Below are positions 1 through 47,545 of a stretch of 47,545 nucleotides of DNA, piece by piece. The DNA comes from Archaeoglobaceae archaeon (GTDB lineage Archaea; Halobacteriota; Archaeoglobi; Archaeoglobales; Archaeoglobaceae): contig JALWDS010000006.1 of NCBI GenBank assembly GCA_027036775.1, forward strand, positions 1-47,545, written 5' to 3'. Made by a program: the position numbers and the translations under genes. The notes under the pieces are model-generated. The model worked only from the letters and a program-made list of their open reading frames with translations, searched no databases and was not told where the DNA came from. Position 1 is the stretch's first letter. Every line of letters starts with the position of its first letter.

Positions 1-131
1 CGTTAGAGAGTGTGCTGAATTTAATAAGTATTGACCGATATCTAACTTTTTATATCAATAATCCGTTGATAACTTAATTTTCCACAGAGCGAACAGTGGT
101 AATCGATAGTTAAAAATTGAGAGTGATGGAA

Positions 132-1217
132 TTAAGAAGTAATTTCCTTGAGTATTGATCTGATAGCGAGGAGGTCGAGATGGGATTGGGGTTTGATAAT
201 GCCCTTGAGTGGGTCTAGGAAAAGGACGTTGGTTTTGATGAGGTAATGTTTTGTGATCTCGTCGAGTGAATCAAGTGGGATGGAATCACGATCTTTGAAT
301 AGGTTTAGGGCGGTAATAACCTTATCGTAATCGACTTCGTATTCCTTGTCTTTAATTCTGATAGTATATCCTAATTCTCTCAATTCTTTAAGTAGGCTCT
401 TTATCTCCATAATCCTAAGTCTTAACAGTTCTTCGCAGAATTCCTTTAACCTATCCTTGTTCTTAACAGCTTCAACCAAGTAGACCGGTTTACCCCCGAA
501 GTAGTTCCAAGTTAGGTCAATTTCATCTTGGCTGAAACCATATTTCTCAAGGAATTCTTTAGTAGTATTGTAATCGAAGTCGTCTATAAGGAGATATCTA
601 CAACGACCGTGGAGCATAGCTTCGTTGTAAACCCTTTCGATGAAAAGGGAGTCAGAAGTTACGGCGAAGACGTGACAGCAATGCAATTCCTTGGTTAAGC
701 GGATGAAAAGGTTAAAGAGTTCGTAGATGAGCAACCCATTGATTTTAATGTCTCCAATTACTTGAAGCTCGTCTATGATTAGGATAGGGGTAAATTTCTC
801 AGATAGTGTTAGGAACAATCTTTCAATGTATTTGAATACGTTTTCAAATTCTTTCTCCTCGAAGAACTTTTTGAATAGGTTTTTAGGCACGGGAATACCA
901 CCTATGAATGGGAGAGCAACTTTTTCCGGTAGGTAGTCGATCAAAACCTTAAGATACTCCTTGAAATCGTATTCCCTCTCGTCAACTTCAAACAGGACTT
1001 TGAGGAAGTCATCGGCTTTGCTAACGTATATACCCCTCAAGTTGATGTAGAAAACCTTGTACTCCTTTGGTAGCGTTTTAATCAAGTGTTGGAAAAGTTC
1101 GGTTTTACCAGAGTTAATAGGCCCGTAAGCGAATGTGATTAAATCTGGTCTCGTGTTTAGTATTCTCATAACCTCTTGAATCTCTTTCTCCCTATTGTGA
1201 AATTCGATCTCTAACAT
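132..1217 (-). CDS. Arch_ATPase-family P-loop ATPase, paralogue 1
   Basis: About 361 residues. Walker A (GPINSGKT) lies at residues 32-39 and a Walker B strand followed by DELQ near residue 150, the pattern of the archaeal AAA ATPase family (PF01637) that is expanded in hyperthermophiles and whose substrates are mostly unknown. A C-terminal winged-helix-like part and the ending with PQSHLDLLAIR are shared with two paralogues in this window. I chose the ATG at 1217 rather than the GTG nine bases upstream because GAGGTG sits at ribosome-binding distance, as it does in the paralogues. The region just past the stop resembles that past paralogue 2. Role unknown; these genes often travel with mobile elements. 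Confidence 0.85.
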   Translation of the reverse strand: MLEIEFHNREKEIQEVMRILNTRPDLITFAYGPINSGKTELFQHLIKTLPKEYKVFYINLRGIYVSKADDFLKVLFEVDEREYDFKEYLKVLIDYLPEKVALPFIGGIPVPKNLFKKFFEEKEFENVFKYIERLFLTLSEKFTPILIIDELQVIGDIKINGLLIYELFNLFIRLTKELHCCHVFAVTSDSLFIERVYNEAMLHGRCRYLLIDDFDYNTTKEFLEKYGFSQDEIDLTWNYFGGKPVYLVEAVKNKDRLKEFCEELLRLRIMEIKSLLKELRELGYTIRIKDKEYEVDYDKVITALNLFKDRDSIPLDSLDEITKHYLIKTNVLFLDPLKGIIKPQSHLDLLAIRSILKEITS

Positions 1218-1365
1218 TCTCAACACCTCATCGGGATTACGGTGTCGTAGTATTTAACTAATCAGTTTAGTCTAAAGTTGGCTAATTTTTAAGAATAAGT
1301 GTTACTACTATTTTTAATTCTTATGCACACACAAATTTCAATTATTATCGATTGTCGAGACTTGA

Positions 1366-1554
1366 TTATAGTTTGGAAATTATTATTATTTTGTTTTTCT
1401 TATCCACTTCGACTCTCACGTCCTCTCCGTGTTCAAACCCGATTTCGAGTAAAATGTCCGTTATCTTCTTCTTTAGGTAAATCCTACCACCGCCTTTACC
1501 GTCAATGTGAAACTTGCCCGCTGTTACGATCTTTTCTGTTTCAGCTTTCATCAT
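1366..1554 (-). CDS. AbrB/SpoVT-like swapped-hairpin DNA-binding protein (small)
   Basis: 62 residues or fewer (start 1554, or the ATG one codon later). The GRIYLKKKITDILLE stretch followed by an acidic turn and a VEVDKKNKIIII strand resembles the AbrB-type swapped-hairpin fold, common in archaeal antitoxins and transcription regulators. A TATA-like element at 1575-1584 sits 21-30 bases upstream of the ATG, which fits a leaderless message. No toxin gene adjoins it. It is divergent from the gene starting at 1655. The fold call rests on pattern only, so it is tentative. Confidence 0.55.
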   Translation of the reverse strand: MMKAETEKIVTAGKFHIDGKGGGRIYLKKKITDILLEIGFEHGEDVRVEVDKKNKIIIISKL

Positions 1555-1574
1555 ATTCGATAGTATCTATCGCA

Positions 1575-1631
1575 TTTTTAAAAATCATACCCTACTTGTA
1601 GGAATAATCAAATTCGACGAAATTTTTAAAA
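1575..1631. promoter_or_regulatory. Divergent promoter pair with two TATA-like boxes
   Basis: TTTTTAAAAA at 1575-1584 (serving the leftward gene starting at 1554) and TTTTTAAAA at 1623-1631 (serving the rightward gene, ATG at 1655) each lie 21-32 bases from the start codon. This is the archaeal TATA spacing for leaderless transcripts. No ribosome binding site is visible for either gene. Confidence 0.55.
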
Positions 1632-1654
1632 GGTTGTAAACATTGATAACAATC

Positions 1655-2575
1655 ATGACATCCGACGGAGAACAAATCTATTTAGGGGTCATAAACGAAC
1701 TAATCAAAGGATTGAGGAAAGCGTTTGGGAGAGATTTGAGGATGGAGCAAGCGAATTACGAAGACGGGGAAATGACACTCTTCGCATTGAGATTCCCTAC
1801 CGGTTTCAAGGATGGCGGGAGAGTGAAAGTTTGGGACGAAGTGTTGGTTTGCAACTACAAACTGATTTTGGACGAGCGAAAGAACGAAGAGTTGATTAAA
1901 GCTTTAAACGGCTGGGAACCGTTCAAATACGATTACTACAACGAAAGGTTTTCGAGAACGATTTTCGTAGTTCCAGAACCGGAGAAGATTAGAGGATTCT
2001 TCTACACGAAAACGATCAGAAAGAGGGTTTTTCTCTCTCCCTACGCTTGCAAGATCAACAAATACACGACCTACGTGGTTCTAAACACCAAACTACGAAA
2101 AGAGAAGGTTCTCGCAACCTTCCTCGCATACCTAACGAACTTCTACGCTAATAGAGCTAACTCCTTCGTCGAATCCCTTTACGACAACAAATCGAGGAGA
2201 GTTTCAATCTGGAGAAGGGTTAGAGCGGTTTTCAAGGGTCGGTTGCTCTCGCTCAGAAAGTCTCTCTCCAGATTCTATAATAGTATATATTATAGAATCG
2301 AGTTCTTGGAAGAAAAGGGGAAGCTGAGCGAGGACGTTGCGAAGATTGGAAAGTTACTTGCAGATTTGTTCTTTACATTTGCAAAATTGTTTGACGTTTA
2401 CGGTAAAGTTATCTTTTATAGTATTGTGGCAAAAGAAATCATAGACGAGTTAAAAGAGTTAGTGGGGTTCTCTAAAATCCCCGAAACCGTAAAGCACGTT
2501 ATAGCCCTCTGGAATCATCTAAACGAACGATGGTTACGCTACCAAGCGAGAAAAGTCCTCAGAGCGGAAACCTAA
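1655..2575 (+). CDS. Hypothetical protein, 306 aa
   Basis: I do not recognise a family. The protein is rich in Lys, Arg and Tyr, with a predicted mixed alpha/beta N-terminal half and a helical, basic C-terminal half from about residue 150 to the end. No membrane segments, P-loop or cysteine clusters were seen. A TTG at 1643 is in frame, but the ATG at 1655 lies at the right distance from the TATA box at 1623-1631 for leaderless initiation. It stands alone, upstream of a GC-rich structured segment and a decayed insertion sequence, so it may be mobile-element cargo. Function cannot be assigned. Confidence 0.6.
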   Translation: MTSDGEQIYLGVINELIKGLRKAFGRDLRMEQANYEDGEMTLFALRFPTGFKDGGRVKVWDEVLVCNYKLILDERKNEELIKALNGWEPFKYDYYNERFSRTIFVVPEPEKIRGFFYTKTIRKRVFLSPYACKINKYTTYVVLNTKLRKEKVLATFLAYLTNFYANRANSFVESLYDNKSRRVSIWRRVRAVFKGRLLSLRKSLSRFYNSIYYRIEFLEEKGKLSEDVAKIGKLLADLFFTFAKLFDVYGKVIFYSIVAKEIIDELKELVGFSKIPETVKHVIALWNHLNERWLRYQARKVLRAET

Positions 2576-2586
2576 ACCGTTCTGAA

Positions 2587-2716
2587 TCTCCGCTACATAT
2601 TGTATCAATCTATAACTTTCTGTAGCGGAGACCGTCATCACGGACACCCGACGCCCCCATCGCAGTTCTCCTACGGGTCTCGGAACGGTCGGGGCACGTT
2701 AACACTAACAGCCCCG
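2587..2716. other. GC-rich structured island, possible RNA or IS end remnant
   Basis: An island of high GC in AT-rich DNA. An 11-bp perfect inverted repeat (TCTCCGCTACA at 2587-2597, complement at 2621-2631) is followed by nested complementary pairs: GAGACC with GGTCTC, CCGT-CATC-ACGG, and CCCGAC with GTCGGG. It lies between the end of the 1655 gene and the stop of a broken transposase. In AT-rich thermophiles such islands are often structured RNAs. Alternatives are the guide-RNA end of a lost IS200/IS605 TnpB element or the terminal region of the IS6-type element. Strand is not determined. Confidence 0.35.
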
Positions 2717-3436
2717 TCAACTTAACCACCTCAGATGATTGAAATACAACATAGACAGTTTACAGAAAAGATTCCAGTTTTTAAGGGGATTTTTAGCAGT
2801 AATAGAGCAGAAGAAAATCTTTATTCTCTGTTTGAAAGAAGAAAACACAGCTTCAATTAAACTACGCTTTCCGAAAAGATTCGTGCTCGAATTCCAAACC
2901 TAAGCTTTCCAAAGCTCTTTTCAACCAAGGTGCTTTATCTATGACGAATTTAGGTTTGTTTTCGCAGTATTTTAAGACTTCTCTGATAAAGGATCTTGCT
3001 GTAAGATAATTTCTTGTCGTGTAAACTCTCATGAGAATTAATTCATTTCTTTCAACATCTATAGCTGAGAAAATGTAGAACTTCTTACCATTAGCTTTAA
3101 CTACAGTTTCGTCGATCGCGATCAGATTTCTTTTCTTTTTCTCAGTCGAAATAGGTAACTTCTCTTCAAATTCCTTTAACCATTTCCAAACTGCGGTATG
3201 GGAGACTCAGAAAGTATCTTAGCCGTTCCCCTCGTTGATGAAGTCTGGATGTAAATAGCTATGCTAAGAATTCTGATGTCGTTAGGAACTCTTTCTCTTT
3301 CAAAGAGGTTAAGCTCCTCCATTATTTCCTTGAGCTTCATCAAAATTAAATAATATTCTGAAAAGGTAAAGTTTACGGGTCTCCTTCCGTTATAGCAAAT
3401 CATATATACTCTTTTGTTCTGTATAACGAACAACAT
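2717..3436 (-). pseudogene. IS6/IS240-type DDE transposase, frameshifted
   Basis: Translation of the minus strand in shifting frames gives a recognisable transposase: an N-terminal helix-turn-helix part ending TSSTRGTAKILSE, then (after a frame change near 3200) WKWLKEFEEKLP, IAIDETVVKANGKKFYIF with the first catalytic Asp, FVIDKAPWL, and (after another frame change near 2865) SLIEAVFSSFKQR and the C-terminal KNPLKNWNLFCK. These are the hallmarks of IS6/IS240-group transposases. At least two frameshifts mean it is inactive. Only the left noncoding end looks preserved; the right end is replaced within about 25 bases by the ribosome binding site of the next gene. Confidence 0.8.
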
Positions 3437-3459
3437 AATAAAGTAGTGAGGTGAATATA

Positions 3460-5409
3460 GTGGACAAGAAGGATAGCCTATTAGTAGCTGTTGGAAGAAG
3501 GATATCCAGATTAAGAAAGGAAAGAGGGATTACATTATCAGGTCTTGCTGAAATTGCTGGAATTTCAAAATCAACGCTATCTGCGATAGAATCTGGGGAT
3601 GCGAATCCTACAATATCTACATTGTGGGCAATAGCAGATGCCCTTAATGTTCCATTTGGAGAACTTCTTCCAGAAGAATTTAAGGAGGTTGATGAGTCTG
3701 GAATAACTGTTCGACTTATCGAACGATCGGAGGGAGAGCCAAAAATTGAAGTTTACAAGATGATCCTAAGCCCAAAGAGTGTTAGAAGAGCTAATCCCCA
3801 TCAAAAAGGTGTGATTGAGAAGGTTCTCGTAGTAAGCGGTAGCATGCTAACAGGACCAGTATCATCTCCTAAACTCTTAAAAGCTGGAGAAGAGATGGAA
3901 TTCAAAGCTGATGTGCCTCACGTATACATGGCTATGGATGAAGGAGCAACAGCAATAATCACAATAAAATATCCATTGCTCGAGGACTTTTATAGTCAAT
4001 ACGACATTATTAAGCCGTTTCCGGAGAATGACGTTGAATGGGATGGCTTAAAATCCTTGTTAAGCAGGTTAAGTGAAGAATCTCTTTTAGGTATCCCAGT
4101 ATTTAGAATTGAACTTCATGGAGGCTATACGAGAGATGATCTAAGAAAACTAAAGGACATCCTTTATTCGCTTAAAGTAAAAAACCTAAAGCCCCACCTA
4201 ATTGAAGATAACCGTAGGGTATTAATATACTTATTTAGTACCTTTTCGGGAACTTTTAGGAGTTTTGATTCAGTTAGCTTAAATGACAAGAAATTCCATG
4301 AAGCGGTAAAAATTCTTAAACTCTCTAATAAGCAAAAATTATCAGAAGATGAGTTTAAGTATTTACAAGATTTAACAAGTGACTCATCATTCTTGCTAAG
4401 TGTCTTAGCATCAGAAGTGCTCTTAATCCATGCATATCCTACAATTCCCAATATAATTCTTAAGTTATACGAAAAAGACGTAAAGATATTTTACAAGCCT
4501 AAAACGTCATTCGAAGAGAGGATTAATGTCGGTTTATACAACGCTTTTGAACCACTTCACCCCGGTTATGCTCGGCAAGCATTGTTTATTGCTTATATCG
4601 TCAGAAAATACTTTGGAGATGAAAAAATTCAAGCCCTTGATGTAGGAACTGGTCCAGGTCATCACTTAAAAATGTTATATGAGTTAGTACCTTACCTTAG
4701 TGTTCTATGCGTAGAAAATAGCCCAAAAGCCATAGAATACCTTAAAAATAATCTTAAAGGGTTTAATTTTGGTTATATTCTTGAAGACTTCCTAGAATTC
4801 GAGTATGATAAAAAAGTGCCGTTGATAATTTCTGTCGGCTCATCTCATCACATGAATACTCTGTTCTTCTTAGAGAAATCATATGATTTACTTGAAAATG
4901 GTGGTATTCTGATTGTTTCCGACGAGTTTATCTCACCCTACCATGATCGCTTAGAAAGAGCGAGGAATATTATATCCCATCATACGAAATACATGCTGGA
5001 AACTTTGGTTGAAATACCAGAAAATGCTAATCTAACGGATGAAGAAAGAAGGTTAGTCAAACTTTTATCGAGAAATATACCTTTGATTTCATATCTTGCA
5101 GAGATTGGAGAGGTTAGAACTGCTATGAGCTATGCATTTCAACTCTTTAGAGATCTCAATAAGATTTTAATTCCTCCCAAAATCTCTCATCCGTTTATAT
5201 CTTACTACATATTTCAATACTTAGAGCTATCAGCAATGATTGCAGGTCTTGATTACGAAGTTGAAAGAAAAACATACCCTGAAAGGTTTAAATCACTTGC
5301 AGAAGAAACTGGATTTTCTTTATTACACCACACAAGAATCTATGCCACTCACGGAGCAAACGAGATGGACGCGGGAACACACATCTTCGCTCTAAAAAAG
5401 GAGGGGTAA
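3460..5409 (+). CDS. XRE-family HTH, cupin and SAM-methyltransferase fusion regulator
   Basis: About 649 residues in three parts. Residues ~10-65 are an XRE helix-turn-helix (GRRISRLRKERGITLSGLAE...). Residues ~85-170 look like the cupin sensor domain typical of HTH-cupin regulators. From ~375, a class I SAM-dependent methyltransferase begins with motif I (LDVGTGPGHH) near residue 393. I chose the GTG at 3460 over the GTG at 3451 because GAGGTG (3447-3452) would then be a properly spaced ribosome binding site. The azlC and azlD genes follow at 2- and 5-base gaps, so it probably regulates or modifies something tied to branched-chain amino acid export. The methyl acceptor is unknown and the three-part fusion is unusual. 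Confidence 0.8.
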   Translation: MDKKDSLLVAVGRRISRLRKERGITLSGLAEIAGISKSTLSAIESGDANPTISTLWAIADALNVPFGELLPEEFKEVDESGITVRLIERSEGEPKIEVYKMILSPKSVRRANPHQKGVIEKVLVVSGSMLTGPVSSPKLLKAGEEMEFKADVPHVYMAMDEGATAIITIKYPLLEDFYSQYDIIKPFPENDVEWDGLKSLLSRLSEESLLGIPVFRIELHGGYTRDDLRKLKDILYSLKVKNLKPHLIEDNRRVLIYLFSTFSGTFRSFDSVSLNDKKFHEAVKILKLSNKQKLSEDEFKYLQDLTSDSSFLLSVLASEVLLIHAYPTIPNIILKLYEKDVKIFYKPKTSFEERINVGLYNAFEPLHPGYARQALFIAYIVRKYFGDEKIQALDVGTGPGHHLKMLYELVPYLSVLCVENSPKAIEYLKNNLKGFNFGYILEDFLEFEYDKKVPLIISVGSSHHMNTLFFLEKSYDLLENGGILIVSDEFISPYHDRLERARNIISHHTKYMLETLVEIPENANLTDEERRLVKLLSRNIPLISYLAEIGEVRTAMSYAFQLFRDLNKILIPPKISHPFISYYIFQYLELSAMIAGLDYEVERKTYPERFKSLAEETGFSLLHHTRIYATHGANEMDAGTHIFALKKEG

Positions 5410-5411
5410 AG

Positions 5412-6050
5412 ATGTTTAAAAAGGGATTGATCACAAGCTTTCCAATTGTGATTGGTTACATTCCCATCGCCATAACATTCGGAGTAACTGCGTTGGCGTT
5501 AGGATTCAATGAAGTCGAAGCAATTCTTGCATCAGCATTAATCTTTGCCGGAGCAAGTCAATTTGCATTAATATCACTTGCATCGAATTCGTTAATTGAT
5601 GCGGTAACTATTCCAATAATTTTAAATTTAAGGCATATAGTTTACGGTTGCGTGGTATCTCAAAGGTTTGAAATAAGAAATCCATTTATAACTGCATTTG
5701 GATTGACGGATGAGGTTTTTGCAACATCTTTAAACGCTCCAAACAGTGAGAGGTTTATTTGGGGTTTAGAATTGGGAGCTTATCTATCTTGGGTTTTGGG
5801 AACTGCGATTGGCGTTCTGTGCGGGGCAGTTTTACTTTCTAATGAAACTTTAGCTCCTTCTCTGGTGTTCGCACTCACAGCTTTATTCTTAGTGCTCTTA
5901 ATTCCCAACCTTAAAGGACATCACACGCTATCTGCGTTAATTGGAGGGACTATCGCTCTAATATTTCATTACTTTGGATATACTTCAATGGGAATTCTAC
6001 TCGCGGGTATTTTAAGTCCAATAGTAGTTCTAAAAATCAAAAATAGGTGA
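5412..6050 (+). CDS. azlC: AzlC-family branched-chain amino acid exporter, large subunit
   Basis: 212 residues with several hydrophobic segments. The N-terminal PIAITFGVTALALGF and GASQFALISL stretches match the AzlC/YgaZ family (PF03591), which together with AzlD/YgaH exports branched-chain amino acids or analogues across the cytoplasmic membrane. A strong GAGGGGT ribosome binding site overlaps the end of the upstream regulator, and the following azlD gene begins five bases after the stop, which indicates one transcript. Length is typical of the family and no defects are visible. Confidence 0.9.
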   Translation: MFKKGLITSFPIVIGYIPIAITFGVTALALGFNEVEAILASALIFAGASQFALISLASNSLIDAVTIPIILNLRHIVYGCVVSQRFEIRNPFITAFGLTDEVFATSLNAPNSERFIWGLELGAYLSWVLGTAIGVLCGAVLLSNETLAPSLVFALTALFLVLLIPNLKGHHTLSALIGGTIALIFHYFGYTSMGILLAGILSPIVVLKIKNR

Positions 6051-6055
6051 TAAAA

Positions 6056-6367
6056 ATGATAGAACACTACGTAGCAATAATATTGGTCGCGATAGGAACA
6101 TATCTATCAAGATTTTTACCAATATATTTTAATGAAAGATTTAAAAGGTTAAAGGGTTTTAACGAATTCCTCGCGTATTCATCAACAGCCTTAATATCTG
6201 CACTTTTCGTTACATCTCTCGTATCCTTTCCGGTTGAATTAAAAAGCATGGGTATAAGTATTATAGCGTTGGCATTCGTCTTCGTATCATACAAAAAATG
6301 GAAAAATTTAGGATTTTCTGTATTAATCGGAGTGATAACACATTTATTATTTTATTATTATTTTTAG
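6056..6367 (+). CDS. azlD: AzlD-family branched-chain amino acid exporter, small subunit
   Basis: 103 residues, almost wholly hydrophobic with four likely membrane helices. The N-terminal IGTYLSRFLP motif is characteristic of AzlD/YgaH (PF05437), the obligate partner of AzlC. The ATG at 6056 is preferred over the GTG at 6047 because AGGTGA then forms a ribosome binding site at normal spacing just inside the azlC stop. It is the last gene of the regulator-azlC-azlD operon; the following DNA is AT-rich. Confidence 0.88.
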   Translation: MIEHYVAIILVAIGTYLSRFLPIYFNERFKRLKGFNEFLAYSSTALISALFVTSLVSFPVELKSMGISIIALAFVFVSYKKWKNLGFSVLIGVITHLLFYYYF

Positions 6368-6548
6368 TAATTAAAAATTTTATCATAACGTTATAATAAA
6401 AAAGAAGTATCTGATAATGAATCTGAGGAAGATATTGAAGGAATAACTGAAGTAATGCGAGAGATAAAGAAGATTCAGGGTATGAAGTAGGAAGAGAAGA
6501 GAAGGAAAAGGAGATAACGGATGGGGGTATAGAGGGTGATCTTGAGAC
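6368..6548. other. AT-rich interval with a truncated open frame
   Basis: No complete gene is visible. A start-less open frame at 6389-6490 encodes an acidic segment (EVSDNESEEDIEGITEVM) and ends in TAG, so it is probably the 3' remnant of a lost gene. A 24-codon open frame (6549-6623) with its own ATG overlaps the next gene and may be only a leader peptide. Confidence 0.4.
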
Positions 6549-6610
6549 ATGAGGGATTTAGAGATGTTTGAATGGTTGGAGAGGAAAGCGGGAAGGAGGT
6601 TTGAAATAAT

Positions 6611-6820
6611 ATGGGCTGGATGAAGGTGAAGACGACATCACTTTACCTTGAATGCTTGAAGAAGGGGCATAAGGTAGTAGTGAGGAGGTTGTCGTGGGGT
6701 CTATTATATCTGGAATGTTTAGACTGTGGTAAGGTATGGAGGGTTTGGATATACAGGGTAGACAAGCTTGATAGTGAAGAGGTTCCGGATGTGTTTGAGG
6801 GAGAGGAAGAGCACGTATGA
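6611..6820 (+). CDS. Small possible zinc-binding protein, 69 aa
   Basis: 69 residues with a C-x3-GH and a CLDCG arrangement (cysteines about 22 residues apart), possibly a degenerate zinc ribbon. An AGGAGG lies about 11 bases before the ATG. The next small open frame overlaps its stop codon as ATGA, suggesting translational coupling. I do not recognise the family; function unknown. Codon composition is plausible for a real gene, but the size leaves doubt. Confidence 0.45.
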   Translation: MGWMKVKTTSLYLECLKKGHKVVVRRLSWGLLYLECLDCGKVWRVWIYRVDKLDSEEVPDVFEGEEEHV

Positions 6821-6927
6821 GCGGTGAGATAGGGGATGAGATAATTAAGAGGTTTGCGGGAAGGGGCTTTGAAGTTAATTTTAATTGGGTATATATTATT
6901 AATAAACTGATTAACTGTAGTGGATAA
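6817..6927 (+). CDS. Very short open frame ending inside a palindromic repeat (36 aa)
   Basis: Begins at an ATGA overlap with the preceding gene and encodes 36 residues (MSGEIGDEIIKRFAGRG...). The last codons and the TAA stop lie inside the palindromic repeat at 6909-6929. It is either a tiny coupled gene or the start of a longer gene truncated when the repeat and the transposase remnant arrived. No family recognised. Confidence 0.3.
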   Translation: MSGEIGDEIIKRFAGRGFEVNFNWVYIINKLINCSG

Positions 6928-6929
6928 TC
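6909..6929. repeat. 21-bp palindrome (divergent copy)
   Basis: GATTAACT-GTAGT-GGATAATC, a degenerate copy of the recurrent palindrome GATTAACC-N5-GGTTAATC. It overlaps the end of a short open frame and directly abuts a transposase remnant. Confidence 0.6.
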
Positions 6930-7147
6930 GGTCTTCTTCTTTTTACTCCTTTTAGCATAGTAAAAATTCACATTATCTTCTCTTAATCCAATAGAATCCA
7001 CCGCTAAAATTTCCAACTTAATTCCCAACAGTTTACTGTTTCCTTCTAACATTTTCTTCAAATCTTCCTCTCTCAATCTCTTTACAGCTTTACATATCGT
7101 AGTAAAAATCTGGAATCTTCCTCAAGTTTAATGCTTTCTTCAATACC
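6930..7147 (-). pseudogene. Transposase fragment (IS4/ISH-like)
   Basis: The minus strand encodes KKALNLRKIPDFYYD, then after a frame change LREEDLKKMLEGNSKLLG and LEILAVDSIGLREDN followed by a lysine-rich end. The AVDS step within a hydrophobic strand resembles the first catalytic Asp of IS4/IS5-group DDE transposases. Only about 70 residues remain, frameshifted near 7100, and the fragment ends exactly at a palindromic repeat. It is a decayed insertion-sequence remnant; the family assignment is tentative. Confidence 0.5.
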
Positions 7148-7164
7148 TCATAGTAGTTGTATGT

Positions 7165-7216
7165 ACGGTACAAAAGGTACGAAAAATATTTATAGTCAAG
7201 AGGGAAAATAAAGTAC
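7165..7216 (+). promoter_or_regulatory. Promoter with GTACGGTAC operator-like repeats
   Basis: Repeated GTAC words (GTATGTACGGTAC, then AAGGTACG) sit immediately upstream of a TATA-like AAATATTTATA about 25-30 bases before the ATG at 7217. The arrangement suggests an operator overlapping the BRE/TATA region of the ribbon-helix-helix/zinc-ribbon gene, perhaps for autoregulation. Confidence 0.4.
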
Positions 7217-7570
7217 ATGCCTAGACAAGGGTACAAGTCGGTAACCTTACCAGAACACACCTATCGTATGGTTTTACAAATTAGAAAGGAGTTAGCTAAA
7301 AAGGGATTGGACAGTATCCCGGAGGAGATTTGGAAACTAGTAGAGACTAAGAAATGCCCAAGATGTGGTACAGTAATGGATAAAATAGAACTTAAGGCCA
7401 GTTATTACAGATGTCCAAAGTGTGGATTTGAGAAACCAGAAGTAAGGTTGGATGTAGTAGGTTCATTTGCATTGGGAGCGATTGTAGGTTTTCTTCTTGC
7501 TCTTGGTGTTGCGTACCTCTTCCAGAGTATGAACAAAACTTCTCAGAGGGAGAGCTATGGTATGGAATAA
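7217..7570 (+). CDS. RHH-like, zinc-ribbon and membrane-anchor protein, 117 aa
   Basis: 117 residues in three parts. The N-terminal ~35 residues (YKSVTLPEHTYRMVLQIRKE) look like a ribbon-helix-helix strand and helix. A four-cysteine zinc ribbon (CPRCG at about 48-52, CPKCG at about 68-72) follows, then one membrane helix (about residues 84-104) and a short tail. It could be a membrane-tethered DNA- or nucleotide-binding regulator. The next open frame starts inside its last codons (14-base overlap), so the two are likely co-transcribed. No named family recognised. Confidence 0.6.
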   Translation: MPRQGYKSVTLPEHTYRMVLQIRKELAKKGLDSIPEEIWKLVETKKCPRCGTVMDKIELKASYYRCPKCGFEKPEVRLDVVGSFALGAIVGFLLALGVAYLFQSMNKTSQRESYGME

Positions 7571-8480
7571 CATTTTGAACAGAATTGATCAGATTGAACA
7601 AAAACTGACAAAAAAGGGAGTAGTGGTTAGATTAGATAATCTGAAAAAGATTAAGAATCCTATATATATCTCTCATATTAACGCAACACTCGATTTTATA
7701 GATAGAATGGAAAAAATTTTTGAACAATAGATTGGGGTGGTAGAGGTTGAGCCAATAATGGATAGCGGTGATATTGACCTTATTATGTGTATCAAAGGTG
7801 AGACTTATTCTTTTCAAATAAAAGCGCGAGATGTAGTGATGGCATACATAAATGAATGGATTAAAGGGTATCAATGGTTTTATGAGCGCGTATTGGATGA
7901 TTTTGGAATTTTTGCTAGAGCTATTAAATGGGAAGATAGATTTGGAGTTTTAGAGAGGAGAAAAGTTAGCAGTGTGGACGATTTTAGTATTGCTACCATA
8001 TTTGAGCCTGCACTTAAATATGAAAGACGTGAGCTAAATGTTGCAAGGAAAAAAGTCAAAAAGGGAGCGGATCAACTTAAAGATTCGTATGGATATAAAA
8101 TTTTAATTTATAATGTAAGATTTACTCCTATATCAACTGATATATTAGTAGAGGAAACAAAAGCGTTGCTTAAAAAGTATAATGATCTAAGTGGTATCAT
8201 ATTTATGAGGTTAGGGTTAGAAAACTATACAGGGGATGTCGTGCCATATCTCATTCCAATACCAAACTATGACTCCAAGAAACCCTTAAAAGAGCTTTTT
8301 TGTAAACGCATTACTTATAGTCAGCTGGATGTTAAATTATTAGAGCCTAAGTGGTTATTTTCTCTTTCTACGAAGATTTATTTTGAAGAGACTGGCTGGC
8401 AAGAATTTCTTGATATACGTCCTAGTTATAAAGTGTACCGTAAGGGTGTTTACATGGGTTCTATTATTCCACCCTACTAA
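7557..8480 (+). pseudogene. PD-(D/E)XK nuclease-like gene split by one in-frame TAG
   Basis: A 57-codon frame (7557-7727) ends in TAG at 7728-7730 and continues in the same frame without other stops to 8480. The joined product (306 residues plus the TAG position) reads as one protein: an N-terminal helical segment, then VEVEPIMDSGDIDLIM and YSFQIKA, the E...D-x-D...Q-x-K pattern of restriction-like nucleases. The second part could start on its own at the GTG at 7737, but that removes the helix normally packed on the core. It is either a fresh nonsense mutation, a split gene or amber readthrough. Target unknown. Confidence 0.5.
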
Positions 8481-8546
8481 GGTGATGTTAAATGAAATTT
8501 GCAGTTTTCTTATAGTGTATAATGTATGCCAGAATCTCTGGTAATT

Positions 8547-8567
8547 GATTAACCGTAGTGGTTAATT
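8547..8567. repeat. 21-bp palindrome
   Basis: GATTAACC-GTAGT-GGTTAATT, nearly consensus, located in the gap between the nuclease-like gene and the UPF0175 fusion gene. Confidence 0.8.
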
Positions 8568-8639
8568 AATCTGTGAGGTTAGTAAATTATTATTTTGAAT
8601 TAATGGAGACAAGATATATAAGTGGATTTAGCGATAAAA

Positions 8640-9224
8640 ATGGATATGAGGTATGCTGTAGTAGAATGTCCCGTTTGTGGTAGGTATCTTGCTGTTGATT
8701 CCAAAGTAGGTTATAGGAAATGTCCATATTGTGGTTACGTTAATAAGATTGAAGTTTCAAGGGTAATAAAGATGTTTAAGAGTCCGAAGGTAGCTTCAGA
8801 ACTCGTTAGACTGCTCAACTCTGATAACGACTTCTTTAGACCTTTAAGCTCAAACGATTGCAGGAATTGTTCAACCTTTTTTAACAGGACAAAGCTAAAT
8901 AATATAGATGAGGAAATAGGTATGATGAGTTCCGAGATTGAATACATTTTAGAAGCTATGAAGAAAATGGGGTACAGGAGGGAAGAAGTGATAAGTGAAG
9001 CGGTGATGTTGTTTCTGAGGGTGAATAAGGAATTAAGGGAGAAGGTAGCGGTGGAATTATACAAGGAGGGAAAGATAAGCCTTGGGAAAGCCTGCGAGAT
9101 TTCTGGATTGAGCTACGAGGAGATGAAAGCCCTTCTGCTTAGGGAGGGAATCCCTATAAGGAGGGGTCCTGAATCAGTGGAGGAGCTGAGAAAGAAGGCG
9201 GAGCACTTAGGCAAGCTGTTGTAG
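8640..9224 (+). CDS. Zinc-ribbon plus UPF0175-domain antitoxin-like protein
   Basis: About 194 residues. An N-terminal zinc ribbon (CPVCG and CPYCG, 18 residues apart) is followed by a linker and a C-terminal UPF0175 domain (VAVELYKEGKISLGKACEISGLSYEEM), a short helix-turn-helix antitoxin family usually paired with a DUF3368 PIN-like toxin. That toxin frame follows directly. A TATA-like GATATATAA at 8612-8620 fits leaderless initiation at the ATG at 8640 rather than the upstream GTG at 8622. The fused zinc ribbon is unusual: most UPF0175 proteins are only about 90 residues. Confidence 0.75.
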   Translation: MDMRYAVVECPVCGRYLAVDSKVGYRKCPYCGYVNKIEVSRVIKMFKSPKVASELVRLLNSDNDFFRPLSSNDCRNCSTFFNRTKLNNIDEEIGMMSSEIEYILEAMKKMGYRREEVISEAVMLFLRVNKELREKVAVELYKEGKISLGKACEISGLSYEEMKALLLREGIPIRRGPESVEELRKKAEHLGKLL

Positions 9225-9679
9225 ACACGGGATTTCTAAGTGCTCTTTTAAAGATAGGTCGCATTGATTTGATATTTAAAGTCGTTGACAAGGTTTACGT
9301 AACCTTTGAAGTTTACGAGGAACTGAGCAAGTGTAAAGAGTTGGTGAAATCCTTAATCGAGGCTATGAAAAGGTATCCGATAGATCTGATAGAATCTGAA
9401 GATTATTCTAAGCTCAGGGAGAGATATCCCATACTTGGTAAAGGTGAATTAAGTGTTATAGCTTCTGCTAAGGGGAAGATAGCGTTTATTGAGGATCGTA
9501 AAGCTGAGAAGATAGCGGAAGAGGTAGGAGTAATTGTGTTTAACATTCCAGTTTTATTGCTCGTACTTAAAGAAAAGGGTCTCATAGACAGGTCTGAAAT
9601 AGCTCAGATAATAGATGATCTGAAGGTGAAAGATGGTTATTTGTTTAAAAAAGAGATTAAGGACGAGTTGCTGAGATAA
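9218..9679 (+). CDS. DUF3368 PIN-like toxin, start codon unclear
   Basis: The frame encodes VVDTGFLSALLKIGRIDLIF (residues 1-20 from 9218) and continues to a C-terminal helical part, matching DUF3368 PIN-domain proteins whose first catalytic Asp is in the VD-x-G/S-L segment. The first usual start codon is TTG at 9269, which would remove that Asp. At 9218, where a start is expected, the codon is GTT. It overlaps the last codons of the UPF0175 gene, so it may be translated by frameshifting, from a rare start, or not at all. The cognate antitoxin is the preceding gene. Confidence 0.65.
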   Translation, partial: VVDTGFLSALLKIGRIDLIFKVVDKVYVTFEVYEELSKCKELVKSLIEAMKRYPIDLIESEDYSKLRERYPILGKGELSVIASAKGKIAFIEDRKAEKIAEEVGVIVFNIPVLLLVLKEKGLIDRSEIAQIIDDLKVKDGYLFKKEIKDELLR

Positions 9680-9774
9680 TTGAGTAAGGGATGTAGCTCT
9701 GTTGAATCCTTCCAATCTCATCCAAAACATTAACCAAGTTCAAAAACCTATACTTTCCATCGTCTATTGATTTC

Positions 9775-9983
9775 TCAAGCTAATTCCCCTTTTTTCATAC
9801 TTGTCGAGTTCGAGGTAGGGGGATTAAAGACCCTCTCTCTTTAAGAACTCCTTAATGACGGCCTCGAACTCCCTGGGTAGCACCAAGCAAGCGATCTCCT
9901 ACTTGAGAATATTCTTGGTTAAGTATAAGAATTCGTCGTCGGTGAAGTAAAGATTAGATGGGTATCTGATATGAAAAAAGTGG
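9775..9983 (-). pseudogene. Decayed open frame, unknown family
   Basis: The minus strand encodes a protein-like stretch (HIRYPSNLYFTDDEFLYLT, then after one in-frame TAG at about 9903, EIACLVLPREFEAVIKEFL) up to a TGA at 9775-9777. There is no credible start codon. The amphipathic composition differs from random frames, so this is probably a gene remnant. A second protein-like piece lies just downstream (about 9690-9770). No family recognised. Confidence 0.35.
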
Positions 9984-10170
9984 TAATAGTAGATAGCTCT
10001 GTTGAAAAATCAAATTGCCAATGAAGTTGAAAATTATGACAAAAGGGATGGAAACGAATATCAATTCGCTAACAGCTTAATTTTTAATGAAATAGTAGTA
10101 GTATAGAAATAATAGTTATTATGGGATGTTGATAATTTAGAGAGTTAGGAACACAATATTGTTCAATTTA
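9984..10170. other. Noncoding AT-rich interval
   Basis: No gene, RNA or clear promoter is visible. A copy of TAGCTCTGTTGAA near 9993 repeats a sequence near 9694, which may mark a short duplication bracketing the decayed frame. Confidence 0.35.
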
Positions 10171-10236
10171 AATTTCTGGAGTTTGATTAACTACTGTGGT
10201 TAATCGGATACAACTCATAAACATCACTTGAATGGG
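10171..10236. repeat. Extended 65-bp element, copy A (contains the palindrome at 10185-10205)
   Basis: A palindrome copy (GATTAACT-ACTGT-GGTTAATC) is flanked by AATTTCTGGAGTTT on the left and GGATACAACTCATAAAC plus CTTGAATGGG on the right. The same flanks occur at 45413-45475 and 46263-46330, so a unit larger than the 21-bp core has been duplicated. Confidence 0.75.
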
Positions 10237-10287
10237 CAAGTCTGGATGGGGTATCCGAACGGGAGTGCATTGTTTGGTTGTTAGGTA

Positions 10288-10608
10288 ATTTACCAAACCC
10301 TTGTGTAATTTAGTTTAGTGGTTTGGTAAAACTGAGGGGATGGTCGTCAATGACGTTGTTAAAGCTGGGAGGGGAGGGGGGCTTTGGTTGAAGTGACGAC
10401 GGTGAAGTGCGGTAGAGAACTGCAAGTGGTAGAGGTGTTTTGAGGAGTTCAGAACTCTTCACTACTCCTCAGTTCTCCTCACTACTCCTCAGTAGTTTAC
10501 AGTAACTTACAGTAAGTTACGGTAAATTACTGTTATAGTATTCTCCAGCGAGTGATTAACTGCTATGGTTAGTCACATTAGCGATTGATTAACCGTAGTG
10601 GTTAATCA
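10288..10608. repeat. 321-bp direct repeat, copy 1
   Basis: Identical by eye to 47106-47426 over its whole length (constant offset 36,818). It carries a 9-bp inverted repeat (TACCAAACC at 10291-10299 with GGTTTGGTA at 10320-10328), a G-rich run, a GAGTTC-A-GAACTC palindrome, several ACTCCTCAG words, a field of AACTTAC-A-GTAAGTT type inverted repeats and, at its right end, two palindromic repeats. No open frame is conserved. It could be a secondary origin, a recombination site or the end of a mobile unit. Confidence 0.9.
10554..10607. repeat. Two 21-bp palindromes at the end of the 321-bp repeat
   Basis: GATTAACT-GCTAT-GGTTAGTC at 10554-10574 and consensus GATTAACC-GTAGT-GGTTAATC at 10587-10607, separated by 12 bases. 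The same pair occurs at 47372-47425. Confidence 0.85.
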
Positions 10609-10684
10609 GATTTGCAACATGATCACTTAGAGTGGGGTAGGTTAGTTAGGAGGCTAAAGCTAAGGTATATTCTAGTAATAGTTT

Positions 10685-11023
10685 ATGAATATAATGAAAG
10701 AGGAGATAGAGGGAAGGATAGAGAAGTTTTTAGGAGAGGGGAAGACTGAATTTAATAAGAGACTGAGATATGAAGTGTTATCAATATTCTCATCTGGGGG
10801 AGAGTACACGATTAAGGAGATACACGAGATACTGTTATCGAGAGGGTTGAATGTGTCGTATAAGTCTCTCTGTGCCTTTGTAGGTAGATTACCTACTCGT
10901 TTGGGTATCTTTTCCATTCGAACATCGGATGTAAGGTATTACCGGGTTAAACCGCAATACCTTGAATCTTTGAGGAGAGTGCTATCCCAATGGTCCACTG
11001 GGTGTAGTAACTCTGGAAAGTGA
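10685..11023 (+). CDS. DUF2551-like winged-helix protein, 112 aa
   Basis: 112 residues. The central segment (LSIFSSGGEYTIKEIHEIL, then VSYKSLCAFVGRLPTRLGIFSIR) matches the pattern of the archaeal DUF2551 winged-helix family. The basic, DNA-binding type fold suggests a regulator. It sits directly after the 321-bp repeat with its palindrome pair and directly before another palindrome (11022-11042) that overlaps its stop codon. It is therefore a reasonable candidate binder of these palindromes, though nothing in the sequence proves this. Confidence 0.65.
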   Translation: MNIMKEEIEGRIEKFLGEGKTEFNKRLRYEVLSIFSSGGEYTIKEIHEILLSRGLNVSYKSLCAFVGRLPTRLGIFSIRTSDVRYYRVKPQYLESLRRVLSQWSTGCSNSGK

Positions 11024-11042
11024 TTAACCATAGTGGTTAATC
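11022..11042. repeat. 21-bp palindrome overlapping a stop codon
   Basis: GATTAACC-ATAGT-GGTTAATC. Its first bases overlap the TGA of the winged-helix gene, and it lies just past the end of ATPase paralogue 2 on the other strand. It could act as a bidirectional terminator hairpin or as a protein-binding site. Confidence 0.85.
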
Positions 11043-11069
11043 GACGGTTAAAAATTGGGAGTGGTGGAA

Positions 11070-12113
11070 TTAAGATGTAATTCTCTTGAGGACTTCTCTA
11101 ATAGCGAGTAAATCTAACTGGGATTGAGGTTTAACGATGTCGTTTAGGGGATCGAGGAAAAGGATGTTATTTTTGATACACCAACGTAATTCTTCGGTTA
11201 GATAGTCGTAGGTTAGGAAATCTCTGTCTTTGAAGTTAGATAGTAGTTTTAAGACTGATTTACGGAAATCTACATTTAAAGAGTATAGAGAATCTTTAAT
11301 CTGCCTTCTTCTAAGTCTTACTAACTTTTCACAAAAATCTTTCAGTCTATCCTTGTTTTTAATAGCCTCAACCAAGTAAACAGGTTTTCCACCGAAGTAG
11401 TTCCAGATTAGGTTAATTTCATCTTGGTTGAAACCGTGCTTCTCTAAGAACTCTTTGGTAGTGTTATAATCGAAGTCATCTACCAATAGGTATCTACACC
11501 TACCGTGTAACATAGCCTCGTTGAAAACTTTCTCGATGAAGAGGGAGTCAGAAGTGATGGCGAAGACGTGAGCGAGGTGGAAACGTTTGGAGATGGTAAC
11601 GAAGAAGTTGAAGAGTTCGTAGATGAGGAGACCGTTAATTTTTAGGTCACCGATGACTTGGAGTTCGTCCAATATTATTATGGGGATTTTACCCTTGGAT
11701 TTGAGTTCGTGTAAGATGTTGAAGATGTAAGTGAAAGCGTTCTTTGGCTTATCTTTCTTCAGTACTTTACTAACCAAGTTCTCTGGTAGTGGGAATCCGG
11801 AATAGAATTTGACCGTAGATGATAGCAGGGATGAGATGACATCGCTGAACTTGGTAATTTTCCTCTTCAACCCTATTTCGTAGCTGAAGAGTATATCGTA
11901 AAACTCGTCAATGCTTGTAACCACGTGTGCTCTTAAGTCTATGAAGAAAACCACGTAATCGTCTGGTAACTTTTTCACGACTTCATCCATTAAACTCGAC
12001 TTTCCCGAATTGATGGGACCGTAAACGAACGTGATCAAGTCCGGTCTCGAATTCAGAATTCGCATGATCTCTCGAATCTCTTTCTCCCTATCGTGGAACT
12101 CGATCTCTAACAT
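11070..12113 (-). CDS. Arch_ATPase-family P-loop ATPase, paralogue 2
   Basis: 347 residues. Walker A GPINSGKS lies near residues 32-39, a Walker B strand with DELQ near 140-150, followed by INGLLIYELFNFF, SDSLFIEKVFNEAMLHGRCRYLL and WNYFGGKPVYLVEA, nearly identical to paralogues 1 and 3. The segment between Walker A and B (about 55-135) is much more divergent, which suggests diversification of a partner-binding region. The ATG at 12113 follows AGGTG at normal distance. DNA similarity with paralogue 1 continues past the stop, including a palindrome copy. Confidence 0.88.
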   Translation of the reverse strand: MLEIEFHDREKEIREIMRILNSRPDLITFVYGPINSGKSSLMDEVVKKLPDDYVVFFIDLRAHVVTSIDEFYDILFSYEIGLKRKITKFSDVISSLLSSTVKFYSGFPLPENLVSKVLKKDKPKNAFTYIFNILHELKSKGKIPIIILDELQVIGDLKINGLLIYELFNFFVTISKRFHLAHVFAITSDSLFIEKVFNEAMLHGRCRYLLVDDFDYNTTKEFLEKHGFNQDEINLIWNYFGGKPVYLVEAIKNKDRLKDFCEKLVRLRRRQIKDSLYSLNVDFRKSVLKLLSNFKDRDFLTYDYLTEELRWCIKNNILFLDPLNDIVKPQSQLDLLAIREVLKRITS

Positions 12114-12162
12114 TTTTCAACACCTTTAGTTTGAATGAGATTATCTTTCTTGCTTGATCGTA

Positions 12163-12447
12163 TTAAAGGATTTTTAAGATGTTCCATGTTTGGTAGGTTC
12201 CGAAGAGCAGGGTGGGGATAAAGGCTGAGACGAAAGCCTTCTCTAATTCGATCTCTCTTGCGTGTTTTACTGCGAAGGTCCAGATTGTTAGGCTCCAAGC
12301 GGTTATAGCGAGGTTTACGATGAGGTTAGAGTAGACGAGGGATTTGGGGATTAAGGAGAGCATTATAGTTTTTATTACGTTAGGGTTTTGTAGCTGGGCG
12401 ATGGAGATTTTAGGGATTTTAGCTTTGGAGACGTAGTAGGCGGACAT
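12163..12447 (-). CDS. Membrane protein, possible 3' part of a Yip1-like gene
   Basis: 94 residues with two or three hydrophobic segments (NLIVNLAITAWSLTIWTFAV and AFIPTLLFGTYQTW). The open frame continues upstream of the ATG at 12447 for about 30 codons and still looks membrane-like (FEFTGYGFLPSLIGSAVTV) but has no start codon there, so the gene is probably truncated at its 5' end. Layout and composition recall archaeal Yip1-domain proteins. The divergent bacteriocin-like gene begins at 12531 inside the lost 5' region. Confidence 0.5.
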   Translation of the reverse strand: MSAYYVSKAKIPKISIAQLQNPNVIKTIMLSLIPKSLVYSNLIVNLAITAWSLTIWTFAVKHAREIELEKAFVSAFIPTLLFGTYQTWNILKIL

Positions 12448-12530
12448 TGGAACCGTTACAGCGGAACCGATTAAGGAGGGGAGAAAACCGTAACCTGTGA
12501 ACTCGAAGGTTCTTCTGAAGGAACCTTTAC

Positions 12531-12824
12531 GTGAGTAGAGAGGAGTGGTTGTTTAGAGGTCTTGCCATTGCTATGTGCTTAGCTATGGTCGGATTGGCTG
12601 TGATGCCACTCGGAGCTACGGCTAAAGCAGGTATAGCGCTAGCAGTTTATGGATACACACACGGGGACTTTCCGTCGTTCATTGGGGGACTTGCAACCAC
12701 AGGTAGTGGAATAGCTGGATTAGGTGGAGCAGTGATAGCTATCTCCTCAATGGAAACTCTGTCCACTCTGGCACTGGTTGGATGTGCAATTACAGGTGTT
12801 GGACTCGGCATCGTAATAGGATAA
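12531..12824 (+). CDS. Hydrophobic Gly/Ala-rich peptide, candidate circular-bacteriocin-like precursor
   Basis: 97 residues starting at GTG. A short charged N-terminus (MSREEW) is followed by a hydrophobic segment and then a Gly/Ala/Ile/Val-rich body (GGLATTGSGIAGLGGAVIAI and GCAITGVGLGIVIG). This resembles leader plus mature hydrophobic bacteriocins. The key support is context: a small membrane protein and a SpoIIM/DUF95 protein follow in the same direction, and DUF95 proteins are standard partners of circular bacteriocins such as AS-48 and circularin. No sequence homology to a known bacteriocin is claimed. A general membrane protein is the alternative. Confidence 0.5.
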   Translation: MSREEWLFRGLAIAMCLAMVGLAVMPLGATAKAGIALAVYGYTHGDFPSFIGGLATTGSGIAGLGGAVIAISSMETLSTLALVGCAITGVGLGIVIG

Positions 12825-12848
12825 CTCGCTAATGAGGTGTATAATATA

Positions 12849-13109
12849 ATGATATTTATTTTTTATATCTTTTTAATAGCAGTAGGTTTTATCATTGGAT
12901 TTTGGAGTATTTCGAAAATTCTCCCAAGTAAATCTCAAAATTACATCCAACTACTTGGAGTTTGTGTTGGGATAGTTCTCGTCTCTTCATTGTACAGTCT
13001 TGAGCAAAATAGTTTTGCGAAGGCATTGATTCCATTAATAACGTTAGGTGCTATGCTGTTCGCTGTGGGAAGTATGTTGATGAGTAAAGCTAAAAAACAT
13101 GAGCATTAA
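12849..13109 (+). CDS. Small membrane protein of the putative bacteriocin cluster
   Basis: 86 residues with three hydrophobic helices and a lysine-rich tail (MSKAKKHEH). The ATG at 12849 has an AGGTG ribosome binding site; the GTG at 12837 overlaps that site and is less likely. It starts 24 bases after the hydrophobic peptide gene, and its end overlaps the SpoIIM-like gene by 11 bases. Small multi-helix proteins are usual in circular-bacteriocin operons as immunity or maturation factors; that role here is inferred from position only. Confidence 0.6.
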   Translation: MIFIFYIFLIAVGFIIGFWSISKILPSKSQNYIQLLGVCVGIVLVSSLYSLEQNSFAKALIPLITLGAMLFAVGSMLMSKAKKHEH

Positions 13110-13656
13110 TAATAGGCATCTTATAATCGGAGTCACTTTCTTATTTTGTATCTCTTTTTTAGTGGGGTATAGTATAGGATACGCAAATTATTTGGGCAAA
13201 TATTCAACTAAAAAAGTAAATATGAAACTAAAATATAGTTTCTTAGATATTGCGATTAATAATTTAAAAGTTATTATAATAATTATAATTGGTGCTATTT
13301 TATTTGGTGTACCAACAATCGTCGCAATTGTGAACAATTCCATGTCTCTCGGAATTTTAATTGGCGAATATAGCTTGATTTACGATCCTCTTAAAATTAG
13401 CATCCTGATTCTTCCACACGGTATCTTCGAGATTCCGGCTATAATCATAGCGGGAGCGGCGGGATTTAAAATCCCCTACGAAATCGTTAGATACTTAGCA
13501 GGTAAAAAAGAGCAAATTTTAACAAAAGAAGACATAAAGGAGTATCTGACAATGGCTCTGATTTCGATAATTCTGATTGTAATAGCGGCGTGGATAGAAG
13601 CTAACGTAACGCTGAAAATAGCTAAGGCGATGTTAAATTCGACGAAAGGAGTTTAA
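13099..13656 (+). CDS. SpoIIM/DUF95-family membrane protein
   Basis: 185 residues with an N-terminal membrane anchor and a C-terminal membrane bundle. The segment NNLKVIIIIIIGAILFGVP, followed by LPHGIFEIPAIIIAGAAGF, is the signature of the stage II sporulation protein M family (PF01944). In archaea and non-sporulating bacteria these proteins are membrane factors, and in circular-bacteriocin operons they are required for production or maturation. It overlaps the preceding small membrane gene by 11 bases, so the three genes form one operon. Length is typical. Confidence 0.82.
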   Translation: MSINNRHLIIGVTFLFCISFLVGYSIGYANYLGKYSTKKVNMKLKYSFLDIAINNLKVIIIIIIGAILFGVPTIVAIVNNSMSLGILIGEYSLIYDPLKISILILPHGIFEIPAIIIAGAAGFKIPYEIVRYLAGKKEQILTKEDIKEYLTMALISIILIVIAAWIEANVTLKIAKAMLNSTKGV

Positions 13657-13823
13657 ATCTAGCAATTCCTTGAAAGACCTTGATGTAGTTGTGGACATAG
13701 TTTAGGAAATTAATTCCAAATCCGTGAAAAAGTTCATTCATGCAATTTTTGAATTAATTGTAATATCTTACTTTTCAACTCGTATCGTCAGTTATAAGTT
13801 TCATTTAGTGTAAGGATGGTATA
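13657..13823. other. Gap with a decayed 3' end of a DUF6516/TumE gene
   Basis: At about 13665-13735 the plus strand resembles the last 25 codons and the post-stop sequence of the TumE-like gene at 26775-27110 (both contain CCTTGA...GACCTTGAT.TAGTTGTGGA and AAATCCGTGAAAA). A stop in mid-frame and the lack of upstream similarity mark it as a fragment. The remainder is promoter DNA for the following HicB gene. Confidence 0.5.
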
Positions 13824-14036
13824 ATGAAGTTCAGGGTAGTTCTTGAGGAGGCTGAAGAGGGGGGATATGTGGTTTACGTTCCGGCTCTGCCCAGATGCGT
13901 TTCTCAGGGAGAAACTAAAGAGGAAGCTCTTGAGAACATTAAGGAGGCTATAGAGGTATATCTTGACGTTGACGAAGCAGAAATAGAAGCAGAAATCAAA
14001 GGCAAGAAGGCTGAGATCGTCGAGATTACGCTCTAA
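13824..14036 (+). CDS. hicB: HicB-family antitoxin
   Basis: 70 residues. MKFRVVLEEAEEGGYVVYVP, LPRCVSQGETKEEALENI and AIEVYLDV are the HicB (PF15919) hallmarks of a partially degraded RNase H fold. It precedes a HicA gene that is broken, so the toxin is probably lost and the antitoxin is an orphan relic or acts as a regulator. A second, intact HicBA pair lies at 24526-24955. The start ATG has no strong ribosome binding site. Confidence 0.85.
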   Translation: MKFRVVLEEAEEGGYVVYVPALPRCVSQGETKEEALENIKEAIEVYLDVDEAEIEAEIKGKKAEIVEITL

Positions 14037-14048
14037 TTGGTGATTTAT

Positions 14049-14268
14049 TTGAAGTTGCCTGTAGTTTCTGGTGAAGATACAATTAAGGCTCTATGCAGGG
14101 CTGGATTTAGAGTTGTAAGGCAGAAAGGAAGTCACGTCCGGCTTGAGAAGAAAAAAGGGAACGATCAAGGTTACCGTCCCGTTGCATCCAACTCTAAAAA
14201 AGGGAACTCTGAGAATTATACTGAAGTAGGTAGGATTAAGCGTTGAAGAGTTTGTTAAGCTTCTTTAG
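14049..14268 (+). pseudogene. hicA: HicA mRNA-interferase toxin, frameshifted and with an amber codon
   Basis: The start (KLPVVSGEDTIKALCRAGF, then VRQKGSHVRLEK with the catalytic His) is a standard HicA double-stranded-RNA-binding-like toxin. After an A/G run near 14155 the frame shifts by one base: GTIKVTVPLHPTLKKGTLRI continues in another frame, reaches a TAG at 14227-14229, then resumes with VGLSVEEFVKLL up to 14268. Two lesions make it inactive as written. The start is taken at TTG 14049, where GGTGA gives the correct spacing. Confidence 0.75.
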
Positions 14269-14326
14269 TTCCGTTGAAAATCGAGCTTCGAGGAATAATT
14301 TACAAACTTAGCAACTTGGGGAGTTT

Positions 14327-14347
14327 GATTAACCGTAGTTGTTAATC
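14327..14347. repeat. 21-bp palindrome
   Basis: GATTAACC-GTAGT-TGTTAATC, one mismatch from a perfect inverted repeat, between the broken HicA gene and the Sm-like gene on the other strand. Confidence 0.8.
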
Positions 14348-14372
14348 AAGAAATTTGAAATGGGAGTGGAAT

Positions 14373-14666
14373 TTACTTTTTAGGCTTGGGTTTAGGTTTG
14401 GATTTGGCCTGCTTAGATTTGGTAGTCTCTTGAGGTTTAGGCTCGATCTTTTGAGGATAAGTGTGGATGTGGACGACGGGGCCTTTTTTAAGGAGGATGA
14501 AGTCGGCGTAAGCGATGTTTTTACGACCGATGATTTGACCGTCTGTGAGGATAAAGTAATCTTCATACAAACCACCGAAAGTACCGATGTAGATTATGCC
14601 TTGGTTAGATTGAATAACGACCTTTTTTTCGTGAAGTAGATCGAAAGGAGTTTTCTTTTCGGACAT
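14373..14666 (-). CDS. Sm/LSm-like small protein with Lys/Pro tail
   Basis: 97 residues. The first ~65 residues (DLLHEKKVVIQSNQGIIYIG, YEDYFILTD, IIGRKNIAYADFILLKKG) follow the alternating strand pattern of the Sm fold: an N-terminal helix, then G-x-x-Y-x-G and a D-x-F-x-L-T-D strand. The last 25 residues are a Lys/Pro/Gln-rich tail. Sm-like proteins bind U-rich RNA as rings; a plasmid-encoded version may be a truncated or specialised relative. The fold is inferred by eye, so the family is not certain. Confidence 0.5.
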   Translation of the reverse strand: MSEKKTPFDLLHEKKVVIQSNQGIIYIGTFGGLYEDYFILTDGQIIGRKNIAYADFILLKKGPVVHIHTYPQKIEPKPQETTKSKQAKSKPKPKPKK

Positions 14667-14840
14667 AGTTTTAGGGGAAATCTTAGCCTTTTTATTTTTT
14701 TGTGGGATTAAGCAAAACCTTAATCTCGTGTTACTTGAATCAGGGAAAAATATAGTAAGTTACAAATAAAAAGCATATTGAGGAGGTAACGGATTAGGTG
14801 TAGAGTAATTACCTTGGGATTGATGTAGGTGAAATAGGTT

Positions 14841-15353
14841 TTAGATGAGTTCTTTAGAGTGGACAAATTCATTCTGAGCTTCTATGATGTAGTAGTATTT
14901 TGTCCGTCCTTTTTTAATTTGTCCAATTACGGACAATTCTTCTAACCTCTTCAAAATCTTGTGTAATTCCCTTACACTAAAGGGAACGTGTTTTCTAAGC
15001 TCTGATGAGGTATTTATCCCTTGTTTGATCAGGTTAAGGACTAAATCGCATTTGTCCACGGTGGACAATTCTTTTTCTCTTCTTTTGTTTCTTGAATTAG
15101 TGATTAAAGTAGCTTTTAGTTCGTTAATTAAATTGTCCACTTGGGACAATTTACTTTCAATGGATTTGACCAGTTCTATCTCTGCTTTAGTTTTGTACAA
15201 TGCGTTTAACTCTTCTTTAAGGGTTTCAACGATTGAGCTAACTTTTTCGATTTTGGATTCAAGAAGGTTTAACCGTGCCTTAACATCCTTAAACTCTTCA
15301 GGATCGAAACCGAGTAACCACTTTCTGAAACCCATTACACTAAACTTTGACAA
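14841..15353 (-). CDS. Coiled-coil plus winged-helix regulator
   Basis: 170 residues. Residues ~15-85 form a heptad-type coiled coil (LNLLESKIEKVSSIVETLK...). Residues ~95-160 form a winged helix (CDLVLNLIKQGINTSSELRK, SVRELHKILKRLEELSVIG, KKGRTKYYYI) of MarR/ArsR-like type. It starts at TTG 15353 or ATG 15335. It is divergent from the UPF0175 gene across a 100-bp AT-rich promoter region with TATA-like elements. The gene itself contains three TTGTCC-N5/6-GGACAA inverted repeats, which could be operator sites. Confidence 0.65.
   Translation of the reverse strand: MSKFSVMGFRKWLLGFDPEEFKDVKARLNLLESKIEKVSSIVETLKEELNALYKTKAEIELVKSIESKLSQVDNLINELKATLITNSRNKRREKELSTVDKCDLVLNLIKQGINTSSELRKHVPFSVRELHKILKRLEELSVIGQIKKGRTKYYYIIEAQNEFVHSKELI
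14919..15149. promoter_or_regulatory. Three intragenic TTGTCC/GGACAA inverted repeats
   Basis: TTGTCC and GGACAA are separated by 6 bases at 14919-14936, by 5 at 15052-15068 and by 5 at 15133-15149, all inside a winged-helix gene. All three begin in the same codon phase on the coding strand (TTG TCC = Leu-Ser), so part of the similarity could come from the protein sequence. Confidence 0.35.
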
Positions 15354-15452
15354 GCTAATATTTTGATTTTTCTTGAATTCTATTTTTATAGCGTTGGGTA
15401 TATATTTTAATTTTTAGTGGGATTAATATAATAGGTTTTTAAGTGTATATTG

Positions 15453-15722
15453 ATGAAGGAGATACTGGTTAAAGTTCCGAGGGATTTGGTTAGAATTCTA
15501 AAGGTAAGAGATGAGGAAGTTCCGAAGGTAGTCAGGTTATATTTAGCTATTGAGTTGTATAGGGATAGAAAGGTGAGCTTAGGTAAAGCTGCTGAGATAG
15601 CTGGAGTTAGCAAATGGGAAATGATTGAAATCTTGGCATCTAAAGGAGTACCGATACAGTACGATGTAGAAGATTTAGAGAAGGACATAAAGACTTTGGA
15701 AGAGGTATTACGTATTCATTGA
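15453..15722 (+). CDS. UPF0175-family antitoxin-like protein
   Basis: 89 residues. LAIELYRDRKVSLGKAAEIAGVSKWEMIEIL is the UPF0175 helix-turn-helix signature. The usual DUF3368 toxin partner is absent; instead a convergent HEPN-MNT pair overlaps its last bases by 7 bp. The ATG at 15453 is preferred to the TTG one codon upstream. It may act as an orphan regulator. It is similar to the C-terminal domain of the protein at 8640-9224 but lacks the zinc ribbon. Confidence 0.8.
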   Translation: MKEILVKVPRDLVRILKVRDEEVPKVVRLYLAIELYRDRKVSLGKAAEIAGVSKWEMIEILASKGVPIQYDVEDLEKDIKTLEEVLRIH

Positions 15723-16069
15723 TCTTGTTCTAATTCTCTTAATATACGTTCAACATGGGATTTAAGGCTTGGTAAATCATGTTTTATGGTTTCCCAGACG
15801 ATAGGCAAGCTGATGCCGAAATAGGCATGAATAAGCTTGTCTCTCATACCAGCTATTGCTTTCCAAGGGATTTCGGGGTATTTACTTTTAACATCCTCAG
15901 GTATGTTTTTAGTAGCTTCATCTATGATTTCCAAATTTCGAATGACCGCATCTACTGTCTTCTTATCGTGAATAAATTCATCGTAGTCCATTCCTTCCGT
16001 ATACTCCTCGATTTTTGCAATAGCTTCGAGAATATCGTATAAAAACAATCTAACGTCTCTTTTAGACAT
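15716..16069 (-). CDS. HEPN-domain (DUF86) toxin
   Basis: 117 residues. The MRDKLIHAYFGI segment carries the R-x4-H motif of HEPN RNases (DUF86/HepT type), the toxin half of type VII HEPN-MNT systems in which the MNT partner modifies the toxin near its active site. It overlaps the upstream MNT gene by 8 bases, the usual operon arrangement. Length is typical and all key residues are visible, so it is probably functional. Confidence 0.9.
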   Translation of the reverse strand: MSKRDVRLFLYDILEAIAKIEEYTEGMDYDEFIHDKKTVDAVIRNLEIIDEATKNIPEDVKSKYPEIPWKAIAGMRDKLIHAYFGISLPIVWETIKHDLPSLKSHVERILRELEQDQ

Positions 16070-16355
16070 AGACTACCTCTCTCATTATTTGCGGTTTAAT
16101 CATTGGTTTTAGAGCATCTGGTGTTACTAAATCGACTTTAACTCCAAGCTTCCTGCTAAGATAATCTTCAAGTTCCATGAATTTGAAGAATCCTATCGGT
16201 TTGCTAAATTCGACTAAGATATCCACGTCGCTTTTATCCTTCTGTTCGTCCCTTGCATAAGAACCGAAGAGACCTATGTTCTTTACGTTAAATTCCTTCC
16301 TTAAGTATGGAAGCTCATCTCTTAGAATTTTTAGTATCTCTTCCTTCGTTCTCAT
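16062..16355 (-). CDS. MNT-domain minimal nucleotidyltransferase antitoxin
   Basis: 97 residues from the ATG at 16355. The NIGLFGSYARDEQKDKSDVD segment contains the G-S-x-A/R and D-x-D catalytic motifs of minimal nucleotidyltransferases. A TATA-like GCTTATAAT at about 16380-16389 fits a leaderless start at 16355; an in-frame TTG at 16376 is the alternative. It is the partner and neutraliser of the overlapping HEPN gene. Confidence 0.9.
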   Translation of the reverse strand: MRTKEEILKILRDELPYLRKEFNVKNIGLFGSYARDEQKDKSDVDILVEFSKPIGFFKFMELEDYLSRKLGVKVDLVTPDALKPMIKPQIMREVVYV

Positions 16356-16514
16356 CTTAAGAACTGTCGGTTTCAATCATTATAAGCTTTGTTTTAGATT
16401 GTATGATTAATTTGACTCATGTACTATTATGCTCAATCTTGATAGCATTAGTTTGTCTAACGATAGGAATATTGATGGTTAGACAAGCGAAATAGCTTAA
16501 TGATAGAAGTTGGA

Positions 16515-16703
16515 TTACTGCTGGTACTTTTTAATCATTTTAATGAATTCATCTAAACTGAGATTTTCAGTTTTTTCTCTAAGTTCTTTGGCAGAGTCAC
16601 CAGATCTTTTAACGATATGCTGAAGGAATATAGCGAACTCCTCGTTTGTAAGTTCTCTTTTAAGAATCTCCAAGGCTTTAACCATTATCTCTGATTTAAT
16701 CAT
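16515..16703 (-). CDS. Small hypothetical protein, possibly antitoxin-like
   Basis: 62 residues from the ATG at 16703 (an in-frame ATG at 16730 overlaps the divergent gene's promoter). It is helical, with MVKALEILKRELTNEEFAIF and ending SLDEFIKMIKKY. I do not recognise a family. Its small size, divergent orientation to the acylphosphatase-like gene and setting next to a toxin-antitoxin pair suggest an antitoxin or regulator, which is inference only. Confidence 0.45.
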   Translation of the reverse strand: MIKSEIMVKALEILKRELTNEEFAIFLQHIVKRSGDSAKELREKTENLSLDEFIKMIKKYQQ

Positions 16704-16760
16704 AGCTATATCAAAAGATAGATGAAACATAATTTAACTTGTGAAAGAAGTAAGAGGAGT

Positions 16761-17318
16761 ATGAAGGTGCGGGTGGTAATTAAGGGGAAGGTGCACGATG
16801 TTAGGTATAGACCGTTTCTGCTTGGTATAGCTGAGTCGTTAGAGATTGAAAGATTTTTTGCTGATAATGTTTACGTTGATGGGAAGCAAGCGGTAGAAGT
16901 GCTGGTAGAAGATGAAGATGAAAAGGTTAAGGCCTTTGTTGAGTTTGTGAAGAAGAAAAAGCCTGAAAATGCTGAGGTTGAGAATATAGATGTTGAGGAA
17001 TACGATGGATATGTAATGAAGACGGAATCGTACTACCGCTACTTAACCGCTATGCAATTGGCTAAAATCGCTACCTATGGAGGGAAAATGTTACAAAAGC
17101 AAGACGAGACTATAAGAGTAATAAGAGAGGAATCTGAGAATATTAGAAAGGAGTTAGGGGCAAAGATTGATTCAGTTGGAAAGAAGGTAGAAGCTGTGGG
17201 GGAGAAAGTAGACCTGCTCAGATACGATTTGAGGGAATACATGGAAACGCATTTAAAGAAGATATACGCTGAAATAGCAGAAATTAAGAACGCTCTTAAG
17301 AAGGCCGGAATAATGTAG
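16761..17318 (+). CDS. Acylphosphatase-like domain fused to a coiled coil
   Basis: 185 residues. Residues 1-~85 (KVRVVIKGKVHDVRYRPFLL, then DGKQAVEVLVEDEDEKVKAF) follow the acylphosphatase fold, with R-Y-R in place of the usual G-F-R near the active Arg. Residues ~100-180 are a long amphipathic coiled coil with GAKIDSVGKKVEAVGEKVD-type heptads. GAGGAG directly precedes the ATG at 16761. Enzymatic activity is doubtful because the catalytic loop is altered; a role in binding or scaffolding is possible. A short decayed copy of the same coding sequence lies at 27957-28025. Confidence 0.7.
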   Translation: MKVRVVIKGKVHDVRYRPFLLGIAESLEIERFFADNVYVDGKQAVEVLVEDEDEKVKAFVEFVKKKKPENAEVENIDVEEYDGYVMKTESYYRYLTAMQLAKIATYGGKMLQKQDETIRVIREESENIRKELGAKIDSVGKKVEAVGEKVDLLRYDLREYMETHLKKIYAEIAEIKNALKKAGIM

Positions 17319-17426
17319 TTTTGACTATTTTATTTAACTATTTTAATTTTAATCTTTATGTTTAGACTTTTTTTGTTGATGTAACGTAATGGATTGTTAC
17401 TTTTTTGGAGAAACATTTCCTAAACT

Positions 17427-17540
17427 TTATATGTTAGCTCGCTAAAGAAGGGTCAGGGCCGGGGTGTCGGGGGCACCCCGAGCCCATCATTAGAAAGCTA
17501 CAACGGGGTGCAGTCCTACGATAGGGGGTATATGTCAAGA
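17427..17540 (+). ncRNA. GC-rich structured RNA or leader with alternative hairpins
   Basis: A TATA-like TTTATAT at 17427-17432 precedes a GC-rich segment starting about 17450. GGGC (17456-17459) with GCCC (17482-17485) and GGGGTG (17461-17466) with CACCCC (17474-17479) form a strong hairpin. CACCCCG (17474-17480) can instead pair with CGGGGTG (17504-17510). The downstream gene begins with TTG at 17551. It may be an independent ncRNA or a switch-like leader; the sequence cannot separate the two. Confidence 0.5.
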
Positions 17541-17550
17541 ATTAAAAAAC

Positions 17551-18243
17551 TTGTCGGAAAATGTTGGCCGGGAATGGGATGAGTTGCTAATACATGTCAA
17601 GTTGGGTAGTACAATAACAGGTATAACGGTTCCACATTTGGTTCGATTCTTAAGGAGGTATTATAGGGGGTTATCCAAGGATGCTCTTATAAGGAGGGTA
17701 CACAGGGCGCTGGATAGGTTAGAGACTGAGGGGCTTGTGAACAACAAGATAAGCGAGGAAGAGGAGAGTTATTACAACGAGCTGGGGATGAGGTTGATGA
17801 AGAAGTATTCGAGGTACAAGAGGAAGAACAAGGGGTACAGGGGGCCTGTAAACTGGATCACTCAGTTAAAGAGGAAGGAGGAAATTGTAGAGGTTAATGG
17901 AAAGAAGAAGAGGAGGGTATATTGGGAGTTTGCGAATCCACCGCCTGATTACCTGAAGTATCTGGAAGAAAGAATGGAAAAGAGGCTCAAGGAGGGAGGG
18001 GAGGAAGGATTTAAGATAGACTGGCATGGAGGACTGGCAGATTACGTTAAGAAGTATCTGATAAAGAACTTAAAGGAGATTTTGGAGGAGGGATTGAGGA
18101 ACGCTGGGCTAATAGGGGATGGTGGAGAGAAGAGTGGGGAAGGGATGAGAAGTCTGAGCTTAGAGAGTTATGGGAAAGGGTGGGGGAGGAGCTTAGGACT
18201 GCTGTGGAGAGTTCTAAGAATGAGAAAGGGGAAGAAGAGGTAG
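17551..18243 (+). CDS. Hypothetical basic protein, C-terminus probably frameshifted
   Basis: 230 residues as read. The N-terminal ~75 residues (TVPHLVRFLRRYYRGLSKDALIRRVHRALDRL) look like a winged helix or helical DNA-binding part, followed by a basic region. From about residue 190 the frame looks less protein-like, whereas the other frame (RDEKSELRELWERVGEELRTAVESS, then a Lys/Arg-rich end) reads as a natural continuation to 18434. A frame change in the G/A-rich run around 18125-18145 is likely, either mutational or programmed. The start is TTG 17551, as no ATG is in frame. Family unknown. Confidence 0.55.
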   Translation: MSENVGREWDELLIHVKLGSTITGITVPHLVRFLRRYYRGLSKDALIRRVHRALDRLETEGLVNNKISEEEESYYNELGMRLMKKYSRYKRKNKGYRGPVNWITQLKRKEEIVEVNGKKKRRVYWEFANPPPDYLKYLEERMEKRLKEGGEEGFKIDWHGGLADYVKKYLIKNLKEILEEGLRNAGLIGDGGEKSGEGMRSLSLESYGKGWGRSLGLLWRVLRMRKGKKR

Positions 18244-18434
18244 AGTTGAAGATGATGGACGACAGGAAGAGGAGTAGGAAGGGCAGAAAGAAGAGGAAGA
18301 GGAGGAGTAAGAAGGGAGGGAGTAGTTGGGGTAGTAGAGTGGAGGTAATAAAGGATGAAAGGAAACGCAGGCTGATAAGCAGTATAAAGATGGGCTGGTA
18401 TTGGCTGACGAGAATTTTAAATATCTTTAACTGA
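18150..18434 (+). CDS. Highly basic tail frame, likely continuation of the preceding gene
   Basis: Overlaps the previous gene in another frame. It encodes an acidic helix, then a strongly basic stretch (KRSRKGRKKRKRRSKKGG), and a hydrophobic end (SIKMGWYWLTRILNIF). A GTG start at 18180 is possible, but protein-like sequence extends further upstream, so I read it as the C-terminal part of the 17551 product in a shifted frame rather than an independent gene. The basic stretch suggests nucleic-acid contact. Confidence 0.4.
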   Translation, partial: KSELRELWERVGEELRTAVESSKNEKGEEEVELKMMDDRKRSRKGRKKRKRRSKKGGSSWGSRVEVIKDERKRRLISSIKMGWYWLTRILNIFN

Positions 18435-18447
18435 AAAGGTGCAGATT

Positions 18448-18885
18448 ATGAGAAAAGTTCGTGGAAATAAATATATTTTAGGGAAAAATAGATCTCATAG
18501 AGAATTTGAACGAAGTTCAAGGAGGTTTGGATGTTTACTATTATTTATTTCTGGAGTACTCCTTGGTTTAAAAGTCGGGAGTAAGTGTGATAATATTGCT
18601 CAAGGAATACTACTTACATTTAGCTGGATTTTGGCAACCTTAGCTAATAACAGCTATTCATTAGTCTTAATTTTTGTAGTATTAATACCAATATTTACAT
18701 ATTATAAAAAAGGAAAATACTGCTCACGTGATTATAGAAAGGGATACGTAGTAGGTCTTGTAGAGGCCGTATTTAAGGCTCTATTAGACATATTGGGTAA
18801 TGAGTGGTTTCTTTTATTTATAGTTGGTTTTATTTTCGGTCTTATTTTAGAGATTTATCTAAAATTACCAATCCCTTTCTTTTGA
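18448..18885 (+). CDS. Membrane protein, about 145 aa, unknown
   Basis: Three to four hydrophobic segments (CLLLFISGVLLGLKVG, LVLIFVVLIPIFTYY, FLLFIVGFIFGLILEIYL) with a basic N-terminus (RKVRGNKYILGKNRS). The ATG at 18448 follows AAAAGGTG at good spacing; the GTG at 18439 overlaps that site. It begins 13 bases after the basic tail frame, so it may be co-transcribed with it. No family recognised. Confidence 0.65.
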   Translation: MRKVRGNKYILGKNRSHREFERSSRRFGCLLLFISGVLLGLKVGSKCDNIAQGILLTFSWILATLANNSYSLVLIFVVLIPIFTYYKKGKYCSRDYRKGYVVGLVEAVFKALLDILGNEWFLLFIVGFIFGLILEIYLKLPIPFF

Positions 18886-18997
18886 ATAGCCTATTTGTTT
18901 TTTCTTCTTCGAGTTGTGAACTAGCTGGAGAATTTAGATAAAAATAAAAGTTAAAATAACCATAAGATTTTTATTTAGAAGACAAATTAAGCATTCC

Positions 18998-21900
18998 GTG
19001 ATAATCCTATATAGGATTCTATCAAAATTACCGTTCAACTTTAGTATATTTAAGAAAGCGAAATATATCTGCGGATATATAGATGGCAAAATAGGTTGTA
19101 GTGAACTATTAAGCGTTTGTACTGACAAAGACCTAAAATGGTTAATAAGCTATTTTATAGAACGTAAAGATAAGAGATTCAAGGAAATATTAGTGCACAA
19201 ACCCGAATTACTACGCTTAGCCGAATACACCCCCTTCTTGAAAGAAGTATTAGAGGATTACCCTGAGAAACTTTTTGACATTATAAGAGTTGTCGGTTTT
19301 ATAAACGATGTAATCATCGAAGAAGCTTTGAAAAGAGATTTAGTAACTCTGGTAAGCGTTTGTACTGATAAAGACTTGAAATTGTTGGTGGATTACCTTA
19401 TTGAGCGTAAGGATGAGCGGTTTAAAGAAATCTTAGCAATTAAACCCGAATTACTACGTTTATCAGAGTACGTTGGTTTTTGGAAGGAAATACTGATAGA
19501 CTATCCAGAAAAAACCTTTGAGATTCTTGATGCCGTCGATTTTGTTGAAGATGCAAGAACCGTTAAAGAGGCTTTGAAGGGTGGTTTAGTTGCTCTAGAC
19601 TTAGAAATTAATCCTAACGATGAATCCTTTGACGCTGGGGGTGTAGTTTTTTCAAATGATGGGAGAACAGTCTCTTTCTATTACGATAAAAGTAAAGAAG
19701 ACAAATTCGTAGGATTATTGAAAGTGTTATCGGAATCTAATGCTATTTTGGTAGGACACAACGTCCTAAACCATGATTTAAAGTTTATTAGAGATAAATA
19801 TAATATTAACTTTAAGAATAAAGTCATCGATACGCTATATTTGAATTGTTTGGTTGAACCAGGAGCAAGGTCAAGAGCCTTATCAATGTTAGTTCAACAT
19901 TCTGAACACGATCCCGTAGAAGATGCTAAGGCAAGTCTAATCTTACTTAGGAGATTAATTAGGAAAATAAAGGAATACGGTCTCGAAAGAGAAGCAAAAG
20001 AGTTATTGGCGGACAATCCTTACGTTTCTGGTGTACCTTATGTTATCGATGCGTTTGATAGTAGTGTAAGGTACTCGAAAACTGTTGAAGAACAATCGAA
20101 TGGTAAGAGAAAACTGTTCGTGGTGGTAGATTGGTTAGGAATATCTAATCCTTGGTCTCCTTACGTTTTGGATCCGTCGTCTTACAATCCTAAGACTGTT
20201 TGGGAAAAAGCTGGTGTGTTTTCAGCTTTGTGTGCCATCAAAGATCCAAAATGTGGTTGTGGTGATCCAAATACGTTTAAGAAAACGTGGATTAACGATG
20301 AGAATACTCGTAAAGCCATTTTAGACGTTTCAAAAGCTGTTAGACGGAGAGAATTACCTAAAACATCCGTAGAAACTCTCTCGGAGTACATACCCTATTT
20401 AACCGAAAAATTCGATGAAGTTGAATTGCATGATGGAGAACTAATACTGAGTACGATTTCGAATTTAAACGAATTTTTCAGATTATCTGATAAGGTTTTA
20501 GCGAAAGTATCCTTGGCTAAGGCTTACTCGGATATTTCCGAGACTATAGGCTTAGAAGGTGTAGAATTCGTGGACTCTGGGTACAATCCAGTTTTGTTAA
20601 TTCCAGAATCGTCATCATTGGATCCCTTAAACGTAGCCTCTAATGTTGCTGGATTATTGGAGTGTTTAGAATTACCAGCCGTCGTTTTGGTTAGCAATGA
20701 CTATGAGAAAGCACTTGCAAGGAGAATTTTTGGTTACTTCTGCCCTGCCTACATGGATTACGATTTATCCGCATTTAGGCTGGCTGTGGAGAATAGGGGT
20801 GTTGTAATTACGGATTCTTTCGAACGAATACCGACGGGATTTAAGACGCTTGTAATATTCTCGGATAGGAGTATAATTAGAGGTGTTAGTAGAGAAAACT
20901 TATGCGAAAAATTGTGTTATGGTCTCATGAAGGTTTACGGTATGGCTCGAAAACTGGGAGTAGAGTATATAGCTTATCTGTCTTTTGTCGGTGGTACTCT
21001 GTCGAGCTTGTTACGCATACTTGAGTTTGGAAGGGTTTTGTCGCATGCTAATAGGAAGATGTATAAGAGGGGAGCTTTAAAAGGAGAGGTTTTTGTTAAT
21101 GTTTGGAATTCTGTTGAGGACGCTGTTGATTACGCTGAAAATATTACGGAAGAAATTTGGGGATTCCGTTACAGACCGTATCAGAGGAAATCCGTTGCAA
21201 TGCTCTTATCCGCTTATTCTTTGAATAGAACGACATCTCCGTTTGGTATAGTTATTTTGCCTACGGGTGCTGGAAAAAGCGTAATTTTCCAATCGGTAGC
21301 TGTAGCGTTGCATAGAAAGACGGGGGCTTTAACGATAGTAGTTTCACCACTTCAAGCGCTAATTCAAGATCAAGTGGAGAGTTTGAAAAGAAGGGGGGTT
21401 AAGGTTGGTAGATTAGATGGGACAGTTAGCTCTTATCAAAGATTTAAGACAATTCTTGACGCTATTTTTGGTAACCTCGAAATTCTTTACGTTACTCCAG
21501 AAAGGTTCGAGAGAGATGAAGTAAAGATTATCCTCGACTGCGGGAATGTCGGTTACGTAATACTCGATGAAGTGCATTGTCTAAGCACGTGGGGTAGCTC
21601 GTTTAGACCGAGCTATAAATACATGGCAAAGATGTTAGCTTCGGAAAGAAAAAGTAGATTTCTGCCCATTTACGGTCTATCGGCAACTTTACCAAAAGAC
21701 GTGCTGAAGGATGTTCTTGATGTATTGGGGATTTCTGATGTTAAAGAAGATGAGATAGATTTTGATTCGGACTTTAGTCCAGAGGATGTTTCCAAGTTTA
21801 GGCACAACTTAATACTAAGAGGGCCGGCGATGAGACCTGAGATAAAAATCAATATTGTCAAGGCTAAGAATGATTCAGATAAGCTTAACAGAGTTGTAGA

Positions 21901-23758
21901 TGAGATTCGTAGGTTGAGGGATTGGTTGGATGCGAAGGGTGAACCTTGGATTGGATTAGTTTTTGCTTCTTTTGTTAGATCGAGTTTAAAGCATGAGAAC
22001 GTGGATTACATTGCCAGATTTATAAGTGAAAGAATAGGAGAAGAAGTTTTGTACTTCCACGGTCAGATGAGTCAATCTGAAAAAAGGGAAGTGATTAGTA
22101 AGCTTGAGAAGGTTGTTAAAGAGCTTAGCAAACCGAGAATTGTAGTAGCTACGAAAGCTTTTGGAATGGGTGTGGATTTGCCAAATATAAGGTTCGTAAT
22201 TCATGCTCATGTTTCGGATTCTATAGAGGATTACTATCAAGAAATTGGACGTGGGGGTAGGGATAGGAGAGAGAGCTATGCTATTACGATCTACTCACCA
22301 GATGATTTTAATGAAAAGAGGAGATTGATAAGACCGATAACGCTTAATCACGTCCGTAGGCTGATAGATATAATAAAAAGTGCTAAAGGGGCTAAAGGTG
22401 ACGGGAAAGAGGTAGTAATCCCGCTGAATCCGTTTTACAATTGTTTTGGTAGCGATGGTAAGATAGTTATAAAGAAGGTTTTGCAAATTTTGGAGTATAG
22501 CGAGCTAATTGAACACGAAATTACGAATGGTCGTCTTGTAGCGTATAAGATTCTGGAAGATGTTGATCTTGAAAGTGTGAGGGAAGCAATTATCCACTTT
22601 GATATGGGTGAAAATGTGATTGTCTTAGACCTTAATCGTCCTAAGCTTCTTGGGCCAATTATTGAGGATAGGTTACGAAGATGGGCTGAAAAAGGATTTG
22701 TTAAAAGGGTTGAATACTCGTGGAAGGTTGGAGATGTTGTAATAAACATAGGGGAGAAGGGTTCCAGATTTGAGATGTGCTATATTTTGTTGAAAGATGA
22801 CTTGAGTTTGGAGAAGGTTAGTCTTTCGAAAGAGTTTGAGTTTTACCAGCTTCAGCTTCAGAAGTCGTATCAATTGGAAGGATTTTTCGAGAAGATTTCC
22901 TCGTTGCTACCAGATAAGAGGAATGATGAGGCGCATAGGATTATTAGAACGTATTTGGAAGAGGGGATTGCTGATGAGTTTGAAAAGAAGTTCAAGGAGA
23001 AGTTAAAAGCGATTGAAAGAGAAATAGAGTGTTTAGGGGATAGAGCGGTTATTTTTGGCTTGATGGGAAGTGGTAAGACCGAAATACTGTCGAAAATTGC
23101 CACATACTATATTGCCAAGTATTCGGAAAGGGGAGTTTTGATAATATTGCCCGATCCGAGTAAGAGTGACATTGTTTCGAGGATCAAGGACAAGATTGGC
23201 TATGATGTAAATGTTAATGTGAGGTCTGCAAGGAGTGTAAGGTTTGAGGATTTGTTTGATTATGAGGTTATAATATTTGATGATGTTGATGTTGCTCTTG
23301 CTAAATCTCTTGTGGATGTTGATTTTCTGAATAAGATTACTACTCTTAATCGAAAGGTATACCTTACCGTGGATCCAATTATTTTAACAACATTCGGATA
23401 CTTTAATAAGATATTAGAGATATTTAACAGTTATAAGCTTACCGTTCTAAAGTCGGTTGAATTACCGTTTGATGTTATGGTTGATGGTTTTAATGTTAGA
23501 GTTATTCAGAGGGAAGTTTATGAAGCTAAGAGGCATAGACTTGCGAATAAAATAGTGAAATACCTTCCGGGTAAGTGTAGTGGTGCTCTTGAACCTGCGA
23601 TTAAACCTACTGGCGATGAGTACTATAGGTTGTTGTATTTGTGTCTTAAAGCTTCGACGGGAGTTCCTAAGGACTTGAAGGTCGATAAGAGGGAATTTGA
23701 AAAAACATTGACTGAGTGGGTGTGCTATTTATCAAGGGATAGATTAGAGCTTGGTTAA
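18998..23758 (+). CDS. Giant DEDDh exonuclease - RecQ helicase - second P-loop protein
   Basis: 1586 residues from GTG. Residues ~20-190 contain two tandem copies of an ~87-residue helical repeat (VCTDKDLK..., RFKEIL...KPELLRL). Residues ~195-335 are a DEDDh exonuclease (ALDLEIN; GHNVLNHDL; EHDPVEDAKA). Residues ~715-1110 are a RecQ-type helicase (LPTGAGKS near 754, DEVHCLSTWG near 856, QEIGRGGRD near 1081). Residues ~1350-1440 carry another Walker A (GLMGSGKT) and Walker B (IIFDD). The 340-710 segment is unassigned. The order resembles WRN (exonuclease then RecQ). Likely DNA processing in repair, replication or defence; transcribed alone. Confidence 0.85.
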   Translation: MIILYRILSKLPFNFSIFKKAKYICGYIDGKIGCSELLSVCTDKDLKWLISYFIERKDKRFKEILVHKPELLRLAEYTPFLKEVLEDYPEKLFDIIRVVGFINDVIIEEALKRDLVTLVSVCTDKDLKLLVDYLIERKDERFKEILAIKPELLRLSEYVGFWKEILIDYPEKTFEILDAVDFVEDARTVKEALKGGLVALDLEINPNDESFDAGGVVFSNDGRTVSFYYDKSKEDKFVGLLKVLSESNAILVGHNVLNHDLKFIRDKYNINFKNKVIDTLYLNCLVEPGARSRALSMLVQHSEHDPVEDAKASLILLRRLIRKIKEYGLEREAKELLADNPYVSGVPYVIDAFDSSVRYSKTVEEQSNGKRKLFVVVDWLGISNPWSPYVLDPSSYNPKTVWEKAGVFSALCAIKDPKCGCGDPNTFKKTWINDENTRKAILDVSKAVRRRELPKTSVETLSEYIPYLTEKFDEVELHDGELILSTISNLNEFFRLSDKVLAKVSLAKAYSDISETIGLEGVEFVDSGYNPVLLIPESSSLDPLNVASNVAGLLECLELPAVVLVSNDYEKALARRIFGYFCPAYMDYDLSAFRLAVENRGVVITDSFERIPTGFKTLVIFSDRSIIRGVSRENLCEKLCYGLMKVYGMARKLGVEYIAYLSFVGGTLSSLLRILEFGRVLSHANRKMYKRGALKGEVFVNVWNSVEDAVDYAENITEEIWGFRYRPYQRKSVAMLLSAYSLNRTTSPFGIVILPTGAGKSVIFQSVAVALHRKTGALTIVVSPLQALIQDQVESLKRRGVKVGRLDGTVSSYQRFKTILDAIFGNLEILYVTPERFERDEVKIILDCGNVGYVILDEVHCLSTWGSSFRPSYKYMAKMLASERKSRFLPIYGLSATLPKDVLKDVLDVLGISDVKEDEIDFDSDFSPEDVSKFRHNLILRGPAMRPEIKINIVKAKNDSDKLNRVVDEIRRLRDWLDAKGEPWIGLVFASFVRSSLKHENVDYIARFISERIGEEVLYFHGQMSQSEKREVISKLEKVVKELSKPRIVVATKAFGMGVDLPNIRFVIHAHVSDSIEDYYQEIGRGGRDRRESYAITIYSPDDFNEKRRLIRPITLNHVRRLIDIIKSAKGAKGDGKEVVIPLNPFYNCFGSDGKIVIKKVLQILEYSELIEHEITNGRLVAYKILEDVDLESVREAIIHFDMGENVIVLDLNRPKLLGPIIEDRLRRWAEKGFVKRVEYSWKVGDVVINIGEKGSRFEMCYILLKDDLSLEKVSLSKEFEFYQLQLQKSYQLEGFFEKISSLLPDKRNDEAHRIIRTYLEEGIADEFEKKFKEKLKAIEREIECLGDRAVIFGLMGSGKTEILSKIATYYIAKYSERGVLIILPDPSKSDIVSRIKDKIGYDVNVNVRSARSVRFEDLFDYEVIIFDDVDVALAKSLVDVDFLNKITTLNRKVYLTVDPIILTTFGYFNKILEIFNSYKLTVLKSVELPFDVMVDGFNVRVIQREVYEAKRHRLANKIVKYLPGKCSGALEPAIKPTGDEYYRLLYLCLKASTGVPKDLKVDKREFEKTLTEWVCYLSRDRLELG

Positions 23759-23817
23759 GAAGATTGCTTTGCTAAAAGCGGTTGGAACGGATAAATGATT
23801 TCACTCATTTGAAATTT

Positions 23818-23838
23818 GAATAACCATAGTGGTTAATC
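23818..23838. repeat. 21-bp palindrome
   Basis: GAATAACC-ATAGT-GGTTAATC, with one base changed in the left arm, 60 bases past the helicase stop codon. Confidence 0.75.
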
Positions 23839-23972
23839 TATTAGCAAATTAACAACTCTCCCGCTTTTGAATAATCTATTCGTTTTCTTTTTTCGTATTG
23901 TGTACAATCTTTTCGATTTTTCGTGTAATTCTTTTAGTTAGGTTGTATGCTTGTTTTTTTAGTTTGAATTTT

Positions 23973-23993
23973 GATTAACCACTGTGGTTAATC
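23973..23993. repeat. 21-bp palindrome
   Basis: GATTAACC-ACTGT-GGTTAATC with perfect arms, just beyond the stop of the leftward membrane-protein gene. The rest of the 23759-24002 gap is T-rich and has no visible gene. Confidence 0.85.
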
Positions 23994-24002
23994 AAAAAGA
24001 TT

Positions 24003-24407
24003 TTAGATTGCTCGATTAGTATATATCTCAACAATCTTTTTTATTTTACCCTCTTTATCTTCTATAACAATCTTTCTCGGTATTCCTTTGAATTTAATTT
24101 TAAGCAATCCGTCTTCCCACTCGTATTCACTAACCTTATCACATTTAACGAAGCTATATCCAATCTGAATTCCCTTCTCGTAGATGTGACATTTTCTTGG
24201 GACTAAGCTTGGAGTGATTACTGCTGGAATTACTGCAATCGCTGGTAGCATGCTATCTATCGCTTTTGAATTACCTTGAAGAACTTCAATTAGAACTATT
24301 GTGAGAACGCTGAAAGTGTAGATGCTGGCTCCCGTTAAGAATAGTCTAATCTCTTTCCTTTTCCATGGTTTTTCTACGACTTCGGCAAGTTTTCTACCTT
24401 TGTTCAT
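24003..24407 (-). CDS. Two-helix membrane protein with cytoplasmic beta domain
   Basis: 134 residues. Two adjacent membrane helices (LFLTGASIYTFSVLTIVLIE and AIAVIPAVITPSLV) are followed by a soluble strand-rich C-terminus (IYEKGIQIGYSFVKCDKVSE, then LLKIKFKGIPRKIVIED), an arrangement like small membrane proteins with PH-like domains. No enzymatic motif. Function unknown. It is flanked on its 3' side by a palindromic repeat. Confidence 0.6.
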   Translation of the reverse strand: MNKGRKLAEVVEKPWKRKEIRLFLTGASIYTFSVLTIVLIEVLQGNSKAIDSMLPAIAVIPAVITPSLVPRKCHIYEKGIQIGYSFVKCDKVSEYEWEDGLLKIKFKGIPRKIVIEDKEGKIKKIVEIYTNRAI

Positions 24408-24525
24408 TTTTTCTTTAGTTAGTTGCCCTCGTTTTAAAGTTAAAATTTATCAAGAGCGTAGGATTGCTTTAAGGTATTCGGATTGGATTAAAGCTTTTTA
24501 TTCGTTGGTTTGTTAATAGTATTTA

Positions 24526-24726
24526 ATGAAGCTTAACGTTGTGATTTGGAAGGAAGAGGATATGTTCGTAGTAAAGGAAGTGTTTACAGGGGTAACTACA
24601 CAAGGAAAAACAATAGAAGAAGCTTTAGAGAATATTAAAGAAGCTGTCGAGTTGTATTTAGAAGAACTACCAGAATTGAAAGAAGAACTGGAAAAGAAGG
24701 AGATTATCGGTGTCATGAATGTCTAA
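24526..24726 (+). CDS. hicB: HicB-family antitoxin
   Basis: 66 residues with the HicB fold signature (VIWKEEDMFVVKE, TTQGKTIEEALENIKEAVEL). It overlaps the HicA gene by 8 bases. Unlike the pair at 13.8-14.3 kb, this pair is intact. HicB antitoxins neutralise HicA and usually repress their own promoter. Confidence 0.88.
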   Translation: MKLNVVIWKEEDMFVVKEVFTGVTTQGKTIEEALENIKEAVELYLEELPELKEELEKKEIIGVMNV

Positions 24727-24955
24727 ACTCCCAAAACTCTCTGGAGAAGAAGTTATCAAAATCCTCGTAAAGAATTTCGGCTTTAAAGTAAGCAGACAGA
24801 AGGGAAGTCACGTAACTTTAGTAAAACATGAAACTGGAAGGAAGATTGTAACGGTTGTCCCTCTACATCCAGAGTTAAAGCCGGGAACTCTTCTCGGAAT
24901 TCTTAAGCTCGCAGAAATAAGCAAAGATGATTTCCTAAAAGCTCTAAAAAAGTAA
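24719..24955 (+). CDS. hicA: HicA-family mRNA interferase toxin
   Basis: 78 residues. KLSGEEVIKILVKNFGFKV, SRQKGSHVTL with the catalytic His, and VVPLHPELKPGTLLGILK are the HicA hallmarks. It cleaves mRNA in the known family. Start ATG lies inside the end of hicB, so the two are translationally coupled. No lesions. Confidence 0.9.
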   Translation: MSKLPKLSGEEVIKILVKNFGFKVSRQKGSHVTLVKHETGRKIVTVVPLHPELKPGTLLGILKLAEISKDDFLKALKK

Positions 24956-25006
24956 GAGCTTGCTGATTAATTCTCCCAACTTGTCTGTAAGGATTAATTA
25001 GATATT

Positions 25007-25040
25007 TAGACTTCTTTATATCTTACTATCAAGAAGTCTA
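25007..25040. promoter_or_regulatory. Inverted repeat upstream of partition operon 1
   Basis: TAGACTTCTT at 25007-25016 and its complement AAGAAGTCTA at 25031-25040 form a 10-bp-arm inverted repeat, followed by a TATA-like TTATATATT near 25070 and the parA ATG at 25100. It is a candidate operator or partition site for the ribbon-helix-helix protein of this operon. Confidence 0.5.
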
Positions 25041-25099
25041 TCTACCTTAATATCTATATAACTAAACGCTTATATATTCTTAACGTCAAGACATCTAAA

Positions 25100-25891
25100 A
25101 TGATAGTTATCTCGTCGGTCAATCAGAAGGGAGGGACAGGAAAGACGACAACGATCTATCACTTATCGTATCTCCTTGCAAGGAAATATCGAGTTTTAAC
25201 GATAGATTTAGATCCGCAGGCAACGTTAACGATAGCATACGGAGTAGATCCGGATCAACTCGATCAAGGAGTAGATACCGTTTTAGAATCATACGCAACG
25301 AGGAAGAAGAGCAGGATAAAGCTCACGGATATAGCCGTAGACATCGAATGGGATGATGTTAAGTTCGAGCTCGTTCCATCTCGTGATTATTTAGAGGGGT
25401 TAAACGTAACCTTAACCAACGTCTTAGGAAGGGAGAGAATCTTATCGAAGGCTATCAGCGATATCGATGGTTTTAACGTCGTTTTAATCGACTGCCAACC
25501 GACGTTTAGCCTTCTCACGATAAACGCAATGGTAGCCTCGGACTATCTCATTATTCCCGTAGAAACTGCTTACTTCTCCCTCCACGGCTTACTTCTACTC
25601 TTAGATACTGTAGAGATGATCAAAGAGGAGCTTAATCCAGATCTAAAAATCTTAGGTATTATTCCATTCAAATACGATAAGAGACTTACCGCATCAAGGA
25701 AGAATCTCGAAAGAATCAAGAAATTCGAAGATAGGGTTAAAGTTTATCCTCCTATTCCCTTAAGCACGTATTTTGAGAAGTCGATAGAGGAGAAAAAGCC
25801 TCTCTACGCTTTTACGAGTAAAACAGCTAAAGAGGGCTTGAAGGTGTTTGAGGAGATCGTGAAGGATGTTGAAAGGATAATCGGGAGGTGA
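25100..25891 (+). CDS. ParA/SegA-type partition ATPase, operon 1
   Basis: 263 residues. A deviant Walker A (KGGTGKTT) near residues 10-17, then TIDLDPQAT, VLIDCQPT, and IIPVETAYFSLHGL are the ParA/MinD hallmarks. The enzyme uses ATP-driven DNA binding to segregate replicons. A DNA-binding partner follows 4 bases after the stop. The TATA-like box and inverted repeat upstream suggest autoregulation. It is not closely similar to the second ParA at 41.9 kb, so this replicon carries two independent partition systems. Confidence 0.9.
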   Translation: MIVISSVNQKGGTGKTTTIYHLSYLLARKYRVLTIDLDPQATLTIAYGVDPDQLDQGVDTVLESYATRKKSRIKLTDIAVDIEWDDVKFELVPSRDYLEGLNVTLTNVLGRERILSKAISDIDGFNVVLIDCQPTFSLLTINAMVASDYLIIPVETAYFSLHGLLLLLDTVEMIKEELNPDLKILGIIPFKYDKRLTASRKNLERIKKFEDRVKVYPPIPLSTYFEKSIEEKKPLYAFTSKTAKEGLKVFEEIVKDVERIIGR

Positions 25892-25895
25892 TAAT

Positions 25896-26195
25896 GTGGA
25901 TATAGATAAGAAGATCGAGGAGAAAAAGAAGAAGCTTCTAAAGACGATGGTCGGAGAGAAAAAGAAGGAAGTAAAAGCGAAGAAAACGAAGAAAATCAAG
26001 TTTGGAACTGTAATACCTGAGATAGTGGATAAGATGATAGAAGCTATAGCTATGGCTGAAGATAAGCAGAAATCCGAGGTTGTAGAAGAGGCTATAAGGG
26101 AATACTTCAAGAATAAGTGGAAAGAATACGACGAAACAACTAAGAGCTTTCTGATAGCTAAGTTTGGTAAGGAGATAGCGGAGGAGATATTATGA
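25896..26195 (+). CDS. Ribbon-helix-helix partition partner (ParB/SegB role)
   Basis: 99 residues. A Lys-rich N-terminal tail (DKKIEEKKKKLLKTMVGEKK) precedes a ribbon-helix-helix segment (IKFGTVIPEIVDKMIEAIA, then KQKSEVVEEAIREYF). Position right after parA with GGAGGTG 5 bases before the GTG start makes it the likely centromere-binding protein. The basic tail may contact ParA or DNA. Confidence 0.75.
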   Translation: MDIDKKIEEKKKKLLKTMVGEKKKEVKAKKTKKIKFGTVIPEIVDKMIEAIAMAEDKQKSEVVEEAIREYFKNKWKEYDETTKSFLIAKFGKEIAEEIL

Positions 26196-26452
26196 TATCG
26201 ATAAAGAAGGAAGTTTACGATGAGATAGTTAAGAAGCTTAGAGAGGAGGCTGAGTATTACGAGGCGATAGTTAGGAAGTTCGAAAAGAAGTACGGTTGCT
26301 CTTTAGAGGAGTTGGAGAGGAGGATAGAGGAGAAGGGAGTTCCAATCGACGACCACGAAATCTGGGAGGACAGTATAGAATGGAGGAATGCGGTTGAAGA
26401 GCTTGAGAAGTTAAGGAAACTCTTAGAGGAACTTGTATTAGCTTCTTATTAG
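26192..26452 (+). CDS. Small helical acidic protein, antitoxin-like
   Basis: 86 residues, overlapping the previous gene as ATGA. Helical and charged (EVYDEIVKKLREEAEYYEAI, CSLEELERRIEEKG, then SIEWRNAVEELEKL). The layout (short helix, DDHEIWEDSIEW, terminal helix) resembles archaeal antitoxin-like proteins, but no toxin adjoins it. It may instead be a third component of the partition operon. Confidence 0.5.
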   Translation: MISIKKEVYDEIVKKLREEAEYYEAIVRKFEKKYGCSLEELERRIEEKGVPIDDHEIWEDSIEWRNAVEELEKLRKLLEELVLASY

Positions 26453-26504
26453 CTTCTTAATTCTTATTTATAGTTATCGAATAGCCGAAAGAGTTATATT
26501 TTCA

Positions 26505-26550
26505 TACCCCCTTATAGGAAGTATAAGGGGGTAGGAGGTATAAGGGGGTG
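26505..26550. promoter_or_regulatory. Operator-like triple CCCCCTTATA/TATAAGGGGG repeat
   Basis: TACCCCCTTATA (26505-26516) faces TATAAGGGGGTA (26522-26533), forming an inverted repeat, and a third copy TATAAGGGGGTG lies at 26539-26550, ending 5 bases before the GTG of the zinc-finger gene. This is a typical arrangement for an autoregulated toxin-antitoxin operator. Confidence 0.6.
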
Positions 26551-26555
26551 ATAGT

Positions 26556-26774
26556 GTGCCAATATATGTCTGCAAAATATGCGAGCTAAAAGGTATTAAG
26601 ATGGAATTCACCAAGAGAGAAGACTTAAGAGAGCATATCAAAACCCAGCATAGAGAATATGTTGAAAGAATCTTGTCTAACGTATCTCCAGTAAAACTAT
26701 CTAAACTCAAACAACGTGGAGTTGATCCTGAAAATTGGGCGGCTGGGTATCTCATTGGTATATTAGGTTGCTAA
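26556..26774 (+). CDS. C2H2-like zinc-finger protein, probable antitoxin of the TumE pair
   Basis: 72 residues. YVCKICELKG...FTKREDLREHIKTQHREY has the C-x2-C...H-x4-H spacing of a single C2H2 finger. The C-terminal half (KLKQRGVDPENWAAGYL) is helical. The TumE-like toxin starts directly after the stop (no gap), and the repeats at 26505-26550 lie over its promoter, so it probably represses its own operon and neutralises the toxin. A zinc-finger antitoxin for TumE is not the standard partner. Confidence 0.6.
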   Translation: MPIYVCKICELKGIKMEFTKREDLREHIKTQHREYVERILSNVSPVKLSKLKQRGVDPENWAAGYLIGILGC

Positions 26775-27110
26775 ATGATTCTCAAAGAGATTGCTAAGAA
26801 ACTGCTGGACTACGATATAGTCGTGAGGGTTGAATTCTTAGGAACGAAAGTTAGGGCTTACTTGGTCGAGGGATACATTTTGGATGTCTACTACAATCAA
26901 ACTCTCGGGAAATACGGTTACACACTGATAAAAGAGGGTAGAAGAGTAATTGGATGGGATAACGCTCCTCATCACGTTAAAGTGGAAACTTACCCTCATC
27001 ATTTCCACGATGTGGATGGTTCGGTCAAACCTTCAAACCTCTCCGGCGATCCCTTGAGAGACCTTGATATAGTTGTGGATACGGTTAGGAGACTCATTCT
27101 AAATCCGTGA
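26775..27110 (+). CDS. TumE/DUF6516-family toxin
   Basis: 111 residues. VEGYILDVYYNQTLGKYGY, LIKEGRRVIGWDNAPHH and the His-rich YPHHFHDVDGSVKPSNL match the TumE/DUF6516 toxin family. It is adjacent to the zinc-finger gene with no intergenic space. A truncated copy of its 3' end is at 13665-13735. All conserved blocks are intact. Confidence 0.8.
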   Translation: MILKEIAKKLLDYDIVVRVEFLGTKVRAYLVEGYILDVYYNQTLGKYGYTLIKEGRRVIGWDNAPHHVKVETYPHHFHDVDGSVKPSNLSGDPLRDLDIVVDTVRRLILNP

Positions 27111-27317
27111 AAAGTTTTTAATTATATTTTTCTTCCATGAAAATGTAGCCACTTGATGGATTTGTAGTATTCCAAAATATACTGGAATAACTGGACTTCG
27201 ACATAGATAGGTTTGACTAAATACATCAAATAGCTTGGGAAATGATGGGAAATGATATGTAACTACCAAAAGTTGAAGAATTTTTAATATTCGATAGCTG
27301 AATTTTTAAAATCTTTA

Positions 27318-27360
27318 CTTACCTAACTGATGCTAGAGGGGCTGGCATGGGTTAGGTAAG
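27318..27360 (+). other. 43-nt hairpin with CTTACCTAAC arms
   Basis: CTTACCTAAC (27318-27327) pairs with GTTAGGTAAG (27351-27360), and inside, ATGCTAG pairs with CTGGCAT with one G-U pair, leaving an AGGGG loop. TATA-like TTTTTAAA elements lie 10-40 bases upstream. Similar TCTTACCTAAC/GTTAAGTAAGA arms recur at 28663-28707, with a further half site at 28823-28833. Strand + is assumed from the TATA position. It could be a small RNA, a terminator or a binding site. Confidence 0.45.
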
Positions 27361-27384
27361 AATGGTCACATCTTCGAAAATTTC

Positions 27385-27556
27385 GATTAACTACTGCGGT
27401 TAATCAAATTGCTAAAAAGTGGTTAACTGCTATGGTTAATCAAACCGTTGAAAAGTAATTAACCATAATTGCTCCGTTGAAAAATCAGTTGCTAAGGTAA
27501 TTAACCGCTATGGTTAATCAAAAGGTTGAAATAGTGGTTAACCGCAATGGTTAATC
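27385..27556. repeat. Cluster of four palindromes plus a half site
   Basis: Copies at 27385-27405 (GATTAACT-ACTGC-GGTTAATC), 27421-27441, 27499-27519 and 27536-27556, with a partial copy near 27455. Spacing is irregular (15 to 58 bases between copies), unlike a CRISPR. The last copy ends immediately before the ATG at 27557. The gap 27111-27384 upstream holds no visible gene. Confidence 0.85.
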
Positions 27557-27856
27557 ATGGCTTTGGTAAACTGGCTCAAGGTTTTGAGGGCTTTGCAGAT
27601 GGCTGAAGATATTAAGAAAAATCTCGATTACTGCATTAATCTCAGAAAGAGGGATGTATGCAACTGTAGACACGGTGAACTCTGTCAGAGGGCTTTAGCC
27701 ATAGCTACGGATCTATCGGACAACGCAATCAAAAACATGCTCTATAGATTAGAACAGCACAGAGAGGAGTTAGGGGATTGGTTTCCGTTCGAGATCAGAA
27801 AAATTGATGCCGGGATGAACCAGCCGAGGAAGTTCATAAGACTAAGATCTGATTAA
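27557..27856 (+). CDS. Hypothetical Cys-containing protein bracketed by palindromes
   Basis: 99 residues, with ATG directly after a palindrome and its TAA stop inside the next one (27851-27871). It contains RDVCNCRHGELCQ (three Cys and one His, possible metal site) and a helix-turn-helix-like DLSDNAIKNMLYRLEQ followed by a C-terminal FIRLRS strand. No ribosome binding site exists outside the palindrome, so the palindrome must carry the leader signals or the gene is expressed from a leaderless RNA. Could be a regulator or a mobile cassette. Family unknown. Confidence 0.5.
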   Translation: MALVNWLKVLRALQMAEDIKKNLDYCINLRKRDVCNCRHGELCQRALAIATDLSDNAIKNMLYRLEQHREELGDWFPFEIRKIDAGMNQPRKFIRLRSD

Positions 27857-27871
27857 CCACTATGGTTAATC
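27851..27871. repeat. 21-bp palindrome containing a stop codon
   Basis: GATTAACC-ACTAT-GGTTAATC. The first six bases supply the last codon (GAT) and the stop (TAA) of the preceding gene. Confidence 0.85.
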
Positions 27872-27956
27872 AGATGCGTAATAATTCAGATCAACCGTTG
27901 AGCAAAACCGGAGATTGTAACTGTTAGTAAAGTAGGTTGAATAAGCTAATGGGCTG

Positions 27957-28025
27957 TTGACGGAAAGCAAGCCGTGGAAGTGTTAGTAGATGATGAGGAT
28001 AAAAAAGTTAAAGCCTTTAAGTTTT
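27957..28025 (+). pseudogene. Fragment of the acylphosphatase-like gene
   Basis: Translates as VDGKQAVEVLVDDEDKKVKAF, nearly the same as residues 37-57 of the protein at 16761-17318. No start, no flanking homology. It is a remnant of a second copy. Beyond it lies a TATA-like TTTATATAG at 28031-28039, used by the next gene. Confidence 0.65.
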
Positions 28026-28050
28026 TAAAACTTTATATAGAAATAGGACG

Positions 28051-28320
28051 ATGATTATTTTTACTCGACATGCGGAAGAACAAATAAAGCTCAGGAAAAT
28101 CGATAAGAGCGAAGTAATAGACGCTTTAAACAATCCAGACGAACTTTTATACGACACACTGGAAAAAACGTTTGTAGCCGTCAAGCAATTAAATGGAAAG
28201 TATCTTATAGTGATTTTTAACGTAGATATGAGACTTATAAAAGTCGTAACTGCATTTAAGACGGATAAGTTAAGTATGGTTGATAATAGAGTTAAGAAAG
28301 GTAGATGGGTGAGAATATGA
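28051..28320 (+). CDS. DUF4258-family toxin-like protein
   Basis: 89 residues. IFTRHAEEQIKLRKIDKSEV followed by LLYDTLEKTFVAVKQLNGKYLIVIF matches DUF4258, a small toxin-like family with a conserved H-A-x-x-R/Q motif. A leaderless promoter (TATA about 20 bases upstream) is likely. Its stop overlaps the DUF2283 start as ATGA, the standard toxin-antitoxin layout. A fused version of the two domains lies at 46529-47041. Confidence 0.8.
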   Translation: MIIFTRHAEEQIKLRKIDKSEVIDALNNPDELLYDTLEKTFVAVKQLNGKYLIVIFNVDMRLIKVVTAFKTDKLSMVDNRVKKGRWVRI

Positions 28321-28532
28321 AGGTTAGATACGATCCAGATGCGGATATCCTGTATTTGGGGTTCAAGGATGCAGAAGTTGAGAATGTCATCGACGTCGAC
28401 GATGATGCGTATTTAGAATATGACAAGAGCGGAGAAGTCGTAGGAATTGAAATTCACAGAGTTAGAGACTTAATATTCCCAGAACTACTTAAGTATTTGC
28501 TAAAAGCTAAAGAGATGACTAAGCATCACTAA
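28317..28532 (+). CDS. DUF2283-family antitoxin-like protein
   Basis: 71 residues from the ATG at 28317 (the GTG at 28305 lies upstream of a GGGTGAG ribosome binding site). MKVRYDPDADILYLGF and GEVVGIEIHRVRDL are the DUF2283 hallmarks, a family paired with DUF4258. ATGA overlap couples it to the preceding gene. It is thought to be the antitoxin. Confidence 0.82.
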   Translation: MKVRYDPDADILYLGFKDAEVENVIDVDDDAYLEYDKSGEVVGIEIHRVRDLIFPELLKYLLKAKEMTKHH

Positions 28533-28896
28533 TCTCAATCGATAATAATAAAACTCCTAATCAGTCGGAATATGTTCATTTAGCTAAACGGTAGCTCCTA
28601 TTTAGATGAGTTTCTTCACTAGTTTACTTCATTTTCTTCTGTGGAACAGGTTGCATAACTTATCTTACCTAACCTTATGGGTATATATTATCATTAGTTA
28701 AGTAAGAATAAATTAGCGTGATAAAATAGAATTTTGCTTAAGATTGTTCTGCTTGCGATAGCTTCTCAAGTTTTACACGGCTGGATATACACAAGCGTAT
28801 ATTGTCTTAGCTTGCAATGGGGGTTAGGTAAGAAGATCATTCCTGAAATTTTAATTGTGTAAACTTTACCCAGAGTTTATCGGAGATATAAGAAAA
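28533..28896. other. Gap with TTACCTAAC-type inverted repeats
   Basis: No gene seen. It contains TCTTACCTAAC at 28663-28673 facing GTTAAGTAAGA at 28697-28707 (10 of 11 pairs) and a half site GTTAGGTAAGA at 28823-28833, related to the hairpin at 27318-27360. The recombinase gene converges on this gap from the right. Confidence 0.5.
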
Positions 28897-29616
28897 TTAA
28901 GCGGATAATTCTTTCATAATTCTGTAGAATGAGATGTAGCTGGTGGGAGCATGTGGAAATTTTTTGTACATTTTTTTGAATATTTCCTCGTAATCTTTTA
29001 ATATTGAGGCGATTTGGTATCTTTTGAATCTTTTATCGTACCAGTATTTTGACACTATTGCTATGAACTGTATTTTCGCTTTTTCTAAGTCTTCTTTCGT
29101 TAATTCTTTTAATTCCTTATCGAATAACGTAGATGCGAAGTAATGCAAGATAGTAGGTCTGTAATAAAGCCTACCTTCATTCTTAACCCTCATCATTCCG
29201 TATTTGGTTCTGAGAGAAATTTGCATTCGTTCGTAGCTTGCGAACCACGATTTGATAAAGTCCCAAAGCTCTTTCAAGAAGGGATCGTCGATTTGAGGTT
29301 CTCTCGCGAAGTCAATTATTACGTTGTACTCTTTTGGCAAGGTTTTCAACAAATTTAAAGCTTCAAGCGGGCTTTTTGCTCTGTAAAATCTGGTTAGATC
29401 GTACATCAAGATAACGTTGATCCTATTCTTTCTGCAAAATTCGAGCATATCTTTGAAGACTTTTCTCTCAAGTGGGGGAACGCTACCGCTCACGTTCTCC
29501 TCAAACACTTTAACTATTCGGTATCCCTTCTGTTTTGCGTATTGTTCTAGCACTTGAAGCTGTCCTTGAGGATTTTGCTCATCAGTACTTACCCTAACAT
29601 ACGCTACTACGTCCAC
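28897..29616 (-). CDS. Serine recombinase (resolvase/invertase family)
   Basis: 239 residues from a GTG at 29616, probably leaderless (TATA-like TTTTTATTAA about 20-30 bases upstream). The N-terminal ~130 residues hold YVRVSTDEQ with the nucleophilic Ser, GSVPPLERKVFKDML and VILMYDLTRFYR, the resolvase catalytic domain. The C-terminal part (RTKYGMMRVKNEGRLYY..., then RYQIASILKDYEEIF) is not a standard short resolvase helix-turn-helix. It likely resolves dimers or integrates the element. A 26-bp palindrome lies upstream at 29695-29720 and may be its site. Confidence 0.85.
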   Translation of the reverse strand: MDVVAYVRVSTDEQNPQGQLQVLEQYAKQKGYRIVKVFEENVSGSVPPLERKVFKDMLEFCRKNRINVILMYDLTRFYRAKSPLEALNLLKTLPKEYNVIIDFAREPQIDDPFLKELWDFIKSWFASYERMQISLRTKYGMMRVKNEGRLYYRPTILHYFASTLFDKELKELTKEDLEKAKIQFIAIVSKYWYDKRFKRYQIASILKDYEEIFKKMYKKFPHAPTSYISFYRIMKELSA

Positions 29617-29694
29617 ATTTTCAGAAGGGTATACCGTTAATAAAAATGTTTCTAAAGGGACTCTTTGCTAATAAATCGTGGTGTGTTTGGTAAT

Positions 29695-29720
29695 ATTTCG
29701 GAAGGGCACCCTTCCGAAAT
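29695..29720. repeat. 26-bp near-perfect palindrome upstream of the recombinase
   Basis: ATTTCGGAAGGG and CCCTTCCGAAAT are separated by CA. It lies 79 bases upstream of the recombinase start and 5 bases before a palindrome cluster. It differs from the GATTAACC family. A recombination or operator site is plausible, as is a terminator hairpin. Confidence 0.7.
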
Positions 29721-29725
29721 ACTAT

Positions 29726-29877
29726 GATTAACCACCGCGGTTAATCATTTCAGTAGTTGATAACTACTATGGTTAATCAAACCGTTGAAGAAGTGATTAA
29801 CCATAACGGTTAATCAAACTCCCGAGTATTTTCGACCAGTTGAGCCTTTTGCAGTTGATTAACAGTAGTTGTTAATC
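29726..29877. repeat. Cluster of four palindromes
   Basis: GATTAACC-ACCGC-GGTTAATC at 29726-29746, a one-base-shorter copy at 29759-29778, GATTAACC-ATAAC-GGTTAATC at 29795-29815 and GATTAACA-GTAGT-TGTTAATC at 29857-29877, plus a degenerate copy near 29883. Located between the recombinase and ATPase paralogue 3. Confidence 0.85.
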
Positions 29878-29935
29878 AATTGAGACTAACTATGGTTGTG
29901 GAAAAGGCTTGAGCGGTGTTTGTTGGCGGTGTTTT

Positions 29936-30976
29936 TTAACCTATTTCTTTGAGGATTTGTCTAATGGCGAGTAAGTCTAGGCGGGACTGAGGTTTGACGA
30001 TTCTGTTTACGGGTTCTAAGAAGAGTATGTTCTTTCTGATGCAGAACTTGAGAGCGTCGTCGATCTTAGCATACCTCATTACCTCTTTCTCGCTAATAGT
30101 CTTGAAGAGTTCGATTATTTTGTCGAATAGTTTTCTGTTCTCTTCGATCTCGTAGATAGTATCGAGAATCTGGCTATACCTAAGCTTGAGATTTTCTTCG
30201 CAGAATTCCTTTAGCCTGTGCCTATTGTTTACCGCTTCGACCAGATAAACTGGCTTACCGCCGAAGTAATTCCAAGTAAGTTCGATTTCTTTTTCGTCAA
30301 AGTTGTGCTTCTTGAGGAAGCTGACGGTAGTATCGTAGTCAAAATCATCGATGAGTAGGTACCTACACCTTCCGTGTAACATAGCTTCGTTGAATACTTT
30401 TTCGATGAATAGGGAATCAGAAGTGATAACGAATACATGGGCGATGTGGGATTCTTTAGTTAAGCCAACAAAGAAATTGAAGAGTTCGTATATGAGTAAA
30501 CCGTTAATTTTTACATCACCAAGCTTTTGGAGTTCGTCCAAAACAAGAACGGGTCTCTTACGTTTTGCAACCTCTCCCAGTAAGGATTCCAAGTAAACGA
30601 ACACGTTTTCCATTCTACTCTCTCTAAACAATTCTCTGAATACGTTTTTAGGGATAGGAATCCTACCGAAAGGTGTAAGGACTCCTTCAGGGACGTAAGT
30701 TTCGACGATCTCCTTAGCTATCGTCTTAACACTCGCTCTTTTGTTTCTAACGTCGAAGAGTACTTTTAGGAAGTCGTCTGCCTTGCTCACGTAAATGTGC
30801 CTCAGGCTGATGTAAAAGACCCTGTAGTCCTCAGGTAGCGTTCTAATAAGGTGTTGAAATAGTGTAGTCTTCCCTGAATTGATCGGTCCGTAAACAAATG
30901 TTATGAGGTTAGGAGTTGTCCCTAATATTCGCATTATTTCCTTAATCTCCTCCTCCCTGTCGTAAAATTCTATCAT
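29936..30976 (-). CDS. Arch_ATPase-family P-loop ATPase, paralogue 3
   Basis: 346 residues. Walker A GPINSGKTTLFQ near residues 30-41, Walker B with VLDELQKLGD near 145-155, then INGLLIYELFNFF, EAMLHGRCRYLLIDDFDYDTT and PQSRLDLLAIR at the C-terminus. It is closest to paralogue 1 in the first third (YVSKADDFLKVLFDV) but closest to paralogue 2 elsewhere, suggesting recombination between copies. GAGGTG lies at the usual distance from the ATG at 30976; the GTG one codon upstream is less likely. A palindrome cluster lies past its stop. Confidence 0.88.
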   Translation of the reverse strand: MIEFYDREEEIKEIMRILGTTPNLITFVYGPINSGKTTLFQHLIRTLPEDYRVFYISLRHIYVSKADDFLKVLFDVRNKRASVKTIAKEIVETYVPEGVLTPFGRIPIPKNVFRELFRESRMENVFVYLESLLGEVAKRKRPVLVLDELQKLGDVKINGLLIYELFNFFVGLTKESHIAHVFVITSDSLFIEKVFNEAMLHGRCRYLLIDDFDYDTTVSFLKKHNFDEKEIELTWNYFGGKPVYLVEAVNNRHRLKEFCEENLKLRYSQILDTIYEIEENRKLFDKIIELFKTISEKEVMRYAKIDDALKFCIRKNILFLEPVNRIVKPQSRLDLLAIRQILKEIG

Positions 30977-31366
30977 CACAACACCTCGTTCGGTTTAAAT
31001 ATTCGTTTAATTAACTTTAAATAATTCACCTTATTTCTGTGAGAGGTGTCCACTTTGCAGTAGTTCACAAGGTAACACGATTTGATAATGTAGTTAGCAT
31101 GAGTTAAGATTAGTCTTTAGCAAATTTTCTGGCGTAATTTTGTTAATATTCGTTTGTTAAATTGTTAAATTTTGTTGGAAACTAATTTCTTGTTAACCAA
31201 CGTTTGATTGCTACAAAGATCGCCAAAATATCAAAATAAATATTTACAATATAATAATACAATAACAAGATAACTATAACGCTTGTAAGGTCAAAAAATC
31301 GACGCTAAAGTATTAAAACTAGTAAGTCTGAATGCAATACTTCTTCATCTACTTTTTTATTAGGAT
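30977..31366. other. AT-rich noncoding interval
   Basis: No gene found. It holds a TATA-like ATATTTAAA near the start of ATPase paralogue 3 and tandem TTGTTAAAT words near 31160. No palindromes of the GATTAACC family occur from here to 45.3 kb. Confidence 0.5.
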
Positions 31367-32251
31367 TTAGACACTCTTTCTTTCAAATATGACTGAGTCT
31401 GCTCGCCCTCTGCTGGGGCTTTTATCAACTATATCGATCAAGCCTCTGTTATAAGCATAGACTAGATAAGCTTGTACTTTCGTTCTGCTACTTGCTTTCG
31501 TTCTTAAATCAGATTGTCTAAATCTACCAAGCTCTTTAGCAATTGAATCAATCTTTTCTATTTCTTCTCTACGTAGATTTGCTATTTCTCTACCATAAAG
31601 TAAGATTCTAACGACGTTGTCGTTTTCATTTATAATCTGACTAGTTAACAAAAGCTTTGGTAGATCCTTTTTAACATTAATTTCCTCTTTGGAATATATT
31701 TCTACCAACTTTTTCACTTTAGTGTCGCTTAGAATTTTCTCTTTAAGCTCTATAAGCTTGTCAAAGGCGTCTGTTCCATTGATGACATTTCTACCTTCTT
31801 CTGTCGGGCAGTACAATTGTTCAGCCTTTGAGTTTACTACTGTAATTTTCCTAATAAGTCCTTTCTCTTCAAGCTGTCTTAAAAAGTAGTATCTGTTTGG
31901 GAAATTCTTATCTTCCTCCATTCCAGCACACCTCAAAATCTCAAATATTAGGGAAGCTGGAACAGGTTTGTTCAAAATGGATTCGGCAAAAACTGTAGCT
32001 GCTAAGTACATTAGTTGCTTCTCCGACAAATCGATAGTACTCTCTTCGATTTCTCTGACGGTGTCCTCGAACTCCTTATATTCTTTATCAAAGTATCTAG
32101 TCTTCAATTCCATTATAAACTTCTCAGCATCTATTTTGTTACCATATCTCTTTCTAATGGCTTCCGACAATATCCAATCTTCCTTTGCTATAATGTCCAA
32201 ACTTATTCTCCGTAGAAATTCCTCCATTAGTGTTTTTTCGATGGCATTCAC
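31367..32251 (-). CDS. Helical protein with winged-helix-like region, 294 aa
   Basis: About 294 residues. All-helical N-terminus, a winged-helix-like centre (YYFLRQLEEKGLIRKITVV, then CPTEEGRNVIN), and a C-terminal part with LGRFRQSDLRTKASSRTKVQ and ending in a basic segment. No family recognised. The GTG at 32251 is taken because GAGGTG gives correct spacing. It is divergent from the 32378 gene across a promoter region with repeated CTATGCAT words. Its position beside the sulfur/SMC cluster suggests a regulatory or accessory part, unproven. Confidence 0.6.
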   Translation of the reverse strand: MNAIEKTLMEEFLRRISLDIIAKEDWILSEAIRKRYGNKIDAEKFIMELKTRYFDKEYKEFEDTVREIEESTIDLSEKQLMYLAATVFAESILNKPVPASLIFEILRCAGMEEDKNFPNRYYFLRQLEEKGLIRKITVVNSKAEQLYCPTEEGRNVINGTDAFDKLIELKEKILSDTKVKKLVEIYSKEEINVKKDLPKLLLTSQIINENDNVVRILLYGREIANLRREEIEKIDSIAKELGRFRQSDLRTKASSRTKVQAYLVYAYNRGLIDIVDKSPSRGRADSVIFERKSV

Positions 32252-32254
32252 ATT

Positions 32255-32377
32255 TTTCACCTCTATGCATTTAGCTTATCTATCTATGCATATTCATGAT
32301 TATCTAATGAATACGAGTATCCATCGTCTATACGTATGTATCGAAAATATAAATACCTTACTTTAGGGGGTGGGATA
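32255..32377. promoter_or_regulatory. Divergent promoter region with repeats
   Basis: CTATGCAT at about 32272 and CTATCTATGCAT at about 32281 (direct repeats), an ATACGTAT-type palindrome near 32331, and a TATA-like AAATATAAATA near 32345. A GGGGGTGG ribosome binding site lies before the ATG at 32378. It probably drives both flanking genes. Confidence 0.5.
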
Positions 32378-32848
32378 ATGGAAAACTTCTGGGAGAGCTT
32401 CTACGATGCCATAAAAGAAATGATATTCAGCGATAAGATCTATGTCTTTAGAGAAATTGTAAAAGAGCCAAAAACGATCAGGGAAATAGCAGAAGCAGTA
32501 GGAATGCCATACGTTACCGTGAGGAAATATATGAAATGGGCTTATGAGAGGGGGTTAGCTACAGTCGTTGGAACTAAGAAAGAAAGAGGAGCAATTTCTG
32601 AGAAATGGTTGCTTACATTTGTGCCTGAAGTCATCGATGTTAGGGAAGACAATCTTGTTGTTAAAATTAAGCTTAAAATTAAAATGAGAAAAGAGTTTTG
32701 CGAACAAATTTGTCCTTTCAAGGAGAAGTGTCCAGCTTACAAAAGATTGAGAAAAGGGGATGAAATATTACCCTATAGGGAAGTAGAAATCGAAAAAAGA
32801 AAATTTAGTGGAGAACAAATCGAATTGTGTAAACATCTGTCAAGATGA
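32378..32848 (+). CDS. Winged-helix regulator with Cys-rich (possible Fe-S) C-terminus
   Basis: 156 residues from the ATG at 32378 (an ATG 42 bases upstream is within the promoter). The N-terminal ~75 residues form a helix-turn-helix/winged helix (EPKTIREIAEAVGMPYVTV, KYMKWAYERG). The C-terminal part has FCEQICPFKEKCPAYKRL and LCKHL, four Cys spaced like iron-sulfur or zinc ligands. It may be a redox-responsive transcription factor. It is divergent from the 294-aa gene and convergent with the zinc-finger/SMC operon. Confidence 0.65.
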   Translation: MENFWESFYDAIKEMIFSDKIYVFREIVKEPKTIREIAEAVGMPYVTVRKYMKWAYERGLATVVGTKKERGAISEKWLLTFVPEVIDVREDNLVVKIKLKIKMRKEFCEQICPFKEKCPAYKRLRKGDEILPYREVEIEKRKFSGEQIELCKHLSR

Positions 32849-32911
32849 CTATCTTATGATTTAGATACTGGTACTCTTCTTGTTACAAGTAAATAACAAT
32901 TTATTTTATGT

Positions 32912-33829
32912 CTATCTTTTCCTTTCCCTTTCTACATCTCTTATTCGTTCTATCATTCTTTTTATATAATTATTTAAATCTTTATGTATTATAAATTCTT
33001 TCTCTTTTTCATCAAAATCTTCTATTAGTTTTGCATTACTATCTTTAATTCCTGTTATGTTAATATAAAATCTATTTTTAGATACTTTACTACCAAGAAT
33101 AGAAATTAAAGCTTGTAATTCTATATCAAGCAATCTAAACTCATTGATTCTATCAAGTTCGTCTGTTTTATCCTTATATTTTTGAATTACTGCAGAAAGT
33201 ATCTTAAATGTCACTAAGGGGATTCTTGGCAGGGGTGTATTTTCTTTTATATGTTTTTCTAATAATTTTTCAACTATACCAAGCATGAAAATAGCTTGGA
33301 TAGCTAAGGTATACGATTTCCAATTAAATGACGCAAAGTTATCACCGTATATTTTCTTTAAATCTAAAAGTGACTTTAGCATTTTTCCTGGAAATATTCT
33401 TCTATCAAGTGATATATCTATAATTTCTAATTCATAAAGATCTCTTAGAATTTGGTCTCTACTTCTGTGGGTATACTCAAGTTCAGTAACTTCTTCTATT
33501 TCAATTCCATTATATAGAGATTCGTCGTCTATAATGTAATACCATACAATTTCAGAGATTACTTTTTTATAAGCTAAAAAATATGGATAGTCTGCCAAAG
33601 TCTCAGTAATTTTTTCTGCTGCTTTTAATGCCCAATCGGGTGGCATTTTTCCTTCTCTCAGTGCCTCTGTAAGACAATCTTTTAATTCCCTTATTTGGAA
33701 GAGAGCATATTGACAGTTCTCACATAATTTATCAGTATGGCTTGGAAGCCCACAGAGTAAACAACGTTTTACTTTTACGAAGTATTTTCCATCAAAAACC
33801 CAGCGGTCATTATTGTTTTCGTTATCCAT
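32912..33829 (-). CDS. Zinc-finger protein of the SMC/AAA operon, 305 aa
   Basis: 305 residues. N-terminal C-x2-C pairs (CLLCGLPSHTDKLCENCQ, near residues 20-40) form a zinc ribbon; the rest is helical (about residues 50-300) with no known motif. Last gene of the leftward operon, starting 14 bases after the SMC-like gene. ATG 33829 has an AGGGAG ribosome binding site. The first protein of the operon (292 aa) also begins with a zinc ribbon, so the system has two zinc-ribbon proteins. Function unknown. Confidence 0.65.
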   Translation of the reverse strand: MDNENNNDRWVFDGKYFVKVKRCLLCGLPSHTDKLCENCQYALFQIRELKDCLTEALREGKMPPDWALKAAEKITETLADYPYFLAYKKVISEIVWYYIIDDESLYNGIEIEEVTELEYTHRSRDQILRDLYELEIIDISLDRRIFPGKMLKSLLDLKKIYGDNFASFNWKSYTLAIQAIFMLGIVEKLLEKHIKENTPLPRIPLVTFKILSAVIQKYKDKTDELDRINEFRLLDIELQALISILGSKVSKNRFYINITGIKDSNAKLIEDFDEKEKEFIIHKDLNNYIKRMIERIRDVERERKR

Positions 33830-33842
33830 CACCAAACACTCC

Positions 33843-35807
33843 CTACTTAATAACTTTAACCCTCAAATCACCATCCTCAAAAGTGGTCTTTGTTAGCAAA
33901 ATTGTGACATTTTCTTGCTTTGCGTATTCTAATAGTACTTTTAATATCTCATTAGTTCTATACTCATCAAAGTATTCATACATGTTATCTATTACAATGT
34001 AGTTAACACCTTCTCTGTAAACCTTGTTAAGTGCCAACATAAGAACAAGAGCCACTGACACCCTCTCGGACTCGCTAAGAGCGTGTGGCTGTATGATTTT
34101 CACTTCACCTTCTGGAGATACATATTGAACATTTAAGATATAATTCTTGTCGAGATAAATTCTTTTGAACTCGCTGAAACCAATTCTTCTAAGAACGTCT
34201 TGTACCATGTTGTTAAACTGTTTCATAGCCTCTCTTCTTATCTTTTCAGCCATTTCGAGGGCGTACTTTTTAGCACTATTTATCCCATCCAAAGCTTGTT
34301 CTATCAATTTAATGGCATCATCAAGCTCTAATGAAATTCCATAGATTTCTACGTATCCTGCTGTAATATATTCCGATTCCTTTCTTGTTAACAATTGCTG
34401 TTTTTCCTCAAGAAGTTTCGTAACTCTGTCTATCTCTTCGATCAATTCTGGATTCTCTTTTCTTAGAAGGTCATTAAGAGTTTTAATTTCTTCAGATATT
34501 TTATCAAGCTTAGCTTTTTTATCTTTGAGCTCTTGTAGGGTATTGTCAATTTCTGACTTTTTATAATCTAGTTCTTGTTGTATAATACTTCTTTCAGACA
34601 CTACATCATCTAGTCTATTTTTAATATCTCTTAGCTCCATTTCAAGACGTCTTCTATGATTTTCCATCTCCTCTTTAGATCTTGCAAGGTTTCTAAGCTC
34701 ATCTTCGATTTTGGAGATATTTTCTTTTATAGCTCTTAATTTATCTTCAAGTTTTTCTCTTGTAACATTTCCTGTTTCACAGAGAGGGCATTTTGAATAA
34801 CCTTCCTTCACGCTATCAAGAGCAATATAGTACAAATCTGCCAGTGCCTGTAGTCTGATTCTCTCATCTTGTAACTGTCTTATTTTTTCGTCAAGTTCTG
34901 AGAAATCGAGAGGTTTGGATAATTCAGATTCAATGTTTTCTTTTCTTTTTTTAAGTCGTTCTTCCTCTTCTTGTAATTCCTTAATCTTACTTTCAAGATT
35001 TTTGAGTTCATTCTTTAGACTGCTTAAATTCTTTTCAATACTTTGTACTTCCTTTTGTAAGTTTCTTTTAGTCTTTTCTAGAGTTTCTAGTCTCTTTTTT
35101 ATTTCTGAAATTTCTCGTCTTTTTTGCTCATTATCTGCTTTAATCATTTTTATTAACTCATCCTTTTTCTTCTGTAGCTCTTCAATTTCCTTTTCTAATT
35201 GCTTTATCTCTTTTTTTAGATTTGGTATAAGGGCCTTTTTCTTTTTTAGCTCATTTAACTTCTGGAATAAAGCTGAATAATACTCTTGCAATAAATCACT
35301 AGCTCTTATATATTTGTCAGCCTTCACTGATAGCTTCGTTATGTAATTCTTGAAAATTGATTCATTTCTCATTTCATTTGGGCTACTAATTGCTCTGTAT
35401 ATCCATGAATTTGGTGTAAGAACTCCAATCAGTAAGAAGTTAGAGTTAGCATGTTTATCTGGTTCGATTTTCCCTGTTTTCTCGATTATTACTCTTCTTT
35501 CTACATTCCCTTCCTTTAACTTAACTTCAGCATGTGTTGCATTTGCATGAATTATTCCTGCCCTATGTCCTCCCCTTTCTGGTAGCACACCCAGATTTGA
35601 TGCTTCTAATCGCCAAATATTACCATGACTTTCACGTAGAACTTTATCATCTATACCAAGTACAGCCATTAAAGCTTTAGCTACGCTGCTTTTTCCTGTT
35701 GCATTCGCACCTTCTAATATATTTAGAGTGTTTTTAGAAAGTGTGAATATTTTCTGTCCTTCAAGACCTCCTACATTTGAGATTTCGAGAATAATTTCAT
35801 TACTCAT
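33843..35807 (-). CDS. SMC/Rad50-like zinc-hook ATPase (DndD- or ASRP-like)
   Basis: 654 residues. Residues ~20-45 hold a P-loop (GANATGKSS), residues ~170-540 form two long coiled coils, a CPLC zinc hook sits near residues 340-343, and the C-terminus has ALSESERVSVALVLMLAL (signature) and VNYIVIDNMYEYFDE (Walker B/D-loop). This is the SMC/Rad50 layout at a shorter length (Rad50 ~880), similar in size to DndD and to the haloarchaeal archaea-specific SMC-related proteins (NVGG...NATG motif). The ATG at 35807 follows GGAGGTG. It probably binds and remodels DNA ends or modified DNA together with the operon's AAA+ ATPase. Confidence 0.8.
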   Translation of the reverse strand: MSNEIILEISNVGGLEGQKIFTLSKNTLNILEGANATGKSSVAKALMAVLGIDDKVLRESHGNIWRLEASNLGVLPERGGHRAGIIHANATHAEVKLKEGNVERRVIIEKTGKIEPDKHANSNFLLIGVLTPNSWIYRAISSPNEMRNESIFKNYITKLSVKADKYIRASDLLQEYYSALFQKLNELKKKKALIPNLKKEIKQLEKEIEELQKKKDELIKMIKADNEQKRREISEIKKRLETLEKTKRNLQKEVQSIEKNLSSLKNELKNLESKIKELQEEEERLKKRKENIESELSKPLDFSELDEKIRQLQDERIRLQALADLYYIALDSVKEGYSKCPLCETGNVTREKLEDKLRAIKENISKIEDELRNLARSKEEMENHRRRLEMELRDIKNRLDDVVSERSIIQQELDYKKSEIDNTLQELKDKKAKLDKISEEIKTLNDLLRKENPELIEEIDRVTKLLEEKQQLLTRKESEYITAGYVEIYGISLELDDAIKLIEQALDGINSAKKYALEMAEKIRREAMKQFNNMVQDVLRRIGFSEFKRIYLDKNYILNVQYVSPEGEVKIIQPHALSESERVSVALVLMLALNKVYREGVNYIVIDNMYEYFDEYRTNEILKVLLEYAKQENVTILLTKTTFEDGDLRVKVIK

Positions 35808-35937
35808 ATTTTGCACCTCCTTTTATTAACTCTTTAATTTGTTCTTCAATTTTTTTCTTCATCTGAACGTCGGTGATCTCTCCTTTAACGAATGTATCAA
35901 CTAACTCTTTTAAAGAATTCGCAAACTTATTTCTCAT
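35800..35937 (-). CDS. 45-aa mini-protein overlapping two neighbours
   Basis: 45 residues, below usual gene-finding limits. The ATG overlaps the end of the 143-aa gene and the stop overlaps the start of the SMC-like gene, so all three are translationally coupled. It is helical with FANSLKELVDTFVKGEITD and a Lys-rich end. No motif recognised. Conserved overlap at both ends supports reality. It might be a small adaptor, comparable in place (not sequence) to DndE. Confidence 0.6.
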   Translation of the reverse strand: MRNKFANSLKELVDTFVKGEITDVQMKKKIEEQIKELIKGGAKYE

Positions 35938-36325
35938 TTAGAATCACCTCCTTTACTAATCTTCTCGAAACTAAAACGTAGTAATCGCCAAACCATTCTG
36001 GTGTTCTACTTTTCTTTCTCTCTTCCAATATTTCAAACAACTTCCTATAAAATTCATGGGTTGCATTCTTTATTAGATACTTATATTCACCACCTTTAGC
36101 TTTTCCCGCTTTGCCTTTCACTTGAGTTGGAGAAATGTATCGCGTTAGAGCATATTCTAAAGGATTTATCTCGTCTACGTATTCTCTCAATTCACGCGTT
36201 AAAGTGTCTCTTAGCCATCTTCTGGCATCATTCTGAACATTGCCTTTTAGAGTTCTGAAATAGATTCCTACAATTAAAATTCCATTTCTCATACTCTCAT
36301 CAAACCACTCTGGCGTTTCACTCAT
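35927..36325 (-). CDS. Hypothetical protein of the SMC/AAA operon, 132 aa
   Basis: 132 residues from the ATG at 36325, which follows GGAGGGTG and overlaps the AAA+ stop codon. It has a strand-rich start (NGILIVGIYFRTLKGNVQND), an Arg-rich helix (ARRWLRDTLTRELREYVDE), and a basic centre (KGKAGKAKGGEYKYLI). No family recognised. Spacing and overlap show it is part of the operon. The basic character suggests nucleic-acid contact. Confidence 0.6.
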   Translation of the reverse strand: MSETPEWFDESMRNGILIVGIYFRTLKGNVQNDARRWLRDTLTRELREYVDEINPLEYALTRYISPTQVKGKAGKAKGGEYKYLIKNATHEFYRKLFEILEERKKSRTPEWFGDYYVLVSRRLVKEVILNEK

Positions 36326-37043
36326 GTATTTCACCCTCCGAGACGTAATTGAACACAAAGAGTGCTATCTCGTATAATACACCTCTTAGGTCTATTATTT
36401 TCTTTGTGTTTATTTTATCTCTTATTTTTGATGCAATTTCCATTTTTACATCTTCAGGTATCTCTATTCTAACTAATGTCTTATCTAAGAGCTTGTATAA
36501 TTCCTCCTTTGGAACTTCAGGAATTTCGATTAGGTAAAACCTCGACTTTAAAGCATCGTCTACAAGATCTATCCTGTTAGTAGTAGAAAGAACTATGCAT
36601 TTACTTGGGTCGAGGAAATCAAGAGCATGGAATAAGACTGAGTTTATTGAGTAGTGCCACTCCTTAGCTATGTCTGCCCCTCTGCTCATCATTAGACTTT
36701 CTATGTCATCAAAAATGATTATTCGTCTCTCGTAATCTGATATTTCAAATACATCCCTTAACTTCTTTTCGGCATCACCCCATTTTGGGGAGGCAATATC
36801 AGCTCCATCGATGAATAATATTTTTACGTTTGGATAAGCTTCTGCCACTTTTTTGCTCACTTGTTTTACTATTTCACTTTTTCCTGTTCCAGGAGGTCCA
36901 TATAGCAAAAAACCTTTAAAGGGTAAGTAGCTATATTCCCCACTAAACAGCCACGTTATTACATTGTATATTTTCTTGAAAACTTTTTTTTGGTAGTCTA
37001 AAAGCTCAACTTCTTTTATTGTAAATGGGTCAAGTTCGGTCAA
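36318..37043 (-). CDS. AAA+ ATPase of the SMC operon
   Basis: 241 residues. Walker A (YGPPGTGKSEIV) near residues 45-56, Walker B (IIIFDDIES), sensor 1 (VLSTTNRID) and an arginine-bearing helix give a classical AAA module. Length fits one AAA domain plus a small helical lid. Start is TTG at 37043 with GGTGAG upstream; the start overlaps the previous gene's stop. In a modification or defence system it would act as remodeller or loader. Alternative: replication-related ATPase. Confidence 0.85.
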   Translation of the reverse strand: MTELDPFTIKEVELLDYQKKVFKKIYNVITWLFSGEYSYLPFKGFLLYGPPGTGKSEIVKQVSKKVAEAYPNVKILFIDGADIASPKWGDAEKKLRDVFEISDYERRIIIFDDIESLMMSRGADIAKEWHYSINSVLFHALDFLDPSKCIVLSTTNRIDLVDDALKSRFYLIEIPEVPKEELYKLLDKTLVRIEIPEDVKMEIASKIRDKINTKKIIDLRGVLYEIALFVFNYVSEGEIHE

Positions 37044-37908
37044 TCTCTCTCACCCTCTCACCGTATATTCTCTCTAAGGTATGTATCAACTCCTCTCTAA
37101 CAATAAACCTAACTGTGTTTCCACTGGGTTGAATGTTTTCAATATATTGCTGTAGTGAGTGTGGACTTGTTGCCTTTAACGCGGCGATGTAGTTTGAGAT
37201 TGTTATGGGAGATAAGTTCCTCTTTGTAAAGAATCTTCTAATTTCTTCCTCGTTGAACTCTTTTTTAATACTACCTCGGACTCTCTCAGTCCAAAGAAAC
37301 ATTGTGGCTACCCATGGAGCTTTTGGTGTATGTGTTCCGAAGTGACGTAAAATTTCGTCTTGTGTTCTGGCATTTGCAAGTATATACATTTCATGCAAAA
37401 CTACATACATTGTTAGAACAGCAGCAACTCGTATCTTGGCTTGTTCTTGTGTTCTATATGGCCTATATGCCTCATCAATGAACCTTTTAAGTATAATATC
37501 TGGTTTTATAATCCTTTTTATTTTGTCTGGAGATTCAATTTTGATTATACCTGCCTCCTCCATAGATTGTAGTATTTTTAAGATATTTCTGGAAGACTTC
37601 GTTCGCCTCCAAAGTTCGTCATAGTCGATTTCATTTTTACCTTTAACAGCAAACTCCTCTAACAATTCTTTAACAATCGTCGAGTAAACGGAGAGTTTTG
37701 GATTTTTCTGCACTATGAAATATGTATTTTTTAGCAATTCAAAAATATCTGTCTTTTCTATCGGTTTAGAAGTATCAGAGAATGTGTTTTTAGCTTCCTC
37801 ATATAGTGTTCTAATAGCTTCTTCATGTATTTTACAGTCTCTGCATATATAATCCCCTGAACTTCTTGTTTTCCTACTAACCGTTACCCCACACTTTATA
37901 CATTTCAT
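37030..37908 (-). CDS. Zinc-ribbon and winged-helix protein, first gene of the SMC/AAA operon
   Basis: 292 residues. CIKCG near residue 3 and CRDC near residue 22 form a TFIIB-like zinc ribbon. The remaining helical regions include SSRNILKILQSMEEAGIIKI (winged helix) and KRNLSPITISNYIAALKATS (helix-turn-helix-like). The overall layout (zinc ribbon followed by helical repeats) recalls archaeal TFB-type factors, but the homology is not clear. It opens the operon and overlaps the AAA+ gene by 14 bases. The ATG at 37908 is preceded by GGTGAG. It may be the DNA-specificity or regulatory part. Confidence 0.65.
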   Translation of the reverse strand: MKCIKCGVTVSRKTRSSGDYICRDCKIHEEAIRTLYEEAKNTFSDTSKPIEKTDIFELLKNTYFIVQKNPKLSVYSTIVKELLEEFAVKGKNEIDYDELWRRTKSSRNILKILQSMEEAGIIKIESPDKIKRIIKPDIILKRFIDEAYRPYRTQEQAKIRVAAVLTMYVVLHEMYILANARTQDEILRHFGTHTPKAPWVATMFLWTERVRGSIKKEFNEEEIRRFFTKRNLSPITISNYIAALKATSPHSLQQYIENIQPSGNTVRFIVREELIHTLERIYGERVREIDRT

Positions 37909-38019
37909 CCTTTACTCACCACCATCTACCTTTTACTACTTAAATTTTATCCTATATAAACTTTATTTTCCTTGAATCAAGGTAAAGTTATTAAACAGCC
38001 ATTTTAAATCATATTAACG
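37909..38019. promoter_or_regulatory. Divergent promoter between the SMC operon and the PAPS-reductase-like gene
   Basis: A 111-bp AT-rich region. A TATA-like ATTTTAAAT near 38001-38009 lies about 15-20 bases before the rightward ATG; a TATA-like ATATAAACTTT-type element serves the other side. Shared divergent promoters often mark genes with a linked function. Confidence 0.5.
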
Positions 38020-39093
38020 ATGCTACTAAAGGAAAAAGAGATTGAAGCTATGTATTTCCTCAGACAGTTTCCCATTGATAGAGTGGCTGTGAGCTTTTCT
38101 GGAGGTAAAGATAGCTTAGTTGCTTTACATCTTGCATCTAGAATAGGAATACGAAAAGCTGTATTTTGCGATACTACAATTGAATCTCAGAAAGTAATAG
38201 AATTTGTAAAAGAAGTGGAAACAATTCTTGGGGTTAAAATTGACATTGTCAAACCAAAAAAATCTTTCTGGGAATTAGTACATCTTTTAGGAGTGCCCTC
38301 TGTGCATAATCGATGGTGCTGTCCAACTATAAAATTCCAACCATTAAACGAGTATGCAAGAAAACATAAGATTGAATACTATGTCACTGGACTTAGAAGG
38401 GAAGAGAGTGTGATAAGAAAAGAATACAAGAAAATAGAGGTAAATCCTATGCTTCCTCATGTTATCCAGTTAAACCCGATAGTTGAGTGGAGTGAAAAAG
38501 ATGTGTGGGAATACATTAGAAAGTACGAGCTACCAATACCTCCAGGATATGAAAATGGGTTACTAAGAAACGGTTGTGTTATATGTCCCTATAAATCTCC
38601 TAAAGAGTTAGGAAAGGTTAAAAAACTAGAGCCAGAAATGTGGGAAAGGTTTGAAGAATTCCTAAACTACTATGCCCACATTTCTGGAATTCCAGATAAG
38701 AATAGATTTATTGAAAGTGGATGGAGATCGTGGAGACCACCCGTAAAACGAAAGATTGTCGGAAAAATCAAAGTAAATGAAAGTGGAATAGTATTGACAA
38801 ACGGGCTTGAAAAAAGAAACTTCAAGCTTTTGAAAATACTAAAGAAAGATGATCCAGACAAACTGAAAAAAGCAAAAATTTTGATAGAAAAAGAACTGAA
38901 TTGTATTGGGTGCGGAGCTTGTTTATCATTATGCCCCACTGGAGCTCTTTATATAAATAGAGAAGGACTAATTGATGTAGATATAGGAAAGTGTACTCAC
39001 TGCTATGAATGCTTAAACTCTTCAAAGCTAAGAGGAGGATGTATTGGGAGAAATTATAAACTTGAAGTTTTTATTGTAGACGTTGAGAATTAA
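38020..39093 (+). CDS. PAPS-reductase-like PP-loop enzyme fused to a ferredoxin domain
   Basis: 357 residues. SGGKDS at residues 27-32 is the PP-loop ATP-pyrophosphatase motif, followed by RREES near residue 130. Cys100, Cys101, Cys186 and Cys189 match the iron-sulfur ligands of PAPS/APS-reductase-family enzymes. Residues ~290-345 are a 4Fe-4S ferredoxin domain with C295, C298, C301, C305 and C325, C328, C331, C341. DndC-type DNA-phosphorothioation enzymes belong to the same superfamily, as do tRNA-thiolation and sulfate-assimilation enzymes. No sulfate-assimilation genes occur here. It is divergent from the SMC/AAA operon across a 111-bp promoter. Confidence 0.82.
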   Translation: MLLKEKEIEAMYFLRQFPIDRVAVSFSGGKDSLVALHLASRIGIRKAVFCDTTIESQKVIEFVKEVETILGVKIDIVKPKKSFWELVHLLGVPSVHNRWCCPTIKFQPLNEYARKHKIEYYVTGLRREESVIRKEYKKIEVNPMLPHVIQLNPIVEWSEKDVWEYIRKYELPIPPGYENGLLRNGCVICPYKSPKELGKVKKLEPEMWERFEEFLNYYAHISGIPDKNRFIESGWRSWRPPVKRKIVGKIKVNESGIVLTNGLEKRNFKLLKILKKDDPDKLKKAKILIEKELNCIGCGACLSLCPTGALYINREGLIDVDIGKCTHCYECLNSSKLRGGCIGRNYKLEVFIVDVEN

Positions 39094-39195
39094 TTTATTT
39101 TATTAAATTTTCTATGAAAATCTATAATTTTCTTTTATTATAAATGACTTTAATTTTACGTAATGTTTAAATATATTACTATACGATTGTATAAC
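39094..39195. other. AT-rich spacer with a promoter
   Basis: Very AT-rich, with a TATA-like TTTAAATATATTA at 39165-39177 about 25 bases upstream of the IS N-terminal start at 39196. Confidence 0.45.
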
Positions 39196-39510
39196 ATGAA
39201 TATGAAAATATCTCAAAAGTACAAATGTAAACACTGCAAATCAACAAACATTATAAAATACGGAAAACGTAGAACTAAGCGAGGAGTTATTCAAATTTAC
39301 CTATGCAAATCATGTGGCAGGTTTTTCTCAGAAAACACGACCTATGAGAAGATTAAGCTTAAAGAATTTGCCATGAAAGTCTCAATTAACTTACACAATT
39401 CAGGATTATCGTTTAGAACAATTCAAAGGCATTTGGAGGAAGTTTACGGGATTAGAGTTAGCCATGTTACAATTTACAATTGGGTGAGGAGATGCACCCG
39501 AGAACGCTAA
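39196..39510 (+). pseudogene. InsA/IS240-like transposase N-terminal fragment
   Basis: About 104 residues: a zinc ribbon (CKHCKSTNIIKYGKRRTKRG, CKSCGRFF) followed by a helix-turn-helix (LSFRTIQRHLEEVYGIRVS, VTIYNWVRRC), the usual N-terminal part of IS240-type archaeal transposases. The catalytic DDE part is missing; it stops a few codons after the helix-turn-helix, where another transposase gene begins in a different frame. It is most likely truncated by the second insertion. Confidence 0.75.
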
Positions 39511-40556
39511 CGAGATTTATTAAGAGGAAGCTGTACGACAAGATTGATCTTAAGATTAGATCGAACTCTGTTTATTCTAAGGAGTATATTCTCGATTTTC
39601 TTATTTATACGACCACATTGAACAATCCAACAATAACCAATGGATACAGACACTACAACAAGACTGGTAGGAACGGAAGGATTATCCATCCGAACACTGT
39701 TTTCTACCATTTATACAAGCTGAAGTATAGGGAAATTGAGGAGATGTTCGAGAAAGCAAATAGAGAATTACTCAAGCTTGCAAGAAAGGTTGTTGGTAGG
39801 GAAGAGGTAGAGATTGCGATTGATTCGACGGACTGGCTATACTACGGCAAGGAAGTTCCAGGAGTAGTTAGAGTTCAACCGAGAGAAGGAACTTCTAAAG
39901 GATTCAAGTTCATGACCGTAAACATTGTAGAGCCAGGGTTGAGGTTTACAGTAGCGATAAAGCCAGTTTTTGAGTTTTCGGATGAGGTTAAGATTTTGGA
40001 AGAGCTGATTAAGAAAGTTAAGAGGTATTTCAGGATTAGATGTATTTACTTAGATAGGTACTTTTTCTCGGTCAAGTTCATTGCAAAGTTACAGGAGCTT
40101 GGTCTGAAATTTATCATGCCAGCGATTAAGAATCCGAAGGTTAAGAAGCTAATGGAGAAGTTCGATGCTCCTACAATCGTTAGATACTGCATGGAAAGTA
40201 GTAGCGACGGCAGGAAAGTTTACTTCAATTTGTTCATAGTCGAAGCAGAAGATGGACAAAAGATCGTATTCGCATCAAACTACCCGTATTACTACGAGTC
40301 GATAATAGCCCAGAAATACAAAAAGAGATGGGGTATCGAGACATCGTACAGGGTTAAAAGCGAGCTGAGACTTAAGACTTGTTCGAGAAAGTATGTCGTC
40401 AGGTTCTTCATGTTCGTCTTGTCTGTATTATTGTACAACGCTTGGGTGCTCTTAAACCTACTCTACGGATTTCTCAACTTCTTAGTAGTGTTCGCAAATC
40501 CAGTTATCGAAGCTCAGGCTTTTCTCGCATTCGTCTTAGCTAATGAACTTGTCTAA
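39492..40556 (+). CDS. DDE transposase of an inserted IS (ISH3/IS4-like)
   Basis: 354 residues. VEIAIDSTDWLYYGKEVPGV contains the first catalytic Asp, IRCIYLDRYFFSVKF the second, and KKRWGIETSYRVKSE the last Glu with its Y/R-x-K neighbourhood, the pattern of IS4-group DDE transposases. It begins at the ATG at 39492 inside the preceding transposase fragment. An imperfect inverted repeat follows its stop. It looks intact and may be active. Confidence 0.8.
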   Translation: MHPRTLTRFIKRKLYDKIDLKIRSNSVYSKEYILDFLIYTTTLNNPTITNGYRHYNKTGRNGRIIHPNTVFYHLYKLKYREIEEMFEKANRELLKLARKVVGREEVEIAIDSTDWLYYGKEVPGVVRVQPREGTSKGFKFMTVNIVEPGLRFTVAIKPVFEFSDEVKILEELIKKVKRYFRIRCIYLDRYFFSVKFIAKLQELGLKFIMPAIKNPKVKKLMEKFDAPTIVRYCMESSSDGRKVYFNLFIVEAEDGQKIVFASNYPYYYESIIAQKYKKRWGIETSYRVKSELRLKTCSRKYVVRFFMFVLSVLLYNAWVLLNLLYGFLNFLVVFANPVIEAQAFLAFVLANELV

Positions 40557-40603
40557 AACCCCTCACTTTTATTCGTAATCGTCGTTATGTTTAGTGTTAA
40601 ATT

Positions 40604-40686
40604 GTATTTGGTTTTTCTTATCACACATCCAACTCATAAAACAGAATTTAACATCAACCCAACTGTTAGAACACCAAACACAACTT
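40604..40686. repeat. Imperfect inverted repeat past the IS transposase
   Basis: GTTAAATTGTATTTGGTT at 40604-40621 pairs with the complement of CACCAAACACAACTTAAC at about 40669-40686 (16 of 18). It lies between the transposase stop and the truncated CPBP gene and may include the IS right end. Confidence 0.4.
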
Positions 40687-40731
40687 AACTATGTACCTCG
40701 TATTTTATTTGTTGATATTATTAATTTTAAA

Positions 40732-41400
40732 TTATGCTAATTCATCATCACTTTGTGAAGTACTGTTGTAATACAGCCAACATGGGATAAAATTCCAGAA
40801 AAAGATGAACAGCATCGTTCCGGGGCCGTAGGCATAGTGAATGCTTGCAAAAATTAACGAATCAATGATAAACGCAATCTTCGTATCTAATCTTTGCATT
40901 AGGGCAGTTAAAAGATAACCCCTATAGAGTACTTCTTCCAAAGGACTGCAGAAGAAAACAGGAAAGATGAAAAGTATTACGAGATCCGATAGCGTTTTTA
41001 CAGGGGCTACCTCAACTCCACCATGCCAGAGCATGGGTAATCCAAACTGACTTGCAATAAATTCGCTGACTGGCCAAAGGAAAAATGCTGGTAAAAGCAT
41101 GACCACAGCTATTAGATAATATTTGAGACTTGCCTTTCTAAATCCGAGTTTTTTGAAACTAACCTCTTCTTTCTTCAGTGAATAAAGCAAGAAAATAACT
41201 ACAACAAGTTGGAAAGTGTCGTAAAATATCAAGGCAAGTGTCCAAGGCGAGCTTAAGTTCAGAGAAGATACTAAGGCGAGGAAATCGATACCAATGATTT
41301 TGAACAACACCCGAATTGTGAAACTCGTTAAGAGAACAGCTATCCATGCTAAGGGGAAATATTTGAGGCTCACTTGTACCTTTTCACTTTTTTCACTCAT
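40732..41400 (-). CDS. CPBP-family intramembrane protease-like protein, C-terminus truncated
   Basis: 222 residues from the ATG at 41400 (GGAGGTGATAGAG upstream). Several membrane helices, with PLEEVLYRGYLL (glutamate pair and Arg) and FASIHYAYG (His) as conserved CPBP motifs. The family's final Asn/His helix is absent: after FFWNFIPCWLYY comes a hydrophilic NSTSQSDDELA and a stop. The end lies at the border of the nested insertion sequences, so the 3' end was probably lost on insertion. In bacteria such proteins serve in bacteriocin self-immunity and membrane processing. Confidence 0.75.
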   Translation of the reverse strand: MSEKSEKVQVSLKYFPLAWIAVLLTSFTIRVLFKIIGIDFLALVSSLNLSSPWTLALIFYDTFQLVVVIFLLYSLKKEEVSFKKLGFRKASLKYYLIAVVMLLPAFFLWPVSEFIASQFGLPMLWHGGVEVAPVKTLSDLVILFIFPVFFCSPLEEVLYRGYLLTALMQRLDTKIAFIIDSLIFASIHYAYGPGTMLFIFFWNFIPCWLYYNSTSQSDDELA

Positions 41401-41424
41401 CTCTATCACCTCCAACAATCTCAC

Positions 41425-41769
41425 TCAACTTTTTACATGCTCCACGGGAAGTTTAAATAACCCGATGAAACTCTTAAGTTAAGAGTGAAATTATCCTTTT
41501 TATCACGCATACCATATTATAAGCGTGCAATAGTTATCTAAATCGAAGATGGGATACATCGATTTTAACATACTCACCGCCAAATACCGAGATACATTCA
41601 GAGTAAGAAAACACTTCGGTATTTCTAAGGTTCCTTTGACATTTTAGCATAATAGTCGTCTTAAGGACTTTCTGAAATTAGGTTTAAGATGATTAAATCT
41701 TTACCATTGCATCCGTATTACCTCGTCGTCTGGAAAATTTCACCACCTCGGTTGGAGAAGTGTATCATG
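41425..41769. other. Intergenic region with a transposase-like 32-codon fragment
   Basis: An open frame at 41549-41647 encodes YIDFNILTAKYRDTFRVRKH, which resembles the N-terminus of an IS5-type transposase. The remainder is not coding. The left part holds the promoter of the leftward CPBP-like gene. Confidence 0.35.
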
Positions 41770-41914
41770 TCTACAATCTACAAAAGATGATCTATAATAG
41801 ATTATAGATTATCTACTATCTACTGTACTACGATATACGATATTATGATAGGTCACAGATTGTCGATTGTCTACGATCTACGATAGAGAAAAGATTATCT
41901 ATGATCTACGATAG
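41770..41914. repeat. Centromere-like repeat field before partition operon 2
   Basis: TCTAYRATCTACRA-type repeats at 41770-41786, 41870-41886 (TCTACGATCTACGATAG) and 41898-41914 (TCTATGATCTACGATAG), with related ATCTACTATCTAC and TCTATAATAGATTATAGA words between. The last two copies are 28 bases apart and end 13 bases before the parA ATG. The pattern fits a parS or operator array for the following ParB-like protein. Confidence 0.6.
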
Positions 41915-41927
41915 ATTTAGAATGATG

Positions 41928-42680
41928 ATGCGAATAGCTGTTGCGAACCACAAGGGCGGTGTTGGAAAAACGACTACTGCTATAAATCTTGGAACGTATT
42001 TAGCGTTAAAGGGAAAAAGGGTTCTGCTGATAGACCTAGATCCGCAAGCCTGTTTGACTTTAGGGCTTGGTATTGACGCTTCGGAAATGGACACGACAGC
42101 GTACGAGCTGTTTTTAGGTAAGAATGTAGACGAATGTATAATTGAGACGGAAGTTGAACGATTACATCTGATACCGAGTAAGCTGGACTTAGCTGGAGCG
42201 GAGGTAGAACTCACGAACGAGATAGGTAGAGAATTCATTCTGAGCAAAGCGCTAAAAAAGTTGGAAGGTTACGACTACGTTCTAGTAGATTGTCCGCCGA
42301 ATTTAGGTTTGTTCACGATAAACGCAATGGTTGCCTGTAGAAACGTGCTCGTTCCCGTCCAAGCGGAGTACTTCCCGTTAAAGGGCGTCGATCAGTTAGA
42401 AAGAGTCGGAGAAAAGATTAGAGAAGGATTGGACATTCCTGTTAAGTTCAGATACCTCATTACGATGGTCAATCAGAGGACTAAGCTTGGTAAGGATGTA
42501 ATCAAGGAAATTAGAGAGAAAAAAGGAGATGTCGTGTTTAAGACGGTAATCCCAAGAAACGTCAAGCTTGCGGAAGCACCGTCTCATGGTAAACCTATCG
42601 CCTTGTACGATCCAGAGTGTAAGGGTGCCCTCGCTTACAGCAAGCTAGCTGAAGAGGTGATGACCCTTGAATGGTGGTAA
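41928..42680 (+). CDS. parA: ParA/Soj-type partition ATPase, operon 2
   Basis: 250 residues from the ATG at 41928 (MRIAVANHKGGVGKTTTAIN). Walker A KGGVGKTT near residues 9-16, LLIDLDPQACLTLGL and YVLVDCPPNLG are clean ParA features. The partner begins 13 bases before the stop. It differs from the ParA at 25.1 kb in most of the sequence, so two partition systems are present. Start codon chosen because the ATGs upstream would lengthen it beyond the family's usual N-terminus. Confidence 0.9.
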   Translation: MRIAVANHKGGVGKTTTAINLGTYLALKGKRVLLIDLDPQACLTLGLGIDASEMDTTAYELFLGKNVDECIIETEVERLHLIPSKLDLAGAEVELTNEIGREFILSKALKKLEGYDYVLVDCPPNLGLFTINAMVACRNVLVPVQAEYFPLKGVDQLERVGEKIREGLDIPVKFRYLITMVNQRTKLGKDVIKEIREKKGDVVFKTVIPRNVKLAEAPSHGKPIALYDPECKGALAYSKLAEEVMTLEWW

Positions 42681-43035
42681 AAAAGGGAAAGGAATAGATG
42701 CACTGCTACCATCCGCGAAAAAAGTGGAAGAAAACGAGAAAAAGAAGGAGATAACAGTTATAACTATAAGTAAAGGAGAAAGAAAGGTATTAGTTGGTAA
42801 AGAGGAAATAGAAAAAGTCATAAAAATTGTTAAGAAGAAAAGAAACGTCTCGACTACCGATCTATTCACGAGGATTTGCATGGAACTACTGAAAGAAACA
42901 GTCCCTCGTTTTAACGCTTCAGAGGAGGTTGGCAAGATCGTACGAGAGTATTATCTCAAAAACAACAAAGAATTTGCAAGAATTGTTGAGAACATCATAG
43001 ATAAAATTGAAGAAGAGAGTGGAAAAAGAGGTTAG
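42667..43035 (+). CDS. ParB-like partition partner with KGIDALLP motif
   Basis: 122 residues. The N-terminal GKKGKGIDALLPSA matches the ParA-interaction motif of ParB proteins (GLGRGLDALLP). The C-terminal ~60 residues (TDLFTRICMELLKETVPRF, EVGKIVREYYLKNNKEF) look like a ribbon-helix-helix or helical DNA-binding part. TTG 42667 is preceded by GAGGTG and overlaps parA by 14 bases. It is the likely binder of the repeat field upstream. Confidence 0.8.
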   Translation: MNGGKKGKGIDALLPSAKKVEENEKKKEITVITISKGERKVLVGKEEIEKVIKIVKKKRNVSTTDLFTRICMELLKETVPRFNASEEVGKIVREYYLKNNKEFARIVENIIDKIEEESGKRG

Positions 43036-43056
43036 ATCCTTCATAATTAAATTGGT

Positions 43057-44196
43057 TTATAAATCCTTTAGAATGGATTCTTTTAGCGCTTCTTCAACTA
43101 TCTTCCTATCTAAGGTATCATTTAAATATATTTGCCAAGCTGTTCCCATTCCACGACCTCTTCCTCTTCTAACATATATTACAAATCCATAAAGTTCCAA
43201 GTCACTCAACAGACTTGATAGTCTCCTGTGAGAAAGAGTTTCACCTCTATACTTTAAGAGATATTCGTTACAAATAGAATAGATTTCTCGGGGACTTGCG
43301 CCCTCGTTCCTCAGAACTGCAAGAAGCAAGAATTTCTGGACTAAGCTAAGATTCAATATACTTTGTTTTATAAAATCTTCTTCAACTTTTCTTCTAGCTA
43401 TTTTAACATGCTGTGCCGTGACCTTATTACTACCTTGCCTAATTGCTTCATCTCCAGCGTAAAGTAGTAAGTCAAGAGCGTATCTTGCATCTCCTTCTCT
43501 TTCTAATGCCGCTAGAGATGCACAAAGAGGAATTACTTCCTCATCCAACACACCTTCATAAAATGCCATTTTAGCTCTATATTGTAGTATATCCTGCAAT
43601 TGAATAGCATTATATTTAGGAAAAACTATCTTAATTGGATTAAAAGATGAAAGAACTCTTTTGTCATTTATTAAATCCATAACATTGATCTTATTGGAAA
43701 GTGCAATCGTGCAAATTTTCTCCTCTCTGGATAGAAAATAAAGTAGATCTGAACCATGAAATAGCATTTTGTCAACTTCATCCAATACAACTATGGTAAC
43801 TTTCTCTTTACTCAAAATTTTTTTAAATCTATTCCAAGCTTCTTTAAAGCTGATACCTCTAAAATTAACTTGTGGATTTAATTCGTATGCTATATCGTTT
43901 AAGACTTGAAAAGGAGTTCCGTTAGCTATTACATAAGAAATGTCAACAATGTTACCAGCTACCTTAGCAAGTTCATTTAAAACCTTTTTTACCGTTACAG
44001 TTTTACCAGTACCAGTATGCCCCAAAATAAGTAAATTCGGAGGAGTGTATCCCTTTAAAGCGTGCTTTAGATAAGATGCCAACTCTCTAATCTCTCTGTC
44101 TCTATGAGGAAGCTCATCCGGTATAAATCTATGAGACAAAACATCTCTATTCTTATATATATCAGGAACTTCATCGAATATGGAAGCCGTACCCAC
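43057..44196 (-). CDS. Orc1/Cdc6 replication initiator
   Basis: 379 residues from the GTG at 44196. HRDREIRELASYL precedes Walker A (GHTGTGKT), Walker B (VVLDEVD), sensor 1 (IALSNKIN) and a lid, and a C-terminal winged helix (SLVQKFLLLAVLRNEGASPREIYS, LSSLLSDLELYGF). These are the archaeal Orc1/Cdc6 features. The protein binds ORB elements and loads the MCM helicase. The start overlaps the first ORB-like box, implying autoregulation. The origin lies immediately upstream. Confidence 0.92.
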   Translation of the reverse strand: MGTASIFDEVPDIYKNRDVLSHRFIPDELPHRDREIRELASYLKHALKGYTPPNLLILGHTGTGKTVTVKKVLNELAKVAGNIVDISYVIANGTPFQVLNDIAYELNPQVNFRGISFKEAWNRFKKILSKEKVTIVVLDEVDKMLFHGSDLLYFLSREEKICTIALSNKINVMDLINDKRVLSSFNPIKIVFPKYNAIQLQDILQYRAKMAFYEGVLDEEVIPLCASLAALEREGDARYALDLLLYAGDEAIRQGSNKVTAQHVKIARRKVEEDFIKQSILNLSLVQKFLLLAVLRNEGASPREIYSICNEYLLKYRGETLSHRRLSSLLSDLELYGFVIYVRRGRGRGMGTAWQIYLNDTLDRKIVEEALKESILKDL

Positions 44197-44660
44197 TCAC
44201 CCCTACATTTCTACTTGTAACGGACTAAACAGACTATAATGTAAGGGATTTTACAAGTGGAAATACCACATGTTCCAAACCCACCCCCATATTTCTACTT
44301 GTAATGAAGTCATATAAAGAATTTACTATGTAACCATTTACACGAAGAACTAAAAGAAGGGATAAATTTCCGTTTTTGTGGAAATATTAGAAGAATATTG
44401 TTCTATTTACACTTTTATACCATTATATCAGATCATAATTGAATAATACGAAGTATTAGTGTATTTCAAGTAAAGATATGATATTCCAATCTAATTTACG
44501 ATTGTTTACAGTATTAAATTATTCTTTATCAATTATATACTTTAATATTCTTTTAATTAATTTAATTATAATACATTAATACCGTCGTTAACGACCACAT
44601 AGATATCATCAGATACCAACAAGTCCTTTACAAGTAGAAATGTGGGTGTCTGTGTCTATT
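44194..44660. other. Replication origin with ORB-like boxes and an AT-rich unwinding region
   Basis: ORB-like boxes: 44194-44220 and 44281-44304 on the minus strand (TTACAAGTAGAAAT followed by a G-run) and 44251-44272 and 44627-44650 on the plus strand (TTTACAAGTAGAAATGTGGG). They flank a segment at about 44390-44580 that is almost all A/T, a candidate duplex-unwinding element, and a perfect GTCGTTAACGAC palindrome at 44584-44595. Together with Orc1/Cdc6 next to it this is a standard archaeal origin. Confidence 0.85.
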
Positions 44661-44895
44661 AGAAAATTTTAAATAATTAAATTAAATTAAATAGTAATTA
44701 TAATTTTTTATTTCTTTCTTTATTTCTTTTAATTATAAATCTTTTTCAAGATAACTAAATCTAAAGACGAATAACTAAAGATTCTTTTTTAAAAAATAAT
44801 GTCTAAAGATTATTGAGTTTCTTTTGATGAGATCATTTTGTAAAAGTAGTTCGTAAGAATAGTTGATTGTCCAGATGTATTTTGACCGTTCTTCC
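44661..44895. other. AT-rich interval after the origin
   Basis: Extremely AT-rich with homopolymer-like A/T tracts and no gene. Probably part of the origin region or a low-complexity spacer. Confidence 0.45.
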
Positions 44896-45273
44896 CTATT
44901 TCTCAAATGCTTTGTCGACCAACTTCCATACCTCGCTCTTACTCATTCCAGTTATTTTAGATATCCACTCTACCGTTTCTTCGAGTTTACTGGAAACAGT
45001 TGCGAAACCCAAGTGGTGAGCCAGGTGGCATCTCTCGCATAATATCTTATAACCTACGAGCTTCTGTACCTTTCTCTCGTCATCGTACTCCCATATCTCG
45101 TGACAGTGCAAGCCCTTTCCACTGTAACCGCATATTTCACATCTGTAACCTACCCTTCTCAGTTCTCTTTCCCTTATCTTATTCCAAGTCTATCTATCAA
45201 GCAGATTTGCTAAGCTCTTGTACCAGCCACTCTTTGGAACTAACATGGCATCAAATGGCCCTATTTTTACCAT
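44896..45273 (-). pseudogene. HNH-type zinc endonuclease-like gene with an in-frame TAG
   Basis: Reading from the ATG at 45273, the frame gives MVKIGPFDAMLVPKSGWYKS, SLANLLDR, then TAG at 45190-45192, then TWNKIRERELRRVGYRCEIC, GKGLHCHEIWEYDD and CERCHLAHHLGF. The joined 124-residue product has the two Cys pairs (CEIC; CERC) and HCH/H-x2-H residues of an HNH-like zinc nuclease. Only the TAG interrupts it, at codon 28. The fragment starting at 45111 would lack the first Cys pair. It is either freshly inactivated or decoded by readthrough. Confidence 0.65.
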
Positions 45274-45370
45274 TCTTAATCTTATAGCTTAGAAATAAAG
45301 CTTGTTGCTCTATTAGGGTACTATTAAAAAGCCGTATTGGATTTGTTAGAGCTGGGAAATATTCTAAATC

Positions 45371-45448
45371 TGTTAACCGTAGCGGTTAATCAGAGGCAAT
45401 ATCATAGGTAACAAATTTCCAGAGTTTGATTAACCGTAGTGGTTAATT
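45371..45448. repeat. Two palindromes; second is within extended element copy B (45413-45475)
   Basis: TGTTAACC-GTAGC-GGTTAATC at 45371-45391 and GATTAACC-GTAGT-GGTTAATT at 45428-45448. The second has the AAATTTCCAGAGTTT and GGATACGACTCATAA flanks of the 65-bp element. The gap 45274-45529 otherwise has no gene. Confidence 0.8.
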
Positions 45449-45529
45449 GGATACGACTCATAACTTGAATGGGGGAGTAATCTTTAGTGGTAATGAATGA
45501 TTGAGAGGGAGTTAAAATGGGGGATTGAA

Positions 45530-45805
45530 TTAACTTTTCTTTCTTCTTTTAAGTAATTCTTGCTCTAGTTTCATGGCAGTTTTCCATCCTAAATCGGTTA
45601 AACCGTAGCTATATCCGCTTGGATGGGGTTTTGGATATAAGTAACCTTTTGAAACGAGTTTATCCACTCTTCTCTTTACATCGCCACGTAAATGCTTTTT
45701 GAACCATCTGCAGATAGCTTCAACGGGGAAATGTGCCTTCTTACTCTTATTACCTTTTTTATAAATGCTATATATTATAGCCTTATCTAACTCTGTTAAA
45801 CTCAT
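45530..45805 (-). CDS. Winged-helix DNA-binding protein
   Basis: 91 residues from the ATG at 45805 (a TTG at 45832 is in frame). It has MSLTELDKAIIYSIYKKG, HFPVEAICRWFKKHL, DVKRRVDKLVSKGYL and YSYGLTDLGWKTAM, the helix-turn-helix and wing of a MarR/PadR-like regulator, and a basic tail. A TATA-like element at about 45848-45857 lies upstream. It sits among palindromes and is another candidate binder. Confidence 0.7.
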   Translation of the reverse strand: MSLTELDKAIIYSIYKKGNKSKKAHFPVEAICRWFKKHLRGDVKRRVDKLVSKGYLYPKPHPSGYSYGLTDLGWKTAMKLEQELLKRRKKS

Positions 45806-45982
45806 AGAATATTCCAAAATGTTTTTGTTCAAAAAATTAACGCTGTATAATCTTTAATATTACTAAAAAACATTCTAAATTTGGTAAATACCGAAAACAT
45901 TAAATATTGTGTAATCAGAGGGTTGGAATAGGTTTAGTGATTATATGAGGTAGGGGGAAGGCGAAGGGGGAAGGTGATAGCT

Positions 45983-46228
45983 ATGATGGAATTAAGGGGG
46001 ATTTATGCTGAGGATTATCTATATGAGTTTATAAATAAACATAGAGGGTTGAGTATCTATGAGATTGCCAAAAGACTTGGCTGGAGTTGCGGGAAAGTAC
46101 ATGGAATTGTGAAAAGATTAGAGGAAAAAGGTCTCGTTAAAACGGTTGTTGAAATGGAGAATAACAGAGTAAAAAGAAAGGTCTATCCAACCGAATGGAT
46201 TGATCTTTTGCCTGATGATATAAAATAA
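45983..46228 (+). CDS. Winged-helix (MarR-like) regulator
   Basis: 81 residues from the ATG at 45983 (GAAGGTGA ribosome binding site; the next ATG is one codon later). FINKHRGLSIYEIAKRLGWS, GKVHGIVKRLEEKGLVKTVVE and a wing (RVKRKVYPT) define a small winged-helix domain. It has no partner gene; a palindrome-containing extended element follows it at 46263-46330. Confidence 0.75.
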   Translation: MMELRGIYAEDYLYEFINKHRGLSIYEIAKRLGWSCGKVHGIVKRLEEKGLVKTVVEMENNRVKRKVYPTEWIDLLPDDIK

Positions 46229-46262
46229 TACATATTAAAAACAGGCACTTATACATCCTAAT

Positions 46263-46330
46263 AAATTTCCAGAGTTTAATTAACCGTAGTGGTTAATTTG
46301 GATACAACTCATAAACACCTCTTGAATAGG
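46263..46330. repeat. Extended 65-bp element, copy C (contains palindrome at 46278-46298)
   Basis: AAATTTCCAGAGTTT, AATTAACC-GTAGT-GGTTAATT, GGATACAACTCATAAACA and CTTGAATAGG in that order, matching the copies at 10171-10236 and 45413-45475. This palindrome has both outer bases changed in a compensating way (A/T for G/C), so the symmetry is kept. Confidence 0.8.
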
Positions 46331-46359
46331 GATAGTTCAGAGATTTAGTAAGGTTAAAG

Positions 46360-46503
46360 ATGATTGAGGATACGGTGAAGGTATGTTTGGGGTTAAATGG
46401 GAAGTGGCTTACGTTGATCAAAGTGATTAGCTGGATTTTGTTACCGTTTGTGGTATTTTATTTGATGATAGAGGATGTTATTAGGAAAGGAGGACAGACA
46501 TGA
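46360..46503 (+). CDS. 47-aa single-helix membrane peptide
   Basis: 47 residues, below usual gene-finding limits. A short amphipathic start (MIEDTVKVCLGLNGKWLTLI) leads into a membrane helix (VISWILLPFVVFYLMI) and a charged end (EDVIRKGGQT). It precedes the fused DUF4258-DUF2283 gene by 25 bases. It could be a small toxin or a leader peptide. The ATG has a weak ribosome binding site. Confidence 0.4.
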   Translation: MIEDTVKVCLGLNGKWLTLIKVISWILLPFVVFYLMIEDVIRKGGQT

Positions 46504-46528
46504 TAGCTAATTGGAGGAGTAGGAGGGT

Positions 46529-47041
46529 ATGAGTGATTTTAGGATAGAAAAGATTGAGGAGGTAGGGAGAGGGAAAATATACCATTTGATGATTGGGGAT
46601 AGGGGTGTAAGGATACTGATAACGAAGCATGCTGAAGAAAGGATGGCTCGTTGGGAGTTAAGCGTAGGGATGGTTTTAGAAACACTACTGTATCCGGAGG
46701 AGGTGCTTGTTGGACATCATGGTAGGTATATAGCACGTAGGAGGTATGGGATGCATCTGGTAAGGGCGGTTTACGAATATGAGGAAGGATTACCTGTTAT
46801 TTTCCATCGGTTAAGAGGTATTTTAGGGGTGGAGGAGTTTATGAGGATAAAATACTCCCCTGATGCGGATGTTCTTGTTATAAGGCTTAGGGAAGGGAAG
46901 GTAGTAGATTCAATAGACGTAGCTGAGGGAATAATAGTGCATGTGGATGAGGAAGGGAAGGCAGTTGAAATAGAGATACTGGATGCTTCTAAGGTAGTTG
47001 AACTGGAAAGATTTTGTTGTGAGTGGAATAAAGTTGGCTGA
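46529..47041 (+). CDS. Fused DUF4258-DUF2283 protein
   Basis: 170 residues. Residues ~25-100 (RILITKHAEERMARWELSVG, YPEEVLVGHHGRYIARRRYG) match DUF4258, and residues ~105-165 (MRIKYSPDADVLVIRLREG, GIIVHVDEEGKAVEIEILDA) match DUF2283. The same two families occur as separate overlapping genes at 28051-28532, so here a toxin and its antitoxin are joined in one chain. AGGAGGGT precedes the ATG. All conserved residues of both are visible. A single polypeptide would fix the ratio and might give autoinhibition. Confidence 0.8.
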   Translation: MSDFRIEKIEEVGRGKIYHLMIGDRGVRILITKHAEERMARWELSVGMVLETLLYPEEVLVGHHGRYIARRRYGMHLVRAVYEYEEGLPVIFHRLRGILGVEEFMRIKYSPDADVLVIRLREGKVVDSIDVAEGIIVHVDEEGKAVEIEILDASKVVELERFCCEWNKVG

Positions 47042-47105
47042 GGTATAGAGCCAGATTTGGGATGAACGTGAGTGGTGAATTCGGGTTTAGTTGCTGTGAA
47101 GTGAC

Positions 47106-47426
47106 ATTTACCAAACCCTTGTGTAATTTAGTTTAGTGGTTTGGTAAAACTGAGGGGATGGTCGTCAATGACGTTGTTAAAGCTGGGAGGGGAGGGGGGC
47201 TTTGGTTGAAGTGACGACGGTGAAGTGCGGTAGAGAACTGCAAGTGGTAGAGGTGTTTTGAGGAGTTCAGAACTCTTCACTACTCCTCAGTTCTCCTCAC
47301 TACTCCTCAGTAGTTTACAGTAACTTACAGTAAGTTACGGTAAATTACTGTTATAGTATTCTCCAGCGAGTGATTAACTGCTATGGTTAGTCACATTAGC
47401 GATTGATTAACCGTAGTGGTTAATCA
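47106..47426. repeat. 321-bp direct repeat, copy 2
   Basis: Same sequence as 10288-10608, as far as can be compared by eye with no difference, including both palindromes (47372-47392 and 47405-47425). The flanks are unrelated except at the borders, which begin near ATTTACC and end at the palindrome. No gene is seen in 47042-47545. Confidence 0.9.
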
Positions 47427-47473
47427 AATTGTGCGGGGTAATGTCATGCTCCATTCCATGTTTTCTTATGTTT

Positions 47474-47545
47474 GATTAACAATGATTGTTAATCATATCG
47501 TGAGCGTTTTCTGAATTATACTAAGATCTTTAGTAATTGATTAAC
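47474..47545. repeat. Palindrome plus a truncated copy at the window end
   Basis: GATTAACA-ATGAT-TGTTAATC at 47474-47494 (compensated change in both arms) and GATTAAC at 47539-47545, where the window stops inside another copy. Confidence 0.7.

What the first reader, a model, noticed from the sequence alone, without database searches (positions are those of the whole stretch)
31367..39093. Candidate undescribed sulfur-linked system: PAPS-reductase/ferredoxin, SMC-like zinc-hook ATPase, AAA+ ATPase and zinc-ribbon proteins
Six leftward genes (292-aa zinc-ribbon/winged-helix, AAA+, 132-aa, 45-aa, SMC-like, 305-aa zinc-finger) overlap or nearly abut, and a divergent PAPS-reductase-like PP-loop enzyme with an added 4Fe-4S ferredoxin domain shares their promoter region. 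In DNA phosphorothioation (Dnd), DndC is a PAPS-reductase-like enzyme and DndD an SMC-like ATPase, so the pair is suggestive. I could not see DndB, DndE, a cysteine desulfurase or a nickase, so this may be a new, reduced or different modification or defence pathway. The link to DNA sulfur chemistry is inference.
Basis: partly seen in the sequence, partly recalled or inferred. Interest (0 to 1): 0.82.

Follow-up and report, generated by a model that had tools for sequence, protein, structure and literature searches.

The report
Mobile archaeal sulfur-enzyme/SMC-like ATPase cassette
A compact, jointly controlled set of seven genes that has jumped between distant archaea pairs a DNA-ring-type ATPase with a sulfur-handling enzyme like those that put sulfur into the DNA backbone, so it may be an undescribed DNA-marking defence system, although the sulfur chemistry itself is not yet shown.

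Summary
Window 32912-39093 holds seven genes: a rightward PP-loop/ferredoxin enzyme and, divergent from it, six overlapping or nearly abutting leftward genes. The block is collinear and 55-90% identical in a second Archaeoglobaceae genome whose contig shares little else, all genes under purifying selection, so it is a transferred cassette. Related operons occur in Hydrothermarchaeum, a Methanosarcinales-like genome and other archaeal MAGs. The enzyme stays linked in five loci with two gene orders, and a unique palindrome sits in the shared promoter. [quoted passage not shown] the two zinc-ribbon proteins are paralogues; the 132-aa protein is predicted to have an S6/RRM-like fold. The enzyme keeps an ATP-type PP-loop and 12 invariant cysteines and has the layout of BrxP and some SspD (phosphorothioation), but in a tree it is a separate lineage, not DndC, BrxP or the methanogen housekeeping form. 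No Dnd/Ssp partner or nuclease was found, and the host has no recognisable cysteine desulfurase. Best reading: a new ASRP/AAA+ DNA-acting module that recruited a sulfurtransferase, probably for DNA marking and defence. The sulfur target is inference (about 0.4).

The parts
38020..39093 (+). PP-loop ATP-pyrophosphatase/PAPS-reductase-domain enzyme with C-terminal dicluster ferredoxin domain (357 aa)
   Evidence: Pfam PF01507 5e-37 and Fer4; 12 cysteines and the SFSGGKDS PP-loop invariant in six homologues; linked in window, L088, L089, L090, L073
37909..38019 (.). shared divergent promoter region; contains palindrome CCTTGAATCAAGG at 37970-37982
   Evidence: palindrome in the same place in G042 and, with one mismatch, in L089; only copy in the G000 and G042 genomes
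37030..37908 (-). zinc-ribbon / two-winged-helix-like protein A (292 aa)
   Evidence: AlphaFold model pLDDT 84, pTM 0.87; first winged helix matches solved wHTH proteins, no whole-fold relative; homologous to the 305-aa protein
36318..37043 (-). single-domain classic AAA+ ATPase B (241 aa), Walker B reads DDIES
   Evidence: PF00004 2e-21; nearest solved relatives Cdc48/VCP; DD[IAC]ES in all six aligned homologues
35927..36325 (-). protein C (132 aa), predicted S6/RRM-like ferredoxin fold
   Evidence: AlphaFold pLDDT 81, pTM 0.74; b-a-b-b-a-b; Foldseek best match ribosomal protein S6, E 5e-4
35800..35937 (-). micro-protein D (45 aa, charged, helical-looking)
   Evidence: dN/dS 0.24 against G042; a 42-56 aa ORF in the same slot in most related operons
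33843..35816 (-). ASRP, SMC-like ATPase with CxxC zinc hook (657 aa); Walker B reads DN
   Evidence: NF045487 1.5e-88; motifs
32912..33835 (-). zinc-finger protein, paralogue of the 292-aa protein (~305 aa)
   Evidence: reciprocal profile hits between the two families; 63% identical in G042
32336..32848 (+). accessory (not in core cassette): HTH protein with C-terminal Cys cluster (170 aa)
   Evidence: 66% identical in G003:C8, next to another ASRP
31367..32260 (-). accessory (not in core cassette): winged-helix protein (297 aa)
   Evidence: found in 2 of 57 genomes of the order, both near an ASRP

Best explanation
The block is a mobile, co-regulated DNA-acting module. Its core is an ASRP (zinc-hook SMC-like ATPase), a small classic AAA+ ATPase, an RRM/S6-fold protein C, a ~45-aa peptide D and zinc-ribbon/winged-helix proteins that bind DNA. 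In this subtype the core has recruited a sulfurtransferase of the BrxP/SspD architecture. Proposed working: the winged-helix pair finds DNA; the ASRP clamps it and the AAA+ loads or remodels the clamp; the PP-loop enzyme adenylates a target with ATP and delivers sulfur from its iron-sulfur clusters, with electrons through the ferredoxin domain, marking DNA (most likely the backbone) as self, while the ATPase complex acts on unmarked invading DNA. Shown: gene content, conservation, joint transfer and loss, shared operator, domain architecture, intact ATP-type PP-loop. Inferred: DNA as substrate, sulfur as the mark, defence as the purpose, and each step of the mechanism.
For: Cassette transferred as a unit and conserved. 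Enzyme linked in five loci with two gene orders: divergent in window, G042 and L089, co-directional downstream in L090 and L073. In 57 genomes of the order the full-length enzyme occurs only inside the two cassettes, plus a decayed cassette scar in G040. Single palindromic operator unique in both genomes. Enzyme forms a lineage with one methanogen plasmid enzyme (99/96 support), apart from DndC, BrxP and methanogen PRK13795. PP-loop SFSGGKDS intact, whereas solved PAPS/APS reductases read SSSFGIQ or SFSGAED at that place; no ECG motif in the five enzymes examined. Same architecture in phosphorothioation enzymes BrxP and some SspD (PMC12839542). Defence-like or mobile neighbours: McrB-type AAA_5 and HNH genes in L089, helicase in L073, BREX-like and DrmD/HmaA-like helicase genes in L102, tyrosine-recombinase-type integrases beside the G042 and L094 copies.
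Against: No direct evidence that DNA is sulfur-modified. No nuclease or other effector in the cassette; no SspB/DUF4007, BrxC, DndD or DndE homologue. Host lacks a recognisable cysteine desulfurase, so sulfur would have to come from sulfide. Related ASRP-AAA+ operons without the enzyme exist (L094, L095, L097, L098, L104), so it is not needed by the core. The nearest characterised ASRPs act in chromosome organisation (ClsN) and cell shape (Sph3).
Confidence: 0.4

Rival explanations
1. A Lamassu/Wadjet-like SMC immunity or plasmid-restriction module. The ASRP and AAA+ detect and act on foreign DNA, and the iron-sulfur enzyme is a sensor, regulator or effector that does not write a DNA mark.
For: The best PADLOC match of the ASRP is LmuB, the Lamassu SMC subunit (88.6 bits). 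Core operons lacking the enzyme exist. Patchy distribution, transfer and decay.
Against: No nuclease subunit (LmuA, JetD) recognised. The enzyme's catalytic PP-loop and all cluster cysteines are invariant, which suggests chemistry.
Confidence: 0.22
2. RNA or tRNA thiolation, or another sulfur-metabolism unit, with the ATPases as chaperones or remodelers of the iron-sulfur enzyme.
For: Lone relatives of the AAA+ sit beside TusA, sulfur-transport and thioredoxin genes in thaumarchaeal MAGs. Protein C has a predicted RRM/S6-like fold. The PP-loop resembles that of RNA-thiolating enzymes in general (established knowledge).
Against: Mobile, rare and lost in relatives (2 of 57 genomes), unlike housekeeping thiolation. 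A DNA-type SMC-like ATPase and two winged-helix proteins are constant partners. The tree separates it from the methanogen housekeeping paralogues.
Confidence: 0.13
3. Chromosome or episome organisation, partition or cell-shape module, like ClsN or Sph3-RdfA.
For: ASRP membership. ClsN and Sph3 functions are known (PMC9389158, PMC10869688). The window carries ParA-like and Orc1/Cdc6-like genes.
Against: Partners differ: the RdfA-position proteins show no detectable relation to the zinc-ribbon proteins (hhalign E 0.09). The cassette also sits in megabase contigs of L090 and L073. A sulfur enzyme has no place in this model.
Confidence: 0.12
4. The PP-loop enzyme is a hitch-hiker, carried next to the operon without a shared role.
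For: Some ASRP-AAA+ operons lack it. In L102 the neighbouring enzyme may belong to a BREX-like system instead.
Against: Linkage in five loci from at least three lineages in two gene orders, one shared operator, co-decay in G040. System enzymes are far closer to each other (~590-606 bits) than to any other archaeal copy found (next 265 bits).
Confidence: 0.06

Closest known systems
Archaea-specific SMC-related proteins (ASRP: ClsN/coalescin, Sph; NF045487)
   Same: Head motifs, CxxC zinc hook, length; family model at 297.9 bits.
   Different: Known ASRPs have other or no fixed partners (RdfA for Sph3). Here a conserved AAA+/zinc-ribbon/C/D operon surrounds it, and the Walker-B glutamate is replaced by Asn.
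Type-4 BREX BrxP and ferredoxin-bearing SspD
   Same: PAPS-reductase domain followed by a middle segment and a 4Fe-4S ferredoxin-type region; BrxP is the best PADLOC model (162 bits).
   Different: Separate lineage in the tree; true archaeal BrxP score 756-1003 bits; no PglZ, BrxC, BrxL or DUF4007 partner.
Dnd/Pbe DNA phosphorothioation
   Same: Logic of PP-loop sulfur enzyme plus zinc-hook coiled-coil ATPase plus small proteins.
   Different: DndC ~40 bits and most distant in the tree; no DndA, B, D, E or PbeA; DndD/PbeC match only weakly (19-23 bits, mainly coiled coil).
PRK13795-type archaeal PAPS reductases (NF010366-NF010369)
   Same: Same catalytic and ferredoxin domains (209.7 bits to NF010367).
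   Different: Lacks the ~220-residue N-terminal part; the housekeeping methanogen copies are a different clade.
Lamassu (LmuB)
   Same: SMC-type ATPase in a mobile defence-like unit (88.6 bits).
   Different: No LmuA effector; AAA+ and sulfur enzyme have no counterpart.

Membership tests
ASRP (NF045487) | family profile, Walker A, signature, Walker B and CxxC zinc hook | tested here: met
   297.9 bits over the whole model, just under the 300-bit cut-off; motifs present, but Walker B is D-N instead of D-E
Dnd phosphorothioation | DndC-type PP-loop enzyme | tested here: not met
   TIGR03183 36.7 bits against cut-off 290; separate clade
Dnd phosphorothioation | DndD ATPase | tested here: not met
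   DndD models ~19 bits, best stretch in the coiled coil
Dnd phosphorothioation | DndA or host cysteine desulfurase | tested here: not met
   none in the cassette; whole genome best PF00266 77 bits, NifS model 36 bits against 530
Dnd phosphorothioation | DndE (MetJ-Arc) partner | tested here: inconclusive
   no family match for the small proteins; C is predicted RRM-like, D is too short to exclude
Ssp / type-4 BREX | PAPS-reductase with ferredoxin-type C-terminus | tested here: met
   domain order, description in PMC12839542; the Mog1p/PsbP fold of the middle segment was not modelled
Ssp / type-4 BREX | enzyme groups with BrxP/SspD | tested here: not met
   separate lineage from BrxP; no SspD sequences were in the tree
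Ssp / type-4 BREX | DUF4007 (SspB), BrxC/SspC, PglZ, BrxL | tested here: not met
   no match in cassette proteins; zinc-ribbon family vs DUF4007 hhalign E 0.11
Pbe | PbeA helicase-nuclease with CxC ABC ATPase PbeC | tested here: not met
   no PbeA in the cassette; PbeC models about 23 bits
Lamassu | LmuB SMC plus LmuA effector | tested here: not met
   LmuB 88.6 bits but no LmuA
Sph3-RdfA | adjacent RdfA-family protein | tested here: not met
   hhalign E 0.09 with an alignment of RdfA-position proteins
assimilatory (P)APS reductase | degenerate PP-loop and C-terminal catalytic ECG Cys | tested here: not met
   intact SFSGGKDS, no ECG motif
DNA sulfur modification | sulfur mark in DNA | not testable with these tools
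   needs mass spectrometry

The most novel reading that the evidence does not exclude
A new architecture of DNA sulfur marking in archaea, built on an ASRP clamp, a Cdc48-like mini-AAA+ and paralogous zinc-ribbon/winged-helix DNA readers. It would be fed by inorganic sulfide rather than by a cysteine desulfurase, and the ASRP would have lost its catalytic glutamate because it clamps DNA for the sulfur enzyme.
Probability: 0.28. Interest if true: 0.88.

Novelty: new variant of a known kind. Interest (0 to 1): 0.68.

Why it matters
ASRPs are a widespread archaeal SMC family whose role outside ClsN and Sph is unknown, and the defining paper found no conserved gene context. Here is a conserved context, a six-to-seven-gene operon with a sulfur enzyme, that makes the function directly testable. 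If DNA is marked, it is a further route to sulfur-modified DNA beside Dnd, Ssp and type-4 BREX, and one that runs in a host without a recognisable cysteine desulfurase.

Tried and rejected
tblastn of the ASRP against plasmids and phages, and a viral-contig scan, gave nothing. Membership in Dnd, Ssp/BREX-4, Pbe and Lamassu was tested and rejected (see Membership tests). An RdfA-like or DUF4007-like identity of the zinc-ribbon proteins was tested by hhalign and rejected. L102 (Nanoarchaeota) was first counted as a linked case, but its enzyme groups with BrxP and its neighbours are BREX-like, so it is set aside. The loss of the ASRP Walker-B glutamate in all six enzyme-linked ASRPs (L102 included) against its presence in all eight unlinked AAA+-operon ASRPs that could be read looked striking, but it rests on two independent contrasts, and haloarchaeal Sph proteins lack it too; kept as a lead only. 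The fold search of the 292-aa protein gave no match below E 0.09. Homology of protein C between the enzyme-linked and enzyme-less operon types was not detectable, while the zinc-ribbon proteins are distantly related (E 4e-5, probability 70%). An SspD family search in archaea rang nowhere and is uninformative.
Full report
What is there. The window is the whole of contig C6 (47,545 b) of a 1.53-Mb genome; its relatives in the order search include a genome deposited as Archaeoglobaceae. The six leftward genes overlap by 14, 8, 11 and 17 nt and then a 7-nt gap, as expected of one operon. The PP-loop enzyme starts 111 bp away in the opposite direction.

Is it a unit? blastn against G042:C27 (L088 in the named collection, MAG Archaeoglobaceae archaeon) gives matches only across 32915-39080 of the window; at protein level the rest of the two contigs shares only weak AAA/Cdc6-type hits. 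All seven genes are collinear, with amino-acid identity 90% (AAA+), 84% (292 aa), 78% (132 aa), 77% (enzyme), 76% (ASRP), 62% (305 aa) and 55% (45 aa), synonymous sites near saturation and dN/dS 0.03-0.24. In G042 the block lies beside a tyrosine-recombinase-type integrase and a broken Orc1/Cdc6-like gene (identity from reading the translations). Among 57 genomes of the order the full-length enzyme occurs only in these two cassettes. A third genome, G040, keeps a scar: 110 bp of the ASRP 5' region joined directly to 147 bp of the enzyme's 3' end, so the block was present there and collapsed by internal deletion.

Wider distribution. One scan of the GTDB contigs with the AAA+ profile gave 21 loci. 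Five loci carry the full set including the enzyme: window, L088, L089 (12.5-kb contig of a MAG labelled Actinomycetota, possibly mis-binned; its 292-aa gene is frameshifted as read), L090 (Hydrothermarchaeum profundi, 1.9-Mb contig) and L073 (G076, 2.2-Mb contig, family f5, Methanosarcinales-like by my inference). In the first three the enzyme is divergent and upstream; in L090 and L073 it is co-directional and last in the operon. Linkage kept through a change of order argues for a functional tie. L091 and L092 are cut by contig ends. L094 and L095 (Dehalococcoidia MAGs) have AAA+, C-position, D-position, ASRP and zinc-finger genes but neither the first zinc-ribbon gene nor the enzyme. A second operon type (L097, L098, L099, L101, L103, L104) has counterparts of A, AAA+, C and ASRP, mostly also D, and no enzyme in the sequence held. 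G020 (L037) has the core on a short contig. The published ASRP survey found no consensus in flanking genes (PMC9389158), so this operon appears to be new; three paper searches found nothing on it.

The parts. ASRP: family model NF045487 at 297.9 bits; profile search with its heads finds Rad50 and SMC heads in the PDB. AAA+: classic type, closest solved relatives Cdc48/VCP, one domain only, Walker B DD instead of DE in all six aligned homologues. Lone relatives of this AAA+ sit next to TusA, sulfur-transport, thioredoxin-like or DUF169 genes in three thaumarchaeal MAGs (L100, L105, L106, annotation partly from reading), an independent hint at sulfur. The 292-aa and 305-aa proteins are paralogues; the model of the former shows a zinc ribbon and two winged-helix-like units (pTM 0.87), matching solved winged-helix proteins only over the first unit and no known whole fold. 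Protein C is predicted to be a b-a-b-b-a-b S6/RRM-like domain. D is a 42-56 aa charged peptide present in the same slot in most operons.

The enzyme. PF01507 plus ferredoxin. PP-loop SFSGGKDS and twelve cysteines (CC...CxxC in the catalytic domain, CxxCxxC(x3)C and CxxCxxC(x9)C in the ferredoxin part) are invariant in the five system enzymes and L102. Assimilatory PAPS/APS reductases, its nearest solved relatives, have a degenerate loop at that place, and the ECG motif is absent. This points to an ATP-using adenylating sulfurtransferase, not a PAPS reductase (from established knowledge of N-type ATP pyrophosphatases; inference). In an IQ-TREE tree of 45 sequences the system enzymes plus one Methanobacterium congolense plasmid enzyme form one supported group (99/96); their own monophyly is not rejected (AU p 0.19); true BrxP, methanogen PRK13795 and DndC are elsewhere. 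Long branches are present, so the deeper order is unsure. PMC12839542 describes the same layout, PAPS-reductase then an a+b domain then a ferredoxin-type region, for BrxP of type-4 (phosphorothioation-based) BREX and for a subset of SspD. That is the best argument for DNA sulfur chemistry, and it is an argument from architecture.

Sulfur source. The host genome (99.9% complete) has no convincing cysteine desulfurase. If the enzyme transfers sulfur it would have to take it from sulfide, which is plausible for an anaerobe of sulfidic habitats (established knowledge; inference here).

Regulation. The divergent promoter holds CCTTGAATCAAGG at 37970-37982, conserved in place in G042 and with one mismatch in L089, and it is the only copy in the G000 and G042 genomes. 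A single operator controlling both directions would tie enzyme and operon together; the winged-helix proteins of the cassette are candidate binders (inference).

Context. The 297-aa/170-aa pair to the left recurs in G003 in the same relative order, between a remnant of the same transposase (79% identical) and chromosomal-looking genes, but there the cargo is a different ASRP with DprA-like and ComF-like genes (the last two named from reading). This looks like one site with exchangeable ASRP cargo. Other copies lie near integrases, an McrB-type AAA_5 and an HNH gene, and helicases.

Verdict. The interpretation as a new sulfur-linked system is partly supported: the system and its enzyme are real and undescribed, the Dnd analogy is only functional, and DNA sulfur modification remains an inference at about 0.4.

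Noticed in passing
31367-32848, and G003:C8 3795-9400 (L034): A 297-aa/170-aa divergent pair occurs in only two of 57 genomes searched (297-aa query), both near an ASRP and the same transposase, with different ASRP cargo in between: an apparent exchangeable-cargo site.
   Followed up: partly
L150 6887-7171 (G040:C9): Decayed cassette scar: ASRP 5' fragment fused directly to the 3' end of the PP-loop enzyme gene.
   Followed up: yes
L100, L105, L106: Lone relatives of the AAA+ sit next to TusA, sulfur-transport, thioredoxin-like or DUF169 genes in thaumarchaeal MAGs.
   Followed up: partly
L038-L067, L077-L087: Haloarchaeal Sph-type ASRPs consistently lack the Walker-B catalytic glutamate (DS or DG), as do the enzyme-linked ASRPs (DN, DD), whereas other ASRPs keep DE.
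   Followed up: partly
L153 35-2501 (G219:C83): A DUF4007 gene overlaps a 550-aa PAPS-reductase/ferredoxin gene with no other BREX or Ssp gene seen on the 8-kb contig.
   Followed up: no
L102 3146-17251: Nanoarchaeal defence-like island: DrmD/HmaA-like helicase, DarT, ASRP operon, BrxP-like enzyme, weak NucS-like and BrxC/D-like genes in a row.
   Followed up: partly
132-1226, 11070-12113, 29936-30979: Three mutually similar regions (74-81% identical DNA pieces) encode proteins of 347-364 aa; the third is an MJ1010-like ATPase.
   Followed up: no
18998-23758: 1586-aa DEAD-box helicase resembling DpdF-type helicases (224 bits).
   Followed up: no
3451-5409: HTH domain fused to a methyltransferase domain (652 aa).
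   Followed up: no
10288-10615 and 47106-47434: A 329-bp direct repeat, 99.4% identical, one copy near the contig end.
   Followed up: no
41901-44196: ParA-like and Orc1/Cdc6-like genes, suggesting that the contig is or derives from a replicon of its own; no tRNA gene in the window.
   Followed up: no
L170 8908-10053 (Methanobacterium congolense plasmid II): Nearest enzyme outside the system, on an 18-kb plasmid without an annotated ASRP or AAA+ gene nearby.
   Followed up: partly
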